A stretch of DNA of 58,883 nt from Daejeonella sp. (GTDB lineage Bacteria > Bacteroidota > Bacteroidia > Sphingobacteriales > Sphingobacteriaceae): positions 1 through 58,883 of the forward strand of contig NZ_JAUXXZ010000019.1 in assembly GCF_030684675.1 (NCBI RefSeq). The letters run 5' to 3'. Positions 1 to 58,883 of this stretch are shown piece by piece. Numbering within the stretch: the first letter of the stretch is position 1; each line of letters begins with the position of its first letter. The position numbers and the translations under genes were made by a program. The notes under the pieces are model-generated. The model had not been told where the DNA came from. It did not search any database and saw only the letters and a program-made list of their open reading frames with translations.

Positions 1-43
1 ATTTGAATGAATCTGCTGCTTTTTTTGATTTTGCTGGCACTGG

Positions 44-62
44 TCCCGGTTTTAAACCGGGA
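44..62. repeat. Short palindrome, GGTTTtAAACC core
   Basis: Arms TCCCGGTTT and AAACCGGGA are perfect around one central base. The core resembles the longer palindrome at 37025-37053, which also reads GGGTTT-T-AAACCC. It may be a terminator for an upstream gene outside the window or a dispersed repeat. Confidence 0.5.
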
Positions 63-354
63 GAATCGTCCTTCGCAAAGGCTTATCTGATATGAACGGT
101 TTTGGAACAGTGCTCCGGGCTTACAACCGTTCATAAATTACAGGCATTGCCGATTGGAGGGATCGGCATTCCGGGATTTGGCAGGAAAGGCGCACTTAAT
201 CCTTGCACAAACTTTAATAAATTACCTCAGTTAAGTAATCCGGAGAAGTGGTGCAGATCCATTCGTTTGTTCATTGCCATTGATACGGCTCGGATTACAC
301 CGATAGGATTAAGTGTGGATTTACAACAAATACCGGGAAGCCGCGGCTCTTTTG

Positions 355-384
355 CTTACTTTTCCAGCTGAAGGGAAAAGTAAG
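355..384. repeat. Hairpin with 11-bp perfect arms
   Basis: CTTACTTTTCC and GGAAAAGTAAG are separated by 8 bases. There is no adjacent gene end in the window that it clearly terminates, so it may belong to a dispersed repeat. Confidence 0.5.
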
Positions 385-552
385 TGCCCTTCCGCCGCAA
401 AGGCGGACTAATTTCATAACTAAGCATAAATTTTATTTTTACCTGGAACTGGTATTTAGTTATTCATCGAAATACCTGCTTAAAATTTAACATTCATCCT
501 GTGTTTTCTGTGGATGTTAAATTTTATTCATTATTATTATATCATAAATAAA

Positions 553-1857
553 ATGAAAGGTATGTCTATATCTGAAAACACAAATCGCAGAGATTTTATA
601 AAATCTACCGGCACTGTATTGGTAGGAAGTACGATCGGCCTCAATCTGGCATTTCCATTGCAGGGATTCCCGAAAAGTAATGATGTATTAAAGGTTGGTT
701 TGATTGGATGCGGGGGAAGAGGAACCGGTGCTGCAAGTCAGGCATTAAAGGCAGATCCTAATGTCATACTTACTGCTATGGCAGATGTATTTCAGGATCG
801 TCTGGATCAATCCTATGACATTCTGCTAAAGGCAGTTCCCGATAAAGTTAAAGTTCCAAAAGAGAACAGATTCGTAGGCTTTGATGCCTATCAGCGGCTG
901 ATTGATTCGGGTGTTGATGTTGTACTATTGACCACACCGCCAGCCTTTAGACCTGAGCAACTCACTGCTGCAGTTAATGCCGGTAAACACATATTTTGTG
1001 AAAAACCGGTTGCGGTAGATGCCCCTGGAGTAAGAAAAGTACTTGCCGCAGCTAAAATGGCCAAGGAGAAAGGCTTGTCGCTCGTTTCAGGATTTACGTT
1101 CCGCTATGATCTTCCCAAAAGGGAGTTGTTCGGAAGGGTACAGAACGGAGAGATTGGAGAGGTTAAAATGGTCAATTCAACACGCAATGGTGGCGGACTT
1201 TGGAATTTCGATCGTAAACCGGAATGGACTGATATGGAATATCAAATGCGTAACTGGTATTATTACGACTGGCTTTCAGGAGATTTTATTGTGGAGATGG
1301 TTGTGCATAATCTGGATATGATGACCTGGGCAATTGGCAGTCAGATGCCAATAAGAGCATTTGGTACCGGTGGAAGACAATCCAGAGTTGAAGAGAAATT
1401 TGGTAATATCTATGATCACTTTGCTATAGAATTTGATTTTGCCAATGGTGTTAAGGGCTATAATTTTTGCCGGCAGCAGGACGGATGTGCATCCAAAAAC
1501 TCAGTTGAAATCATAGGTTCTGAAGGCACAGCCTTTTATCAGGGTAATGTCCATAAGATCAGCGGAAAAAATAACTGGGAATATCAGGGTGAAAAGAAAG
1601 ATATGTACCAGATTCAGCATAATGAGCTATTTGCCTCCATCAGAGCGGGTAAGCCGATGAACGATGGGGAAATGATGGCTAACAGTACGATGCTTGGAAT
1701 TTTGAGCAGAATGGTGGCATACAGTGGGCAGTCAATTACCTGGGAACAGGCTATAAATTCTAATCAGGTTCTCGGACCAGATTTTCACAAGTACGATTGG
1801 GATTTGAAATGGCCGGTTCTTCCTCCTGCGATACCGGGAGTGACTAAGGTGGTATAA
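553..1857 (+). CDS. TAT-exported Gfo/Idh/MocA family oxidoreductase
   Basis: Predicted NAD(P)-dependent sugar or inositol-type dehydrogenase acting outside the cytoplasm. From the start at 553 (434 residues) the N-terminus carries a twin-arginine motif (NRRDFIK, Arg 12-13) and a hydrophobic stretch. The Rossmann glycine motif GCGGRG lies at about 53-57, the family EKP motif at 150-152 and a catalytic-type HNLD (His252, Asp255) further on. An in-frame ATG at 514 would add a hydrophobic, Tyr-rich leader that spoils the TAT signal, so 553 (or 562) is preferred. A DUF1080 protein lies downstream. In Bacteroidota such pairs are linked to 3-keto-sugar formation and cleavage, but the substrate here is unknown. 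The cofactor is probably bound before export, as in glucose-fructose oxidoreductase-type enzymes. Confidence 0.85.
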   Translation: MKGMSISENTNRRDFIKSTGTVLVGSTIGLNLAFPLQGFPKSNDVLKVGLIGCGGRGTGAASQALKADPNVILTAMADVFQDRLDQSYDILLKAVPDKVKVPKENRFVGFDAYQRLIDSGVDVVLLTTPPAFRPEQLTAAVNAGKHIFCEKPVAVDAPGVRKVLAAAKMAKEKGLSLVSGFTFRYDLPKRELFGRVQNGEIGEVKMVNSTRNGGGLWNFDRKPEWTDMEYQMRNWYYYDWLSGDFIVEMVVHNLDMMTWAIGSQMPIRAFGTGGRQSRVEEKFGNIYDHFAIEFDFANGVKGYNFCRQQDGCASKNSVEIIGSEGTAFYQGNVHKISGKNNWEYQGEKKDMYQIQHNELFASIRAGKPMNDGEMMANSTMLGILSRMVAYSGQSITWEQAINSNQVLGPDFHKYDWDLKWPVLPPAIPGVTKVV

Positions 1858-1862
1858 GGTTT

Positions 1863-1889
1863 GTCTCGAAAAGACGCAAAGACGCGGAG
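1863..1889. repeat. Left inverted repeat of GxxExxY cassette
   Basis: Contains GTCTCG, AAAGACGC and AAGACGC blocks. It matches the reverse complement of 2273-2299 at about 23 of 27 positions. It ends just before the start codon at 1893. Confidence 0.75.
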
Positions 1890-1892
1890 CGA

Positions 1893-2270
1893 ATGACAGA
1901 AAACGAAATATCGCTTATAATTGTAAACACGGCCTACCATGTTCATTATACCCTTGGGCCAGGTTTGCTCGAATCAGTGTATGAAGAAATAATGTATTAT
2001 GAGCTGTGCAAACAGGGATTTCATGTTGAAAGACAACAAAGTATTCCAATAATTTGGGACGAGTTGAAAATGGAAATTGGTTTTAGAGCAGATTTAATTG
2101 TTGAGAGTAAAGTCATTGTTGAATTGAAATCAGTCGAAACAATTGCGTCAGTTCATCCTAAGCAATTGCTGACTTATTTAAAAGTGACGGGGATCAAGCT
2201 TGGATTACTAATTAATTTCAACGAACCTTTTATTAAAAATGGAATAACCAGAATTGTCAATAATCTATAA
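1893..2270 (+). CDS. GxxExxY family protein (PD-(D/E)XK-like fold)
   Basis: A 125-residue protein with the family's naming motif (GLLESVY, about residues 24-30). Further on come conserved segments IGFRADLIVE and VIVELKSVE, which resemble the Asp and Glu-x-Lys core of PD-(D/E)XK nucleases, and a terminal stretch LLINFNEP typical of the family. Length matches the usual roughly 125 residues. The biochemical role is not established; an inactive or active nuclease-like fold is likely. It sits alone between two catabolic genes and is framed on both sides by inverted repeats (1863-1889 and 2273-2299), which points to arrival as a small cassette rather than membership of the surrounding pathway. Confidence 0.85.
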   Translation: MTENEISLIIVNTAYHVHYTLGPGLLESVYEEIMYYELCKQGFHVERQQSIPIIWDELKMEIGFRADLIVESKVIVELKSVETIASVHPKQLLTYLKVTGIKLGLLINFNEPFIKNGITRIVNNL

Positions 2271-2272
2271 AC

Positions 2273-2299
2273 CTTTGCGTCTTAGCGTCTTTGCGAGAC
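2273..2299. repeat. Right inverted repeat of GxxExxY cassette
   Basis: Starts two bases after the GxxExxY stop codon. Its reverse complement reads GTCTCG-CAAAGACGC-TAAGACGC-AAAG and mirrors the left copy at 1863-1889. Confidence 0.75.
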
Positions 2300-2367
2300 C
2301 ATTTTAAAAACACCATCATTAACAATTTATAATTTGCATTACAAAGATTGAATTTTAAAAAAAATTA

Positions 2368-2454
2368 CCTCTCGCAAAGACGCTAAGACGCAAAGCGAGA
2401 AACCAAATGCAATGAATAATACATAAACCTTTGCCTCTTTGGGGGGTTGAAACC
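2368..2454. repeat. Second, gene-less copy of the cassette repeat pair
   Basis: 2368-2404 carries the same CGCAAAGACGC/TAAGACGCAAAG pattern in the left orientation. 2428-2454 (CCTTTGCCTCTTTGG and following) is a degenerate copy in the opposite orientation. Only about 23 bases lie between them, so this resembles an empty version of the GxxExxY element. Confidence 0.6.
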
Positions 2455-2502
2455 AAAAGCAACAAGAATTATAGAATGATTTTAAGACTGAAAAAACAAA
2501 AT

Positions 2503-3264
2503 ATGAATAACCCGTTAAAGAAGGGACTAATGTTCCTTAGTGTTCTGCTGATTAGCAGCCAGATATCTTTTTCACAGGAAACCTTGTTTGAGTTTGGTAC
2601 ATCAACCAGTATGGATGCTGTGCTTTCCAAATCAAAAGCAAAGGAAAGCAAACTGAAATGGGTGAATGTCAACACAACAAAAGAGACCTGGAAAGTGATG
2701 AAGGATGGAACCCTTTCAAATACAGGCCTTCCGATCGGGGTTATTCGTTCTGAAAAACAGTATGAAAATTTCATTTTACATGTGGAGTGGAAGCATATGG
2801 AAGCAGGAGGTAATTCCGGAGTATTTGCCTGGAGCGGTGCTAAGCCAGTGGGTAAAAACCCCCTTCCTGATGGTGTAGAAATCCAAATGCTCGATCTTGA
2901 GTGGGTTGACCTCAATATAAGGGATGGTGTAAAACCTCCAATCGCCTATGTGCATGGTGAACTTTTTGGTGTACAAGGTGTAAAAACAATAGCAGATAAT
3001 CCAAGAGGCGACAGAAGCAAGTCGATCGAAAATCGTGTGAAAGGCAAGGGTGAATGGAATACCTATGATGTTGTTTGTGTAGATGGTGTGATTAAGCTTT
3101 CAGTTAACGGAAAGTTTGTGAACGGTATCAGCAAATCCACCCAAAAGAAAGGATATCTCTGCCTGGAATCTGAGGGCGCTCAGATTTTCTACCGAAATCT
3201 TAAAGTTATTGAACTAGCACCCGGAGTAACCTCCGCAGAACAAACTGCAGCTTTGCTTCCTTAA
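2503..3264 (+). CDS. DUF1080 / 3-keto-disaccharide hydrolase-type secreted protein
   Basis: A protein of 253 residues with a Sec signal peptide ([17 protein letters not shown] and a cleavage region near SFSQ). The body is a single concanavalin-like beta-sandwich of the DUF1080 family (segments such as [53 protein letters not shown]). Characterised members cleave 3-keto-glycosides made by a partner dehydrogenase. An earlier in-frame ATG at 2431 lies inside the repeat at 2428-2454 and would put about 24 residues before the signal peptide, so 2503 is chosen. The Gfo/Idh/MocA enzyme upstream is the natural candidate partner, with the GxxExxY cassette wedged between them. Substrate unknown. Confidence 0.85.
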
Positions 3265-3323
3265 TTTGGCAGCTTGAAAATTTAAATGCTTTTTAATTTT
3301 CAATGGCATTTCATTTCTGATTA

Positions 3324-3331
3324 TAATTTTG
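3324..3331 (+). promoter_or_regulatory. Candidate -7 element TAATTTTG
   Basis: Fits the Bacteroidota TAnnTTTG consensus 37 bases before the start of the dehydrogenase lipoprotein gene. No clear -33 box was seen. Confidence 0.4.
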
Positions 3332-3368
3332 CGTAATGCTATCTGCTGCCATTGATTAATTTATTTTA

Positions 3369-6140
3369 ATGAAAAAGTATACCCTTCTGTTTTTTACCCT
3401 GCTAATCATTGTGTCCTGTGTTCTGGGAATGAAGTCAGGAAAATTGCTGAATTTTCCAAATAGGAATACCGGTTTGATTACAGAAGATTCAGTGCTTTCA
3501 TTCACTAAGAATAAACCCGAAAGTAAACCTGCTGATAATAACCGTACAAAAGCTATTAATATTCCTGACAGCAGTCGCTTTACCCGAATTGTACTTGTCC
3601 AGGGTTTCGATGAACCTCTGGGAATGGCAATTCTTCCGAATAATGATGTTTTGCTCGCCGAGCGTAAGGGTAGCGTGAAAATCTATAACAGAGAAACAAA
3701 GCAGGTAAAAACCATCACCAACTTTAATGTGTTCAGTGGCATAGAGGATGGGCTTTTGGGTATTGCGATAGATCCTGATTTTAGTAAGAACCGTTGGGTC
3801 TACTTTTATTACGCTGTAGCAGGCGACCGTCCAGTAAATCGTTTGTCGAGATTTGAATTGCTTGGCGATGCGTTGGTTCAAAACTCAGAAAAGGTTCTGC
3901 TTGAAATCCCAACTCAGAGAAAATATTGCTGCCACTCGGCAGGATATATTTCATTTGATTCAAATGGATTACTCTATTTATCGACAGGTGATAATACCAA
4001 TGCCGAAGAAACAGAGGGTTATACCCCGGTTGATGAGCGATCAGGCCGTGAATTGGCAGACGATCAGGCTACAGCTGCAAATACCAATGATCTGAGAGGG
4101 AAAATTTTGCGAATCAAGCCCCTTGATAATGGGGACTATGCCATTCCTGAGGGGAATTTATTTCCGCCCGGAAATCCGAAAGCCCGCCCTGAGATTTATA
4201 TCATGGGATCCCGAAATCCTTACCGCTTTAGTGTGGACAGGAAAAATAATTATCTGTATTGGGGAGATGTTGGCCCTGATACTAAAGTAATAGGTGATGA
4301 AGGGGAATTGATGAGTTATGATGAGATAAATCAGGCACGCAAGCCCGGCTTTTATGGCTGGCCTTATTTTCTAGGAAACAATCAGGCTTTTCCCAAATAT
4401 GATTTTGAAACAAAAACTTTGGGCCCTAAAAAGGATCCTGCAAATCCGATAAACGATTCTCCGAATAATACAGGTGAACGTGTATTGCCACCGGCACAGG
4501 CAGCGATGATCTGGTTTGGGAAAAAGAACTCTAAAAATTTTCCTTTGCTCGGAAATGGAGGAGCTTCTGCAATGGCAGGGCCTGTATATTATGCTGATCT
4601 TTTTCCGAATGCATCGTATAAATTGCCAAATTATTATAATGGCAAATTATTTATATATGAATGGATCAGGGGCTGGATAATGGCTGTAAGTTTGGATAAG
4701 AATGGAAATTATCTCAGCATGGAGCCTTTTTTGGAGCATATGAATTTTAAAGCCCCGGTAGATATGCAGTTTGGTAACGATGGTGCATTGTATGTACTGG
4801 AGTACGGTACAAACTGGTTCTCCAAAAATATGGATGCAAAACTGGTTCGTATTGAATATCAGGAAGGTAACCGAAATCCGGTAGCAGAGATACAGACTGA
4901 TAAGCAATATGGAGCAAGTCCTTTTTCTGTACAGTTTTCGGGTAAAAAATCAATCGACCATGATCGGGAGGATAAATTATTTTATACCTGGCATATAGAC
5001 AATAAGGAATTTAAGGGCCCAATTGTTAATTATACATTTACTAAAGTTGGAGCCCATACAGTATCCTTAACTGTTACTGACAACAAAGGTGGCCGCGGGA
5101 TTGCCAATACACAAGTATTCGCTGGAAACACCCCTCCGGAAGTTCAGATATCAACATCTGCCAATCGCAGCTTTTACTGGGATAATTCCTTGTTTGATTA
5201 TAATGTAATGGTGAAGGATAAGGAAGAAACAGCAATAAAGTCCGAGAGTATCAAAGTTACTTTCGGCTACCTGCCCCGGGGGAAAGATGTAGCTGTTATT
5301 TTAACCCAAAATCAGGATGCTGGCAATTTCAACTATTTGAAGGGGCAGCAGCTGACTGCTACTCTGGATTGTAAATCCTGTCATTCTGTCGACAAAGCAT
5401 CGGTTGGCCCAACATATCTGGCTATCTCAGAGCGATATTCCCAAAAGCAGGGTGCCCTGAGCTATCTTACTGGTAAAATTATCCAGGGAGGTAGCGGAGA
5501 ATGGGGTGAACGTGCGATGATACCTCATCCTGAGCTTCCTGAATCTGATGCTGAGGAGATAGTTAAGTACATATTCTCCTTGACTGATAAAGCAGGAGGT
5601 AAGCGTTCGTTAAAAGATGAAATTGTTTTAAAAGAACATATCGGGAAAGGAATAGATGGTCTTTACCTTTTGAATGCGACCTATACCGATCGGGGTGCGA
5701 ATGGAATAGAACCCCTGCAAAGCCGTGACTATATTACTTTACGAAATCCATTTGTTCAGGCAGAAGATTTTGATGAAGGGAATGTCCGCTTGGGAACCAT
5801 CACTACAGATTTTCTTACCTATGCAACAAGTATAAATCATAATAGTTTTATACGCTTTAATTTCATTGACCTCAGGAATGTTAAACAATTGAAATACAGG
5901 GTTCGGGCTCAGTCGGGGGGAGTAATTGAAGTTCATCATGGAAATAAAAATGGTCCGCTGATAAGTTCAATAAAAATTCCAGCCAGAATAACTGGCTCTC
6001 AGGCTCATTGGACTGAAATTGTAGCAGATCTCAAAGAAACGAGAGGAGTGCAGGATTTGTATTTTGTATTTACTGATGAAACCGGAAAGAAGAATTTATT
6101 TGATATAGACTGGATCTATTTTGGCAATGATACATTATAG
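3369..6140 (+). CDS. PQQ sugar dehydrogenase-PKD-cytochrome c-CBM lipoprotein
   Basis: A 923-residue multidomain surface redox enzyme. A lipoprotein signal ends in IIVSC (Cys17). Residues about 73-490 are a glucose/sorbosone dehydrogenase beta-propeller, with the His189 region (CCHSAGYISF) and the GSRNPYRFS motif corresponding to active-site segments of soluble quinoprotein glucose dehydrogenase. A PKD domain follows (about 503-586), then a class I cytochrome c domain (Cys668-x-x-Cys671-His672, distal Met near 717 in AMIPHP), and a C-terminal carbohydrate-binding-like beta-sandwich (about 797-923). The layout implies oxidation of an aldose or glycoside outside the cell and direct electron transfer to the attached heme. 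The separate cytochrome c at 9308 could be the next carrier. PQQ dependence and substrate are inferred from the family. Confidence 0.88.
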   Translation: MKKYTLLFFTLLIIVSCVLGMKSGKLLNFPNRNTGLITEDSVLSFTKNKPESKPADNNRTKAINIPDSSRFTRIVLVQGFDEPLGMAILPNNDVLLAERKGSVKIYNRETKQVKTITNFNVFSGIEDGLLGIAIDPDFSKNRWVYFYYAVAGDRPVNRLSRFELLGDALVQNSEKVLLEIPTQRKYCCHSAGYISFDSNGLLYLSTGDNTNAEETEGYTPVDERSGRELADDQATAANTNDLRGKILRIKPLDNGDYAIPEGNLFPPGNPKARPEIYIMGSRNPYRFSVDRKNNYLYWGDVGPDTKVIGDEGELMSYDEINQARKPGFYGWPYFLGNNQAFPKYDFETKTLGPKKDPANPINDSPNNTGERVLPPAQAAMIWFGKKNSKNFPLLGNGGASAMAGPVYYADLFPNASYKLPNYYNGKLFIYEWIRGWIMAVSLDKNGNYLSMEPFLEHMNFKAPVDMQFGNDGALYVLEYGTNWFSKNMDAKLVRIEYQEGNRNPVAEIQTDKQYGASPFSVQFSGKKSIDHDREDKLFYTWHIDNKEFKGPIVNYTFTKVGAHTVSLTVTDNKGGRGIANTQVFAGNTPPEVQISTSANRSFYWDNSLFDYNVMVKDKEETAIKSESIKVTFGYLPRGKDVAVILTQNQDAGNFNYLKGQQLTATLDCKSCHSVDKASVGPTYLAISERYSQKQGALSYLTGKIIQGGSGEWGERAMIPHPELPESDAEEIVKYIFSLTDKAGGKRSLKDEIVLKEHIGKGIDGLYLLNATYTDRGANGIEPLQSRDYITLRNPFVQAEDFDEGNVRLGTITTDFLTYATSINHNSFIRFNFIDLRNVKQLKYRVRAQSGGVIEVHHGNKNGPLISSIKIPARITGSQAHWTEIVADLKETRGVQDLYFVFTDETGKKNLFDIDWIYFGNDTL

Positions 6141-6365
6141 ATAAAAACTATATTGCTTATAAACCTATCAAAATAAAGACCTGAACTTATTTCAGCCAAA
6201 GTGTTTGTCATAATATAAGATCATCCGGGAAAGCTTGCTGTATACCCGGAATATGTAATGACCATTGAAAAATTACATAAGCAGCCGCAAAATTTGACTA
6301 TTTTTCATAATATTTACCTGTTTGTTCAGGAAAGACCAGACCATATTACCATTAGAACATTTATA

Positions 6366-7637
6366 ATGCAAAAACTATTTCTGATATTCTTTTCAATTTT
6401 AAGTATCCAGGCTATGGCTCAAAAGGCGGATCCGGTGTATGCCATAATTATTAAAGGCGGACATGTTATCGATCCAAAGAACAGTATTAATGAGGTGATG
6501 GATGTCGCAATTGATAAGGCGGGGAAGATTGCTTCCGTTTCAAAAAATATTGATCCTAAATCAGCCGCCAGAGTGGTTAATGCGAAGGGTTTATACGTCA
6601 CTCCGGGTATCATTGATATGCATACGCATAATTTTGCGGGAACCGAGCCTGATAAATATTTAAGGAACAGTTATTATGCCAACCAGCCCGATGGATTCAC
6701 TTTTCGTGTGGGTGTAACTACGGTTGTAGATGCAGGAAGCGCGGGCTGGCGCAACTTTGAAAAGTTTAAAGATCAAACGATTGACAGGGCAAGGACCCGG
6801 GTTCTCGCATTTCTCAATATTGTGGGTGAAGGTATGGCCGGGGGAGCAATAGAACAGGATAATAATGATATGGATGCGCGTAAAACTGCAGATATGGCTT
6901 TAAAATATAAAGATCTGATTGTTGGTTTTAAGGTAGCGCATTATAATAAACCGGATTGGGTTCCAATTGACCGTGCGATCGAAGCCGGGAAAATTGCAGG
7001 GAACATTCCGGTTATCGTTGATTTTGGTGGCGGGGGACTTTCATTGGAAGAACTGACATTGAAGAAATTCCGTCCGGGAGATATTTATACCCATACTTAT
7101 GGTGGAGGTGGTAATGACCGCGAAGCCATCACTGATCCTGTAAGTGGAGATCTTCGTCCTTTTGTATTTGAGGCAAGAAACAGAGGGGTTATCTGGGACG
7201 TGGGTCATGGTGCTGCTAGTTTTTCATTCAAACACGCTGTTCCGGCAACCAAGGCAGGCTTCTTTCCGGATGTGATCAGTACTGATCATCATGGCGGAAG
7301 TATGAATTCGGCAATGAAGGATATTTTGAATGTGATGAACAAATTTCTTACCCTTGGCATGGATGTTCCTGCAATTATCAATTCAGTGACATGGAAGCCT
7401 GCACAGGTTATTCACAGGGAGGAAATCGGAAATCTTTCTGTGGGTTCTGAGGGTGATGTAACTGTTCTGCGGATCCGAAAAGGAAAGTTTGGGGTTTTTG
7501 ATCAGATGGGCGAGAGGCTGCAGGGCAGGCAGCGCTTTGAATGTGAAGTTACGGTGAAAGGCGGACGGGTATTTTATGACTTGAATGGGTTAACCTATCC
7601 GCTGCCAAGAGTAGCCGGCGGACTTCCGGCCCTTTAA
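6366..7637 (+). CDS. Exported amidohydrolase/deacetylase (COG3964-like)
   Basis: Binuclear-type metallohydrolase of the amidohydrolase superfamily, 423 residues from the chosen start. The metal ligands are visible: His86-x-His88 (DMHTHNF), a Lys189 suited to carbamylation (VGFKVAH), His243 (YTHTYGG), His281 (DVGHGAA) and Asp307 (ISTDHHG). Residues 1-18 form a Sec signal peptide (FLIFFSILSIQAMA). An in-frame ATG at 6258 would add 36 residues ahead of it and is rejected. Relatives are often misnamed dihydroorotase; some hydrolyse acyl groups from alpha-substituted carboxylates. The next gene, 12 bases on, encodes the PLP enzyme that accompanies this family in many genomes. Deacetylation of an N-acetyl amino-sugar acid is a reasonable but untested role. 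Confidence 0.85.
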   Translation: MQKLFLIFFSILSIQAMAQKADPVYAIIIKGGHVIDPKNSINEVMDVAIDKAGKIASVSKNIDPKSAARVVNAKGLYVTPGIIDMHTHNFAGTEPDKYLRNSYYANQPDGFTFRVGVTTVVDAGSAGWRNFEKFKDQTIDRARTRVLAFLNIVGEGMAGGAIEQDNNDMDARKTADMALKYKDLIVGFKVAHYNKPDWVPIDRAIEAGKIAGNIPVIVDFGGGGLSLEELTLKKFRPGDIYTHTYGGGGNDREAITDPVSGDLRPFVFEARNRGVIWDVGHGAASFSFKHAVPATKAGFFPDVISTDHHGGSMNSAMKDILNVMNKFLTLGMDVPAIINSVTWKPAQVIHREEIGNLSVGSEGDVTVLRIRKGKFGVFDQMGERLQGRQRFECEVTVKGGRVFYDLNGLTYPLPRVAGGLPAL

Positions 7638-7649
7638 TTTAAGAAACAG

Positions 7650-9251
7650 ATGAACAGGAGAGAATTAATAAAAGGCCTGAGCCTATTGCCTGTTGCAGGT
7701 GCGGTTTCAGGATCCGGCATAGAATCTGTCTTTGCCGCGAGCCCGGTAATGGCCAGGCAGCCAGGCAAAAGTATTTATGAGGCCATAGGTGTTCGTCCGC
7801 TGATCAATGCAAGGGGTACAGTCACGGTGGTTGGCGCAAGCCAGATCCTTCCTGAAGTGCAAAAAGCAATGGATGAAGCGGTTAAGGAATATGTTCAGAT
7901 TGATGAGCTCATGGATGCGGTGGGTGCCCGTTTGGGGGAACTGACCGGCACAGAGTTCGGTTATGTCAGTTCGGGTGCTTCGGCTGCGATTACGGCTGCT
8001 ACTGCAGGTTGTGTAACCGGGGGTGATCCTGATAAGCTATGGATGATTCCTGATCTTACAGGTATGAAGGATGAAGTGATAATTCCTGCTTATTCCCGTA
8101 CAGCTTATGATGCAGCTGCAAAAGCTGTCGGAGTGCGAATGGTAGAGGTAAATACCCTTGATGATTTAAAAGTGGCAATCGGTCCGCGTACGGCAATGAT
8201 ACTTGTTCTTGCCGGTGGACGTTCAGAGAACGGACCCCTATCAATCAAAGAGATAGCATCCATTGCAAAACCTCTTGGTGTGCCAATTTTGGTTGATGCT
8301 GCAGCCGAAGTACTGGAAGTTCCTAATCCGCATATTGCCCAGGGTGCCGACCTTGTTGCATACAGCGGGGGTAAATATATCCGCGGTCCGCAATGTGCAG
8401 GCTTATTATTGGGGCGTAAAGACCTGATCATTGCATCCAGAATAAATGCCGGACCACATCATGGTTTTGGCCGTGGATTTAAGGTTGGCCGTGAAGAGAT
8501 TATGGGCATGCTTGCGGCAGTAGAAACCTGGTTCAAGCGTGATCATGCTGCAGAATGGAAGACCTGGGTATCTTATGGAAATCACATCATACAGCGTCTG
8601 GCGAATGTAAAGGGAGTGACCACACAACTGAGCGAGCCCAAAGGAAGAAGTAACCGTGCTCCTTCTGTGACTATTAACTGGGATAAATCAGTAATTCCGT
8701 TGACCGGCGAAGATATGGAGGGACTTTTATGGGATGGTACTCCACGCATTGCTGTGAGCGGAGCAGGAAGTTTCCTTCCGTTTCCACCTAATTTGCAGCC
8801 TAATATCAGTATTCATACTCCGGCACTACAACCTGGCGAAGAAAAAATAATTGCCGATAGGGTGTATGCCCTATTAACCAAACCTCCAATGATCAAGCGA
8901 GTTGCCGGTGAGGCTTCTTTTGACCTTAGCGGGCAGTGGGACCTTAAAATGAAATTCTCTGCCAGTACAGTAGATCAGACCTTGATCATTGAGCAAAAGG
9001 GTAATGAATTTATCGGAACACATATTGCCAGTATAGGCTCCCGCGACCTTGACGGGACGCTTCATGGTAAACAGATTACGATACGGAGCTCGTATACCAA
9101 AGATGGTGTTCGTATTAATTACACATTCACAGGAACTGCCGAAGCAAATACGATGCAGGGAAAGGTGAGCCTGAGTGAGTATGGAGATGCTGAATGGACA
9201 GCCAAACGACATGAATATCGTCCGGCAGGTGCAAGACGTAGCAGAGGATAA
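7650..9251 (+). CDS. TAT-exported DgaE/SelA-like PLP-dependent lyase
   Basis: A fold-type I PLP enzyme of the SelA-related group that includes D-glucosaminate-6-phosphate ammonia-lyase (DgaE). 533 residues. The N-terminus has a twin-arginine motif (NRRELIKG, Arg 3-4). The PLP lysine is Lys242 in YSGGKYIRGPQ, and Asp216 in ILVDAAAE should pair with the pyridine nitrogen. The catalytic part ends near 405. Residues about 410-533 are an additional beta-rich module (FDLSGQWDLKMKF, GTHIASIGSRDLDGTLHGK) reminiscent of lipocalin-like barrels and not present in the cytosolic relatives I know. The TAT route fits an enzyme that must fold around PLP before export. The likely reaction is elimination of ammonia from a 2-amino-2-deoxy sugar acid, unphosphorylated because it works outside the cytoplasm (inference). 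Confidence 0.8.
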   Translation: MNRRELIKGLSLLPVAGAVSGSGIESVFAASPVMARQPGKSIYEAIGVRPLINARGTVTVVGASQILPEVQKAMDEAVKEYVQIDELMDAVGARLGELTGTEFGYVSSGASAAITAATAGCVTGGDPDKLWMIPDLTGMKDEVIIPAYSRTAYDAAAKAVGVRMVEVNTLDDLKVAIGPRTAMILVLAGGRSENGPLSIKEIASIAKPLGVPILVDAAAEVLEVPNPHIAQGADLVAYSGGKYIRGPQCAGLLLGRKDLIIASRINAGPHHGFGRGFKVGREEIMGMLAAVETWFKRDHAAEWKTWVSYGNHIIQRLANVKGVTTQLSEPKGRSNRAPSVTINWDKSVIPLTGEDMEGLLWDGTPRIAVSGAGSFLPFPPNLQPNISIHTPALQPGEEKIIADRVYALLTKPPMIKRVAGEASFDLSGQWDLKMKFSASTVDQTLIIEQKGNEFIGTHIASIGSRDLDGTLHGKQITIRSSYTKDGVRINYTFTGTAEANTMQGKVSLSEYGDAEWTAKRHEYRPAGARRSRG

Positions 9252-9307
9252 TTTTAAAATGGGTACTTATGTTTTGGCTTTGTGCAATTTTATAAAGATG
9301 AACTGAT

Positions 9308-9751
9308 ATGCGGCCTATAAGATCTGTTCTATTGCTTACTTGTCTGAGTACTCTGGTCTTGTCATTCACCGGTGCCTATGATGCACAGCCACAGGATTGG
9401 AAAGCTCCGGCATGGGCAGATACTTTATATAATCCATATCATATTGAGCCTCTGACATTGCCACAGGCTCAGGAGATATATAATTTATACTGTATTTCCT
9501 GCCATGGTAATCAGGGACAGGGTTATCCGCTGGAACATACCAGTCAGCAGGTGCCTGATTTTAAGGACGATGTGCTTATGAGCCAAAGCGATGGAGCTTT
9601 ATACTGGAAGTTAAGAGAGGGTAAAGGCATTATGCCAGGATTTAAATCCAAACTATCGGATGAGCAGCAATGGCAGCTTGTTGAGTATATCAGAGACCTT
9701 TCAAAGCCCTTTCATCTTCAGAAAAATCCATTTAAATCGCTTAATAATTGA
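9308..9751 (+). CDS. Periplasmic class I cytochrome c
   Basis: A 147-residue mono-heme cytochrome. A signal peptide (SVLLLTCLSTLVLSF) precedes the heme motif Cys62-x-x-Cys65-His66 (YCISCHGNQGQG), and Met109 in GIMPGF is the likely distal ligand, followed by the terminal helix WQLVEYIRDLSK. It lies 56 bases after the PLP enzyme gene and before the lactonase gene, so it probably takes electrons from the quinoprotein lipoprotein of this cluster to a terminal oxidase. That partner assignment rests on neighbourhood only. Confidence 0.88.
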   Translation: MRPIRSVLLLTCLSTLVLSFTGAYDAQPQDWKAPAWADTLYNPYHIEPLTLPQAQEIYNLYCISCHGNQGQGYPLEHTSQQVPDFKDDVLMSQSDGALYWKLREGKGIMPGFKSKLSDEQQWQLVEYIRDLSKPFHLQKNPFKSLNN

Positions 9752-9800
9752 TTAAAAATACTTTATTACTTAAATTGAATTATTCACAAATTATCAGACT

Positions 9801-10940
9801 ATGAAGAAGTTAATTTCATTTGGTTTTGTCCTGACCTTGCTTATTGCAGATTCTTCTGAGCTTTTAGCTCAGCCAGGAACGAAAAGTATCATTTATGCAG
9901 GTTCATCTTCGGCGAGAGGAAGTAAAGGAATCTATGTTTTGGAATTCGACCAGCAGAAAGGTACACTCAAGGAATTGCAAACAGTGACTGAGGGTAGCAG
10001 CCCCGGCTTTTTAGCTTTCAGTCCGAATAAAGAGTTTTTGTATTCAATTTATGGTAAGGGTACCCTTGAGGATGGGAATGGTGCGGTTATGTCATTTAAA
10101 ATAGATCCTTTTACAGGGTTCTTAAAAAAAGTGAATGAGCAATCTGTAGGAGGTAAAGGACCAGCCCATATCAGTATTGATCCAAAGGGCAGGTTTGCAT
10201 ATACAGCCAATTATGGCGATGCAAGTGTAACTGTATTTCCGATAAATTCGGATGGCACGCTGGCTAAAGCCTCTGATTATGTTAAGCATACCGGTAGCAG
10301 TACTAATCCACAGCGGCAGAAGGAGCCACATCCACACTCCAGTATTCCATCCGCCGATGGTAAGTTTTTGTACGTTTCTGATTTGGGCACAGATAAGATT
10401 ATGATTTATGAAGTTATGAATGGTGGAAAATTAAAACCCGCTGCTGTTCCGTTTGTACAGGTAGCTGCAGGTTCAGGTCCCAGACATTTTAAAATCCATA
10501 AGAACGGCAAGTTTGCCTATTCTGTTGATGAATTATCCAATACTATTGTTGCCTTTAAAGTGAATAAGAAAACCGGAGCTCTTACGATTATTGAGCGTTT
10601 AAGCATGCTTCCCGAAGGTTATTCCGAGGTGACTTATGCCTCTGATGTTCATTTCTCGCCGGATGGCAAATTTATTTATGCTACGAACAGAGGGCATGAA
10701 AGTGTCGTAATCTATGGTGTTAACGCGAAGAACGGAAAATTAAACATAATTGGACATGAGTCGACCGGAGGGAAACATCCGAGAAACTTCATGATCAGCA
10801 AGTCGGGCGAATATGTCCTGGTAGGTAATACAAACACCGATAATGTGGTAATTTTTAACAGAGACAATAAAACCGGCTTGCTTAAACCTAATGGGGTTCA
10901 GTACACTATTCCGGCTGTGAGTTGTTTGATTGAGTTGTAG
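9801..10940 (+). CDS. Exported lactonase-family beta-propeller (Pgl/YbhE type)
   Basis: A 379-residue seven-bladed propeller of the 6-phosphogluconolactonase/carboxy-muconate cyclase family. A signal peptide ends near SSELLAQPG. Repeated blade motifs include PAHISIDPKGRFAYTANYGD, PHPHSSIPSADGKFLYVSDLG and PRHFKIHKNGKFAY; the repeated GPRHF/HPRNF phrases are typical. Being exported, it cannot act on cytosolic 6-phosphogluconolactone. A sugar lactone produced by the quinoprotein dehydrogenase of this cluster is the more sensible substrate. It is the last gene of the plus-strand block. Many exported homologues remain uncharacterised, so activity is inferred. Confidence 0.82.
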   Translation: MKKLISFGFVLTLLIADSSELLAQPGTKSIIYAGSSSARGSKGIYVLEFDQQKGTLKELQTVTEGSSPGFLAFSPNKEFLYSIYGKGTLEDGNGAVMSFKIDPFTGFLKKVNEQSVGGKGPAHISIDPKGRFAYTANYGDASVTVFPINSDGTLAKASDYVKHTGSSTNPQRQKEPHPHSSIPSADGKFLYVSDLGTDKIMIYEVMNGGKLKPAAVPFVQVAAGSGPRHFKIHKNGKFAYSVDELSNTIVAFKVNKKTGALTIIERLSMLPEGYSEVTYASDVHFSPDGKFIYATNRGHESVVIYGVNAKNGKLNIIGHESTGGKHPRNFMISKSGEYVLVGNTNTDNVVIFNRDNKTGLLKPNGVQYTIPAVSCLIEL

Positions 10941-10947
10941 CATCAGC

Positions 10948-11262
10948 TTATTGGTAATCATTAATCATTAATGTTGCTTGCAGGGGTTTGCACACTCTTC
11001 TGGGGTTGGTCTGGTGGGTTGCCCTGTAGTCGGTGATGATAGGACTGCACAGACAATTGTTCAATGTAGCCAATATGACCTTATCTTGCTCCGAAAGGTA
11101 AATGATTGAGGACTCCATCATACCATGTTCGTAGATCTTTCGATCAAGGTGTATTTTGATCGAAGGATCTAAAAGGGAAGTGATATGCAGAACTATACTT
11201 GCCTGCTCCTGATTGAAGAGCTTAGTTAACCTGAGTTCGATATTGGAAGGGAAAAAATATGG
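10948..11262 (-). pseudogene. Possible 3' remnant of an unrecognised gene
   Basis: A minus-strand frame stays open for about 105 codons between stops but has no good start codon near its beginning. It reads like real protein in the middle (for example ASIVLHITSLLDPSIKI and ESSIIYLSEQDKVILATL), ending in a basic Arg-rich tail. I do not recognise the family. Upstream, the same strand keeps protein-like codons in another frame, so a frameshifted or truncated gene is possible. It lies in a 551-base gap that otherwise holds only repeats; the remaining part (about 11263-11400) shows nothing clear. Confidence 0.3.
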
Positions 11263-11412
11263 TTATGATTGGTCAGATAATGCTCTAGAACTACAAAGAT
11301 TTGATTTTGAAAATCAATACCTGTTTGTTATAGGCTGGTTCAGTCCTTTCCTTCGGAGTATTTCCGGCATGAAATCGCGTTTTGGTTCAAATTACGAATA
11401 GCCGGAAGATAC

Positions 11413-11447
11413 CTCCTCCGGCAAGGTTTATTTTACCTGGGGCTGTT
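11413..11447. repeat. 35-bp dispersed repeat, copy 1
   Basis: Matches the reverse complement of 35971-36005 at 31 of 35 positions. The shared core is CCTCCGGC-n-AGGTTTATTTTACC. The preceding bases (11401-11422) form a GCCGGA/TCCGGC hairpin. It directly abuts the REP palindrome at 11447. Confidence 0.7.
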
Positions 11448-11482
11448 TCCCTGTGGTCGGTGTTATCATCGACCACAGGGAA
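11447..11482. repeat. REP-type palindrome, also likely terminator
   Basis: Perfect 13-bp arms TTCCCTGTGGTCG and CGACCACAGGGAA with a 10-base loop. It belongs to the family found around the RAYT gene (12298, 12931) and at 53103-53564. It lies 9 bases after the stop of the minus-strand SIMPL gene and could end its transcript. Confidence 0.8.
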
Positions 11483-11491
11483 GGAACTGAA

Positions 11492-12202
11492 TTATTTCAG
11501 AATAAATTTTACCTGAATATTAGCAGTAACATTAATCTTTTCAAATTCAATTTTTGGAATGTTGGCTAGAGACACCTCCTGCATGGAATTAGTGCCTCTC
11601 AGGGTTATTCCTGCTACACGCCCCTGGAGTTGCTGATTCATGTAGTAGGGCTCATTATCAGATATCTGGATAGCTGAACCAATATTTTGTTGTAGTGGTT
11701 TCACAATTGCCAGTGCTCTGGTTCTGGCATTTTCCACTGCTTTGGTCCGGATTATATTTTTGATATTTTCTAAATTTGAGTGAGTTACCTTTTCAATAGA
11801 AGTATTGGAGATCCCCAATTGCTCAAGGTTAATAAATACCTTGCTGGCAGTCAGGCCGTCGCTTACTTTTAACATATATTGTTTAGTTTTCAGGATGTCT
11901 TTATTTTTTAAAAGATAGGACTTGAAATTGCTTGATATGTCGGTTGTACTCAGGTCTTTATCCAGGTCAATCCCCAGAGTCTTTAGAGCATTAACCATTT
12001 TTATTTCCAGATCCTCAACAGAAACTTTATCCTTTGAGTCTTTCTCTGCAAGCAGAATCTTAATAGAGATTTCGTTTGGAGTAACCAGAGAATCTGCGCT
12101 GCCTGTTACTTCAAGATAGGGTTGATCAATAAAATTTTTTTGCTGAGCCATTCCGCAAAGGGATATGAAGATCAAACAAATAATTAGGGATAAATTTTTC
12201 AT
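11492..12202 (-). CDS. SIMPL domain (DUF541) exported protein
   Basis: A 236-residue protein with a signal peptide (NLSLIICLIFISLCGMAQ) and one SIMPL domain: YLEVTGSADSLVTPNEISI at the front, a coiled helical middle (VEDLEIKMVNALKTLGID) and the terminal NVTANIQVKFILK strand. SIMPL proteins are periplasmic or outer-membrane-associated with ill-defined roles in stress resistance. Near residues 192-203 it has QGRVAGITLRGTN, which resembles the conserved plug segment of TonB-dependent receptors; this may be a chance loop or a shared surface motif. It stands alone, followed by a REP palindrome and preceded by the RAYT region. Confidence 0.82.
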   Translation of the reverse strand: MKNLSLIICLIFISLCGMAQQKNFIDQPYLEVTGSADSLVTPNEISIKILLAEKDSKDKVSVEDLEIKMVNALKTLGIDLDKDLSTTDISSNFKSYLLKNKDILKTKQYMLKVSDGLTASKVFINLEQLGISNTSIEKVTHSNLENIKNIIRTKAVENARTRALAIVKPLQQNIGSAIQISDNEPYYMNQQLQGRVAGITLRGTNSMQEVSLANIPKIEFEKINVTANIQVKFILK

Positions 12203-12297
12203 AGTCTTGTGTTTAAGTTTATAAAAATAGGATTAAAACGATCTTATACAAGTTCCATTCAGCTCGTTTTGGTCAAGGGCCAGGTACCCCGTTCCCT

Positions 12298-12321
12298 CTG
12301 GTTGGTGTTATCACCAACCAG
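12298..12321. repeat. REP palindrome at RAYT 3' side
   Basis: Perfect arms CTGGTTGGTG and CACCAACCAG around the loop TTAT, ending 7 bases before the RAYT stop codon. The 5' flank is TTCCCT, shared with other members of the family. Confidence 0.85.
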
Positions 12322-12328
12322 CCTTAAT

Positions 12329-12841
12329 TTACAGATGATCCATATAATGAGTAATAAGAGGATTGTGTTCGTTCAAATAGTAGTATTGAGCTGATGAGAA
12401 TAAATAATCTTCTGGTAATTTACATAGTCCGGCTTTAACCGGATTGAAATGTATGTAGTTTATTTTTTGTTCAGCCACAGCTCTTGTTAATATTCTGGCC
12501 CTGTATGCCCTGCGTTCCCAGAAATGAAACTGTCTGTCACTTTGTGTGCTGGTATAATGAGTTAGTTCATTTGGGTGGTTCTCAATCAAGTTGAACTTTA
12601 TTTGTTGTGCGGTATATTTAAGAAAACTCTGCTGAACATTTTTTTCAATCCAGTCATTTTGCTTACGCCAAAGTATATGCATGTGATTTGGCATAATTAC
12701 ATAGGCATAGAGCCATATCCGTTCATCCTTTACCAGGAATTCAAGGCTATCAAGGATTATCTGCTTGTGTTTATCTTCTTTAAGTAAGGTCTGCCAATTT
12801 AAGCAGGTAACAGTGAAGAATTCTATGTCTCCGTGATTCAT
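12329..12841 (-). CDS. REP-associated tyrosine transposase (RAYT, Y1/HUH)
   Basis: Single-domain HUH transposase of the TnpA-REP group, 170 residues from the chosen start. The signature His53-Met-His55 lies in YVIMPNHMHILW, the likely nucleophile is Tyr76 (FLKYTAQQI), and the family's C-terminal motif YIHFNPVKAGLCKLPEDY (about 129-146) is complete. The same frame stays open up to 13099, but that stretch crosses a REP palindrome and the end of the polymerase gene and does not look like protein, so the start at 12841 (or 12868) is preferred. It is bracketed by near-perfect palindromes 7 bases after its stop and about 90 bases before its start, which is the usual layout of a RAYT with its cognate REPs. 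Such enzymes nick and join single-stranded REP DNA and are normally domesticated single-copy genes. Confidence 0.9.
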   Translation of the reverse strand: MNHGDIEFFTVTCLNWQTLLKEDKHKQIILDSLEFLVKDERIWLYAYVIMPNHMHILWRKQNDWIEKNVQQSFLKYTAQQIKFNLIENHPNELTHYTSTQSDRQFHFWERRAYRARILTRAVAEQKINYIHFNPVKAGLCKLPEDYLFSSAQYYYLNEHNPLITHYMDHL

Positions 12842-12930
12842 AATTAAACTTAAAAAAATGGGAATCATGATGTTTCCAGGAATGAGTAAGCGGTAGGTTG
12901 CACTGAGTATTCGGGGGATTGTGGTCGTTA

Positions 12931-12954
12931 GTGGTCGGTGATAACACCGACCAC
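12931..12954. repeat. REP palindrome at RAYT 5' side
   Basis: Perfect arms GTGGTCGGTG and CACCGACCAC with loop ATAA. Read on the minus strand it has the loop TTAT and the flank CCCCT, so it is inverted relative to the copy at 12298. Confidence 0.85.
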
Positions 12955-12992
12955 AGGGGTAATTATAAAAAAGCACACGCGACACGCATGCG

Positions 12993-13016
12993 CTAGCCAG
13001 GGTTATCACCAACCAG
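12993..13016. repeat. Degenerate REP copy
   Basis: GTTATCACCAACCAG matches the loop and right arm of the family, while the left arm is decayed. It lies between the RAYT and the 3' end of the polymerase gene. Confidence 0.6.
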
Positions 13017-13031
13017 CCTATCACGACCAAC

Positions 13032-15968
13032 TCACCATACCGGGTTATCCCTGATTGGAAGTTTGGCAAATTTTTCAACCTCGATAGCGGGGCAGCCAAA
13101 ATCCTCGACTACTTTTCCGAGGATCAGATAGCAGCCCTTTCCTCTGAAAGGATAGGAAGGAGTAGTATTCGGAAAATGAACAGTATCCAGGAATTCGCCC
13201 TCTGCATCCAGAAAAGTGCCGAACCACATTTTCTTATTGTTTTTTGTGCGGACTGTCTTTTCGCAGACGTAATTGCCAGCTAACCGGATTGTTTTGTTGA
13301 GGTGCTTTGATAAATCTTTTGCTGCAACATCCCCGCGGTAATCTGATTTCATCAGGTCGAACATACTCATGCTTATCGGATAACCTAATAATTCGAGCTC
13401 ATTATAGGCATCTTCCAGTATCGAGCTTTCCAGTTCGGGCAGATAGAGTTCTTTCGCTTCGGTACAGAACAGTTCGGTATCCTGTTTAGGCACAACTTTG
13501 CTGCCGAGGTAATTATACACTTCCCATAGCAGCTCTTTTTTGTTCTTTCCGCTAAAGCTGAAAGCCCCGATGCGGATCAGGATAATGGCCTGATCGAGTG
13601 TGATTCCGGTTCGTTTGATAAAATCGGCAAGGTCGCGGTAGGGGCCATTGGCGTCCCGCTCAGCCTGGATAAGCTCGAGGTATCGGCTTTCGAGTCCCTG
13701 CAGGCCAATAAAACCCAGCCATGCATCTTTACCTCTGATCCTAACCTTCGCTTCACTATTGTTTACACAGGGTAAATGCACCTGGGCACCCGATTTCTGT
13801 AGCTCATGAACATAGACCCAGCGCTGGTAAAAGCCGCCGTAATTATTCAGTACAGCTACCATAAACTCCATGGGATAATAAGTTTTGAGAAAGAGGCTCT
13901 GATAACTCTCTACAGCGAATGAAGCGGAGTGTGCTTTTGAGAAACTGTACCCAGCAAAAGATGAGACCTGCCGCCAGACTTCTTCGGTAGTTTTCTCATC
14001 TCTTCCAATTTCTTTGGCACGGTCAAAAAATCGCTGAACCAGGCGATCGAATTCCTTTTTAGAACGATATTTCCCGCTCATACCCCGACGCAAAACGTCG
14101 GCATCTGTCAGGTCAAGCCCGGCATAATGGTAGCAGATCTTGATCACATCTTCCTGATACACCATCACGCCGAATGTCTCATGGAGATGCTCTTTCATCA
14201 CCGGGTGCAGGTATTTTACATTTTCGGGATCATGGTAATTGCTGATATAAGTCTTCATCATACCCGAAGAGGCTACTCCGGGACGGATGATGGAGCTTGC
14301 GGCAACGAGTGTCAGATAACTTTCACATCCTAATTTTTTCAGCAGTTGCCGCATGGCAGGCGATTCGATGTAAAAGCAGCCGATGGTTTTCCCTGTTTTT
14401 AATTTTGCATTGATTTTCGGGTCCTTCATAAAGGAGCTAACCGCATGGATATCCAGTTTTGTTTTCTGATTTTCGAGGACGAGCCGGACCGCCTCTTTGA
14501 TATGTCCGATGCCTCTCTGGCTCAGGATATCGAATTTTTCATATCCGATGGCTTCGGCTTCATACATGTCCCATTGCACGGTAGGCATGCCCTTGGGTGG
14601 CAGATCCAGTGCGGTATAATAGGTAATCGGTTCTTCCGAGATCAGCACACCTCCTGCATGGATAGAACGTTGATTAGGCATATGCTGCATCATGCTCTGA
14701 ATGGCCAGTATCTTAGCGAAAGTCGGGTTGTTCCAGTTCTGCTCCTGTTTTGTCGGGTCGGTAAAACTGTCTATTTCCTGAGCCGGCAAGCCCATCACCT
14801 TGCTGATCTCCCGGATGATGGATCGGTCTTTAAAGGTGCTCATCGTTCCCAGTAATGCAGTGTTATTGCTGCCGTAACGTTTAAATATATAGTCCTGCAC
14901 ATCTTCCCGTTCATCCCAGCTGTAATCGATGTCGAAGTCGGGCGGACTACTCCGCTGCCGGTTCAGAAAGCGTTCAAAATATAAGTCGAGTTCTATCGGA
15001 TCCACATCAGTGATGCGCATGCAGTAAGAGACGATGCTGTTTGCCCCTGAGCCCCTTCCAATATGGTAATAGCCCCTGCCCATCGAATAACGGATGATAT
15101 CCCATGTGATCAGAAAATAAGCAGAGAAATGCAGTTCATTAATAACCGCAAGTTCTTTCTGTACCCGTTTTAAAGCTTCCCGGTTCGAGCGGCCATAGCG
15201 GTATTCCATTCCTTCAAGGGCGAGTTTTTCGAGTAGGGCTTTATCATCTTTTGCCGATCCGGTAAATGTTTTCCGGTTCTTGGAACCCTTTTCAAAGCTG
15301 CTGCTGCAGTCGTTCATCAGCTTCCCGGTATTACTAATAATGAAGGGATAGCCCTCATAACGTTTTTTCAGCTGATCAGGGGGCAGGAACACCTCATCCT
15401 CATGGCAGCAGTCATTTTTCCCGATCTTGGAGAGCAGGGTGTTCAGGTCTATCCCCCTTAAATAGGTATGCAGGCGATGCTCTATTTTATTGCTGAAAGT
15501 CACGCTATGCAGAGCCACAATCTTTTCCCTGATCCCTGATAAGGGCTTCCCGAAAAGGCTGTTCAGATCCCGGTAGGGGATACCCAGAAATTCATTTTCT
15601 TTCAGAGCCCTGTGTTCAGAACTGTATGGATATATGATGTAAACATTCTGAAAATCCCAGGGATTGTCGGGCAGCTCCAGACTGTTGAGCTTGTAGAAGC
15701 TAAGGAAGTCATTCAATTCTTTCATGCCTTCCCTGTTGCGGGCTATCCCGATAAACAGAAGTCCGGATGATCTCCTGAACTCAATACCTGTGATGGCTTT
15801 GATCCCCTTTTCCTGGCATTCCCTGATGAATTCCATCGCTCCCGTCGAGTTATTGATATCGGTAAGCGCCATTTGTTCTATCCCCATAGTTTTAGCCTGC
15901 TCTACTAGTTTTTCGACAGGGAGGGTGCCGTAACGCAAACTATATTGTGAATGAACATTCAGGTACAT
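13032..15968 (-). CDS. dnaE2: Error-prone DNA polymerase III alpha-type (DnaE2-like)
   Basis: C-family DNA polymerase of 978 residues, shorter than the replicative DnaE (about 1160 or more). An N-terminal PHP domain begins with VHSQYSLRYG, but its second metal motif reads LTDINN instead of LTDH, so it is probably inactive as a nuclease. The palm carries the catalytic aspartate motif PDFDIDYS (344-350) and a later KFDILSQRGI. Finger motifs HIGRGSGANSIVSY and RSIHAGGVLI are clear. The next gene upstream, 3 bases away, is a DinB-type polymerase, so the two are surely co-transcribed. This matches the two-gene translesion module common in Bacteroidota. imuA and imuB are not in the window. An SOS link is plausible but no operator was identified. 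Confidence 0.85.
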   Translation of the reverse strand: MYLNVHSQYSLRYGTLPVEKLVEQAKTMGIEQMALTDINNSTGAMEFIRECQEKGIKAITGIEFRRSSGLLFIGIARNREGMKELNDFLSFYKLNSLELPDNPWDFQNVYIIYPYSSEHRALKENEFLGIPYRDLNSLFGKPLSGIREKIVALHSVTFSNKIEHRLHTYLRGIDLNTLLSKIGKNDCCHEDEVFLPPDQLKKRYEGYPFIISNTGKLMNDCSSSFEKGSKNRKTFTGSAKDDKALLEKLALEGMEYRYGRSNREALKRVQKELAVINELHFSAYFLITWDIIRYSMGRGYYHIGRGSGANSIVSYCMRITDVDPIELDLYFERFLNRQRSSPPDFDIDYSWDEREDVQDYIFKRYGSNNTALLGTMSTFKDRSIIREISKVMGLPAQEIDSFTDPTKQEQNWNNPTFAKILAIQSMMQHMPNQRSIHAGGVLISEEPITYYTALDLPPKGMPTVQWDMYEAEAIGYEKFDILSQRGIGHIKEAVRLVLENQKTKLDIHAVSSFMKDPKINAKLKTGKTIGCFYIESPAMRQLLKKLGCESYLTLVAASSIIRPGVASSGMMKTYISNYHDPENVKYLHPVMKEHLHETFGVMVYQEDVIKICYHYAGLDLTDADVLRRGMSGKYRSKKEFDRLVQRFFDRAKEIGRDEKTTEEVWRQVSSFAGYSFSKAHSASFAVESYQSLFLKTYYPMEFMVAVLNNYGGFYQRWVYVHELQKSGAQVHLPCVNNSEAKVRIRGKDAWLGFIGLQGLESRYLELIQAERDANGPYRDLADFIKRTGITLDQAIILIRIGAFSFSGKNKKELLWEVYNYLGSKVVPKQDTELFCTEAKELYLPELESSILEDAYNELELLGYPISMSMFDLMKSDYRGDVAAKDLSKHLNKTIRLAGNYVCEKTVRTKNNKKMWFGTFLDAEGEFLDTVHFPNTTPSYPFRGKGCYLILGKVVEDFGCPAIEVEKFAKLPIRDNPVW

Positions 15969-15971
15969 GGC

Positions 15972-17129
15972 TCAGAGATTGATATCGATGCTGGATGCCA
16001 GTTTTACAGCCTTCTCTCCAAATCTGTTCCGGATGCGGTCCATCGCCTGATAAAGTTTATACTGTTCTTCCGAAGCGTCATACAGACTGATTTGTTCATT
16101 TCCGCTTACCAGTTGCGAAAGTTTAACCCCAACCAGGCGAATCAGCATACGCCGGTTGTATAAGGTGTCAAAAAGCTCTTTTGCCTTGCTGATCAGGAAG
16201 GAATCCAGTGAGGTATACGGGATTCTTGCCTGCCGGGTATGGGTTTCGAAATTGGAGTATCGGATGGTTACGGTGATACAGGCAGCCAGTTTTTGCTGTG
16301 ATCTGAGCTGAAAGCAGAGATCCATAACCATGGAACTGAGCAGTTGTTTGATCTTCCGGGTATCAATGCTGTCGTTCTCGAAAGTGCTTTGTGTTCCAAT
16401 CGATTTTTGCTCACGGTAAGGCAGTACCGGCGAATTGTCGATTCCCCGGGCTTTTTGCCAGAGACTGGTACCATTATTTCCCAATGCCCTGAATAATTGT
16501 TCCTGCGAAATCTGAGCCAGTGTATAGATATACCGCACCCCCATTTCGCTCAGCCTGATATAAGTTGCCTGCCCCAGGCCGGGAATCTTTTTAATGGATA
16601 GCGGGTTTAGAAAAGGCTGAACCTCATCTTTCGAAACCTGCCGCTCTCCGTTCGGCTTGCACTCATTGGTGGCGATCTTTGAAACTGTTTTGTTGACCGA
16701 CAGACCGAAGGAAAGAGGAAGCCCGGTCTCCTTCATTACAAATAGCCGCAGTTCATGGGCAAATTTCATGCAGCCATAAAAGCGATCCATTCCGGTCATA
16801 TCGATGTAGTGCTCATCAATAGAAGCTTTTTCAAGCAGAGGAACCCGCTCTTGCAGAATGTCGGTTACTATATGCGAATACTTGCTGTATTCATCCATAT
16901 TTCCGCGGATAAAGATCGCATGCGGACAAAGCTGCCGGGCCATCCGCGAAGGCATAGCAGAGTGGATTCCGAATTTCCGCGCCTCATAACTGCAGGATGC
17001 CACCACCCCGCGATCGGAACTACCTCCGATAATCACCGGTTTCCCAATCAGGGAAGAGTTCTTCAGGAGCTCTACGGATACAAAAAATGCATCCTGATCA
17101 ATATGAATAATGTGCGTGTCTTTTGACAT
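15972..17129 (-). CDS. dinB: Y-family DNA polymerase IV (DinB)
   Basis: 385-residue translesion polymerase. Metal ligands are visible: Asp11 in IIHIDQDAFFVSVE and Asp105-Glu106 in KASIDEHYIDMTG. The last motif differs from the common SIDEAYLD by a His after the acidic pair, a subfamily trait. Helix-hairpin-helix and little-finger parts follow (IKKIPGLGQATYIRLSEMG; RQARIPYTSLDSF). It is the first gene of an operon with the DnaE2-like polymerase 3 bases on. The likely job is extension past damaged bases together with that partner. The upstream 459-base spacer holds repeats but no clear LexA-like site. Confidence 0.9.
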   Translation of the reverse strand: MSKDTHIIHIDQDAFFVSVELLKNSSLIGKPVIIGGSSDRGVVASCSYEARKFGIHSAMPSRMARQLCPHAIFIRGNMDEYSKYSHIVTDILQERVPLLEKASIDEHYIDMTGMDRFYGCMKFAHELRLFVMKETGLPLSFGLSVNKTVSKIATNECKPNGERQVSKDEVQPFLNPLSIKKIPGLGQATYIRLSEMGVRYIYTLAQISQEQLFRALGNNGTSLWQKARGIDNSPVLPYREQKSIGTQSTFENDSIDTRKIKQLLSSMVMDLCFQLRSQQKLAACITVTIRYSNFETHTRQARIPYTSLDSFLISKAKELFDTLYNRRMLIRLVGVKLSQLVSGNEQISLYDASEEQYKLYQAMDRIRNRFGEKAVKLASSIDINL

Positions 17130-17524
17130 AATTTATTAGCAGGGGGGACAAATTTATGCTAAAAATTTTAGTAAAATGAAAAATAGTGTGATATTTCGTC
17201 GATGAGATGATTTGTCTATTTGTCGATGGGGGCAAATTAGAGAATTAGCAAATTAGCGAATGAGCAAATGGGACTTCGGCCTTTAATCGACCGTCATCGA
17301 CGAGCGAAAATGATTTTCAATTTATATGAATTTTTTCGCGAGGAGAGATCTGTTGCATAGTGATTAGGGAATTAGCAAATGAATTTGTCGATGAGTTGAT
17401 TTGTCAGTTGAAAGTTGAGTATGGAGTACATTTCTCTATATTCTCCATTCTCCACTCTCCACTCTCCATTATAATCTCCCAATAAAACTTATTACTTACA
17501 ATTCATCTTATGACGTTTAAATTA
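17130..17524. other. Repeat-rich intergenic spacer before dinB and yceI
   Basis: No gene seen. A roughly 21-base phrase, TCGATGAG-A/T-TGATTTGTC, occurs at 17195-17216 and 17385-17405. GAATTAGCAAAT occurs at 17242-17253 and 17369-17380. A CTCCACT/CTCCATT pyrimidine tract lies at about 17440-17475. The copies look like decayed direct repeats rather than a CRISPR or regulatory array. The dinB promoter must lie here but no box stands out. Confidence 0.5.
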
Positions 17525-17525
17525 C

Positions 17526-17554
17526 ATGTTTAAACATCTAATATTTTATCTTTG
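17526..17554 (+). promoter_or_regulatory. yceI promoter with 12-bp palindrome
   Basis: TATCTTTG at 17547-17554 fits the TAnnTTTG -7 consensus 34 bases before the yceI start. The perfect palindrome ATGTTTAAACAT (17526-17537) sits directly upstream, where a repressor would block polymerase. The regulator is not known. Confidence 0.5.
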
Positions 17555-17588
17555 TTGGATAAACCAGATAAACTAAACAATATAAAAT

Positions 17589-18128
17589 ATGGAAGCAGCA
17601 GTAAAAACTAATTGGATTATCGATCCAACGCACTCAGAAGTGCATTTCAAGGTAAAACATCTTGTAATTTCGACAGTTACAGGTACATTCAAATCTTTTG
17701 CAGGCAGTATGGAATCAGAAAATGAGGATTTTCAGGATGCAGCAATTGAATTTATATTGGATGTAGACAGTATTGATACCAATCAGGAACAACGTGATGG
17801 GCATCTTAAATCAGCTGATTTTTTTGATGCAGCGCAATTCCCAAAAATCTCATTCAAATCAACTTCATTTAAAAAAGTTGGTGATGATTATGAGTTAGCT
17901 GGTGACCTGACTGTTAAAAATGTAAGCAAACCGGTAAAATTAAACGTAGAGTTTGGTGGAACAGCTACTGATTTCTATGGTAATGATAAAGCAGGTTTTG
18001 AAGTTTCAGGCAAGATCAGCCGTAAAGAGTTTGGATTAACCTGGGATGGTATTACAGAAGCTGGAGCGATTGTTGTTGGTGATGAAATCAAGCTGCAGAT
18101 TAACGTACAATTTGCAAAACAAGCTTAA
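17589..18128 (+). CDS. YceI family lipid-binding-like protein
   Basis: 179-residue protein covering one full YceI domain: WIIDPTHSEVHFKVKHLVI at the start, GTFKSFAGSME, DVDSIDTNQEQRDGHLKSADF, FDAAQFPKISFKS and a closing KISRKEFGLTWDG. The fold is a lipocalin-like barrel that binds isoprenoid or amide lipids in known members. There is no signal peptide, so this copy is cytoplasmic, unlike E. coli YceI. It is monocistronic, with its own promoter and a hairpin after the stop. YceI paralogues in Bacteroidota are often controlled by MarR-type repressors, which would fit the palindrome upstream, but no such regulator is in the window. Confidence 0.9.
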   Translation: MEAAVKTNWIIDPTHSEVHFKVKHLVISTVTGTFKSFAGSMESENEDFQDAAIEFILDVDSIDTNQEQRDGHLKSADFFDAAQFPKISFKSTSFKKVGDDYELAGDLTVKNVSKPVKLNVEFGGTATDFYGNDKAGFEVSGKISRKEFGLTWDGITEAGAIVVGDEIKLQINVQFAKQA

Positions 18129-18133
18129 TTAGA

Positions 18134-18191
18134 ATTAAGAGTAGAGAATGGAAATGAAATTAATTTTCAAATTCCAATTTCTACTCTCAAT
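18134..18191. terminator. Long imperfect hairpin between convergent genes
   Basis: Two 20-base arms (18134-18153 and 18172-18191) pair at 17 of 20 positions around an AT-rich loop. It lies between the yceI stop and the end of the minus-strand isomerase gene and may stop both transcripts. It lacks a clear T-tract. Confidence 0.5.
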
Positions 18192-18200
18192 CGGTTAAAT

Positions 18201-19034
18201 TCAAATCCTTTCCAAATAATCCATATTATACTTCATACTTTCTATAGGATTCTTTGCATACTCTTCCTGCTCAATAAAAAGATATTTTAAGCCCGATTCT
18301 CCCTGATGCTGCAGGATCTTTGCGATATCCAATCCCCCTTTACCAAATTCTGTACTTTCTTTTTTCTGAAGATTCATGTCTTTCAGATGCCATAACGGGA
18401 AGCGGCCCTTATATCTCTTAAAATAATCAAAAGGATCATTTCCACTAGCAACTACCCATCCCAGATCGAGTTCCATGTGTACCAGTTTCGGATCTGTATT
18501 ATCCAAAAGCAAATCAAAGAGAATCTGCCCGTCGACTTTTTCAAACTCATAGTCATGATTATGGTATCCAAATTTCAGGCCTGTTTTGCGGCATTCCTCC
18601 CCATTACGGTTAAACATGTCCGCTACTCTCCTGTAATTATCGATTGTTTGTCCTGAGCTTGGCATACTTGAACAAATAATATATTCCTGCCCAGATTCAG
18701 CAGCTTCTTCCATGGTTTGCTGCCACTTCGCATCTACAGCAACGTGTCCGCTACGCAGAGTCATTCCCAGATCTTTACAGGCTTGTTTCATTTCCTTTGC
18801 GCTGAGGCCATAATAATTGCCTTTAGCGCTTCTGGCAGATTCTATCTGTTTAATCCCCAGATCGGCAAGTTTTTTTAACGTGCCGCGCGCATCCGCAAGC
18901 ATTTCAGTACGCACAGTATATAATTGTATTCCCGGGTTTTTAATTTTTGCCCTGGCTGAAACAAAAGAAGGAAGGATCATTGATCCGATAGCTACCGTTC
19001 CAGCGGTTTTTAAGAAATTACGGCGTGTTTTCAT
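18201..19034 (-). CDS. TAT-exported sugar isomerase/epimerase (TIM barrel)
   Basis: 277 residues. The N-terminus carries a twin-arginine signal (KTRRNFLKTAG, Arg 3-4, then a hydrophobic run to SFVSARA). The body is a xylose-isomerase-like TIM barrel, with GIQLYTVRTEM, FGYHNHDYEFE (metal-ligand histidines), MELDLGWVVASGNDP and PLWHLKDMN. Exported members of this group occur next to Gfo/Idh/MocA and DUF1080 genes in Bacteroidota and may epimerise or process keto-sugars, so it could serve the cluster at 553-10940 despite the distance. It is monocistronic here. Substrate unknown. Confidence 0.82.
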   Translation of the reverse strand: MKTRRNFLKTAGTVAIGSMILPSFVSARAKIKNPGIQLYTVRTEMLADARGTLKKLADLGIKQIESARSAKGNYYGLSAKEMKQACKDLGMTLRSGHVAVDAKWQQTMEEAAESGQEYIICSSMPSSGQTIDNYRRVADMFNRNGEECRKTGLKFGYHNHDYEFEKVDGQILFDLLLDNTDPKLVHMELDLGWVVASGNDPFDYFKRYKGRFPLWHLKDMNLQKKESTEFGKGGLDIAKILQHQGESGLKYLFIEQEEYAKNPIESMKYNMDYLERI

Positions 19035-19130
19035 ATGATGTTATTTCGGAATTCAAATTAGGAAATTTGATGGGGATTTGGTAAATTTTTATTGCTTAAT
19101 CTTTTATAACTTAACACCATATACCGATCT

Positions 19131-22100
19131 ATGCAATTCATTCTACTTAAGCCCAAACAATCCATTAACAAAGCCTATCTGAAAGAAAAGGTGAGCCGAT
19201 CTGCGATAGATCTGTTCAAAAGGAATTTTTCAGTCTTTCTTAATCATACCAACTCAAATAAAAACGATGAGGAGCACTTAAAATCGCAGCTTATGTTTTT
19301 TCTGAGGGATACCTGGTTTAAGGATGTCCACCATATTAATCCGATCGGGAAGAACGACATGGTTATTCATACCGGTAAATCAACAAGCGATCCGGCCGGA
19401 GTAATTGTTGAGGTGAAGAGCATTACCAACAAAGTCGAAATGCTTTCTGCAGACAAGCCTAATGCCAAAGCGCTGCATGAGCTGGTACTTTATTACCTTC
19501 GGGAACGAATTGATAATAACAATAATGAGATCAAATTCCTGGTTGCCACTAATATTGACGATTGGTTTATTTTTGATGCCAACGAGTTTGATAAAAAGAT
19601 ATTTCGCAATGCCGCCATTAAGAAACTTTACGAATTAAAGAAAACCGATAATAAAGATAATCCCTTCTTTTACGAAGAGCTCCGAAAACTGCTTGACAAC
19701 CAGCCGGACATGCTGATTGAAACCACCAACTTTCAGATCCGTGAATTTGAAAATATTGTTTCAAACGCCGATACCAAAGACGATAACAAACTCATCGCTA
19801 TTTACAAACTGCTTTCGCCAGCACACTTGTTAAAGCTTTCGTTTGCCAACGATAGTAATTCTCTGCAACCAAAATTTTATACCGAATTGTTGCATTTTAT
19901 TGGACTTACCGAAATTAAGGAAGGCAGCAAAAAACTGATCCAGCGTAAGAAAGAAGGAACGAGAGATGCCGGATCTTTATTAGAAAGCGCGATCATTCAA
20001 CTGGATAGTCACGATAAGCTTTCGCGAATCGATAAACCCTCACAATACGGAGAAACTAAAGAAGAACGCTTGTATACCGTTGCCCTGGAATTGGTGATCA
20101 CCTGGGTAAACCGTATCCTGTTTCTCAAACTGCTGGAAGCCCAGTTGCTCAGTTATCATAAAGGCGACAGAGCCTATACTTTTTTAAACCGGGAAAAGAT
20201 CAAGGATTTTGATGATCTGGATAAACTTTTCTTCCGAGTTCTGGCTAAACTCCCGGAAGAGCGAACCGAAGACATACAAAAGTTATTTGGGCAGGTTCCA
20301 TATCTTAACTCTTCTCTATTTGAGCCTACAGAACTGGAACATCAAACCCTGTTTATTAACGGACTGGAAGATTATGTGCAGCTCCCTATAATTGCCTCTA
20401 CAGTACTTAAAGATAATAACGGCAAAATTCTAAAAGGTTCACTGGTAACACTTGATTATCTATTCAGTTTCCTGGATGCATATGATTTCAGCAGTGAAGG
20501 AGCTGAAGATATCCAGGAAGATAATAAAACGCTGATCAATGCCTCCGTTCTCGGACTGATCTTCGAAAAGATAAATGGTTACAAGGATGGATCTTTCTTT
20601 ACACCCGGCTTTATTACCATGTACATGTGCCGCGAAACCATCAGAAGGGCGGTGGTGCAGAAATTTAACGAAGTTAAGGGATGGGATTGCAAAGAACTGA
20701 CCGACCTCTACAATAAAATAGAAGATAGTAAAGAAGCGAATTCCATCATTAACGGTTTAAAGATCTGTGATCCTGCTGTAGGCTCCGGGCACTTCCTGGT
20801 TTCTGCTTTAAACGAGATCATTGCCATTAAAGCCGACCTCAATATATTATTGGACAGGGAAGGCCGGCGCTTAAAAGAATACCAGGTAGAGGTGGTTAAT
20901 GATGAACTTTCCATTACAGATGAAGAAGGAACTCCTTTTTCCTATAACATCAACAGCAAAGAAAGCCAGCGTTTCCAGGAAGCCTTGTTTCATGAGAAGC
21001 AAACCATCATTGAAAATTGTCTGTTCGGCGTAGACATTAACCCGAACTCAGTAAAAATATGCCGCTTAAGATTGTGGATAGAGTTGCTGAAGAATGCGTA
21101 TTACAAGACTCACCCAACCCTCTCCCAAGGAGAGGGGCCGGGGGTGAGGCACCTTGAAACCCTCCCCAACATCGACATCAACATCAAAACTGGCAATTCA
21201 CTAATTAGCCGTTTCGCCCTGGATGCGGATCTTAAAAAGGCTTTGAAGAAAAGCAAATTCGGACCTGGTGGAATAGACAGCTACCGCTTTGCGGTGAAGA
21301 CCTACCAGAACGCCCGGAATAAGGAAGAAAAACGAGAGATGGAGCAGCTCATTCGGGCTATTAAAAGTGATTTCCGGACAGAGATTGCTAATTATGACCC
21401 GCGGAAGATCCGCCGTGCAAAGCTTTTGGCAGACCGGTATCTTCTGACAGGTAAAGATAAGGGTGGCTTTGGGATGATGCTTTTTGAAGATACGGCGGAT
21501 TATTCGAGTAAAAACGCGAAACTAATAAAAGAAAGGGCTGAAAAATTATTGAATGAGGTAGCTAAGATAGATGCCAGTCTGGAAGAGGATGAGAAAAATA
21601 TAATTTATGAAAATGCTTTTGAATGGAGATTTGAATTTCCGCAGGTGCTGAATGATGAGGGAGATTTTGTTGGCTTTGATGTGGTGATTGGGAATCCACC
21701 ATATATACCATTGGAATCATTTTCAGAAATCGAAAGGCGGGCTTTTAAAACTAAATATGTACAGTTTGAAAGAAAGTATGAGACATCAGTAATGTTTATT
21801 GTTGAAGGGTTTGACATCTTAAACCGAACAGGTATTTTATCTTACATTGCGCCTATAACTTGGCAAACTGGCGAGAATTATTCTAAGTTTAGACAGTACA
21901 TATTTAAAGAAAAGGGGTTAGATAAAGTTATTAATTTACCTTTTGATACATTTGAGGATGCCTTCGTTGAAACAGCAATTTATATCTTTTCTAATATTCA
22001 AAATGAAAGATATTCTATCTATGTATTTGAGAAAAGTGATAAATCAAAAGACCTTTCTGATCTCCAATTTTCTAATATACCTACATCATCAGTACAAGAG

Positions 22101-22796
22101 CCCGATTTCAAATTATTATTAGATGCTTCCGTAGGAGATTTAATGGCAAGATTTAATAATGATCGATTTATAAATCTTGGAGAAATTTCCAAATCCACGC
22201 AAGGTTTATCAAGCAGTAACTTCTTGCCAATTACAGATACTAATCGTCAAAATCTTTATCCGTTCCTTTCAAAAGGTAACGTGCAAAACTACGTTTTGCA
22301 CGTCGAAGAAACCTTTTTAACCGATCTCGACAGCAAGCCAACTTTGAAACCTTACTATGAGGCAGTTCCAAAAATATTGATAAGAAGAATAATAAATAGA
22401 CAAGATAGATTAAGCGTTGGATATTGTGATTTAAAAATGGTTTTTAAGAAGGACATAAACCCATTTATAATAATTGATAATTCTTTTAATACAAAGTATA
22501 TTTTGGGAATATTGGCTAGTAAGTTTATCTCTCATTTATATTTAAGGTTATCCTCAATAGCATCAAAAGATGATTTTAGACAAACTACTTTAACCGAATT
22601 AAGGAAATTATCAATACCTGTAGTTTCTAAGGAATTCCAAGATAAAATAGCTTCAATCGCAGATAATATTTTGAATAGGAAAAAAGATAATTTTTCTAAT
22701 GATACTTCATCATTAGAAAAAGAAATAGACCGACTTGTATACCAGCTATATGGTTTAACAGAGGAAGAGATAAAGATTGTGGAGGGGGAAGGATGA
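19131..22796 (+). CDS. Single-chain restriction-methyltransferase (type IIG/Eco57I-like)
   Basis: 1221-residue restriction-modification protein. The N-terminal part has a PD-(D/E)XK-like core (NDMVIH near 76, then VIVEVKS near 90-96) expected to cut DNA. The central adenine-N6 methyltransferase has the SAM motif CDPAVGSGHF (about 545-554) and the catalytic motif NPPY (about 854-857). The C-terminal 300 or so residues form the TaqI-type target-recognition region (TFEDAFVETAIYIF, ILGILASKFISHLYLRL). Oddities: a GC-rich 40-bp palindromic element is inserted in frame at about residues 660-673, and base composition falls from roughly 43-50% GC in the first half to about 18-27% in sampled lines of the C-terminal part. 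A small membrane-protein gene overlaps its stop by 4 bases. Recognition sequence unknown. Confidence 0.85.
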   Translation: MQFILLKPKQSINKAYLKEKVSRSAIDLFKRNFSVFLNHTNSNKNDEEHLKSQLMFFLRDTWFKDVHHINPIGKNDMVIHTGKSTSDPAGVIVEVKSITNKVEMLSADKPNAKALHELVLYYLRERIDNNNNEIKFLVATNIDDWFIFDANEFDKKIFRNAAIKKLYELKKTDNKDNPFFYEELRKLLDNQPDMLIETTNFQIREFENIVSNADTKDDNKLIAIYKLLSPAHLLKLSFANDSNSLQPKFYTELLHFIGLTEIKEGSKKLIQRKKEGTRDAGSLLESAIIQLDSHDKLSRIDKPSQYGETKEERLYTVALELVITWVNRILFLKLLEAQLLSYHKGDRAYTFLNREKIKDFDDLDKLFFRVLAKLPEERTEDIQKLFGQVPYLNSSLFEPTELEHQTLFINGLEDYVQLPIIASTVLKDNNGKILKGSLVTLDYLFSFLDAYDFSSEGAEDIQEDNKTLINASVLGLIFEKINGYKDGSFFTPGFITMYMCRETIRRAVVQKFNEVKGWDCKELTDLYNKIEDSKEANSIINGLKICDPAVGSGHFLVSALNEIIAIKADLNILLDREGRRLKEYQVEVVNDELSITDEEGTPFSYNINSKESQRFQEALFHEKQTIIENCLFGVDINPNSVKICRLRLWIELLKNAYYKTHPTLSQGEGPGVRHLETLPNIDINIKTGNSLISRFALDADLKKALKKSKFGPGGIDSYRFAVKTYQNARNKEEKREMEQLIRAIKSDFRTEIANYDPRKIRRAKLLADRYLLTGKDKGGFGMMLFEDTADYSSKNAKLIKERAEKLLNEVAKIDASLEEDEKNIIYENAFEWRFEFPQVLNDEGDFVGFDVVIGNPPYIPLESFSEIERRAFKTKYVQFERKYETSVMFIVEGFDILNRTGILSYIAPITWQTGENYSKFRQYIFKEKGLDKVINLPFDTFEDAFVETAIYIFSNIQNERYSIYVFEKSDKSKDLSDLQFSNIPTSSVQEPDFKLLLDASVGDLMARFNNDRFINLGEISKSTQGLSSSNFLPITDTNRQNLYPFLSKGNVQNYVLHVEETFLTDLDSKPTLKPYYEAVPKILIRRIINRQDRLSVGYCDLKMVFKKDINPFIIIDNSFNTKYILGILASKFISHLYLRLSSIASKDDFRQTTLTELRKLSIPVVSKEFQDKIASIADNILNRKKDNFSNDTSSLEKEIDRLVYQLYGLTEEEIKIVEGEG
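21109..21148. repeat. Palindromic element inserted in frame in the R-M gene
   Basis: Nested arms: CTCACCC with GGGTGAG outside, CCCTCTCC with GGAGAGGG inside (loop CAA). The 40 bases are GC-rich against their surroundings. They encode the odd peptide THPTLSQGEGPGVRH between the methyltransferase segments LRLWIELLKNAYY and LETLPNIDI without breaking the frame. Confidence 0.8.
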
Positions 22797-23293
22797 GTCA
22801 ACTATTTGTATCATTAACTTTAGTAATTTCTATAATTACAGTAATCCTTGCTTATTGTAATTATAGATTGAACCGTATTCTAAATATTAAAAACCAGCTT
22901 TATAATGAGAAATTAAAGCTTTACAGGAAAATATCTAAAAAAATTGCCGAGTTAATATTTTTTATTGATAAGCGCGAAGATGTGCTTGCAAAACATTTAA
23001 AAGGTAATGATCAAAGTAACAACCTTTTATTAATTGCCGAGAAAATTGACAGCGATGTTAGGGGAATTGAAATTTTAATGATAGAAGCTCATATGTTAGC
23101 CCCCTTAACTATATTAAGTTTAATGCAAGAGTTTACAGATTGTGTATATATTAGTTACCCTGAAATGCATAGAAAAGACGTTTTTGAAGAATATATTGAA
23201 GCGACAAATAAATTACGAAATCAGGGTGAAAATCTGATTGAATTTTTTCGGGAAGATTTGAGAGTTGCGAAATTGAATAAGTCAATTTTTTAA
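22793..23293 (+). CDS. Unknown small protein with N-terminal membrane helix
   Basis: 166 residues, family not recognised. Residues about 4-22 (LFVSLTLVISIITVILAYC) form one membrane helix, followed by a charged, mostly helical cytoplasmic part (NEKLKLYRKISKKIAELIF; EEYIEATNKLRNQGENLIEF). The start overlaps the restriction-methyltransferase stop as ATGA, with a purine-rich ribosome site (GGAGGGGGAAGG), so translation is coupled. The last 12 bases overlap the end of a convergent gene. Base composition is AT-rich like the C-terminal third of the upstream gene. It could be a restriction accessory or an unrelated passenger. Confidence 0.7.
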   Translation: MSQLFVSLTLVISIITVILAYCNYRLNRILNIKNQLYNEKLKLYRKISKKIAELIFFIDKREDVLAKHLKGNDQSNNLLLIAEKIDSDVRGIEILMIEAHMLAPLTILSLMQEFTDCVYISYPEMHRKDVFEEYIEATNKLRNQGENLIEFFREDLRVAKLNKSIF

Positions 23294-23704
23294 ATTCAGA
23301 TAATCGTAAATAATTTTCCCTATCGATACTATTAGAGCAAGGATTGATAAGAAAATTGGAACCCAAAAGTATTTATATATTCTTTTAGCATTTCTGAAAT
23401 CAATTGATTCCTTTTCGTCTTTAATTTTATCTTTAATAGCCTGATTTTTATTCAAATAGTTTATATATTTTTCTATACCTCCATATTCTAAAACATATAA
23501 TCCATTTGAAGTTATATCAATCCATGAACTCTTACTTGCAGACCTATAACTTATGAGATTATATAAATCCAATATCCTTATGGCTTCTTGACCTTCCTTC
23601 GTTGATCCTATGTTAGACAAAGTTCCCCCTTTTTCTTTTATGTCATTGAGAAACTCATCTATAATACTATAGGCCAATGCTTTAAATTTTTCGTATTCAA
23701 TCAT
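23282..23704 (-). CDS. Unknown small protein with C-terminal membrane helix
   Basis: 140 residues, family not recognised. The first 75 residues look like a small winged-helix-type fold (GTLSNIGSTKEGQEAIRILD, WIDITSNGLYVLEYGG). A charged linker and a C-terminal membrane helix follow (WVPIFLSILALIVSIGKIIY, about 114-133), so it is tail-anchored with the globular part inside the cell. It converges on the 166-residue membrane protein with a 12-base overlap at the stops. Sampled DNA is about 20% GC, well below the core genes. A sensor or effector in a defence module is possible but unproven. Confidence 0.65.
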   Translation of the reverse strand: MIEYEKFKALAYSIIDEFLNDIKEKGGTLSNIGSTKEGQEAIRILDLYNLISYRSASKSSWIDITSNGLYVLEYGGIEKYINYLNKNQAIKDKIKDEKESIDFRNAKRIYKYFWVPIFLSILALIVSIGKIIYDYLNLKN

Positions 23705-23902
23705 AATATTTCAAACCTACAAAACTATTTTCACATGTATTTGTCAGTGCTACTGCAATAATTTCTCTAAAAGGACTCTTTGGCTCTCACTGCCGCAACA
23801 TTAAGAACAGGTTTATCGCCCGATTAACTTCTAACTCTTCTCCCAGAACCCCAAAAAATATTTTATTTTTAATTTGGACATGCTAATATATTTAGTATTT
23901 TT

Positions 23903-23949
23903 ATATGTCTTATTTATAATTTTTAAAGGCGGAACTTAGACATATCTAA
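23903..23949. promoter_or_regulatory. Inverted-repeat sites before dinD
   Basis: ATATGTCT (23903-23910) and AGACATAT (23938-23945) are perfect inverted partners, and the latter lies in the near-palindrome TTAGACATATCTAA (23936-23949), 6 bases before the dinD start codon. They are candidate operators, perhaps damage-responsive. This is inference from position. Confidence 0.4.
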
Positions 23950-23955
23950 ACTGAA

Positions 23956-24801
23956 ATGAAGCAGGATCACATAGCCCAATTATTTAAGCAGTTTGAAAAT
24001 ATCTGTTATCTCTTTAAGGGTATTGAATGCTGGAGTGCAAGAGAGCTGCAGTTATTGCTTGGCTATTCGAAATGGGATAATTTCTTAAAAGTAATTGACA
24101 AGGCGAAAGTAGCAGCAGAAAGTGCGGAAATACAGGTGTCCGATCATTTTGCCGATATCGGGAAAATGATCGATTTGGCTAAAGGTGCAAAAAGGGAAAT
24201 TGATGATCTGGCTCTTACAAGATATGCCTGCTACCTGATAGCACAAAACGGCGATTCTTCAAAACCAGAAATTGCTTTTGCTCAAACTTATTTTGCGGTT
24301 CAAACCCGTAAACAGGAAATTATAGAACAGCGACTGCTTGATGTTGCCAGAGTATCGGCAAGAGAAAAACTAAGCAAATCAGAAAAGAAATTATCAGGTA
24401 TAATTTATGAAAGGGGAGTGGACGAGAGAGGATTTGCACTTATTCGTTCTCAGGGTGACAAAGCATTGTTCGGCGGTTTTTCTACCCAAGATATGAAACG
24501 CAAACTGACAATCCCCGGCAGCAGGCCTTTAGCAGATTTTTTACCAACACTAACCATTAAAGCAAAAGATTTTGCAACGGAGCTAACAAGTCATAATGTG
24601 GTAGAAAAAGATTTAAAAGGTGAGCCCTCTATTTCAAATGAACACATAGAGAATAATAAAGCCGTAAGAAAAATGCTCTTGGAAAGAGGTGTAAAGCCGG
24701 AAGCATTGCCGCCTTCTGAGGATGTGAAAAAGCTGCAGCGTAAACTGAACAGCGACGTCAGGCAAATTGAAACTGAAGCAAAAACAAAAAGAAGTGAATG
24801 A
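23956..24801 (+). CDS. dinD: DNA damage-inducible protein D
   Basis: 281 residues along the full DinD family: the BRO-N-like start (GIECWSARELQLLLGYSKWD, about 22-41), then IDDLALTRYACYLIAQNGD, EIAFAQTYFAVQTRKQE and the basic C-terminal part ending in KLQRKLNSDVRQIETEAKTK. E. coli DinD is SOS-induced and inhibits RecA-mediated strand exchange. This copy lies beside a restriction system, downstream of candidate inverted-repeat operators, and overlaps the next gene by 4 bases. The 251-base spacer before it is AT-rich and has no other gene. Accessory-island location suggests horizontal acquisition. Confidence 0.88.
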   Translation: MKQDHIAQLFKQFENICYLFKGIECWSARELQLLLGYSKWDNFLKVIDKAKVAAESAEIQVSDHFADIGKMIDLAKGAKREIDDLALTRYACYLIAQNGDSSKPEIAFAQTYFAVQTRKQEIIEQRLLDVARVSAREKLSKSEKKLSGIIYERGVDERGFALIRSQGDKALFGGFSTQDMKRKLTIPGSRPLADFLPTLTIKAKDFATELTSHNVVEKDLKGEPSISNEHIENNKAVRKMLLERGVKPEALPPSEDVKKLQRKLNSDVRQIETEAKTKRSE

Positions 24802-25235
24802 ACACTCCCGTCATCCATTTAACCGAACAGGAAGCCGCCCTTATTTTTGGCAGTCCCGATGACTGGGATCCTGTACCCATCTTAAATTACTGGTGTACTA
24901 AGTTTGATGATGAAAACCATGAAATCCTGGATCAGGAGTTAAAGCTACTGCTGCTGGTATGTAAAACTTATATGAGGTATCAATCAAAGGATGTAAAGTA
25001 TCTGGTAATGGGCCTTGTCAGGCGTTATCTTAAAGTTATATATTCAAATAATAAAAAAACTCTCCCGCTTGAAAATCTTAAGTTCTTAGAGATAGTGATC
25101 TTCCGCTTTCGGAATTTTAAAAACTTATCAAAGTTTAAAAAGTATTTTCTTGATGAGGAATTTCTGGATAAGATCAGATATGGCCTCTTTAAAAATGGAG
25201 TCTATCCTGATTACCAGGGTAATTTGTTTAATTGA
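24798..25235 (+). CDS. Unknown protein translationally coupled to dinD
   Basis: 145 residues, family not recognised. It starts at an ATGA overlapping the dinD stop, so the two are co-translated. It has no signal or membrane helix. The N-terminus (HLTEQEAALIFGSPDDWDPV) is acidic; the rest is helical with basic patches (YLVMGLVRRYLKVIYSNNKK; FRNFKNLSKFKKYF). The tight coupling suggests a functional partner of DinD or a shared damage-response role. Its last 108 bases overlap a weakly supported minus-strand gene. Confidence 0.65.
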   Translation: MNTPVIHLTEQEAALIFGSPDDWDPVPILNYWCTKFDDENHEILDQELKLLLLVCKTYMRYQSKDVKYLVMGLVRRYLKVIYSNNKKTLPLENLKFLEIVIFRFRNFKNLSKFKKYFLDEEFLDKIRYGLFKNGVYPDYQGNLFN

Positions 25236-25421
25236 AAAGTCACGCAAGGCATGCAATCTTCTAACAATGGCTTTTGTTTCAATAATGGAAAGAGTTTTCA
25301 AATGAGGAATTAAATCAGGCGATAGAGAGTCTATCCCTTCATAACACTCCAGAAGAATGGACTCATTTAAATCTGGTAATCTAAAATATTTTTTTACTTC
25401 TTCAAAAACTCCAGATTCCAA
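25128..25421 (-). CDS. Doubtful small gene, possibly truncated
   Basis: 97 codons. The first two thirds look like protein (RLPDLNESILLECYEGIDSL, ETKAIVRRLHALRDFS), while the last third is antisense to the dinD partner and is biased to Ile/Leu/Lys, as expected of a shadow. Its ATG lies 28 bases inside the end of the DUF2157 gene. One reading is a gene whose original 3' end was lost when the dinD module arrived; another is a chance frame. Family not recognised. Confidence 0.3.
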   Translation of the reverse strand: MESGVFEEVKKYFRLPDLNESILLECYEGIDSLSPDLIPHLKTLSIIETKAIVRRLHALRDFSIKQITLVIRIDSIFKEAISDLIQKFLIKKILFKL

Positions 25422-26440
25422 ATTTTTTCTGCTTTTCGTCCGATGAGCCAGAAAGAAAGTGCCATGATTCCAAAAAATATGGTTTTATCGGTAATATCCC
25501 ATAGATATTCAAAGTATCGGCTATAGAGGTTGATTAGCAGGAAACTAATCCCGAATTCTCGTGCGATGTGATCCCTGAAGCGAATACCATAAATTGTAAA
25601 GCCTAGAGAAAACAGTAAGGAAATTATGCTCCAGTAAAACAGTTCAATTTGTCTTATCTGTAACCAGTCCTCCAGACTTCCGAAGTTACCAAATATTGAT
25701 AACAGCCATAGGGAAACGAAGAGGTAAAGGAGTCCGATGATATAGGTGAGTTCCCTGAATAAATTCAGCATACTAAAGCGAAGCATCAGGAAGCTGAATA
25801 GCACCAGTGAAATTCCAAACAATACAAAACGCAGGGGATAGTTCATCCCGAGAAAATAAAAACTCCAATCGGTTTGATATCCCGTTTCAGTACCAAACCA
25901 GCTCCCCAAAGAAACCAGAGCGAATGCCCATATCAGGCGGGAACTGAACTTCCAGGCCAATGCGGCATAAACTAATACAGATAAAAGAAATAAAATTGAA
26001 AAGTGTCCCTTGCCATTATCAAAGGTTTTTCCAAGAAAAGCAATTGAACTTGCCGTTAATAAAATACCAAAAAAGATGATGGATTCATTACTGAAAACGC
26101 GCTCCGGGTATTTCTTCTTTCGCTTATTGCCTTCAAGAAATAGCAGTGAAGCGAGGATAGCAGAAATGATGCTGATAATGATATCAGGAGTATCGTATAG
26201 TTTCTCGAGCCATTTGAGCACTGCATCATCAATAATAAGGGAGCCAATTGCAACCATTCCACTGGCAAGAGCAACCCAAAAGGAATACTGAGCCATACGT
26301 CGCCAGTCGAATCCTTTGACTTCATAGGAAGATTGTAATTTTTGAGAAGTTTCTTTGTCAACTAAACCGTCGGCCTCCCATGTGAGTATGGTCTTCCCAA
26401 GAAATTCAGCTTCCTGTTTATCAAGATTTAATTTCGCCAA
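25394..26440 (-). CDS. DUF2157 multi-pass membrane protein
   Basis: 348 residues with a short cytoplasmic N-terminal helical part (FLGKTILTWEADGLVDKETS) typical of DUF2157, followed by about nine to ten membrane helices (for example YSFWVALASGMVAIGSLII, ILFLLSVLVYAALAW, IIGLLYLFVSLWLLSIFGNF). Function unknown; a transporter or enzyme role has not been shown. It follows ribF on the minus strand with a 25-base gap and may be the last gene of the ftsX-to-ribF operon. Confidence 0.8.
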   Translation of the reverse strand: MAKLNLDKQEAEFLGKTILTWEADGLVDKETSQKLQSSYEVKGFDWRRMAQYSFWVALASGMVAIGSLIIDDAVLKWLEKLYDTPDIIISIISAILASLLFLEGNKRKKKYPERVFSNESIIFFGILLTASSIAFLGKTFDNGKGHFSILFLLSVLVYAALAWKFSSRLIWAFALVSLGSWFGTETGYQTDWSFYFLGMNYPLRFVLFGISLVLFSFLMLRFSMLNLFRELTYIIGLLYLFVSLWLLSIFGNFGSLEDWLQIRQIELFYWSIISLLFSLGFTIYGIRFRDHIAREFGISFLLINLYSRYFEYLWDITDKTIFFGIMALSFWLIGRKAEKIWNLEFLKK

Positions 26441-26465
26441 AACAATTTTTTGACAAGATAAATTA

Positions 26466-27416
26466 TTATTCTGGTCGCAGAAGTATTTTTCGGGCTGCTT
26501 TCTCGTCCTTTTTCAGTTGTTCTTTGAGATCTTCGAGCGAATTGAATTTCTCATCTCCACGCAGGTAAGCCAAAAAGTTAACACGAATAGTCTGTCCATA
26601 GATATCCTCATCGAAATCAAAGATGTTTACTTCGATATTGCGGCTCATGCCATTTATGGTTGGCCGGTGACCGATATAAGCCATACCCATCGCTGTTTTT
26701 CGATTTGCTTCGGCAGTATTGAGCTCAATACTCACCGCATAAATACCATCCGAAGGGATAAGTTTGTAGTTTTCTTCAATAAATAAATTTGCAGTCGGAA
26801 ATCCGAGAACGCGCCCTAACTGATCGCCTTTGATCACTTTTCCGTTCAGTTGAAAGGCATAACCAAGAAAATCACTCGCAGTTTTAGCGTCCCCGCTTAA
26901 AATAGCATTTCTGATTTTGGTTGAACTTACCGCAACATCATTGATGTCCTGCTCAGGAATTTCTTCAACATCAAAACCAAAGTCAGAAGCAAAGGATTGA
27001 AGCTCTTTCAGGCCTCCCTTGCGATCCTTACCAAAGCGGTGGTCATAGCCAATAATAATATGGCGGGTTCCAATCTTCCCGACCAGTATTTCTTCGATAT
27101 ATTCCTGAGGTGTCAGGTTTGAAAAATCCCGGGTAAAAGGAGTGATGATCAGGTGGTCTATTCCCAGAGCTGCAAGCTTTTCAGCTTTTTCATCCATTGT
27201 ACTGATTAGTTTAATATTCAGATCATCCGGATGAAGGATCATCCTTGGATGCGGGAAAAAAGTCAGAATTACTGTTTCCCCTTCACTCTTTTTTGCAACT
27301 TCCAGTAAACTGCTGATGATCTTCTGATGCCCGATATGCACCCCGTCAAAAGTGCCGATAGTTACTACGGCATTATGAATCTGTTTGAATTCGTCAATGT
27401 GATTGTAAATCTTCAT
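26466..27416 (-). CDS. ribF: Bifunctional riboflavin kinase/FAD synthetase
   Basis: 316 residues, normal for the family. It makes FMN from riboflavin and then FAD. The N-terminal nucleotidyltransferase has GTFDGVHIGH (about 21-30) and GYDHRFGKDRKG; the C-terminal flavokinase has GRVLGFPTANLFI and VNIFDFDEDIYGQ. It lies 39 bases after truB in the conserved Bacteroidota order truB-ribF. Confidence 0.95.
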   Translation of the reverse strand: MKIYNHIDEFKQIHNAVVTIGTFDGVHIGHQKIISSLLEVAKKSEGETVILTFFPHPRMILHPDDLNIKLISTMDEKAEKLAALGIDHLIITPFTRDFSNLTPQEYIEEILVGKIGTRHIIIGYDHRFGKDRKGGLKELQSFASDFGFDVEEIPEQDINDVAVSSTKIRNAILSGDAKTASDFLGYAFQLNGKVIKGDQLGRVLGFPTANLFIEENYKLIPSDGIYAVSIELNTAEANRKTAMGMAYIGHRPTINGMSRNIEVNIFDFDEDIYGQTIRVNFLAYLRGDEKFNSLEDLKEQLKKDEKAARKILLRPE

Positions 27417-27455
27417 TTTTCGGGAGAGAGGGCAAAACTAATAATAAATATTATT

Positions 27456-28175
27456 TTATTTGGCCTGTTCTTTTAGCTGCCTGATATGATTTACCAGTTC
27501 CATTACTTCAAAAGCATTTTCGACATCATAATCTCCGCTTTTGGTACGGCGAAGTGATTTTAAGTGAGCAGCATTATTCAGGGATCTCCCAAAATCATGC
27601 ACCAGCGAACGGATATAGGTTCCTTTACTGCAAATCACCCTGAAATCGACCTCAGGTAACTCAATCCTGGTAATCTCAAATAGGCTGATACTGACTTTTC
27701 GTGTTTTTAATTCTACAGTTTCTCCTCTCCGGGCCTTCATATAAAGTCGTTCACCGTCTACCTTGACTGCCGAATGTGCAGGAGGGTATTGATCAAGTTC
27801 TCCGGTAAATTGCATGGTATTTGCCCTGATCTTCTTTTCGTTAAGCTGGCTGATATCGAAAGTCTCGTCGATCTCTGTTTCAAGGTCATAAGAAGGAGTG
27901 TTTGCACCAAGTATCATTGTGCCGGTATATTCCTTTTGCTGTGCTTGAAATTCGTCAATTTTCTTGGTCAGCTTACCCGTACAAATGATCAGTAATCCGG
28001 TTGCAAGCGGATCCAGTGTGCCTGCATGGCCTACTTTTAACTTTAAGGGTTTAAATGAATTGCGAATCTTGCCTACAACATCAAAACTGGTCCATTTATA
28101 GGGCTTGTTGATGAGCAACAATTCACCTTCTGCAAAATTGAAGTCCGGGAAAGTTTTGTTTGTTGTTTCGCTCAT
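27456..28175 (-). CDS. truB: tRNA pseudouridine(55) synthase TruB
   Basis: 239 residues. It converts U55 of the T-loop in tRNAs. The catalytic Asp55 is in GHAGTLDPLATGLL; NKPYKWTSFDVV and SKGTYIRSLVHDFG are further family motifs. The start shares one base with the uppP stop, indicating translational coupling. The C-terminal PUA domain of the long form is absent or very reduced, as is usual in this lineage. Confidence 0.95.
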   Translation of the reverse strand: MSETTNKTFPDFNFAEGELLLINKPYKWTSFDVVGKIRNSFKPLKLKVGHAGTLDPLATGLLIICTGKLTKKIDEFQAQQKEYTGTMILGANTPSYDLETEIDETFDISQLNEKKIRANTMQFTGELDQYPPAHSAVKVDGERLYMKARRGETVELKTRKVSISLFEITRIELPEVDFRVICSKGTYIRSLVHDFGRSLNNAAHLKSLRRTKSGDYDVENAFEVMELVNHIRQLKEQAK

Positions 28176-28969
28176 CAGATCACTTGAAGATCATAGCCAG
28201 AAAGAAGCAGAATCAAAATAATACCACCCACAATAATGCGGTACCAACCGAAGATCCTGAATCCATTGGTTTGCAGGAAAGTTATGAAATACCGGATAGC
28301 CAGCATGGCTACTATAAAAGCAACGATATTACCGATAAGCAAAAAGTTTACCTGTTCCTTGCTGATCACAAAACCATCCTGATAGAAATCAAACAGCTTC
28401 TTTGCTGTTGCACCAAACATAGTTGGTACTGCCAGAAAGAATGAAAACTCGGCAGCAGCTTTCCGGGATAATTTCTGAGACATTCCACCTACTATTGTTG
28501 AAGCAGATCTTGAAACTCCGGGAATCATAGAAATACATTGAAATAATCCGATCTTAAATGCTGTGCCATAACTAATATCATCTGTATTATCGATGGTACC
28601 ATCCTTAAACAACTTATCTACAAAAAGCAAAATAACACCACCAATAAGCAGGGCAATAGCTACACCTAGTGGACTTTCAAGTAGCTGATCGATTTTATCA
28701 CTGAGTAATAATCCGAAAAATACAGCAGGTAGAAATGCAACGAGGAGCTTAAAATAGAATCCGATAGTCTGGAAGAACCTTTTGAAGTAAAGCACAATAA
28801 CCGAAAGTATGGCACCAAGCTGAATAGCAACTGTAAATAACTTAACGAAATCGTCGGACTGAATACCCATCAAAGAAGATCCAAGGATCATATGGCCCGT
28901 GGATGAAACCGGTAAAAATTCTGTCAGGCCTTCAATAACAGCCAGAAGAATTGCCTGGTATAAGGTCAT
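28175..28969 (-). CDS. uppP: Undecaprenyl-diphosphatase UppP (BacA)
   Basis: 264-residue integral membrane enzyme that recycles the C55 lipid carrier for peptidoglycan and O-antigen synthesis. Signature segments are [17 protein letters not shown] (about 13-29, with the conserved glutamates) and [11 protein letters not shown] (catalytic Arg region), plus about seven membrane helices. One-base overlaps with both neighbours place it inside a tight operon. Confidence 0.95.
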
Positions 28970-29190
28970 TATTTTTTAAGAATTGCAATAAAACCGATGG
29001 CAAAGCCAGCCAGTACAACAATTGGGGCTAGAACGATCTTCCTGAATTCATAAATATCGGTATCTCCGATCATAAGCATGAAGCCAAATACGACGACAAT
29101 GATACTGAGTAACATCAATCTGTAATTGTTCTTCCCGAACACAAAACCCTCTTGCGGGCTTTCCTTAATGGGGGTATTTTTCTGTGCCAT
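28969..29190 (-). CDS. DUF3098 small membrane protein
   Basis: 73 residues with two membrane helices ([19 protein letters not shown] and [20 protein letters not shown]) and a short N-terminal cytoplasmic segment. Function unknown, but the gene is conserved in Bacteroidota between ftsX and uppP, hinting at a role in cell-envelope growth or division. It overlaps both neighbours by a single base. Confidence 0.88.
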
Positions 29191-30068
29191 TATCTATAAA
29201 GTTCGTAAATTTTTAAACGAAGAAACTTGCTCACTGCAAAGTAGGTGCTCAATCCTGAGATCAGAATACCAATCCCAATCACAGTCAGGAATACTATTCC
29301 AAATTCAAACCAGTTGCGCAAAATAATCATTTCTGGTACCTGCTGCTGGGCTAAATAAAGCGTAAGCAATAAGAGAATTACTGCAATAAGTCCGGCGAAT
29401 AATCCGTGAAGAATTCCATAAGTAAGGAAAGGTTTACGGATAAAGTTTTGAGTTGCACCTACAAGTTGCATGCTCTTAATCAGGAACCGTTGTGAATAGA
29501 TCGCTAACCGTATCGTATTATTGATCAGTGCAACGGCTATGATCAGCAGGATTGTTGCAAAGGCTAAGATTACCAGGCCAATTCCCCTGATATTCTGATT
29601 GACCATATCTATGAGCGACTTCTGATAAATAACTTCTTTGACCAGTGGATTTTTACTCAACTGGGATGTAAAGGCTTCGATGCTCGCATTATTGGCATAA
29701 TCTGCCTTCATATAAAGATCTATCGACGATAATAGCGGGTTATAACCAAGGAAATCAACAAAATCTTCTCCAAGGTCTTTGGTTAAATTACGGGCAGCAA
29801 GTTCTTTGCTTACATATTGTGTTTTTAAAACATAAGGATTTGCATCCAATTGTTTCTGTAAAGCCGTAATGTCTACTTCTTTGGCACCGTCGTTTACAAT
29901 AATATTGAGCACAATATTCTCTTTGACGTATATAGAAAGATTTTTCGCATGTACCAGAATCAGGCCTAATAGTCCCGTCATCAACAGAACTAGAGCAATA
30001 CTGATCACAGTAGAAACATAAATAGTTTTAGTTTTTCTGGATGATGTACTTTTTTCAAATTCTTCCAT
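29190..30068 (-). CDS. ftsX: Cell division protein FtsX (permease-like)
   Basis: 292 residues: one N-terminal membrane helix (VISIALVLLMTGLLGLILV), a periplasmic domain (about 50-165) and three C-terminal helices of the FtsX/MacB permease type. With FtsE it activates peptidoglycan hydrolases at the septum. ftsE is not adjacent here. It is the first gene of the operon running through DUF3098, uppP, truB and ribF. A candidate -7 box (TATTTTCG) lies about 20 bases upstream. Confidence 0.92.
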   Translation of the reverse strand: MEEFEKSTSSRKTKTIYVSTVISIALVLLMTGLLGLILVHAKNLSIYVKENIVLNIIVNDGAKEVDITALQKQLDANPYVLKTQYVSKELAARNLTKDLGEDFVDFLGYNPLLSSIDLYMKADYANNASIEAFTSQLSKNPLVKEVIYQKSLIDMVNQNIRGIGLVILAFATILLIIAVALINNTIRLAIYSQRFLIKSMQLVGATQNFIRKPFLTYGILHGLFAGLIAVILLLLTLYLAQQQVPEMIILRNWFEFGIVFLTVIGIGILISGLSTYFAVSKFLRLKIYELYR

Positions 30069-30086
30069 GAGCGAAATGATATGTTG

Positions 30087-30094
30087 CGAAAATA
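30087..30094 (-). promoter_or_regulatory. Candidate ftsX -7 element TATTTTCG
   Basis: On the minus strand this reads TATTTTCGC, a TTCG variant of TAnnTTTG, close before ftsX. The same string precedes the divergent leuS. Confidence 0.4.
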
Positions 30095-30240
30095 AAGAAT
30101 TCAGTTCATAAACCTAAATAATAAGCGCTTAAATGCCCTGATTTGAAGTTAAACTTTGTTAAAATTTTATAAGAAGGCCTTTATGCAAGTTAATTGAGGT
30201 TTTATAGGCAGCTTCTGGTTCAAAAAATCGGAGATTTTAG

Positions 30241-30248
30241 TATTTTCG
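30241..30248 (+). promoter_or_regulatory. Candidate leuS -7 element TATTTTCG
   Basis: TATTTTCGCA lies 18 bases before the leuS start, mirroring the box before ftsX. It implies a very short leader. Confidence 0.4.
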
Positions 30249-30266
30249 CAGCTTATCAGTTTTATA

Positions 30267-33059
30267 ATGGATTATCAATTCAGAGATATAGAGAAGAGGT
30301 GGCAAAAATTCTGGGCCGAAAATCAGACTTTTAAAGTCGATAATAGTTCTGCAAAACCAAAATATTATGTTTTGGATATGTTTCCTTACCCATCGGGTGC
30401 AGGATTACATGTAGGGCATCCGCTCGGATATATTGCCTCTGATATCTTTGCGAGATACAAGCGTTTAAAGGGCTTTAATGTTTTGCACCCAATGGGATAT
30501 GATTCCTTTGGTTTACCTGCAGAGCAATATGCAATTCAAACCGGACAACATCCGGCAATTACAACCGAAACCAATATTAACCGTTATCGCGAACAGCTTG
30601 ATAATTTGGGTTTTTCATTTGACTGGAGTCGTGAGGTTCGTACCAGCGACCCAGAATATTATAAATGGACCCAGTGGATCTTTATGCAGCTTTTTAATTC
30701 ATGGTATAACCTAGAAAGCGATAAGGCAGAAAGCACTGATGAGCTGATCCGTAGATTTGAAAATTCAGGAACTAAAGATTTAAAAGCTGTATGTGATGAC
30801 GATGTCCGCACTTTTTCTGCTGAAGAGTGGAAGGGATTGCCGGATTCTGAAAAGCAAAGCGAGTTGCTTAAATATCGTCTTACGTATCTCCGAGAAAGTA
30901 CCGTTAACTGGTGCCCGGCATTAGGGACTGTTTTAGCCAATGATGAGGTGAAAGATGGTTATTCTGAACGCGGAGGATATCCTGTTGAGCAGAAGAAAAT
31001 GATGCAATGGAGTATGCGTATCACTGCTTATGCTGATCGTTTGTTGCAGGGCCTGGATGGAATTGACTGGCCTGATCCTTTAAAAGAGATGCAAAGGAAC
31101 TGGATTGGGAAGAGTGTGGGTGCTCTCGTAAAATTTCCATTGAACTCAGGCAACGCGATAGAAGTATTTACAACCCGCGTTGACACCATTTACGGAACAA
31201 CCTTCCTCGTACTGGCGCCTGAGCACGAATACGTTACCGGATTAACAACTCCCGAACAGGAAAAGGAGATTCTTGATTATATTGATCAGACTAAAAAGAA
31301 AACTGAGCTTGATCGTATGGCCGATACAAAAACTGTATCCGGTGCATTTACGGGCAGCTATGCGAAACATCCGATAACAAATGAACCTATTCCAATCTGG
31401 ATCGCTGATTATGTATTGGCAGGTTATGGAACAGGAGCTGTGATGGCGGTGCCTTCGGGGGATCAGCGCGATTGGCTGTTTGCGACTAAATTTGGATTAC
31501 CGATTGTTGCAATATCTGATGGGCAGACTAATCTGGACAAGGAGGCTGATCCTACCAAAGAAGGTACATATATTAATTCAGGCATAATCAACGGACTTAA
31601 TTATAAAGAAGCTACAACTACACTTATAGCTAAACTTGAAGAATTAGGTGCAGGTAAAGCTAAAGTAAATTACCGCCTTCGCGATGCGATATTTGGTCGC
31701 CAGCGTTATTGGGGAGAACCTGTACCCGTGTATTTCAAAGAAGGACTCCCTTACCTGATTGACAGGGAAGATCTTCCGCTCGTTTTACCTGAAGTTGATA
31801 AATACCTGCCAACAGAAAGTGGAGAACCTCCATTAGGAAGGGCAGAAAACTGGAAATACAAGAATGAACTTGAATATGAGCTGAGCACCATGCCAGGTTG
31901 GGCAGGTTCGAGCTGGTACTGGTACCGGTATATGGCTTCGCAGGATGATCGTAAACAGGATACATTTGCTCCGGCTGAGGCAATCGCTTACTGGAAGGAT
32001 GTTGATTTATATATTGGCGGTTCAGAACATGCCACAGGGCACTTACTTTACAGCCGCTTCTGGAATAAGTTTTTGAAAGATCTTGGCCATGTGGTTGAAG
32101 AGGAGCCTTTCAAGAAGCTGATCAACCAGGGGATGATTCAGGGACGGTCTAATTTCGTTTACCGGATTATTGATGAAGAGGGGCGTGGGACGAACAAATT
32201 CGTTTCAAATGGTTTAAAATCTCAATACACAACATCAGCACTGCATGTAGATGTAAACATTGTAATGAATGAGATTCTGGATCTTGAAAAATTCAAAGCA
32301 TTCAGGCCTGAGTTTGCCAATGCCGAATTTATTCTCGAAAACGGAAAGTATATCTGTGGGGTTGAGGTTGAAAAAATGTCTAAATCTAAGTTCAATGTGG
32401 TAAGCCCGGATGATATCATTGAGCGTTTTGGAGCTGATACCCTGAGAATGTATGAAATGTTCCTTGGTCCGCTGGAACAAAGTAAGCCATGGAACACAAA
32501 TGGAATTGAAGGTGTTTTTAAATTCCTTCGTAAGTTCTGGAAGCTTTTTCATGATGATGAGTTTAATTTTAATGTTTCTGATGAGGAACCATCAAAGGCG
32601 GAATTCAAAGCACTTCATAAGATCATTCGCAAAGTAGAGGAAGATATAGAACGTTTTTCATTTAATACCTCTGTTTCCAGCTTCATGATCTGCGTGAATG
32701 AGCTGACTGATCTGAAATGTAATAAAAGGAAGATCCTACAGGAACTGGTGGTTGTACTCGCTCCTTATGCACCTCATATAACTGAAGAGTTATGGAGTTT
32801 GCTGGGTAATTCTGCTGGTAAATTATCAGTAGCAGCTTACCCGCAGTTCAATCCTGAATACCTGGTTGAGAATGAATTCTCTTATCCGGTTTCAGTAAAT
32901 GGTAAAACCCGGATGAACCTGAATATCTCCCTAAGCCTTTCACAGGCAGAGGTTGAAGAACTTATACTTGCCAATGAAGATTTGAAAAAATATTTAGATG
33001 GCAAAACCACAAAGAAAATTATTTTCGTAAAAGGAAAAATAATTAATCTTGTTGTATAA
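30267..33059 (+). CDS. leuS: Leucyl-tRNA synthetase
   Basis: 930-residue class I synthetase that charges tRNA-Leu. The HIGH-type motif is HVGH (48-51) in [16 protein letters not shown], and KMSKS is at about 702-706 ([13 protein letters not shown]). The connective-peptide editing domain is present ([35 protein letters not shown]), as are the WYWYRYMAS and [15 protein letters not shown] segments and the C-terminal anticodon-binding domain. Monocistronic, with a hairpin after the stop. Confidence 0.97.
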
Positions 33060-33069
33060 ATTTTAACAT

Positions 33070-33107
33070 CCATGATAGAGGTGCGGCTTAAACCTACTCT
33101 GTCATGG
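33070..33107 (+). terminator. Hairpin after leuS
   Basis: CCATGATAGAG and CTCTGTCATGG pair at 10 of 11 positions with a 16-base loop, followed by TTTATTTA. It starts 10 bases after the leuS stop. Confidence 0.6.
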
Positions 33108-33233
33108 TTTATTTATGAATACCACCTCTTTATAGCGAAATATTTCTGGCAGACTCATGCTGTGAATTTCTTTTGTATCTCAGATTTTACTTTAGCTCAA
33201 CAATTCGCACATATGTTCCTGTAACATTAGGTG

Positions 33234-33241
33234 TACTTTCG
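33234..33241 (+). promoter_or_regulatory. Candidate -7 element TACTTTCG
   Basis: TTCG variant of TAnnTTTG, 23 bases before the beta-barrel receptor start. It resembles the boxes before leuS and ftsX. Confidence 0.35.
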
Positions 33242-33264
33242 CGACTAATTCCAAAACCAATTAA

Positions 33265-35745
33265 ATGAAACGTTTATTTACGATACTATTATTACTTTCC
33301 GGAATCTCCGGTGTTTATGCACAGGGAATGGGTGGGGCAGCAGCTCCTGCTGTAACAGGCAGAATTTCGGGTATTATTCTTGATTCCGTTACGCGTACTC
33401 CAATTGATTATGCTACTGTTGCGTTGGGACGATCAGGATCCACAAAATCGACCAATGGTGCCTTGACAGACGAGAAAGGTGCTTTCAAAATAGAGAATAT
33501 TTCTGCTGGGGTTTACCGCGTAACCATTGCTTTTCTGGGATATCAGACTAAAGTTATTGATTCAGTAAAGACTACCCTGGCTAAGCCGGATTTAAATCTG
33601 GGCCGTATTATGCTTGCTCCAAATAGAACCATGCTGAATGAAGTTGTGGTAACGGGCACGACACCGATTGTTGAAAATAAGATCGACAAGCTGGTTTATA
33701 ATGCAGAACAGGATGTTGCCATAGCTGGAGGAAATGCAACCGATGTACTTCGTAAAGTGCCTTTGCTTTCAGTCGATTTTGAGGGAAATGTTTCCCTGAG
33801 AGGGAGTCAGAATGTTAGAGTTCTGATTAATGGTAAACCATCGGGTTCTATGGCCAATAATATGGCTGATGCACTGAAGGCAATTCCGGCTGATCAGATT
33901 AAGAATGTTGAGGTAATTACTTCTCCCTCTGCAAAATATGATGCAGAAGGAACCTCAGGGATTATCAATATCATCACAAAGAAGAATAATCTTGCCGGTG
34001 TAAGTGGCTCGGTAAACGGTGGGGTAGGAACAAGGCAGAACAGCGGAAATGTTAATTTGAACGCTAAAACAGGCCGTTTGGCTCTAACTGCTAATGGCGG
34101 AGGATTCTATTCATGGCCTCAAACAAGTAATATTTCATTTAACCGTACCAATACAGCAGGTACACAGATAATCAGTCAGGCAGGTCAAAGTAAAACAGAC
34201 CGTTTGGCAATGAATGGTTCTATTGGTGCTGATTACGATTTCAATAGTTTCAATTCAATCAGCTCAAATGTACGGTTGAATGGATTCAGTAATAGTGCCA
34301 ATGGTAGTAATCTAAACCAGAATAGTTTCAACGGGGCAATGACTAATTTCACCCGTTTGAGTGATAACCAGATGCAAATGAATGGTATTGACTGGAGCAG
34401 CGATTACCTTCACAAGTTTAAGAAGAAGGATCAGCAAATCTCTCTTGCCTATCAGTTTACAAACAGTAAACAGAATAGTGACTATACTACCGATTTTTCA
34501 AATACGATAATTGATGAATATGGCGATAATAATGCCGATAATACCGAAAATACGATTCAGTTGGACTATACCCATCCCTTCAAGAAGGTTACTTTCGAAA
34601 CAGGACTGAAGGGTATTTTGAGGGATATTGTAAGTGATAATCAAACCCGCAACTTTAATTCAATTACCAGTACATTCACACCAATCTCAGCCCGTACCTA
34701 TATCTATGATTACAATCAGGATGTGTACTCGGCTTATGCAACATTTGCTTTTACTTTAGCTAAGAAATTCGGGATCAGGGCAGGTGCACGTTATGAGGGA
34801 ACTGAGATCAAGGGTGATGCAAGATCTGTAGGTGCTGCTGCATCTCCATTTAACAGCAGCTATTCTAATCTGGTTCCGAGTTTTGTGGTTTCAAGAACGT
34901 TCAAGAATTTTTCAACGGTTAAATTAAGTTATAACCAGCGTTTGCAAAGGCCGAGTTTGTTTTATCTGAATCCATTCCTGAATAGTGCAGATATTTTCAA
35001 TCAGTCGCAGGGAAACCCGGCGCTGAAGCCTGAACTTTCACACAATGTTGAGTTTAATTATTCCATGTTTGTGAAGGCATCTGTGCTGAATGCTTCGGTT
35101 TATTATCGTCGTACCAATGATATCATTGAAAGCTTTGTGATACCTGTTTCAGTTACCGATCCGGCAACCGGAAATGCGGCTAGCGGTTCTAGAACTACTT
35201 TCAGAAACGTTGGAAGCAATAATTCGGTTGGGTTTAATTTCTTCGGACAGATAAATCCTGTAAAACCGCTGACTTTAAGAGGTAATTTCAATGTTTTTAC
35301 ATATGATATCAACGCCAACAGCGGATTTACTGTGACCAATACAAATACACAACTGATTTATAATGCCTTCCTGATGGGTTCTTATGTTTTTCCAAAGGGA
35401 CTTACTTTCGAGACATTCCTGATTACCAATTCTCCGCGTCGTACTTCACAGGGTCAAAATCCATCATTTAATATGTGGAATCTTGGCTTGAAGAAAGAGA
35501 TTATGAAGAAGAAAGGAAGTATCGGTTTGACTATCATCGATCCATTCAACGAGAATAAGAACTTCCGTCAGAAAATTTCCGGAGCAGATTTTGTTCAAAA
35601 TAGTAATTTCTCAGTTCCTTTCCGCTCGTTTGGAACTAGCTTCAGCTATCGGTTTGGAAAATTGACAATGCAGGCTCCAAGAAAAAAACGTGGTGTGACG
35701 AATGATGATCTTAAGCAGGGAGAACAAAATAACGGAACTCAGTAA
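33265..35745 (+). CDS. TonB-dependent receptor-type outer membrane protein
   Basis: 826 residues. A signal peptide (RLFTILLLLSGISGVYAQG) is followed by a carboxypeptidase-regulatory-like domain (about 30-115; GRISGIILDSVTRTPIDYAT), a plug (about 125-235; NATDVLRKVPLLSVDFEGNV, SAKYDAEGTSGIINIIT) and a C-terminal 14-stranded-type barrel of the outer-membrane beta-barrel group found next to such plugs. There is no SusD partner beside it, so glycan uptake is not implied; iron, peptide or export-related roles are possible. Strong Asn/Ser content in extracellular loops is typical. Monocistronic. Confidence 0.88.
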   Translation: MKRLFTILLLLSGISGVYAQGMGGAAAPAVTGRISGIILDSVTRTPIDYATVALGRSGSTKSTNGALTDEKGAFKIENISAGVYRVTIAFLGYQTKVIDSVKTTLAKPDLNLGRIMLAPNRTMLNEVVVTGTTPIVENKIDKLVYNAEQDVAIAGGNATDVLRKVPLLSVDFEGNVSLRGSQNVRVLINGKPSGSMANNMADALKAIPADQIKNVEVITSPSAKYDAEGTSGIINIITKKNNLAGVSGSVNGGVGTRQNSGNVNLNAKTGRLALTANGGGFYSWPQTSNISFNRTNTAGTQIISQAGQSKTDRLAMNGSIGADYDFNSFNSISSNVRLNGFSNSANGSNLNQNSFNGAMTNFTRLSDNQMQMNGIDWSSDYLHKFKKKDQQISLAYQFTNSKQNSDYTTDFSNTIIDEYGDNNADNTENTIQLDYTHPFKKVTFETGLKGILRDIVSDNQTRNFNSITSTFTPISARTYIYDYNQDVYSAYATFAFTLAKKFGIRAGARYEGTEIKGDARSVGAAASPFNSSYSNLVPSFVVSRTFKNFSTVKLSYNQRLQRPSLFYLNPFLNSADIFNQSQGNPALKPELSHNVEFNYSMFVKASVLNASVYYRRTNDIIESFVIPVSVTDPATGNAASGSRTTFRNVGSNNSVGFNFFGQINPVKPLTLRGNFNVFTYDINANSGFTVTNTNTQLIYNAFLMGSYVFPKGLTFETFLITNSPRRTSQGQNPSFNMWNLGLKKEIMKKKGSIGLTIIDPFNENKNFRQKISGADFVQNSNFSVPFRSFGTSFSYRFGKLTMQAPRKKRGVTNDDLKQGEQNNGTQ

Positions 35746-35913
35746 AAATATTCCCAAGTACTGTTTTGTTTAGGTTGACTGATTTTATCTTGTTTTAGAA
35801 AGCAGGGTTTTTGCATCTTCTGTCCCGGTTGTCCCGTGTTCTGCCCTAGTTTTTTGCAACAGAATTAATAGATATCATGAAATTCAGTATTGCAAAAAAG
35901 CTAGAGCTGCCAC

Positions 35914-36005
35914 CCGGGTTTATTTCACATGGTAAATGGTCCTTTAGCCGTGCTGCCCGTCCCAATGAAAAACAACACCGGGTAAAATAAACCTAGCCGG
36001 AGGAG
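35914..36005. repeat. Dispersed repeat, copy 2, with inverted arms
   Basis: In the 346-base spacer after the receptor gene. 35971-36005 matches 11413-11447 on the opposite strand at 31 of 35 positions. The arm CCGGGTTTATTTCAC (35914-35928) faces GGGTAAAATAAACC (35981-35994), so the element can fold. The rest of the spacer (35746-35913) shows no gene. Confidence 0.6.
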
Positions 36006-36057
36006 AAAGATTTTGGTCTCTGAAATTCCTCTCATTTGATGGATCGAATGCTTTTTA

Positions 36058-36086
36058 TTGTCTGCCTTTTATAATTTGTACTTTTG
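36058..36086 (+). promoter_or_regulatory. Candidate promoter TTG-N18-TACTTTTG
   Basis: TACTTTTG (36079-36086) fits TAnnTTTG with a TTG 18 bases upstream. It lies 5 bases before the ATG, implying a leaderless or nearly leaderless transcript. Confidence 0.45.
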
Positions 36087-36091
36087 AAGAA

Positions 36092-37030
36092 ATGAGAATA
36101 ATAGCTGATCATAGAATAATTTCATTATTACCGGCAGCCACAGAGATTATTTGTGCATTGGGTTTGGAAAATCAGCTTATTGGCCGTTCACATGAATGTG
36201 ATTATCCTGAAAGTGCCAAGGATCTGCCAGTATGTTCTTCAGCTAAATTTCTTCCGGGTTCCGACAGTGCAGAAATAGATAGGCAGGTGAAAGAAATTCT
36301 CTCCGATTCACTCTCGATTTATACCATTGACAAAGAACTGATAAAAAGTCTGGCACCTGATATTATTATCACCCAGGCCCAATGTGAAGTTTGTGCAGTG
36401 AGTCTTAAAGATGTAGAGTTTGCGATAAATGATTTGCTTGAAAAGGGCTGTCAGGTTATTTCTCTGGAGCCTCATGGATTATCTGATATTTACCGGGATA
36501 TCCGGAACCTTGCGGATCAGCTTGGTGTGGGAGCTGCAGGAACGGATTTACTTGAATTATCAGAAGAACGAATTAATATCATTCGTCATAAACTCAAATT
36601 CATCACTGAGAAACCCAAAGTGGCCTGTATAGAATGGCTTTCACCCCTGATGATCGCAGGAAACTGGACACCTGAAATCATTGAGATTGCTGGCGGTATT
36701 CCGGTGTTGGCAGAGAAAGGAAAGCATTCGGGCTATATTAGTTTTGAGGATATTCAGAAAGAGAATCCTGATATCATCATACTGATGCCTTGCGGGTTTT
36801 CGATTGAGAGAACCCTAAAAGAGATCAATCTTTTACTGGAACTGCCCGGATGGACAGAATTAAAGGCTCTTCAGCAGAATAGAGTTTATATAGCCGATGG
36901 CAATCAATATTTTAACAGATCGGGACCGAGGATAACTGATAGCATTGAGATCATGGCTGAGATCATTAACCCGAAGCAGTTTGTTTTTGGGTATGAGGGA
37001 GAGGGATGGATAAGGTTCATACAACGCTGA
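36092..37030 (+). CDS. BtuF-like cobalamin/heme-type binding protein, no signal peptide
   Basis: 312 residues of the periplasmic-binding-protein class III fold seen in BtuF: RIISLLPAATEIICALGL at the start, IGRSHECDYPE (a conserved ligand-loop phrase), SLAPDIIITQAQCEVCAVS, then the second lobe with EWLSPLMIAGNWTPEIIEIAG and NPDIIILMPCGF. There is no signal peptide or lipobox, so it stays in the cytoplasm, and no permease or ATPase is next to it. Such stand-alone proteins are annotated as cobalamin-binding, but their role is unclear. Its stop codon lies inside a strong palindrome. Confidence 0.8.
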   Translation: MRIIADHRIISLLPAATEIICALGLENQLIGRSHECDYPESAKDLPVCSSAKFLPGSDSAEIDRQVKEILSDSLSIYTIDKELIKSLAPDIIITQAQCEVCAVSLKDVEFAINDLLEKGCQVISLEPHGLSDIYRDIRNLADQLGVGAAGTDLLELSEERINIIRHKLKFITEKPKVACIEWLSPLMIAGNWTPEIIEIAGGIPVLAEKGKHSGYISFEDIQKENPDIIILMPCGFSIERTLKEINLLLELPGWTELKALQQNRVYIADGNQYFNRSGPRITDSIEIMAEIINPKQFVFGYEGEGWIRFIQR

Positions 37031-37053
37031 CAGGGTTTTAAACCCTGTCAGCG
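37025..37053. terminator. Perfect palindrome ending the convergent pair
   Basis: 14-base arms CGCTGACAGGGTTT and AAACCCTGTCAGCG around one T. The upstream stop codon is inside the left arm. A third half-copy (AAACCCTGTCAGC) follows at 37060-37072. It serves as a bidirectional terminator and may be a dispersed repeat. Confidence 0.75.
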
Positions 37054-37074
37054 TTTCTTAAACCCTGTCAGCCT

Positions 37075-37596
37075 TTAAAATTCAATAAATCGTTCAATCT
37101 GCTGATTGGTAAATTTCACGGTGTCTTCATTAAAAAGATTCCCGTTTTCATCAAATTCTTTCCTGATGTTAGGAATATGTATGCGTAATGGCAAGACATG
37201 CATATTGATATAATGGCAGATTCCTGTAAAATGGTCTATACCCCGAACATTACCGTATTTGCCGCTTGAGAGTCCGACAAGGGCTGCCTTTTTCCCAAAA
37301 AAACTTTCCGGAAAAGTACAGGCATCAATAAAAGTTTTTAAAATTCCGGGGAAGCTTCCATTATACTCAGGGATGATGAAAATGAATTTGCTGCTTGCAG
37401 AAATTCTTTCCTGAATACTTTGAAAGGCTTCGCTGCGTTTCCCATAAAGATCGGAGCTTATCAGGTCGCCGGGAAGATCACATAGTGAGAGTATTTCTGA
37501 GTCGAAACCTTTTTCTGACAATTGCCCGTGATAATATTCGGCGAGTTTTAGAGTATTGCTTCCCTCACGATTAGTACCAGAAATTATTGTAGTCAT
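37075..37596 (-). CDS. NAD(P)H-dependent FMN reductase
   Basis: 173-residue flavodoxin-fold reductase. The phosphate-binding start ISGTNREGSNTLKLAEY and the flavin loop IPEYNGSFPGILKTFIDA are clear, as is LVGLSSGKYGNVRG. It uses NAD(P)H to reduce FMN, quinones or azo compounds; the physiological acceptor is unknown. It is divergent from parA across 174 bases and monocistronic. Confidence 0.88.
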   Translation of the reverse strand: MTTIISGTNREGSNTLKLAEYYHGQLSEKGFDSEILSLCDLPGDLISSDLYGKRSEAFQSIQERISASSKFIFIIPEYNGSFPGILKTFIDACTFPESFFGKKAALVGLSSGKYGNVRGIDHFTGICHYINMHVLPLRIHIPNIRKEFDENGNLFNEDTVKFTNQQIERFIEF

Positions 37597-37770
37597 TTTG
37601 TGGATAAGATGTGCAAAACGAAAATCGCCCCGCGGTATAATTAGTTTTAAGTTTGTATCTTAGAATTTATTAAAAAATCCTATTTAATCAGTCAAAAGTA
37701 GTGTTTTGAACTGCTTAGAATTTATTGTTTAGACTTTTTAATATCACGTATTTGTAATTATTTTTTTAAA

Positions 37771-38574
37771 ATGAGCAAAATTATCGCATTAGCAAATCAA
37801 AAAGGGGGCGTTGGAAAAACTACTTCTGCCATAAATCTTGCAGCGAGCTTAGCTGTACTTGAATACCGCACTCTTTTGGTTGATGCAGATCCGCAGGCAA
37901 ATTCAACATCAGGAATAGGTTTTGACCCACGTACAATTAAGGCCAGTATATACGAGTGTATAATTAACGAGATAGACCCTTTGGAAGCTATTCAAAATAC
38001 AGACACTCCTAACCTTGATCTTCTTCCTGCCCATATTGATCTGGTAGGTGCTGAGATTGAGATGATCAATTTAACGAGCAGGGAATATAAAATGAAAGCG
38101 GTTCTGGATAAGATCCGTGATAATTATGATTTCATTATCATTGACTGTTCCCCCTCTTTGGGTTTGATCACAATCAATGCTCTTACGGCAGCAGATTCAG
38201 TAATTATTCCTGTTCAATGTGAGTACTTTGCATTGGAAGGTCTGGGTAAATTACTGAACACGATAAAAATTGTTCAGAGTCGGTTAAATCCGAATCTTCA
38301 GATCGAAGGTATATTGCTGACTATGTATGATGTCAGACTGAGACTGTCAAATCAGGTTGTTGAAGAAGTGAAGACCCATTTTCAGGACCTTGTTTTTGAT
38401 ACGATCATTCAACGTAATACCCGGTTAAGTGAGGCTCCAAGTTATGGTATCTCGGTTATTATGCATGATGCAAATTGTAAAGGTGCAATCAATTACCTTA
38501 ATTTAGCCCGGGAGATCATCCGTAAAAATGGACTGGTTTCAAATGAGGAGGCTGTAAAACAAGCTTTAGTATAA
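37771..38574 (+). CDS. parA: Chromosome partitioning ATPase ParA (Soj)
   Basis: 267 residues. The deviant Walker A box KGGVGKTTSAIN (11-22), LVDADPQANSTSG and FIIIDCSPSLGL mark a chromosomal ParA. With ParB it positions newly replicated origins. parB starts one base after its stop codon. It heads an operon with parB, DUF5683, dapB and lepB, a conserved Bacteroidota order. Confidence 0.95.
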   Translation: MSKIIALANQKGGVGKTTSAINLAASLAVLEYRTLLVDADPQANSTSGIGFDPRTIKASIYECIINEIDPLEAIQNTDTPNLDLLPAHIDLVGAEIEMINLTSREYKMKAVLDKIRDNYDFIIIDCSPSLGLITINALTAADSVIIPVQCEYFALEGLGKLLNTIKIVQSRLNPNLQIEGILLTMYDVRLRLSNQVVEEVKTHFQDLVFDTIIQRNTRLSEAPSYGISVIMHDANCKGAINYLNLAREIIRKNGLVSNEEAVKQALV

Positions 38575-38575
38575 T

Positions 38576-39472
38576 ATGATCTACCAAAAGAAAACCGGAT
38601 TAGGAAGGGGATTAAGAGCTCTTTTGGACGATTCGGATTTACCGGAAAATGATAGACAACAGGTAAGTAATGAAAGCTCCTCACTGGGGTCTATCAGCTC
38701 CGTAAAGATCAGTCAGGTTCAGGTTAATCCATTTCAGCCCCGTACTGATTTTGATCCTGAAGCACTCCATGAACTCGCGGAGTCGATCAAACTGCAAGGC
38801 TTGATTCAACCAATCACTGTCAGACAGTCGGGGCAGAATTCTTATCAGCTTATTTCGGGTGAACGTAGGTTGCGGGCATCCAAACTTGCAGGCTTGACTG
38901 AGATTCCGGCCTATGTTCGTACAGCAAATGACCAGCAAATGCTGGAAATGGCGTTGATCGAAAATATTCAGCGTGAAAATCTGAATGCAATAGAAGTAGC
39001 CCTTAGCTTTCAGCGGATGATTGATGAATGTAATTTGAAGCAGGAGCAGCTTGGTGAACGTGTAAGCAAGAACCGCTCTACTGTAACCAATTACCTTCGT
39101 TTGCTAAAACTTCCTCCTGCTATTCAGGCTTCTATTCGTGATAAAGAGATCTCTATGGGGCATGCACGTGCTCTGATTTCGGTAGAGGATGTCGACAAAC
39201 AACTTTATCTTTTTCAGGAGATAATTAATCGCGGACTTTCGGTGCGGAAGGTGGAAGAATTGGTCAGGCAGATACAGAACATCGGAAAAGGAAAAAAATC
39301 TGTAAAAGCATCCGCAATGTCTTTTCAATACATGAAGATTCAGGATGATCTTGCCTCTAAGTTTAGCACTAATGTTAAGTTAAAGCTGGATGAAAAAGGT
39401 AAGGGCTCTATTGAAATCGGGTTCATGTCTGATGATGATCTGAATCGTATTCTGGAAATGTTAGACTGGTAA
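38576..39472 (+). CDS. parB: Chromosome partitioning protein ParB (Spo0J)
   Basis: 298 residues. The ParB/Srx CTPase domain has LISGERRLRASKLAG and the upstream ESIKLQGLIQPITVR; the helix-turn-helix region (LGERVSKNRSTVTNYLRLLK) binds parS, and a C-terminal dimer domain closes it. Its stop codon overlaps the start of the DUF5683 gene by one base. No copy of the common parS palindrome was noticed in the window. Confidence 0.95.
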   Translation: MIYQKKTGLGRGLRALLDDSDLPENDRQQVSNESSSLGSISSVKISQVQVNPFQPRTDFDPEALHELAESIKLQGLIQPITVRQSGQNSYQLISGERRLRASKLAGLTEIPAYVRTANDQQMLEMALIENIQRENLNAIEVALSFQRMIDECNLKQEQLGERVSKNRSTVTNYLRLLKLPPAIQASIRDKEISMGHARALISVEDVDKQLYLFQEIINRGLSVRKVEELVRQIQNIGKGKKSVKASAMSFQYMKIQDDLASKFSTNVKLKLDEKGKGSIEIGFMSDDDLNRILEMLDW

Positions 39473-40092
39473 TGAAATTGAAAATCCTATTGGGTTTCAT
39501 CTTTATGTGTTTTTTAACGCAAACAGATGCGCTTTCTCAGGTTACAGGGATTCCTCCTGCTAAATCAGACAGTAGTAAAATACAAGTTAAGAAAGAGCCT
39601 GTTCTAAAAGATTCTGCCCGTCTTGCTATCGAAGCAATGCCGCGTCGCGCAGCAATGAGATCATTAATGCTGCCGGGCCTTGGACAGATTTACAACAAGC
39701 GCTGGTGGAAAGTTCCCTTGGTTTATGGTGGTTTTATAGGAATTGGCCTCGTTTTTGAGTTTAATCATCGCAACTATAAAGTATTTCTGAAGGAAGCCCA
39801 GTTTCGTGAACTGAATCCCGAAAAAACAGAAAATCCACTATACTCGGGATATACAAATGAGGGAATTATTCAGATTAAGGATGCTTACAGGCGTGATCGG
39901 GATCTTTCAGTGTTAGCCGGACTTGGATTTTATGCGATTACAATCATTGATGCTTATGTTGATGCAAAGTTCTTCAGGTTTGATATTTCTGATGAATTGT
40001 CATTGAAAGTACAGCCATCTGTAGGTCAGGTGCCTGTTCACGCTTCCGCTTTTTCTCCAGCAATTGGGCTAAAACTGAAGTTGAGTTTATGA
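39472..40092 (+). CDS. DUF5683 membrane protein
   Basis: 206 residues with a signal-type N-terminus (KILLGFIFMCFLTQTDALSQ), a conserved segment AMRSLMLPGLGQIYNKRWWK (about 61-80), a membrane helix at VPLVYGGFIGIGLVFEF and another at SVLAGLGFYAITIIDAYVDA. Function unknown; it is a lineage-specific companion of parAB-dapB-lepB, which hints at an envelope role. Confidence 0.85.
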   Translation: MKLKILLGFIFMCFLTQTDALSQVTGIPPAKSDSSKIQVKKEPVLKDSARLAIEAMPRRAAMRSLMLPGLGQIYNKRWWKVPLVYGGFIGIGLVFEFNHRNYKVFLKEAQFRELNPEKTENPLYSGYTNEGIIQIKDAYRRDRDLSVLAGLGFYAITIIDAYVDAKFFRFDISDELSLKVQPSVGQVPVHASAFSPAIGLKLKLSL

Positions 40093-40116
40093 ACATGTAT
40101 ATTTAATTTTTAATAG

Positions 40117-40860
40117 ATGAAGATAGCTATTCTTGGATATGGTAAAATGGGCCGTATCATTGAACAATTTGCAATTGAAAGGGGCCATGAAGTTGTTCTG
40201 AAAGTTAATGTTGATAATTTGGAGGACTTGAGCATACCCAATTTAGAAAAGGCAGATGTAGCCATAGATTTTAGTACTCCTGATTCTGCCCTGAGCAATA
40301 TCGAGATTTGCTTTGCAGCACATGTTCCGATTGTGGTGGGTACTACAGGATGGTATGGCCATTTACAGGAAGTAAAGAATAAATGTGAGGAGAGTAACAA
40401 TACACTTTTATACGCATCTAATTTTAGTATTGGAGTGAATGTATTCTTTTTTGTAAATAAAGTGCTTGCTAAGATCATGAACAGGTATCCGCAATACGAA
40501 GTTCAGGTTGAAGAGATTCATCATACACAAAAGCTCGATTCACCAAGTGGTACAGCGATGACCATTGCAGAAGGTATTATTTCTGAATTGGGACGCAAGA
40601 ATGAGTGGGCGAATGAGTTGATAGGTTCGGGTGAAGAATTGATACCTAAGCCTGATCAGTTACTGATCGAATCACATCGTATTGAGGATGTTCCGGGCAC
40701 TCATACGGTCATTTATAGTTCGGAAGTAGATGATATTGAATTTAAGCATAAGGCGCATAACCGTGCAGGTTTTGCCCTTGGAGCTGTGATGGCAGCAGAG
40801 TGGCTTGAAGACAAAACCGGATTTTTTAATATCGCAGATATGTTTGATTTTAGCATTTAA
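40117..40860 (+). CDS. dapB: 4-hydroxy-tetrahydrodipicolinate reductase
   Basis: 247 residues. Second dedicated step of diaminopimelate/lysine synthesis. The NAD(P) motif is ILGYGKMGR (4-12), the substrate region is EEIHHTQKLDSPSGTAMTIA with the catalytic His pair and Lys, and GVMAAEWL-like helices close the fold (GAVMAAEWLEDKTGFF). It is in the parA-to-lepB operon with a 24-base gap upstream. Confidence 0.95.
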   Translation: MKIAILGYGKMGRIIEQFAIERGHEVVLKVNVDNLEDLSIPNLEKADVAIDFSTPDSALSNIEICFAAHVPIVVGTTGWYGHLQEVKNKCEESNNTLLYASNFSIGVNVFFFVNKVLAKIMNRYPQYEVQVEEIHHTQKLDSPSGTAMTIAEGIISELGRKNEWANELIGSGEELIPKPDQLLIESHRIEDVPGTHTVIYSSEVDDIEFKHKAHNRAGFALGAVMAAEWLEDKTGFFNIADMFDFSI

Positions 40861-40877
40861 ATTGATTACAATAGAAC

Positions 40878-41984
40878 ATGAGTTTAACGAATAAGGGTAA
40901 ATCGAAGGATAAGAAAGTACGGGCCAAGAAGAGTGCCGGCAGAGAGTGGTTTGATGCGATTCTGTTTGCTGTAGTGGCTGCTACGCTGATCAGGGGACTT
41001 TTTATTGAGGCCTATGTTATTCCAACGGGTTCTATGGAGAAAACATTGCTTGTCGGAGATTATCTTTTCGTGAGTAAAGTGAATTATGGAGCAAGGATGC
41101 CCATCACACCGGTATCTTTCCCTTTTGCTCATCACACCATGCCAATAACCGGAACAAAGGCTTATTGGGAGGGCATAAAATGGGATTACCGACGCCTGCC
41201 AGGGCTTGGTGAGGTTAAAAGGAATGATGTTGTTGTTTTTAACTTTCCGATGGATGCAGATGCTCCACTGTCACGGCCGGTAGATAAACGCGAGAACTAC
41301 ATTAAGCGTTGCCTGGCTATAGGCGGGGATACAATACAGATCAAAGATGCCCGGGTGTTTCTGAACAATAGGCCTGCAGAAGTCCCAGTCTTCGGTGAAA
41401 AATATTATTATGTAAAATCTGATGGGACTGATTTTAACCCTCAGGCGATAGAAGATCTGAATATTGAAGCACAGCGCTCATCTGCAGATGAGTATATTTT
41501 TAACATGACTGCGGCCGATGCTGAAATTATTAAGGGCTGGGCAAATGTAAAGAGTGTGAACCCTTACATCCGGCCATTGAACGAATTTGATTCTCAGATA
41601 TTTCCGCATAATCCTTCAATTAAATGGAATGCCGACAATTTCGGGCCACTGATCGTGCCAAAACAAGGATGGACCGTGAAACTGGATAGCAGCAATTATT
41701 CAGTTTACGAACGTGCAATTTCAGTTTATGAAGGAAATACGATTGAAAGAGTTGGAAATGACATCTTAATCAATGGGAAAAAGACAAATAGCTATACTTT
41801 TAAAATGAATTATTACTGGATGATGGGCGACAACAGGGACAATTCTCTGGATTCACGTTATTGGGGATTTGTACCTGATGACCACATCGTGGGTAAGGCT
41901 TTATTCGTATGGATGAGCTGGAACACAAAAGGTACTTTCTTCGATAAAGTACGCTGGAGCAGATTACTTGGAGGGATTAATTAG
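40878..41984 (+). CDS. lepB: Signal peptidase I
   Basis: 368 residues, longer than E. coli LepB (324 residues) because of an insert between about 165 and 285 common in Bacteroidota. An N-terminal membrane helix (WFDAILFAVVAATLIRGLFI) leads to the catalytic Ser52 in PTGSMEKTLLVGD; the general-base Lys143 is in YIKRCLAIGGD, and GDNRDNSLDSRYWGFVP is the last conserved box. It removes signal peptides from the many exported proteins of this window. A perfect terminator follows. Confidence 0.95.
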   Translation: MSLTNKGKSKDKKVRAKKSAGREWFDAILFAVVAATLIRGLFIEAYVIPTGSMEKTLLVGDYLFVSKVNYGARMPITPVSFPFAHHTMPITGTKAYWEGIKWDYRRLPGLGEVKRNDVVVFNFPMDADAPLSRPVDKRENYIKRCLAIGGDTIQIKDARVFLNNRPAEVPVFGEKYYYVKSDGTDFNPQAIEDLNIEAQRSSADEYIFNMTAADAEIIKGWANVKSVNPYIRPLNEFDSQIFPHNPSIKWNADNFGPLIVPKQGWTVKLDSSNYSVYERAISVYEGNTIERVGNDILINGKKTNSYTFKMNYYWMMGDNRDNSLDSRYWGFVPDDHIVGKALFVWMSWNTKGTFFDKVRWSRLLGGIN

Positions 41985-41999
41985 AATCTAAAATCTTTT

Positions 42000-42045
42000 A
42001 ACAAAAAAGGGGGGCTGCGATTAATCGCAGCCCCCCTTTTTTGTT
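42000..42045 (+). terminator. Perfect intrinsic terminator after lepB
   Basis: A fully symmetrical 46-base palindrome: A-tract, GGGGGGCTGCGATT, its complement, then a T-tract. Strong on both strands, so it also isolates the convergent minus-strand gene. Confidence 0.92.
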
Positions 42046-42053
42046 AGCTGTGC

Positions 42054-42156
42054 TGTCATCCCGAAAGCTGCCCTTCAGCAGCTGAGGGAACTCCGCTATT
42101 ATAGATCAAATTTTGTTTCATGAGCACAAAGTTCCTTCACTTCGTTCAGGATGACA
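42054..42156. repeat. TGTCATCC-ended element (MITE-like)
   Basis: 103 bases with matching ends: TGTCATCCCGAA on the left and, read from the right on the other strand, TGTCATCCTGAA. Each end is followed inward by a GARGGAACT block. No coding capacity. It looks like a small non-autonomous or repeat element between two convergent genes. Confidence 0.6.
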
Positions 42157-42195
42157 GGTGGAAAGCGCCAAAAGCTTATAGCTCAAAATTAAATT

Positions 42196-44916
42196 TTACT
42201 CAACCTTATACCGGTAAATAAACCTTGAGAGATTCCCATCAATATCAGTGCCCTCTACGATTGCTTTATAGGTGCCTTTATTGTCTCCATTGTAAAATTC
42301 AACAGGCATGTTTCCAGCCTTGTCTGTAAAGATTCTTGGGTTCCAGTAGACAGTGCTGCGAAGGTCAGATCCTGTGGTGCGGCTTTCAGGGCTTAGGTAT
42401 TTAGGTGAATAGAACTCCCTCTTTTTAATATATCCCTGAGGGTTGAAAGTTAACACGTTATTCTGCGGGAATAATTTTTTCAGGTCTTCAGCACTTACTG
42501 GTTTACCAGTGGGTGTGATTTTCGAGTTAATAACCAATACACCATTTGTATTATACATACGGTTAACCATACCCAACTCGTCCTTCAGAAAGACCTCAAT
42601 ATTGTCAACGTCGGCTGGATTGATATTGTTCAGATAGTTAGCGTCAACAGGCATTCCATTATAAAAAATCTGTACCGGCACCCTAAGACCGGAGTTATAG
42701 ACCCTGGTCACATAAAAATTATTGTCATTAAAAGTAAGTCCCGTTGCTGCTGTTTGCAGACAGGTAAGTAAGATCGGACAACCCTTAAATCGTTCGCTAT
42801 CAATCAAATGATCCGGCTGGGAGCCGAGACCTGAAAGAGCAGGGTGATCCATATGGCTAGCCCTTTTTATTGCTGTAGCCTTAACTACGACCTCCTGTAG
42901 CATTTGGGTTGCCAGAAAGTATTGTCTTTTACTATTATCGAGGTATGTAGCCAAAGCACTGTCAATATTAAGTTCTTCATCCGGAACATTGACATTTTTG
43001 CTGATTGTCGGGAAAGCTGTACCATTCAGCATGATCATCATGTTCCGGGCTGCAGTTGAACTTCTTGCACTGATTGTGGCTTCTGCTGAATCAGTAATTA
43101 CTACTTTTTCAAATTTGAACTCCCCTTTCAGGTTGGTTGTGGTTTCGGCATAGAACTTACTTTCAGGAACTACCAGTTTCAAACTACCCTTGGAGACCGG
43201 CATACCGTTCGAAGTACGCAACATTCCCGCAAATTCAATTCCCTGCTCAGGAAGTAAACTAATTACAGGCTCACGGCCTTTGATGATATCTTCATATGAG
43301 AATTTGCGGTATCCCTGGGTAAGCATCAGCAAATCAAGATCTGCGAGCTTTTTTTCATTGGTCTGATTGAAATAGTAATTAGGCTTTTCAATGTATCCTC
43401 TTAATTCTGAGGAAATCAGAAAGGAACTCAGAATAGTTGTTTCTTCATCTTCAGGATGCGGAACTTTGGATTCATTGATAACTGATAGAGAAAAATTTCC
43501 TTCAACAGGAGCATTTCTTGTTTTAGCACTGATGTTCATTTTTACCGGCTGTCTTGAGCCATAAACTTTTTTATCGGTATTTATGCTCAGGCTTGAAACA
43601 TCTGTTTGATTGACAAATACCAGGCGCTCGGTTAATGGCTCGCCTTTATTTGTGAACAGGGTAATCTGTACAATTCCGGTTGGAAACTTGTTTTTTGCTA
43701 TAGAGGCCCCAATGTTTATAGTAGCTAAATTGGTCTGTGCCGCAAAGCAGATTACACCCTTACTTCTGGCTATCAGGTAGAAGTTCTTATCCCGGTTTTG
43801 AGCAAAAAAGACAGGACTACTCGACAGTTGCAAAATTATATTTGCAGGTGTGGAGTTAACAACAGATATTGTAATTCCGGATGCTTTAGCCTGAGGCATG
43901 GGAATAGTTTTCTTTATTCCGTTTGAAAAACTGAGGTTGGCTTTATAAGTTTTACCACTTTCATGCAAAAGTGTAAATGATCCCATACCCTGATGTTGTG
44001 ACTGTAGGCTGCTGACTACTTTTCCAGTATTATCTACAATCTCTCCTTTAACGTCAATTCCAAGTCCTTTTTCCTGAACGGCTTTGAATGCCACCTTGCT
44101 GCTTACATTTTCAATTAAATCTCCTCCTTCCGGAAAAAATTGAAAATCGGCTTCGGAAAATGAATTTTTTAAGGGGAATTGCGAAGTAAGCAGTTTGCCA
44201 GTTTCTGCTTCAAGAACCGTTTCAAGGATTCCGGTATCCAAAGCAGCTTTCTGACCTGCACTTAATTTTAAAGAAACCGCTCCCTCCGCATTGGTTGTTT
44301 CCCTGCCCCGGGCAATGGTTTCAAATTTGGAAATCAGACTCCAGGTCATCTTTTTATTCGCAAATGGCTTTCCTTCGGAGTCTTTATATATAATGTTGGC
44401 TGTAATAATCGGTGAACTGTCCGGATTCTGGCCACTGAGTGAAATATTAGTAATGATATTCCTGTTAATTGCATTTCCAACTTTAATATTTTTAGAAAAG
44501 AAATATTCATCACTGAAATTCAACATCCAATAGGTATATGCTCTGATTCTATAATTGCTTGATTTGTAGACTGATGGGTCAAGGGTGATACTGCCGTATG
44601 CTGAAGTATTAACCACCGGCAGCTTCATAGATCTGACCAGGGTGTCATTTTCTGAAATAATATCCACATACAAAACTTTACTCAGGTCGGAGGGTAAATC
44701 CTGACCGGTAGCAACATAAGCCTTAAACCAGATGGTATCTCCGACAGCATAATAGGGTTTGTCGAAATGCAGATAAACTTTTTCTGAAGGATAATCCTCA
44801 ATCAGCTTTTGGGATCGGTCTACTATAGTCTTTAAACTTATCGTGTCCTGTGCGAACAGTTGACCGGCCTGCAAAAGAAACAACAGAGCAATAATTAATG
44901 AACGGTAAACTTTCAT
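42196..44916 (-). CDS. MG2/carboxypeptidase-like envelope protein with TonB-plug domain
   Basis: 906 residues from the start at 44916 (an ATG 15 bases earlier is possible). A signal peptide (SLIIALLFLLQAGQLFAQ) leads to an alpha-2-macroglobulin MG2-like strand set (YPSEKVYLHFDKPYYAVGDT, IWFKAYVATG), more beta-sandwich domains, a carboxypeptidase-regulatory-like unit (GMLRTSNGMPVSKGSLKLVV) and a C-terminal part resembling a receptor plug (QIFYNGMPVDANYLNNINPA, DVDNIEVFLKDELGM) without any beta-barrel after it. Members occur widely in Bacteroidota with unknown function. Probably anchored at the outer membrane or secreted. Monocistronic. Confidence 0.78.
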   Translation of the reverse strand: MKVYRSLIIALLFLLQAGQLFAQDTISLKTIVDRSQKLIEDYPSEKVYLHFDKPYYAVGDTIWFKAYVATGQDLPSDLSKVLYVDIISENDTLVRSMKLPVVNTSAYGSITLDPSVYKSSNYRIRAYTYWMLNFSDEYFFSKNIKVGNAINRNIITNISLSGQNPDSSPIITANIIYKDSEGKPFANKKMTWSLISKFETIARGRETTNAEGAVSLKLSAGQKAALDTGILETVLEAETGKLLTSQFPLKNSFSEADFQFFPEGGDLIENVSSKVAFKAVQEKGLGIDVKGEIVDNTGKVVSSLQSQHQGMGSFTLLHESGKTYKANLSFSNGIKKTIPMPQAKASGITISVVNSTPANIILQLSSSPVFFAQNRDKNFYLIARSKGVICFAAQTNLATINIGASIAKNKFPTGIVQITLFTNKGEPLTERLVFVNQTDVSSLSINTDKKVYGSRQPVKMNISAKTRNAPVEGNFSLSVINESKVPHPEDEETTILSSFLISSELRGYIEKPNYYFNQTNEKKLADLDLLMLTQGYRKFSYEDIIKGREPVISLLPEQGIEFAGMLRTSNGMPVSKGSLKLVVPESKFYAETTTNLKGEFKFEKVVITDSAEATISARSSTAARNMMIMLNGTAFPTISKNVNVPDEELNIDSALATYLDNSKRQYFLATQMLQEVVVKATAIKRASHMDHPALSGLGSQPDHLIDSERFKGCPILLTCLQTAATGLTFNDNNFYVTRVYNSGLRVPVQIFYNGMPVDANYLNNINPADVDNIEVFLKDELGMVNRMYNTNGVLVINSKITPTGKPVSAEDLKKLFPQNNVLTFNPQGYIKKREFYSPKYLSPESRTTGSDLRSTVYWNPRIFTDKAGNMPVEFYNGDNKGTYKAIVEGTDIDGNLSRFIYRYKVE

Positions 44917-45032
44917 CTTGAATTGAATCATATATGCGAATATAGATTAAATGAACTTTTTAACCACACATCCCTGAATGTTTAACATATTTTAATGATT
45001 GGAAGGCTTGAAAATAAAAATTCGGGCAATGA

Positions 45033-46118
45033 TCAGCTGAGCCTATTGATTCCCAATTTATCTGCAAGACCGTTCAGGTCATTGCACACCTCATCAATAA
45101 GAGGAATACCATTGTTTTGCCGCTCTTTTTCTGCTATTAACTCAGGTTCACCGGGTATAATCACTTTCTGGTCTTCTCTGATTGGTTTTGCTGAGCTGAA
45201 ACGTTCTATCCAATTGTCAAGATGAGTTTTGAATTCCTCAACCGGTCTGAAGCCATCAACGCGCATGGCACCTAAAAAATGGCCTAAGCCCAAACCAACC
45301 AGATTGTCTGATGGTTCCATGAATGCGACAAAAGGAGGTGCCCATGGACCGTAATTGGCACCTGAGAGCACTGCAGAGAGAATATCTACCGTTGCGCTTA
45401 GTCCAAAGCCTTTATGACTACCGTGCTCCCTGTCGCTTCCAAGGGGCAGCAGAGAGCCTCCTTTTTTTAATTCATGTGGATCTATTGACGACTGTCCGTT
45501 TGCATCCTGAATCCAGCCCTCAGGAACAGCTTTGCCAGTACGCTGTGCAATTTCCAGTTTACCATTGGCTGCGGCTGAGGTTGCCATATCCACAATGACA
45601 GGGGGATATTTTCCGGCAGGGAAAGCATAGCACATCGGGTTAGTCCCCAGCATTCGTTCATTGGCAAAGGTTGGTGCTACCAGCGGACTTGCATTTGTCA
45701 TCGCAAATCCAATCATATCTTTTTCAACAGCCATCATGGTATGATAGGCTGCAATTCCAAAATGATTGGAATTTCTGACAGATACCCAGCCGGATCCATA
45801 TTTCTCAGCTTTGTCAATAGCCACTTTCATCGCAAAAGGAGCTACAATGAGACCCAGGCCTGCATCCCCGTCAATAGTGGCTGTAGTTGGAGTTTCGTGG
45901 ACTATTTTAATATCAGGTATGGGATTAATCCGTGCTTTTTCCCATAAGCGGACATAGCCGGTTAGCCTGGCCACGCCATGTGAGTCGATACCGCGAAGGT
46001 CTGCTTTGATGAGTACGTCAGCGGCCAGGTCTGCATGTTCTGAAGAACAGCCCATTTTCAGGAAAATGGATTTTGTGAAATCCCGCAGCTTACTTTCGGT
46101 AAAGGTATGATAGGCCAT
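45033..46118 (-). CDS. Malate/L-lactate/ureidoglycolate-type dehydrogenase (Ldh family)
   Basis: 361-residue NAD(P)-dependent 2-hydroxyacid dehydrogenase of the Ldh2/MDH2 fold, unrelated to the classical Rossmann lactate dehydrogenases. Visible motifs: ADLRGIDSHGVARL (catalytic His), NSNHFGIAAYHTMMA, GTNPMCYAFPAG, VDMATSAAANGKLEIA and GSDREHGSHKGFGLS. Substrate cannot be told from sequence; malate, lactate, sulfolactate or a sugar-derived hydroxyacid are options. It follows bshC on the minus strand with a 9-base gap, so the two may be co-transcribed. Confidence 0.88.
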   Translation of the reverse strand: MAYHTFTESKLRDFTKSIFLKMGCSSEHADLAADVLIKADLRGIDSHGVARLTGYVRLWEKARINPIPDIKIVHETPTTATIDGDAGLGLIVAPFAMKVAIDKAEKYGSGWVSVRNSNHFGIAAYHTMMAVEKDMIGFAMTNASPLVAPTFANERMLGTNPMCYAFPAGKYPPVIVDMATSAAANGKLEIAQRTGKAVPEGWIQDANGQSSIDPHELKKGGSLLPLGSDREHGSHKGFGLSATVDILSAVLSGANYGPWAPPFVAFMEPSDNLVGLGLGHFLGAMRVDGFRPVEEFKTHLDNWIERFSSAKPIREDQKVIIPGEPELIAEKERQNNGIPLIDEVCNDLNGLADKLGINRLS

Positions 46119-46127
46119 GTATCTAAT

Positions 46128-47720
46128 CTACTCTTCTAATATCGTAAATTTCAGATCAAGAGGTTTGAAGTTCTCGATAAGGGCTCTTATAAAACCTTTA
46201 CCATACTTCACATAGAACAAACCAAAGTTTTCAGACCGTTCCTGCAATCTGCCATTTGGAAAAAGCTTTGATTTGATTACATCGATCTGGGAAAGGGCAT
46301 CGCCAAAATTTCTTTTCTCAGCTTTAATCAGTTTAGCTTCAAGATTTTTAACAGCCTTCTGTAATCTTGACTTAACAGCCTCAGAACTTGGTCCCAGACT
46401 TGGGTCGATCTTATAAGTACGCAATTTTATCTTTTCAAAAATAGAACTGAGCTCCTGCCATTCATCATGTAAATCAAGGCTGTGCTCAGTATGGCTGAAT
46501 ACCCATTCTTTTTTAAGTACTTCAGAATTTTTAAAAATATCCTTTATGTTAAGATCCAACCTGTTTAGTTTCGTTTCCAGATTCAGGGAAGCGAATATTG
46601 CAGAATTTCGAAGAAGTAAAATGGGGAAGTCAACTCCGTAAAAGTCGAAATTTTGTTTTAGCTGCAGCCAGTAAATAATTTCTGCACCTCCACCAATATA
46701 GGCCAGGTTTGGAAGAATCACTTCTTCATAAAGCGGGCGCATCACAACATTCGGACTAAAGCGTTCCGGATTATCCTTAATCTCCGTTAACAGTTCTTCT
46801 TTGCTGAAACTAATCTCCGTATTTAATACCCTGTAAAGATCTTCTTCAAATACAATGCGTTCCCTCAAACCATCCAGCAAGTAGAAAAAATTGATCTCTC
46901 TCGGATTTACCTGCGCTTCAATACCTTTTTTTGCCAGTTTTTCATTGGTATCAGTGATGGTTCTGAAGCTATGTTGTCCGGTGATATCCTTTGCAATTAT
47001 TTCTGAAAATTCCCTCTTTAACCTTCTGTCATCTGCATCCAGAATTACCAATCCGTACTCTTCAAAAAGGGAATTGACCAGTTGCCTGCTTGCATCAGCA
47101 AGATTTTTACTGCCGGTATATGCAGAGCTAATCAATTTACCCAATTCATCAGCATTTTCTGAAATACCCAGAACTGCGAGATATTCCAGAACTGCTTTTT
47201 CTATACCTTTGGTGACTAATCTGCCGGTGGCCCCTGCAACATCCAGTTCCCAGCTGATTTTCTTTCCCGAGATATAGGTATGATTGATTTCCGCAAAATC
47301 ATGATCTTCTGTAGCCATCCAATATACAGGTACAAAATTTTTATCCGGAAAGTTGGATTTTAAATCCTTTGCCAGATTGATGGCAGTGACGATTTTAAAA
47401 ATGAAATATAAGGGACCTGTAAAAATATTTAGCTGATGGCCTGTACAAACAGTAAAAGTGTTCTTTTGAAGCAGTAGGCTGATGTTTGAACTTACCTGCT
47501 CATTACAGGGCTGTGGTAATTTAGAATATTGCTCCCTTAAAACTTCAACCAGAATTTCTCTGTTCGAATTGTTTTTTTTCGAGGCCAATAACTCGTTGAA
47601 TCCCTGAAGGTTAGGGTTATGTGATTGGAAGGAATTTAATTCCACTTCATTGTTCAGATAGCGGATCAGGCCTTCTGAAAAGCTTCTGGTTTCACTGTAA
47701 TCAATATAAGTTGCCTTCAT
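46128..47720 (-). CDS. bshC: Bacillithiol biosynthesis cysteine ligase BshC
   Basis: 530 residues, the usual size. It adds cysteine to glucosaminyl-malate in the last step of bacillithiol synthesis. Family phrases: VCTGHQLNIFTGPLYFIFK, PVYWMATEDHDFAEI, NVVMRPLYEEVILPNLAYIG and GGAEIIYWLQLK. bshA and bshB are not in the window. It implies bacillithiol as a thiol buffer in this organism. Confidence 0.93.
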   Translation of the reverse strand: MKATYIDYSETRSFSEGLIRYLNNEVELNSFQSHNPNLQGFNELLASKKNNSNREILVEVLREQYSKLPQPCNEQVSSNISLLLQKNTFTVCTGHQLNIFTGPLYFIFKIVTAINLAKDLKSNFPDKNFVPVYWMATEDHDFAEINHTYISGKKISWELDVAGATGRLVTKGIEKAVLEYLAVLGISENADELGKLISSAYTGSKNLADASRQLVNSLFEEYGLVILDADDRRLKREFSEIIAKDITGQHSFRTITDTNEKLAKKGIEAQVNPREINFFYLLDGLRERIVFEEDLYRVLNTEISFSKEELLTEIKDNPERFSPNVVMRPLYEEVILPNLAYIGGGAEIIYWLQLKQNFDFYGVDFPILLLRNSAIFASLNLETKLNRLDLNIKDIFKNSEVLKKEWVFSHTEHSLDLHDEWQELSSIFEKIKLRTYKIDPSLGPSSEAVKSRLQKAVKNLEAKLIKAEKRNFGDALSQIDVIKSKLFPNGRLQERSENFGLFYVKYGKGFIRALIENFKPLDLKFTILEE

Positions 47721-47764
47721 CTGAAACGAAATTAGGGGAAATTAATCAATTCCACTTTACTGAT

Positions 47765-49099
47765 CTAAATTTTGACAATCTGACCATACAGATCGAAATC
47801 TTCGGCACGGTCAATCTTCACCTGAACAAAGCTTCCGGAAGTGGCATAGCTAATTCTGGTATCAATTAAAACCTCATTATCTACTTCCGGTGAATCATAT
47901 TCGGTTCTTCCTGTTAAATAATTGCCCTCTTTTTTATCGATCAGCACTTTGTAAGTATGACCAACTTTATCCTGATTGATATCGAATGAAATTTCTTGTT
48001 GAATACCCATGATTGTTTCCACACGTTCCTGCTTTAATTCCTCAGGAACATCATCAATAAGTTCGTAGGCGTGAGTTTTTTCTTCATGCGAATAGGTGAA
48101 ACATCCTAAGCGGTCGAAGCGGGTTTCAGTAACCCAGTCTCTCATTTCTTCAAAGTCTTTTTCCGTTTCTCCGGGATAACCGCAAATCAGGGTTGTACGT
48201 AAGGCGATATCAGGCACCTTATCACGAATGGAATTAACAAGATCTATTGTTTTTTGCCTTGTAATTCCACGGCGCATTGAGCTTAGCATCGAATCGCTGA
48301 TGTGCTGAAGAGGCATATCCAGGTAATTGCAGATATTGGAACGTTCGTTCATCACATCCAGAATATCCATCGGGAAACCTGAAGGATAGGCATATTGAAG
48401 TCTGATCCATTCAATTCCATCAACATCCGATAGATTGCGGAGCAGGTCAGCAAGATTTCGCTTGCTATAAAGGTCAAGACCGTAATAGGTAAGATCCTGA
48501 GCAATTAAGATCAGCTCTTTGGTGCCATTCTTCGCCAGGAATTTGGCTTCCTTTACTAAATCTTCAATAGGTTTGGAAACATGTTTTCCCCTCATTAGTG
48601 GAATTGCACAAAAGGAGCAGGGCCTGTTACACCCTTCGGCTATTTTAAAATAGGCAAAATGTGATGGGGTAGTCAGCAGGCGTTCTCCTAAAAGTTCATG
48701 CTTGTAATCTGCGCCTACTGAACTCAAAAGTTTTTGAAGGTCGTTTGTCCCGAAATAGGAGTCCACATTTTTAATTTCGGCTTCAAGCTCCGGTTTGTAT
48801 CGCTCAGAAAGACATCCGGTTACGATAAGCTTAGAGATTTTTCCTTGTTCTTTTAACTCGCTGTATTGCAGAATGGTATCAATCGATTCCTGTTTCGCAT
48901 TATCAATAAAGCCGCAGGTATTGATCACGATGATGTCATCCTGACGAAGTGAATCTGCTTCGTGAACAACATCCATCTGATTGCCCCTTAACTGGCCCAT
49001 CAGAACTTCAGAATCATGAATATTTTTTGAACAACCCAGTGTTATGACATTGACCCTTGGCTTTACCTGGGCTGGTTTTGTACTGATTTTAGTCTTCAT
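47765..49099 (-). CDS. rimO: Ribosomal protein S12 methylthiotransferase RimO
   Basis: 444-residue radical SAM enzyme that methylthiolates an Asp in ribosomal protein S12. The first iron-sulfur cluster uses Cys23, Cys62 and Cys96 (TLGCSKN, NTCGFID, TGCLSER) and the radical SAM cluster uses Cys157, Cys161 and Cys164 (GCNRPCSFC). A TRAM domain closes the C-terminus. It starts 15 bases after ftsY and is co-transcribed with it. Confidence 0.94.
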   Translation of the reverse strand: MKTKISTKPAQVKPRVNVITLGCSKNIHDSEVLMGQLRGNQMDVVHEADSLRQDDIIVINTCGFIDNAKQESIDTILQYSELKEQGKISKLIVTGCLSERYKPELEAEIKNVDSYFGTNDLQKLLSSVGADYKHELLGERLLTTPSHFAYFKIAEGCNRPCSFCAIPLMRGKHVSKPIEDLVKEAKFLAKNGTKELILIAQDLTYYGLDLYSKRNLADLLRNLSDVDGIEWIRLQYAYPSGFPMDILDVMNERSNICNYLDMPLQHISDSMLSSMRRGITRQKTIDLVNSIRDKVPDIALRTTLICGYPGETEKDFEEMRDWVTETRFDRLGCFTYSHEEKTHAYELIDDVPEELKQERVETIMGIQQEISFDINQDKVGHTYKVLIDKKEGNYLTGRTEYDSPEVDNEVLIDTRISYATSGSFVQVKIDRAEDFDLYGQIVKI

Positions 49100-49114
49100 T
49101 ATTTGCTTCTCTGA

Positions 49115-50077
49115 TTATTTAAAAAGGGAGTCGACAAACTCTTTCTTATTAAATAATTGCAGATGATCTATTCCTTCACCCACACCGATGTATTTCACCG
49201 GAATTTTAAACTGATCGGAGATCCCGATCACGACTCCGCCTTTTGCTGTGCCGTCTAATTTAGTTAGTGCCAATGCGTTCACTTCAGTTGCCTGGGTAAA
49301 CTGCTTGCATTGTTCAATTGCATTTTGTCCGGTGGATGCGTCGAGTACCAGAAGTATCTCATGAGGAGCTCCCGGTACAATTTTTTGCATCACCTGTTTG
49401 ATCTTGGTTAGCTCATTCATCAGAGCCACTTTATTATGCAGGCGACCGGCTGTATCAATAATTGCTACATCATCACCATTGGCAACTGCTGATTGCAGGG
49501 TATCAAATGCGACAGCTGCGGGGTCTGAACCCATTGGCTGAGCCACGATCCGTACATTTACCCGTTCTGCCCAGAGTTTTAGCTGATCTACAGCCGCAGC
49601 CCTGAAAGTATCTGCCGCACCCAAAACTACTTTGTTCCCTGCTATTTTCAATTTATGAGCCAGCTTACCAATAGTTGTTGTCTTGCCAACACCATTTACC
49701 CCGACAACCATGATTACATAGGGCTTATGATCACCGTATTCAAAATTTCTGAAATCGTTGCTGTTGTTCTCTGATAAAAGGCTTTGGATTTCAGAACGTA
49801 AAAGTTCATTCAGTTCGGAGGTATTGATGTATTTATCGCGGGCCACGCGAGCCTGGATCCGATCAATGATCTTTAAGGTAGTTTGAACACCCACATCCGA
49901 GTTAACCAGAATTTCTTCAAGTTCATCGAGCACATCATCGTCAACGGTCGATTTCCCGACAACAGCCTTAGTAATCTTCGTGAAAAGGCCTTCCTTTGTC
50001 TTCTCCAGGCTCTTGTCCAGTTCTACCTGTTCCTGTATGTTACTTTCTTTCTTCTTGAAAAAATCAAATAATCCCAT
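49115..50077 (-). CDS. ftsY: Signal recognition particle receptor FtsY
   Basis: 320 residues: a short N-terminal segment, the NG helical bundle (EELDEILV-type region, VDDDVLDELEEILVNSDVGV), the P-loop GVNGVGKTTTIGKLA, DTFRAAAVDQLKLWA, DTAGRLHN and TKLDGTAKGG. It docks ribosome-SRP complexes at the membrane. The long acidic A domain of E. coli is absent, as is normal here. TAAATTTG on the minus strand (50083-50090) could be its -7 box, which would make the message nearly leaderless. A terminator separates it from the ribosomal genes upstream. Confidence 0.95.
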   Translation of the reverse strand: MGLFDFFKKKESNIQEQVELDKSLEKTKEGLFTKITKAVVGKSTVDDDVLDELEEILVNSDVGVQTTLKIIDRIQARVARDKYINTSELNELLRSEIQSLLSENNSNDFRNFEYGDHKPYVIMVVGVNGVGKTTTIGKLAHKLKIAGNKVVLGAADTFRAAAVDQLKLWAERVNVRIVAQPMGSDPAAVAFDTLQSAVANGDDVAIIDTAGRLHNKVALMNELTKIKQVMQKIVPGAPHEILLVLDASTGQNAIEQCKQFTQATEVNALALTKLDGTAKGGVVIGISDQFKIPVKYIGVGEGIDHLQLFNKKEFVDSLFK

Positions 50078-50124
50078 GATGCCAAATTTAAGAAATCTGC
50101 CGGGGCGGATAACAATGATATAAT

Positions 50125-50160
50125 GAAAAAAGCCACCCGACGATTATACGCGGGCGGCTT
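50125..50160 (-). terminator. Terminator between DUF4295 and ftsY
   Basis: On the minus strand GCCGCCCGCG pairs with CGTCGGGTGGC around TATAAT and is followed by six T residues. It lies between the DUF4295 stop and the ftsY start, ending the ribosomal operon. Confidence 0.8.
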
Positions 50161-50180
50161 CTGTTAATACAATGTGAAGA

Positions 50181-50348
50181 TTACTTAGAGGTATTAATTC
50201 CTGCAATAGCGTCTTTCACGTGATCGTTATGAACGATAATTTCTTTGAATGAGTAAGCACCGGTTTTTGGTGATTTATTCATTGTGATAACTTTTGAATA
50301 TTCTTTACCAGCACCTGTTTTCAGGGTTGCAACTACTTTCTTTGCCAT
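50181..50348 (-). CDS. DUF4295 small basic protein
   Basis: 55 residues: starts MAKKVVATLKTGAGKEYSK and ends DHVKDAIAGINTSK, matching the Bacteroidota DUF4295 family in length and sequence. Highly basic. Function unproven, but it always follows the L28 and L33 genes, so a ribosome-linked role is likely. It is the last gene before the terminator at 50125-50160. Confidence 0.9.
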   Translation of the reverse strand: MAKKVVATLKTGAGKEYSKVITMNKSPKTGAYSFKEIIVHNDHVKDAIAGINTSK

Positions 50349-50364
50349 TTCTGTATGTTATTTG

Positions 50365-50440
50365 AGTTGTAGGTTGTAGGTTTTAAGTTGTAGGTTTTAA
50401 GTTTTTCAATACAATACTTATAAATACAACTTATAACTTA
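50365..50440. repeat. AT-rich repeat spacer rpmG-DUF4295
   Basis: Tandem variants of GTAGGTTTTAAGTT, then TACTTATAA/ACTTATAACTTATTACTTA strings roughly complementary to them. The spacer at 50641-50716 has the same layout. Confidence 0.6.
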
Positions 50441-50623
50441 TTACTTAATTTCTTTATGAACAGTTACTTTTCTTAGAACAGGATTGAATTTCTTCAGTTC
50501 TAAACGCTCTGTAGTGTTCTTTTTATTCTTGGTGGTTACGTAACGAGACATTCCAGCCATGCCACTTTCCTTATGCTCGGTACATTCTAAAATAACCTGA
50601 ACTCTGTTGCCTTTCTTAGCCAT
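50441..50623 (-). CDS. rpmG: 50S ribosomal protein L33
   Basis: 60 residues, with the L33 core [20 protein letters not shown] and the [15 protein letters not shown] tail. Only one cysteine (residue 14) is present, so this is the zinc-free form. It lies between rpmB and DUF4295 in the standard order. Confidence 0.96.
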
Positions 50624-50640
50624 TATCTTAAATTTTATTT

Positions 50641-50716
50641 GTAAGTTTTAGGTTTTAAGTTCTAAGTTTTCAGTAGTATTAATTACTTATTACTTATAAC
50701 TTAATACTTATAACTC
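50641..50716. repeat. AT-rich repeat spacer rpmB-rpmG
   Basis: TTTTAGGTTTTAAGTTCTAAG followed by TTACTTATTACTTATAACTTA-type strings. Same arrangement as the spacer at 50365-50440, which suggests a shared repeat origin. Confidence 0.55.
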
Positions 50717-50950
50717 TTATATATATCCTTTTTTAAGGAATTTGTTAATTACAGCAGTGATGCCATTTTTACTGATGGTTTTGATCGCTGAAGTAGAAAC
50801 TTTCAACGTGATCCATCTGTCTTCTTCTGGGATGTAAAACTTTTTTACATGCAGGTTAGGATAAAATTTACGTTTGGTTTTTACGTTTGAGTTAGAAACG
50901 TTGAAACCGTTCATCGCCATTTTTCCTGTTAAATCACAAATTCTCGACAT
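50717..50950 (-). CDS. rpmB: 50S ribosomal protein L28
   Basis: 77 residues with the L28 signatures MSRICDLTGKMAMNGFNVS, TKRKFYPNLHVKKFYI and RWITLKVSTSAIKTI. First gene of the rpmB-rpmG-DUF4295 operon, divergent from acs. Confidence 0.97.
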   Translation of the reverse strand: MSRICDLTGKMAMNGFNVSNSNVKTKRKFYPNLHVKKFYIPEEDRWITLKVSTSAIKTISKNGITAVINKFLKKGYI

Positions 50951-51175
50951 GACTATAAGTGTATCTATTATTTAAATTCAAATCTTTAAAGAGTTTGCAA
51001 ATATCGGGAGAAAAAATCAGATACGCAATACTTTATCAATAAATTTAGACATTCCTTTTAAAAGCATCCTGGCGACCGACATTAATGTAATTTTTTTGCA
51101 TCTATATTAGGCTAACAGGTCTGAATATGATATAATTGTACTCTGATATTTAATTTACCGAACAACAATAAAAAA

Positions 51176-53089
51176 ATGAATCTTCGTATTAATTCCTTTG
51201 ACGATTACAAACGCGTTTATGGCTACAGTGTAGCAGAACCAGAGAATTTCTGGGCTGAGGTGGCCGATACCTTTTACTGGCAGAAAAAATGGGATAGAGT
51301 TCTGGATTGGAACTTTACAGAGCCCAATGTGAAATGGTTTAGTGGTGCGAAGTTAAACATAACGGAGAATTGCCTTGATCGTCATCTTGAGAATAGTGCT
51401 GATAAAATAGCGATGCTTTGGGAACCGAATGATCCTGAAGAACATTACAGATCATTTACCTATAAAGAACTGCATTTTAAAGTTGTTCAGTTTGCAAATG
51501 CCCTGAAGAATAATGGTGCAAAAAAGGGCGACCGTATTTGCATTTACATGCCAATGGTTCCTGAACTTGCAATTGCAGTATTAGCTTGTGCACGTATTGG
51601 TGCAATTCACTCAGTAGTATTTGGAGGCTTTTCTGCTCAGTCGATTGCTGATCGTATCAACGATGCCCAATGTAACCTGGTTATAACTGCTGATGGGGGT
51701 TTTAGAGGAAATAAAGATATTCCGCTTAAAAATATCATTGATGATGCCATTGTACAGTGCACATCGGTTCAGAGAATAATCGTTTTAACCCGTACCCGTA
51801 CTCCTGTATCCATGATCAAAGGACGTGATGTATGGTGGGAAGATGAGATTAAAAAAGTAGAAACTCAGGGTAATCCTGCATGTCCGGCTGAGCCGATGGA
51901 TGCTGAAGATCCCTTGTTCATATTGTACACTTCAGGTTCAACAGGTAAACCTAAAGGTGTTGTTCATACCTGCGGTGGTTATATGGTTTATACCGGTTAC
52001 ACGTTCAGAACAGTATTCCAGTACCAGCCGGGTGAAGTCCATTTCTGTACAGCAGATATTGGCTGGATTACCGGTCACTCTTATATCGTTTACGGACCAT
52101 TATCACAAGGGGCAACAACCCTGATGTTCGAAGGGGTACCAACCTGGCCTGATGCAGGACGTTTTTGGGATATAGTAGATAAATACAAAGTAAATATCCT
52201 TTACACAGCTCCAACTGCAATCCGCTCGCTGATGAGTTTCGGGGAAGAACCTTTAAAAGGGAAAGATCTGAGCTCACTGACCAAACTTGGTTCAGTAGGT
52301 GAGCCAATCAACGAGGAAGCATGGCATTGGTATAATGAAAAGATCGGAAAAGGAAAATGTCCGATTGTTGATACCTGGTGGCAAACCGAAAATAGTGGAA
52401 TTATGATCTCAGCAATTGCAGGTATCACTCCAACAAAGCCGGGATATGCTACACTGCCTTTACCGGGAGTTCAGCCTTGCCTTGTTGATGAGCAGGGTGT
52501 TGAATTAACGGGTAATGATGTGAGTGGAAACCTGTGTATCAAATTCCCTTGGCCGGGTATTATCCGCACAACCTATGGAGATCATGAGCGTTGTCGTCTG
52601 ACTTATTTCTCTACCTACAAGAATATGTATTTTACCGGTGACGGCTGTTTGAGAGATGAGGACGGATACTACCGCATTACCGGAAGGGTTGATGATGTTA
52701 TCAATGTATCCGGTCACCGTATCGGTACCGCAGAGGTTGAAAATGCAATTAATATGCACGCAGACGTTGTAGAAAGCGCTGTTGTGGGTTATCCTCATGA
52801 TATCAAAGGGCAGGGAATTTATGCTTATGTTATCCTTGGAACTTCTACACACGATCACGATCTGACCAGAAGGGATATCCTTCAAACTGTGGCCCGTATC
52901 ATCGGCGCGATCGCTAAACCTGATAAGGTTCAGTTCGTTTCAGGTCTGCCGAAAACAAGATCAGGTAAGATCATGCGCAGAATCCTTAGAAAAATTGCTG
53001 AAGGTGAAACCTCAAACCTTGGAGATACTTCTACCCTTCTTGACCCTTCTGTTGTGGAAGAAATCAAGAATGGCGCTGCTAATATGTAG
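51176..53089 (+). CDS. acs: Acetyl-CoA synthetase (AMP-forming)
   Basis: 637 residues, standard length. It activates acetate through acetyl-AMP. Motifs: YTSGSTGKPKGVVHT (about 251-265), DTWWQTENSGIMIS, YRITGRVDDVINVSGHRIGT and the C-terminal PKTRSGKIMRRIL near residue 600, whose Lys is the site of regulatory acetylation in relatives. Monocistronic with REP elements right after the stop. Confidence 0.96.
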   Translation: MNLRINSFDDYKRVYGYSVAEPENFWAEVADTFYWQKKWDRVLDWNFTEPNVKWFSGAKLNITENCLDRHLENSADKIAMLWEPNDPEEHYRSFTYKELHFKVVQFANALKNNGAKKGDRICIYMPMVPELAIAVLACARIGAIHSVVFGGFSAQSIADRINDAQCNLVITADGGFRGNKDIPLKNIIDDAIVQCTSVQRIIVLTRTRTPVSMIKGRDVWWEDEIKKVETQGNPACPAEPMDAEDPLFILYTSGSTGKPKGVVHTCGGYMVYTGYTFRTVFQYQPGEVHFCTADIGWITGHSYIVYGPLSQGATTLMFEGVPTWPDAGRFWDIVDKYKVNILYTAPTAIRSLMSFGEEPLKGKDLSSLTKLGSVGEPINEEAWHWYNEKIGKGKCPIVDTWWQTENSGIMISAIAGITPTKPGYATLPLPGVQPCLVDEQGVELTGNDVSGNLCIKFPWPGIIRTTYGDHERCRLTYFSTYKNMYFTGDGCLRDEDGYYRITGRVDDVINVSGHRIGTAEVENAINMHADVVESAVVGYPHDIKGQGIYAYVILGTSTHDHDLTRRDILQTVARIIGAIAKPDKVQFVSGLPKTRSGKIMRRILRKIAEGETSNLGDTSTLLDPSVVEEIKNGAANM

Positions 53090-53102
53090 TTAAGGGCAAC
53101 AG

Positions 53103-53126
53103 GTGGCTGGTGAGAACACCAACCAC
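53103..53126. repeat. REP palindrome after acs, copy a
   Basis: GTGGCTGGTG and CACCAACCAC pair at 9 of 10 positions around AGAA. On the minus strand it has the flank TTTCCT. Same family as the RAYT-flanking palindromes. Confidence 0.75.
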
Positions 53127-53164
53127 AGGAAACCAGGCGGTTCCTGCGGTACCCCTCCGGTTTT

Positions 53165-53193
53165 CCCTCTGGTTGGTGTTCTCACCATACCAG
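53165..53193. repeat. REP palindrome after acs, copy b
   Basis: CCCT followed by CTGGTTGGTG, TTCT and a slightly altered right arm CACCATACCAG. Further degenerate pieces (GTAGTCGGTG, TTGGTGATAACC) follow to about 53220, making this 211-base spacer a small REP cluster. Confidence 0.7.
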
Positions 53194-53300
53194 GTAGTCG
53201 GTGAAGTGATTGGTGATAACCCCAGCCAAAGGAGAACTTGGCACAGAAAATAATTTGGCTCCATTTTTGTTTAATCTGTTCATTACATAAACCCTAACCT

Positions 53301-53486
53301 ATGGACAAGCTAGAATTAAAAGGAAAATGGACTGAGATGAAAGGTAAGGTCAAACAAGTATATGCTCATATGACTGATGATGATCTCAAATATGAAGAGG
53401 GTAAAGATGAAGAGCTTTACGGAAGGCTCCAGCAAAAAACAGGCAAGACACGTGAAGGCGTTATTGACTGGCTGAGAAGCTTATAA
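53301..53486 (+). CDS. CsbD family stress-response protein
   Basis: 61-residue hydrophilic helical protein with the CsbD signature [17 protein letters not shown] (5-21) and [20 protein letters not shown]. Members are induced by general stress; molecular function unknown. Monocistronic, with a strong terminator. Confidence 0.92.
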
Positions 53487-53494
53487 TTTAAAGA

Positions 53495-53526
53495 CGAGCC
53501 CCTGTTAAATCGGGGGCTTTTTTTTT
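53495..53526 (+). terminator. Intrinsic terminator after csbD-type gene
   Basis: AGCCCC and GGGGGCT arms with a 9-base loop, followed by nine T residues. Confidence 0.9.
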
Positions 53527-53540
53527 ACATAGTATTCCCT

Positions 53541-53564
53541 TTGGTTGGTATTCCCATCAACCAA
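53541..53564. repeat. REP element upstream of surE
   Basis: Flank TTCCCT, then TTGGTTG and CAACCAA arms with a 10-base loop. It lies 41 bases before the surE start, so it would be part of its leader. Confidence 0.65.
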
Positions 53565-53604
53565 ACACCATCCCATGCAAGGAAAATTTCGTAATTTAGC
53601 CTCA

Positions 53605-54372
53605 ATGAAAAAAACTAAACCAACCATACTTGTCGTAAACGACGACGGAATTACCGCTCCAGGAATAAAAGCTCTGATAGAAGTTATGCAGACTCTTGGG
53701 AATGTTGTAGTAGTCGCCCCTGACGGCCCTCAATCTGCCACAGGGCATGCTATTACAATAGCAAAGCCACTTAGACTTGATGGGGTGGAACTTTACGAGG
53801 GCGTGGAGATGTATAAATGCTCAGGCACACCGGTCGACTGCGTGAAACTCGCTGTAAATAAAGTGTTCAAAGGTAAGAAACCTGATCTCTGTGTCTCGGG
53901 TATAAATCATGGCCTGAATAATTCCATTAACGTATTATATTCTGGAACGATGTCCGCCGCTGTTGAAGGTGCTATTGAAAGTATTCCTTCTATCGGCTTT
54001 TCGCTCGATGATTTTGAGCTTAATGCCGATTTCAGTCACTGCAAAAAATATATTGAAATAATTACAAAGCAGGTCATGACGCACGGCCTTGGACTGGGGA
54101 CATTGCTAAATGTGAATTTCCCTAAAGGTGATGCGATCAAAGGCATTAAGATCTGCCGCCAGGCCAATGCGAAATGGGCCGAAGAGTTTGACGAACGTCT
54201 TGATCCGCATAAAAGAAAATACTACTGGTTAACCGGTGTTTTTCAAAATAACGATCACGGTGAAGACACAGACGTATGGGCTCTGGAAAATGGATACGCA
54301 TCAGTAGTTCCGGTGCAGTTTGACATGACCGCACATCATGCTATTCCGATTCTGAATACCTGGGATTTTTAA
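53605..54372 (+). CDS. surE: 5'/3'-nucleotidase SurE
   Basis: 255 residues from the start at 53605. It dephosphorylates nucleoside monophosphates with a divalent metal; ligands lie in VVNDDGITAPG (Asp13, Asp14), the SATG region and SGINHGLNNSINVLYSGTMS. An in-frame ATG at 53545 would run through the REP element and adds 20 non-conserved residues, so it is rejected. It precedes lpxB with a 47-base gap, a common pairing in this phylum. Confidence 0.93.
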   Translation: MKKTKPTILVVNDDGITAPGIKALIEVMQTLGNVVVVAPDGPQSATGHAITIAKPLRLDGVELYEGVEMYKCSGTPVDCVKLAVNKVFKGKKPDLCVSGINHGLNNSINVLYSGTMSAAVEGAIESIPSIGFSLDDFELNADFSHCKKYIEIITKQVMTHGLGLGTLLNVNFPKGDAIKGIKICRQANAKWAEEFDERLDPHKRKYYWLTGVFQNNDHGEDTDVWALENGYASVVPVQFDMTAHHAIPILNTWDF

Positions 54373-54419
54373 TCAAAACTACCGTCTTTTATGATTTTTG
54401 TTGAAACGTTACCCTGTTC

Positions 54420-55529
54420 ATGAAATATTACCTGATTGCCGGTGAAGCCTCGGGTGATCTTCATGGATCCAACCTGATGAAAGCGCTGAAGATCAAAGAT
54501 CCCGAAGCCGAATTCAGGTACTTTGGCGGCGATCTGATGATGGCTGTATCTCCCGAATTAGCCATGCACTATTCAGAAATGGCTTTTATGGGCTTTGTTG
54601 AAGTGATTGCCAATTTGAATTCGATCTTCAAAAACATTAAAATAGCAAAGCAGGATATTCTTAGTTTTCAGCCTGATGTGGTCATTTTGATCGACTTTCC
54701 CGGCTTCAATATGAAGATTGCCGATTTTGCCAAGAACAAAGGATTCAAAGTCTTTTACTATATCTCACCAAAAGTTTGGGCATGGAATCAGAAGCGGGTT
54801 TTGAAGATTAAGAAATTTGTAGACAGAATGTTCTGTATCCTGCCTTTTGAGGTTGAATTCTATAAAAAATGGGGAATGGATGTCGATTATGTAGGTAATC
54901 CGATATTAGATGCAATAGCTTCCAATCCCCCTGATGAATTATTTAAGATTACCCATAATCTGGATGTCAGGCCAATTATTGCGCTCTTGCCGGGTAGCAG
55001 AAAGCAGGAACTTGAAAGGGTCTTGCCTGAAATGGTAAGAACAGCAGATCGTTTTCCTGAATATCAGTTTGTAATTGCCGGTGCACCCTCTTTTAGTGAA
55101 GAAGACTATTCAGCTTATCTGGAAGGTAGAAAAATCGCTGTCATTTTTAATACGACCTATAATCTGCTACTGAATTCAAACGCAGCCATAGTAACTTCCG
55201 GTACAGCAACTCTGGAAACAGCTCTCCTGAAAATCCCGCAGGTGGTTGTTTATAAAGGTAATCCGGTATCGATCGCAATCGCCCGCATGCTGGTTAAGAT
55301 TAAATATATCTCCCTTGTCAATCTGGTTATGGATCAGACTATTGTTAAGGAATTGATCCAGGAGGAATGTACCAGTAAGATAATCGGGAATGAACTCGAT
55401 CTGATCCTGAATGATCCGCTATATCGCACCGAAATGCTGATCAATTACGATGAACTGGCCATTCGTATGGGCGAGCCGGGGGCATCTGGCAGGGCAGCAG
55501 CACTCATGTTTGCCTACCTGAAGGCCTAA
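54420..55529 (+). CDS. lpxB: Lipid-A-disaccharide synthase
   Basis: 369-residue GT-B glycosyltransferase joining UDP-diacylglucosamine and lipid X. Motifs: LIAGEASGDLHGSNLM (5-20), LIDFPGFNMKIA, YYISPKVWAWNQKR, VDYVGNPILDAI, LLPGSRKQELERVLP and SGTATLETALLKIPQVVVY. It shows a Gram-negative outer membrane with lipid A. Probably co-transcribed with surE. Confidence 0.96.
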   Translation: MKYYLIAGEASGDLHGSNLMKALKIKDPEAEFRYFGGDLMMAVSPELAMHYSEMAFMGFVEVIANLNSIFKNIKIAKQDILSFQPDVVILIDFPGFNMKIADFAKNKGFKVFYYISPKVWAWNQKRVLKIKKFVDRMFCILPFEVEFYKKWGMDVDYVGNPILDAIASNPPDELFKITHNLDVRPIIALLPGSRKQELERVLPEMVRTADRFPEYQFVIAGAPSFSEEDYSAYLEGRKIAVIFNTTYNLLLNSNAAIVTSGTATLETALLKIPQVVVYKGNPVSIAIARMLVKIKYISLVNLVMDQTIVKELIQEECTSKIIGNELDLILNDPLYRTEMLINYDELAIRMGEPGASGRAAALMFAYLKA

Positions 55530-55718
55530 TCAACCCATAACTTTCTTTCGTTCCGGTTCCCTAAAAAAAATATTTCCGAAGCACAACCAAAACACTCTTT
55601 TTTCAGTATGTACTATATTGATTAGATAGTAAAGGATAGAATAATCTTCTTAAATTAAATATTTATTTCCGGTGCTGTTCCGGCAATACGTTCATTGGTG
55701 TTTTTTTAATGGTTTAAT

Positions 55719-57401
55719 ATGTTTCGGAAGCTACTGTTGCTTTTCTTACTGTGCTTTGCTGCAGGTCGCGGTAATGCCCAGTTAGTTACAGAATGCCCAC
55801 AGAACATCGGTTTTGAGAATGGTTCCTTTCAAAACTGGGATTGTTATATTGGTGAAATTTCCGGTACAGGTGATCGTTTCCCCGATGCGGTCAGGCCTCC
55901 GAGGGTATCTTTAAATTTTTCAGGCCCGGTTCCGGGACAGCACTCACTATTCAGAAAAGGCTCAGGCAGGGATACTTATGGAGAGTTCTCCCTTGACGCT
56001 CCCAATGGTAGTAATTATGTAGTTCAGTTAGGAAATGATCTGACTGGCAGGGGAGTAGACCGGATCAGCTATACGATCAATGTCCCGGTGAATGTAGAAT
56101 CCTATTCGATCATATTCAGCTACGCGGTTGTGTTTCAGAATCCAGGGCATGAACCTGATGAACAGCCTAAATTTACTGCCCGGGTTTTTGACCCCATGTC
56201 GGATAGTTCAACCGATTGCGGATCTTTTGAATTTGTATCGTCGGGGGGCTTGCCCGGATTTGAGCCTTCAAAAAGGGATTCCAGGGTATTATATAAGGGT
56301 TGGGCACCGGTACTCGTTAATTTATCAAGCTATCTTGGTCGTACCATCCGCCTGGAGTTTACAGCCTACGACTGCTCCAGAGGTGGTCATTTTGGATATG
56401 CTTATATCGATTTTAATGAGAATTGTTCCATCCCGGTTACGGGTAATATAACCTGTCCCGAAACCAATTCGATTACACTTAAAGCACTTTCGGGTTTTTT
56501 TGGCTACCGCTGGTTTAATGCTGAGACGAAGGAAGATCTCGGTAAGAGCGATAGTCTGGTAATCTCTCCTGTACCTGCAGTGGGTACAAAAATAGGTATT
56601 GAACTTGTTCCGTATCCGGGACTGGGATGTACTCAAACTCTGTACACAGTAATAAATGGAATGGATATGAATATTCGTGATCCTGTCCCCCGATGTATCA
56701 GTGTTGACCTTACGGATATTTCATTAAAGGTGGGAAACAGTTCCGACCTGACTTATTCTTACTGGAGGAACAGTCAGGCAACTATACCATTGCCCAATCC
56801 GAGCAGGGTTGGAGTGAGTGGAGTGTATTATGTCAAAGGTATGAGTTCTTCGGGTTGCATCAGAATATTACCTACCCGTGTCACCATTGTACAGGTGCCC
56901 AGGGTTATCTTAAACCGGGTATTGCAGGCAGATTACCCCGAAACAATTGATTTGACAAAAGCATATACACCAGCACCTGATCTAACCTACAGCTATTGGA
57001 TGGATAATGAAACCACAATTCCGCTCCGTGATCCGGATAGAATATTTAAAAGCGGGATCTATTATATTAAAAGTACCAGTAATGGTGGCTGTGTCAGTGT
57101 TACTCCTGCACCAGTAGAGATATTCGTGCCTGAAATGGCTATACCGAATATTTTTACTCCAAATGGCGATAAGGTTAACGATGAACTAACTGTATTGCTG
57201 AATGAAGAAATAAAAGTTAAAAGCTTCAGAATATTTAACCGCTGGGGGGATGTGGTTTTTACTACTCCGGATATCGAAAATTACTGGACCGGAATTAAGG
57301 AGAGTATTCAGGTTCCTACGGGAGTTTATTACTGGGTATTCGAAGGCATCCGAAATTCAAAGCCGTATTCACGATCCGGATATATTACCCTGGTAAGGTA
57401 A
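55719..57401 (+). CDS. Secreted protein with type IX (gliding-type) C-terminal domain
   Basis: 560 residues. A signal peptide (KLLLLFLLCFAAGRGNAQ) is followed by a jelly-roll-like region (about 25-240; IGFENGSFQNWDCYIGEIS). Two related units then occur at about 343-380 (DLTYSYWRNSQATIPLPNPS) and 421-458 (DLTYSYWMDNETTIPLRDPD), pointing to internal duplication. The end is the type B sorting domain: IPNIFTPNGDKVNDELTV, FRIFNRWGDVVF, YYWVFEG. It should cross the outer membrane by the type IX system and act at the surface, perhaps as an adhesin. Binding partner unknown. Confidence 0.88.
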   Translation: MFRKLLLLFLLCFAAGRGNAQLVTECPQNIGFENGSFQNWDCYIGEISGTGDRFPDAVRPPRVSLNFSGPVPGQHSLFRKGSGRDTYGEFSLDAPNGSNYVVQLGNDLTGRGVDRISYTINVPVNVESYSIIFSYAVVFQNPGHEPDEQPKFTARVFDPMSDSSTDCGSFEFVSSGGLPGFEPSKRDSRVLYKGWAPVLVNLSSYLGRTIRLEFTAYDCSRGGHFGYAYIDFNENCSIPVTGNITCPETNSITLKALSGFFGYRWFNAETKEDLGKSDSLVISPVPAVGTKIGIELVPYPGLGCTQTLYTVINGMDMNIRDPVPRCISVDLTDISLKVGNSSDLTYSYWRNSQATIPLPNPSRVGVSGVYYVKGMSSSGCIRILPTRVTIVQVPRVILNRVLQADYPETIDLTKAYTPAPDLTYSYWMDNETTIPLRDPDRIFKSGIYYIKSTSNGGCVSVTPAPVEIFVPEMAIPNIFTPNGDKVNDELTVLLNEEIKVKSFRIFNRWGDVVFTTPDIENYWTGIKESIQVPTGVYYWVFEGIRNSKPYSRSGYITLVR

Positions 57402-57455
57402 AAAAAGCCCTTTTCCTGAGTCTGAATTAGTTTCAGGTACAGAAAAAGGGCTTTT
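57401..57455. terminator. Bidirectional terminator
   Basis: AAAAAAGCCCTTTTCC and AGAAAAAGGGCTTTTT pair almost perfectly, with an inner CCTGA/TCAGG stem. It separates the convergent type IX cargo and DUF2911 genes. Confidence 0.9.
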
Positions 57456-57460
57456 TGAAA

Positions 57461-57961
57461 TTATTTTACGTTAAAATTGATCTGATGGTCGCCCCAGATC
57501 AAAGAAACAAGACCTGATTTTGCAATCTTAAAGGTCATGCGCTCAGTAAAACTTGCAGATTTAACCGGTTTTACGGTAAAACGCATTGCATCCTGTGCCT
57601 GATCGTATTCTGTACCCGACTGATTCCATGACTTGTTGATCATAACAGTCCATTGGTTCTCTCCTGGAATGGTGTAAAGACTGTATTTTCCTGCCGGAAG
57701 AGATTTTCCTTCAACTTTTACAGCTTTACTTACTTCAAAAACTGTAGCCTCATTGGCACCTGTACGCCAAACTTTGCCATAGGTAGCTATTTCTTTACCA
57801 ATGGTACGACCTTTTACTCCCGGCTGACTGTAATCGATACTGATTTTTACACCTGCGCTTGTAGTTTCCGAAACTTTAGCCGCTGGGCTTGGCCTTTGAG
57901 CACATGCAGTGAATCCGCTGAAAAGGCCTGTCATTAATAATAGAACAAATAGTTTTTTCAT
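57461..57961 (-). CDS. DUF2911 lipoprotein
   Basis: 166 residues. The signal ends in a lipobox (SGFTAC, Cys20). The DUF2911 domain follows with DYSQPGVKGRTIGKEIATYG, VWRTGANEATVFEV and PAGKYSLYTIPGENQWTVMI. Function unknown; the fold is a small beta-sandwich. A good -7 box lies upstream. Monocistronic. Confidence 0.9.
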   Translation of the reverse strand: MKKLFVLLLMTGLFSGFTACAQRPSPAAKVSETTSAGVKISIDYSQPGVKGRTIGKEIATYGKVWRTGANEATVFEVSKAVKVEGKSLPAGKYSLYTIPGENQWTVMINKSWNQSGTEYDQAQDAMRFTVKPVKSASFTERMTFKIAKSGLVSLIWGDHQINFNVK

Positions 57962-57977
57962 GTTTATGGGTTTTTAA

Positions 57978-57985
57978 CAAATATA
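57978..57985 (-). promoter_or_regulatory. Candidate -7 element TATATTTG for DUF2911
   Basis: Exact TAnnTTTG on the minus strand, 16 bases before the start codon. Confidence 0.5.
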
Positions 57986-58050
57986 GATAAGGTAGCTAGT
58001 AATAATGAAATTGAATAATATTATTACAAATGCAGAATATACTGTCTGAA

Positions 58051-58220
58051 TTAGGATTTATAGGATTGTAAGATTATAGGATTAGATAGTGCTCAATTAA
58101 CAATTATATAAACGGTTACCAAATAAGTATTTAGATCGATTCTGACGGAGGATGATTTAATCATACTAATCCTTTAATCCTCTAATCCTAACTCTATCAT
58201 CCTATAATCCTCTAATCCTA
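58051..58220. repeat. AGGATTA-rich inverted repeat region
   Basis: Several AGGATTA/TAGGATT units at 58051-58089 face TAATCCT units at 58167-58220 on the opposite strand. The right block runs into the stop codon of the cupin gene. Likely a dispersed low-complexity repeat that may also act as its terminator. Confidence 0.55.
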
Positions 58221-58661
58221 ATGCATTGACTTAATCTCGGTTAGTATGATTTTTATATCCGTAACGCCAATATTCTCTACATAATGTTTGGCACCCTGAC
58301 CCGCCCAGGATGAAGCACCAGCTTTAACCTCCGAAATTTTGGGTTCTCCATTTTCAGTATAAACTTTGACTTTCCCACCTGAAACGACGTATGATGATCT
58401 TGGGGGATGAGTATGCCAAACATCCTTTTCGCCTGGCTTTACAGAATATTCCACAACCCTTACATGTTCATTTTCCATCAGCACTCTGGCCTGATTTGGA
58501 GAAGTTTGTACGATATCAATGTTAAGAGTATCTGATACTTTCTGAGTTGAGGCAACAGTGTCTTTTGTGTCGCCTTCCATTTTGCTTGAATCGTTTGTAG
58601 TGCCCTGATTACAAGCATATAAACCAGTCCCAAGCAACAATAAAATAATATGTCTTTTCAT
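58218..58661 (-). CDS. Cupin-domain lipoprotein
   Basis: 147 residues. The lipobox GLYAC (Cys17) follows a short hydrophobic signal. After a Ser/Thr/Asp-rich linker comes a single cupin: VVEYSVKPGEKDVWHTHPPR (metal histidines), SSYVVSGGKVKVYTENGE and AKHYVENIGVTDIKII. Ligand or enzyme activity unknown; small exported cupins can bind metals or sugars. Its stop codon lies in a repeat block. Confidence 0.85.
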   Translation of the reverse strand: MKRHIILLLLGTGLYACNQGTTNDSSKMEGDTKDTVASTQKVSDTLNIDIVQTSPNQARVLMENEHVRVVEYSVKPGEKDVWHTHPPRSSYVVSGGKVKVYTENGEPKISEVKAGASSWAGQGAKHYVENIGVTDIKIILTEIKSMH

Positions 58662-58802
58662 CTGAAAATAAATCGTTTTATGATAATTAATTTAAAAATC
58701 TCTTATGGTCTCGAGAAATCAAGTTAACAAATTTTCCTCCATCCGATAGCTATCCTATCGTGTGGACACATTTCTGTGTCGTTATGCTTAGGCATCCAGT
58801 AT

Positions 58803-58860
58803 CCCCCGCCGGCGGGGGAATTAAAGGGGGTGGAACCTCCCCGTAGCCCCTCCAAAGGGG
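58803..58860. repeat. GC-rich palindromes at window end
   Basis: CCCCCGCCGGCGGGGG (58803-58818) is a perfect 16-base palindrome, and CCCC-TCCAAA-GGGG (58847-58860) a small hairpin. The G/C-block style recalls the element inside the restriction gene at 21109. 58662-58883 has no gene. Confidence 0.6.
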
Positions 58861-58883
58861 CACAGCATAGCGCCTAAATCCCT

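Follow-up and report, generated by a model that had tools for sequence, protein, structure and literature searches.

A candidate extracytoplasmic route for the oxidation and deamination of an N-acylated amino sugar in Daejeonella sp.

Introduction

A contig of Daejeonella sp. (NZ_JAUXXZ010000019.1; the whole analysed stretch of 58,883 nucleotides is hereinafter referred to as the window) carries a row of genes for exported-looking proteins, including a dehydrogenase, an amidohydrolase, a PLP enzyme, a cytochrome c, and a lactonase, which raises the question of whether these proteins act in one pathway. The original prediction proposed that seven consecutive genes oxidize, deacetylate, and deaminate an amino sugar outside the cytoplasm and without phosphorylation. 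Our leading reading, to which we give a probability of roughly 0.5, is that these proteins oxidize and deaminate an N-acylated amino sugar outside the cytoplasm.

Results

Gene content and export signals

All seven predicted genes were present on one strand at the expected positions, and profile matches placed each product in the family proposed for it (Table 1). The seven were not consecutive, because a gene for a 125-aa GxxExxY/PDDEXK protein, probably an unrelated insertion, lay between the first and second of them. The start of the DUF1080 gene was corrected to about 2503. Gaps among the upstream genes reached 232 bp, and genes for RidA, RraA, and a bile acid:sodium symporter-type (BASS) transporter were absent from the window locus itself. 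A scan for the Bacteroidota −7 promoter motif was uninformative: one TAnnTTTG started 45 bases upstream of the dehydrogenase gene, and 26 occurred on that strand over the whole window.

Table 1. Genes of the locus, with positions in the window.
Product	Position	Strand	Evidence and remarks
TAT-motif Gfo/Idh/MocA oxidoreductase	553..1857	+	family match
GxxExxY / PDDEXK_3 protein	1893..2270	+	family match; also in loci L017 and L018
DUF1080 protein (PF06439, '3-keto-disaccharide hydrolase')	2503..3264	+	100 bits, cut-off 26.8; Sec-like N-terminus
GSDH-type dehydrogenase + PKD + cytochrome c (CKSCH) + CBM6	3369..6140	+	lipobox-like N-terminus
PRK09237/EF_0837-type amidohydrolase, proposed N-deacylase	6366..7637	+	above NCBI cut-off; Sec-like N-terminus
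TAT-motif DgaE/SelA-like PLP enzyme, proposed ammonia-lyase	7650..9251	+	C-terminal all-beta domain
c-type cytochrome (CISCH), proposed electron acceptor of the dehydrogenase	9308..9751	+	Sec-like N-terminus
7-bladed propeller lactonase (PF10282)	9801..10940	+	374 bits; Sec-like N-terminus

Putative export signals, called by eye and by regular expression, were recognized on all seven products as predicted, with a TAT motif in the first and sixth proteins of Table 1, a lipobox-like motif in the dehydrogenase, and Sec-like N-termini elsewhere; TatC was encoded in the genome. TAT-like N-termini were found in 60 of 64 PLP proteins and in 19 of the 23 first-type RidA proteins, compared with 16 of 293 control ORFs. 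The TAT regular expression matched in 41 of 45 cases, the match in L026_08 probably arising by chance. Only these TAT-like counts were used, because a crude hydrophobicity test flagged 143 of the 293 control ORFs and was discarded.

Conservation in orthologous loci and the first two genes

Conservation of the gene set, which the original prediction had named as a check, was found for part of the locus: the amidohydrolase-PLP-cytochrome-lactonase core was kept in close relatives, and the first two genes appeared separable from it. Core synteny accompanied PLP protein identities of 79–97%. Among the orthologous loci extending that far, the cytochrome c gene was present in 8/8, the lactonase gene in 6/6, and the Gfo/Idh/MocA gene in 5/6 (absent in L015), and the dehydrogenase gene was missing in two of nine informative loci (L014, L018).

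The assignment of Gfo/Idh/MocA and DUF1080 to the same pathway was not supported: in none of 25 other loci did profiles place either of them 8 kb or less from the PLP gene. Both were present in L059, about 9–11 kb from the PLP gene, and a DUF1080-like protein was spotted by eye in L065. In the Daejeonella genome, PF06439 gave 13 matches at 10 contig places, two of which adjoined a PLP gene. The Gfo/Idh/MocA protein matched the BT_2158 glycoside 3-dehydrogenase profile weakly, falling below the equivalog threshold (BT_2158_fam, 3-keto-glycoside pathway; 40 bits against a cut-off of 750). The first two genes look separable from the rest, and the Gfo/Idh/MocA gene is probably a separable 3-keto-glycoside module.

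PLP enzyme

The model of the PLP enzyme matched DGL (7lc0) as its top fold, with a TM-score of 0.85 by target length, and also matched the Cap15 (8t7j) and SelA folds. We take this DgaE/SelA fold to be fold type I. The protein scored well below the DgaE family cut-offs (NF047797 / TIGR01437; 162/600 and 166/385 bits) and carried an additional all-beta domain at its C-terminus (residues about 428–520). The PLP-binding lysine, K242, was conserved in all 33 members of alignment A3, from which the near-copies L009–L014, L018, and L019, truncated rows, and a misframed row were excluded. The positions of DGL His-162/His-163 corresponded to G189/G190, and no HH occurred in residues 178–200 of any of the 33 members, a low-similarity stretch in which the alignment is approximate. 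Phosphate-binding Arg-301 of DGL aligned to S339, with no Arg in that column over the 33 rows, and Arg-332 and Arg-346 were non-Arg in the window protein in an alignment read by eye. The carboxylate-binding Arg-226 aligned to R256, in a column of 14 R, 11 K, and 8 other residues.

The enzyme shares with DGL, as the latter is presented in the accessible text of its study (PMC9529869), the fold, the PLP lysine, and the expected beta-elimination from a 2-amino-3-hydroxy acid, and differs from it in the TAT motif, the extra C-terminal domain, the scores below family cut-offs, and the lack of H162/H163 and of the three phosphate arginines. In the same text, the H163A variant of DGL is described as releasing the enamine (PMC9529869). 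The missing His pair and phosphate-binding arginines fit an unphosphorylated substrate and an enamine passed on to RidA.

An alternative is that the enzyme works in the manner of Cap15, as an oxidase or oxidative decarboxylase that depends on oxygen, rather than as the proposed ammonia-lyase. Cap15 (8t7j, 'Oxygen- and PLP-dependent Cap15 holoenzyme') was almost as near as DGL by Foldseek (E 9.9e-27 vs 5.1e-28) and by profile (195 vs 221 bits), but the RidA neighbours and those of keto-acid type (RraA, BASS) suit an ammonia-lyase better, and we regard the Cap15-like activity as quite improbable.

Degradation of N-acyl-homoserine lactones by lactonase, acylase, and PLP-dependent gamma-elimination was rejected, since it gives the dehydrogenase no part and since by score the PLP protein was DgaE-like, not of the Cys/Met type (166 vs 31 bits). 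Rhizobial plasmid homologues were likewise not used to infer function; among 248 records, the two examined (34% and 32% identity) both lay near aepX (PEP mutase), one adjoining phosphocholine-type genes and the other a phosphonate regulator, and they probably do a different job. The tree was built from 60 rows, after removal of truncated rows, of rows no longer than 350 aa, and of L062.

Amidohydrolase, dehydrogenase, and lactonase

The amidohydrolase was assigned to PRK09237 (425 bits, NCBI cut-off 371); the PRK09237/EF_0837 amidohydrolases presumably correspond to COG3964. Amidohydrolases of this kind bind metal through an HxH, K, H, H, D pattern, and the candidate ligands were H86, H88, K189, H243, H281, and D307. 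In alignment A2 (22 of 24 rows, L009 and L016 excluded), H86, H88, H243, and D307 were kept in 22/22 rows, K189 in 21, and H281 in 20; narrow short-word motif counts (41, 44, and 43 of 66) were set aside in favour of this alignment. The best solved relatives, 8je0 and 2ogj, share family membership and the candidate metal ligands with the window protein, which differs from them in being exported-looking. We take 2ogj to be Atu3266, the closest characterised relative, which reportedly prefers acetyl esters.

The dehydrogenase scored 134 bits against a GSDH family cut-off of 25, and its conserved H and Arg-Asn-Pro (RNP) motifs aligned with those of 2ism; the His and Arg-Asn-Pro have recognized roles in GSDH dehydrogenases. 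PQQ is the putative cofactor. The Daejeonella genome yielded no pqqE above cut-off, so PQQ uptake would be needed; the 14 control genomes yielded none either, which leaves the search without a positive control. The lactonase belongs to the same propeller family as the gluconolactonase PpgL (6igb, E 3.9e-54), one of its PDB relatives, which is periplasmic according to its PDB name.

Linkage in other loci and within the genome

We compared 25 loci, close orthologues excluded, with 20 control regions. Several families recurred no more than 8 kb from the PLP gene and were rare or absent in the controls: amidohydrolase (19/25 vs 1/20), RidA (16/25 vs 0/20), GSDH dehydrogenase (13/25 vs 1/20), RraA aldolase (11/25 vs 0/20), gluconolactonase of the SMP-30 lactonase type (9/25 vs 0/20), and BASS symporter (9/25 vs 0/20). 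SusC was not enriched (6/25 vs 5/20). The co-occurrence of the genes is beyond chance, and the linkage P-values come out too small, since several of the loci (L064/L070, L023/L030, L021/L024) are closely related. The control regions, 12 from the neighbours' genomes and 8 from the Daejeonella genome, were chosen by place, not randomly, and counted over their full length. L062 duplicates L021 and was left out. In GC-rich loci the simple ORF caller overlooks genes: the RidA, amidohydrolase, and lactonase genes annotated in L059 went uncalled, and L028 gave no PLP gene; both loci were kept among the 25. The RidA and GSDH totals were added up over sub-profiles by eye, and SusC, SusD, sigma, and anti-sigma genes were likewise identified by inspection. 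Pfam was run on 40 neighbour proteins, and the others were assigned from their similarity to these or by inspection. Alignment A1 held 25 of 26 complete rows, with one misframed row excluded.

The Daejeonella genome encoded 18 TAT-type DgaE-like enzymes and 24 amidohydrolase-family copies; for other genomes the paralogue counts are minimum values, the best 3–4 candidates per genome having been scored. Stretches reaching no more than 8 kb from any of the 18 PLP genes made up 5.35% of bases and contained 18 of the 24 amidohydrolases, 9 of 15 RidA ORFs, and 8 of 18 GSDH places, and RraA was weakly linked (2/6, P 0.04). One cluster (C62, L046) combined GSDH-cytochrome, lactonase, amidohydrolase, PIG-L, two PLP, and RidA genes. 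KDPG aldolase genes were found near two of the clusters and DgoK near one, and genes for M19 dipeptidase, M20, gamma-glutamyltranspeptidase, M81, and SDF symporter adjoined some. A pectate-lyase-family protein adjoins one cluster. An acidobacterial plasmid, of Granulicella, is annotated with a row of RraA, PLP, RidA, PLP, amidohydrolase, lactonase, and a BBE-domain protein, the last a possible oxidase; beta-galactosidase and GH125 genes also occur at this locus.

Discussion

The recurring neighbourhoods suggest the predicted extracytoplasmic, unphosphorylated sequence of oxidase, lactonase, deacylase, and PLP deaminase, with RidA, RraA, and BASS added and with Gfo/Idh/MocA and DUF1080 left out. 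We infer every reaction, the order of the steps, their location, and the substrate. The GSDH-type dehydrogenase would turn the sugar into a lactone by oxidation at C1, passing electrons to cytochrome c, and the propeller lactonase would open the lactone to an N-acyl-2-amino-aldonate, from which the amidohydrolase would remove the acyl group. The TAT-exported PLP enzyme may then eliminate the 3-hydroxyl, giving an enamine/imine that would yield a 2-keto-3-deoxy acid and ammonia, aided by the RidA proteins encoded at sister loci. The exported-looking RraA aldolase and BASS symporter of sister loci suggest that the keto acid may be cleaved and/or imported. Weighing against this route are the lack of RidA, RraA, and BASS genes at the window locus, the two orthologous loci without the dehydrogenase, the missing pqqE, the low DgaE scores, the acetyl-ester preference reported for Atu3266, the weak RraA linkage within the genome, and the lack of SusC enrichment.

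The substrate is most likely of the N-acetyl-hexosaminate type. GlcNAc, chitin, or peptidoglycan is only one possibility among others, as no chitinases, hexosaminidases, or peptidoglycan hydrolases were found among the 40 scanned neighbour proteins, whereas a pectate-lyase-family protein adjoins one Daejeonella cluster and the Granulicella locus has beta-galactosidase and GH125 genes. The 18 paralogues suggest many substrates, and the peptidases beside some clusters hint at amino-acid derivatives. These peptidase and SDF symporter genes also favour a different reading, in which N-acyl-D-amino acids (D-serine/D-threonine type) are the extracytoplasmic substrates that the amidohydrolase and PLP enzyme break down and the dehydrogenase and lactonase serve other ends. 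OngC, which acts on GlcN1A, is described in the accessible text of its study as deaminating D-serine and D-threonine too (PMC9537276). This reading leaves the recurring GSDH, lactonase, and RraA genes beside the PLP gene unexplained, and on chemical grounds the keto product of D-serine or D-threonine would have no 4-hydroxyl for aldolase cleavage; we consider it rather improbable.

It is also conceivable, and in our view unlikely, that the locus holds several independent exported enzymes (a 3-keto-glycoside pair, an esterase-type amidohydrolase, a PLP enzyme, and a dehydrogenase) rather than one pathway. The GxxExxY insertion, the wide upstream gaps, the two orthologous loci without the dehydrogenase, and L015 without Gfo agree with such a collection, but the tight, kept block from amidohydrolase to lactonase and the strong linkage across families, also in a second phylum, argue against it.

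A more far-reaching version of the amino-sugar route, which we hold as a tentative and somewhat doubtful possibility, is a complete non-phosphorylating, deaminating Entner-Doudoroff-like pathway in the cell envelope, in which quinoprotein, lactonase, and deacylase would act together with an ammonia-lyase exported by TAT in its PLP-loaded holo form, exported RidA would quench the enamine, exported RraA would form pyruvate for import by BASS, and the 18 PLP copies would serve many amino-sugar acids. If the proposed route is true, central-type sugar chemistry (PLP deamination, aldol cleavage) takes place outside the cytoplasm, where envelope enzymes have a further way of releasing ammonia and keto acids from amino sugars that are neither imported nor phosphorylated, and exported RidA proteins guard the periplasm against reactive enamines. 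It would also give a role to TAT-exported PLP enzymes that at present carry no more than the annotation 'aminotransferase class V-fold PLP-dependent enzyme' or 'PLP-dependent transferase'.

Comparison with known systems

The original prediction knew of no described pathway of this layout. A cytoplasmic counterpart has been published: in the accessible text on the Ong pathway of Pseudoalteromonas, which acts on oxidised chitin, GlcNAc1A is converted via GlcN1A to KDG in the cytoplasm, with a RidA gene in the cluster (PMC9537276). In the literature searched, no extracytoplasmic version of this route was found. Amidohydrolase deacetylation, PLP deamination, and the lack of phosphorylation before deamination are common to the Ong pathway and the proposed route, which differ in location, intracytoplasmic for the former and extracytoplasmic for the latter (PMC9537276). 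As far as that text goes, their enzymes differ as well (PMC9537276): C1 oxidation is by LPMO in the Ong pathway and would be by dehydrogenase plus lactonase at the window locus; the deacetylase OngB is D-aminoacylase-like, whereas the window amidohydrolase is nearest to 8je0 and 2ogj, PpOngB (9kb1) matching the amidohydrolase profile at positions 18–85 only (33 bits); and OngC is of PLP fold type III, whereas the window enzyme model matches the DGL, Cap15, and SelA folds. A RidA gene, present in the Ong cluster, was linked at 16 of the 25 other loci and absent from the window locus.

The accessible account of a GlcNAc route predicted in Natrarchaeobius, in which glucosamine is converted to D-glucosaminate and a DGL homologue and a RutC-family gene are encoded in the cluster (PMC12343721), shares with our proposal the oxidation of an amino sugar to the aldonate, the DGL homologue, and the RutC-family gene. 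It differs in that deacetylation is predicted before oxidation and that a kinase step is included, all by prediction alone (PMC12343721). The chemistry is known inside cells, and its proposed extracytoplasmic location and enzyme set would be, as far as our searches show, new.

Gene cluster and close orthologous loci

The window, 58,883 bases long, is contig C83 of the Daejeonella sp. genome (4.25 Mb, 84 contigs; hereafter the own genome). The seven catabolic genes of the original prediction were recovered with matching ORFs and families, and the observation stands with one correction: a GxxExxY/PDDEXK_3 gene between the Gfo/Idh/MocA and DUF1080 genes had been missed. This gene was found in the window and two related loci (L017, L018) and was absent from the remaining loci covering this spot. 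The intergenic gaps across the cluster were, in order, 35, 232, 104, 225, 12, 56, and 49 bp; the last three delimit a tight block of amidohydrolase, PLP enzyme, cytochrome c, and lactonase. The first gene lies about 500 bp from the contig start, its upstream surroundings being outside the contig.

Coordinates of the gene cluster and of features in related loci
Feature	Locus	Position
Whole cluster (plus strand)	window	553-10940
GxxExxY/PDDEXK_3 gene	window	1893-2270
GxxExxY gene, same spot	L017	3841-4218
GxxExxY gene, same spot	L018	3910-4287
Dehydrogenase (GSDH-cytochrome fusion)	window	3369-6140
Amidohydrolase (PRK09237-type)	window	6366-7637
DgaE/SelA-like PLP enzyme	window	7650-9251
Tight four-gene block	window	6366-10940
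DnaE-type polymerase adjoining DinB/ImuB-like polymerase (by eye only)	window	13032-17129
Large restriction/methylase-like protein (by eye only)	window	19131-22796
UbiA, dehydroquinate-synthase-like, and phosphodiesterase genes immediately upstream of window-type locus	L015	1-4482
Phosphodiesterase-type and aminotransferase class V genes upstream of window-type locus	L010	471-3223
Family beside own-genome PLP genes	L045	3205-4575; 16209-17507
Two neighbouring copies of the same family, immediately upstream of PLP gene (Bryobacterales contig)	L020	586-3023
PLP genes, 18 places	own-genome contigs C3, C4, C9, C40, C47, C53, C59, C62, C83	

The layout was kept in eleven loci (L009-L019) of Daejeonella and other Bacteroidota records, mainly metagenome-assembled genomes, with PLP protein identities of 79-97%. 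Counted by eye, and excluding for each gene the loci ended by a contig edge, the amidohydrolase was present in 10/10, cytochrome c in 8/8, DUF1080 in 7/7, lactonase in 6/6, the dehydrogenase in 7/9 (missing from L014 and L018), and Gfo/Idh/MocA in 5/6 (missing from L015) informative loci. As these are near relatives, the layout shows maintenance, not independent recurrence. The gene set upstream in L015 is an ebo-like operon.

Distribution and genomic linkage

The DgaE-like PLP family was sparse: with the own genome counted both times, it turned up in 7 of the 296 Bacteroidota genomes searched (E ≤ 1e-45) and, at class level, in 10 of 396 (E ≤ 1e-60); it was absent from the sole same-genus genome listed (G122). 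We compared 25 PLP loci (those of family-bearing genomes, more distant homology matches, and a Granulicella plasmid) with 20 control regions, of which 12 came from the neighbours' genomes and 8 from the own genome. Genes found near PLP genes were amidohydrolase (19/25 versus 1 in 20 controls), RidA (16 versus 0), GSDH (13 versus 1), RraA (11 versus 0), BASS (9 versus 0), and SMP-30 (9 versus 0), whereas SusC (6 versus 5) was not enriched. Typical operons read SMP-30, amidohydrolase, BASS, RraA, RidA, PLP (L065) and SusC, SusD, RidA, PLP, amidohydrolase, RraA (L068), and bigger clusters were found in Limnovirga and Flavihumibacter (L021, L024). In Granulicella tundricola (Acidobacteriota), the annotation shows a row of RraA, PLP, RidA, PLP, amidohydrolase, lactonase, and a BBE-domain protein; Gfo/Idh/MocA and DUF1080 follow some 9-11 kb further along. 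Since FAD sugar oxidases are found among the BBE proteins, the dehydrogenase may be replaced by an unrelated oxidase at this locus. The proposed chemistry, in which an amino sugar would be oxidised at C1, its lactone opened, and the product deacetylated and deaminated outside the cytoplasm without phosphorylation, is supported by genomic recurrence outside close relatives, substrate and reactions being putative.

In the PLP tree, a long clade with a C-terminal domain was separated from a short clade, and the window type formed a separate branch within the former. On two rhizobial plasmids (L060, L061), PLP homologues in which the C-terminal domain also aligned lay near PEP mutase (aepX) and phosphocholine-/phosphonate-type genes.

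Paralogues in the own genome

Eighteen DgaE-like PLP proteins were identified in the own genome (E ≤ 2.2e-59; next match 2e-5), all with an N-terminal twin-arginine motif; R3-R4 was invariant across 33 aligned members. With 24 amidohydrolases (E ≤ 2.9e-104, window gene counted), this is an unusual expansion for a 4.25-Mb genome. The 8-kb surroundings of the PLP genes cover 5.35% of the genome and contained 18/24 amidohydrolases (1.3 expected), 9/15 RidA ORFs (0.8), 8/18 GSDH places (0.96), and 2/6 RraA genes (0.3; P 0.04). Pfam neighbours included RidA, RraA, GSDH-cytochrome fusions, PQQ quinoproteins, SMP-30 gluconolactonase, BASS symporter, CBM9, KDPG aldolase, DgoK, PIG-L, and a pectate-lyase-family protein; SusC/D neighbours were named by eye. 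A one-strand cluster on C62 contained a dehydrogenase-cytochrome, lactonase, amidohydrolases, PIG-L, two PLP enzymes, and RidA, flanked by SusC and SusD genes.

As to the substrate, RraA acting as a retro-aldolase requires a 4-hydroxy-2-keto acid, which is obtainable from an amino-aldonate and not from D-Ser or D-Thr. Peptidases M19, M20, and M81 and gamma-glutamyltranspeptidase were also among the Pfam neighbours, which speaks against a pure sugar reading.

Exported-looking CBM9-type proteins recurred in PLP loci, both in the own genome (L040, L045, L046) and elsewhere (five loci: L063, L064, L067, L070, and L072). The family beside the PLP genes in L045 had no Pfam match (one member scanned).

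PLP enzyme and neighbouring enzymes

By sequence profile and fold (AlphaFold2 model, mean pLDDT 80.5), the nearest solved relatives of the window PLP protein were DGL (7lc0) and Cap15 (8t7j). K242 is the PLP lysine. The DGL residues named in PMC9529869 were mapped by eye through the profile alignment. The paper's numbers for H162/H163 and R226 agree with the DGL chain; its lysine is 217 in the text and 213 by chain index. H162/H163 align to G189/G190, R301 to S339, R332 and R346 to non-arginines, and R226 to R256, a column occupied by R in 14 and by K in 11 of the 33 members. Loss of the phosphate cluster would fit an unphosphorylated substrate. Lacking the proton donor, the enzyme may release an enamine, as H163A DGL is described to do in the same paper. 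Such release would explain the linked RidA proteins, mainly TAT-like (19/23 N-termini of the first type). The all-beta C-terminal domain (residues ~428-520), a feature of the long clade, had no Pfam match and lay outside the PDB profile matches listed.

The amidohydrolase scored above the PRK09237 cut-off with candidate metal ligands kept; work on its relative Atu3266 reportedly found an ester preference. The dehydrogenase kept the aligned His and Arg-Asn-Pro of a GSDH structure; no pqqE above cut-off was found in the own genome or any control genome. The lactonase closely resembles solved structures including periplasmic PpgL.

Comparison with published routes

Jiang et al. (2022; PMC9537276) describe how OngB and OngC convert GlcNAc1A to GlcN1A and then to KDG, a RidA gene being part of the cluster; the route is stated as intracytoplasmic and OngC as fold type III. 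OngB is D-aminoacylase-like (PMC12017989), a related route is predicted for Natrarchaeobius (PMC12343721), and an Aeromonas study (PMC11653859) discusses the Ong route and was unable to confirm it in its own strains. No extracytoplasmic version was among the matches listed in open-licence PMC literature. The window route likely shares the logic of the Ong route, with putative reactions and substrate, but differs in its PLP enzyme and in being placed outside rather than inside the cytoplasm.
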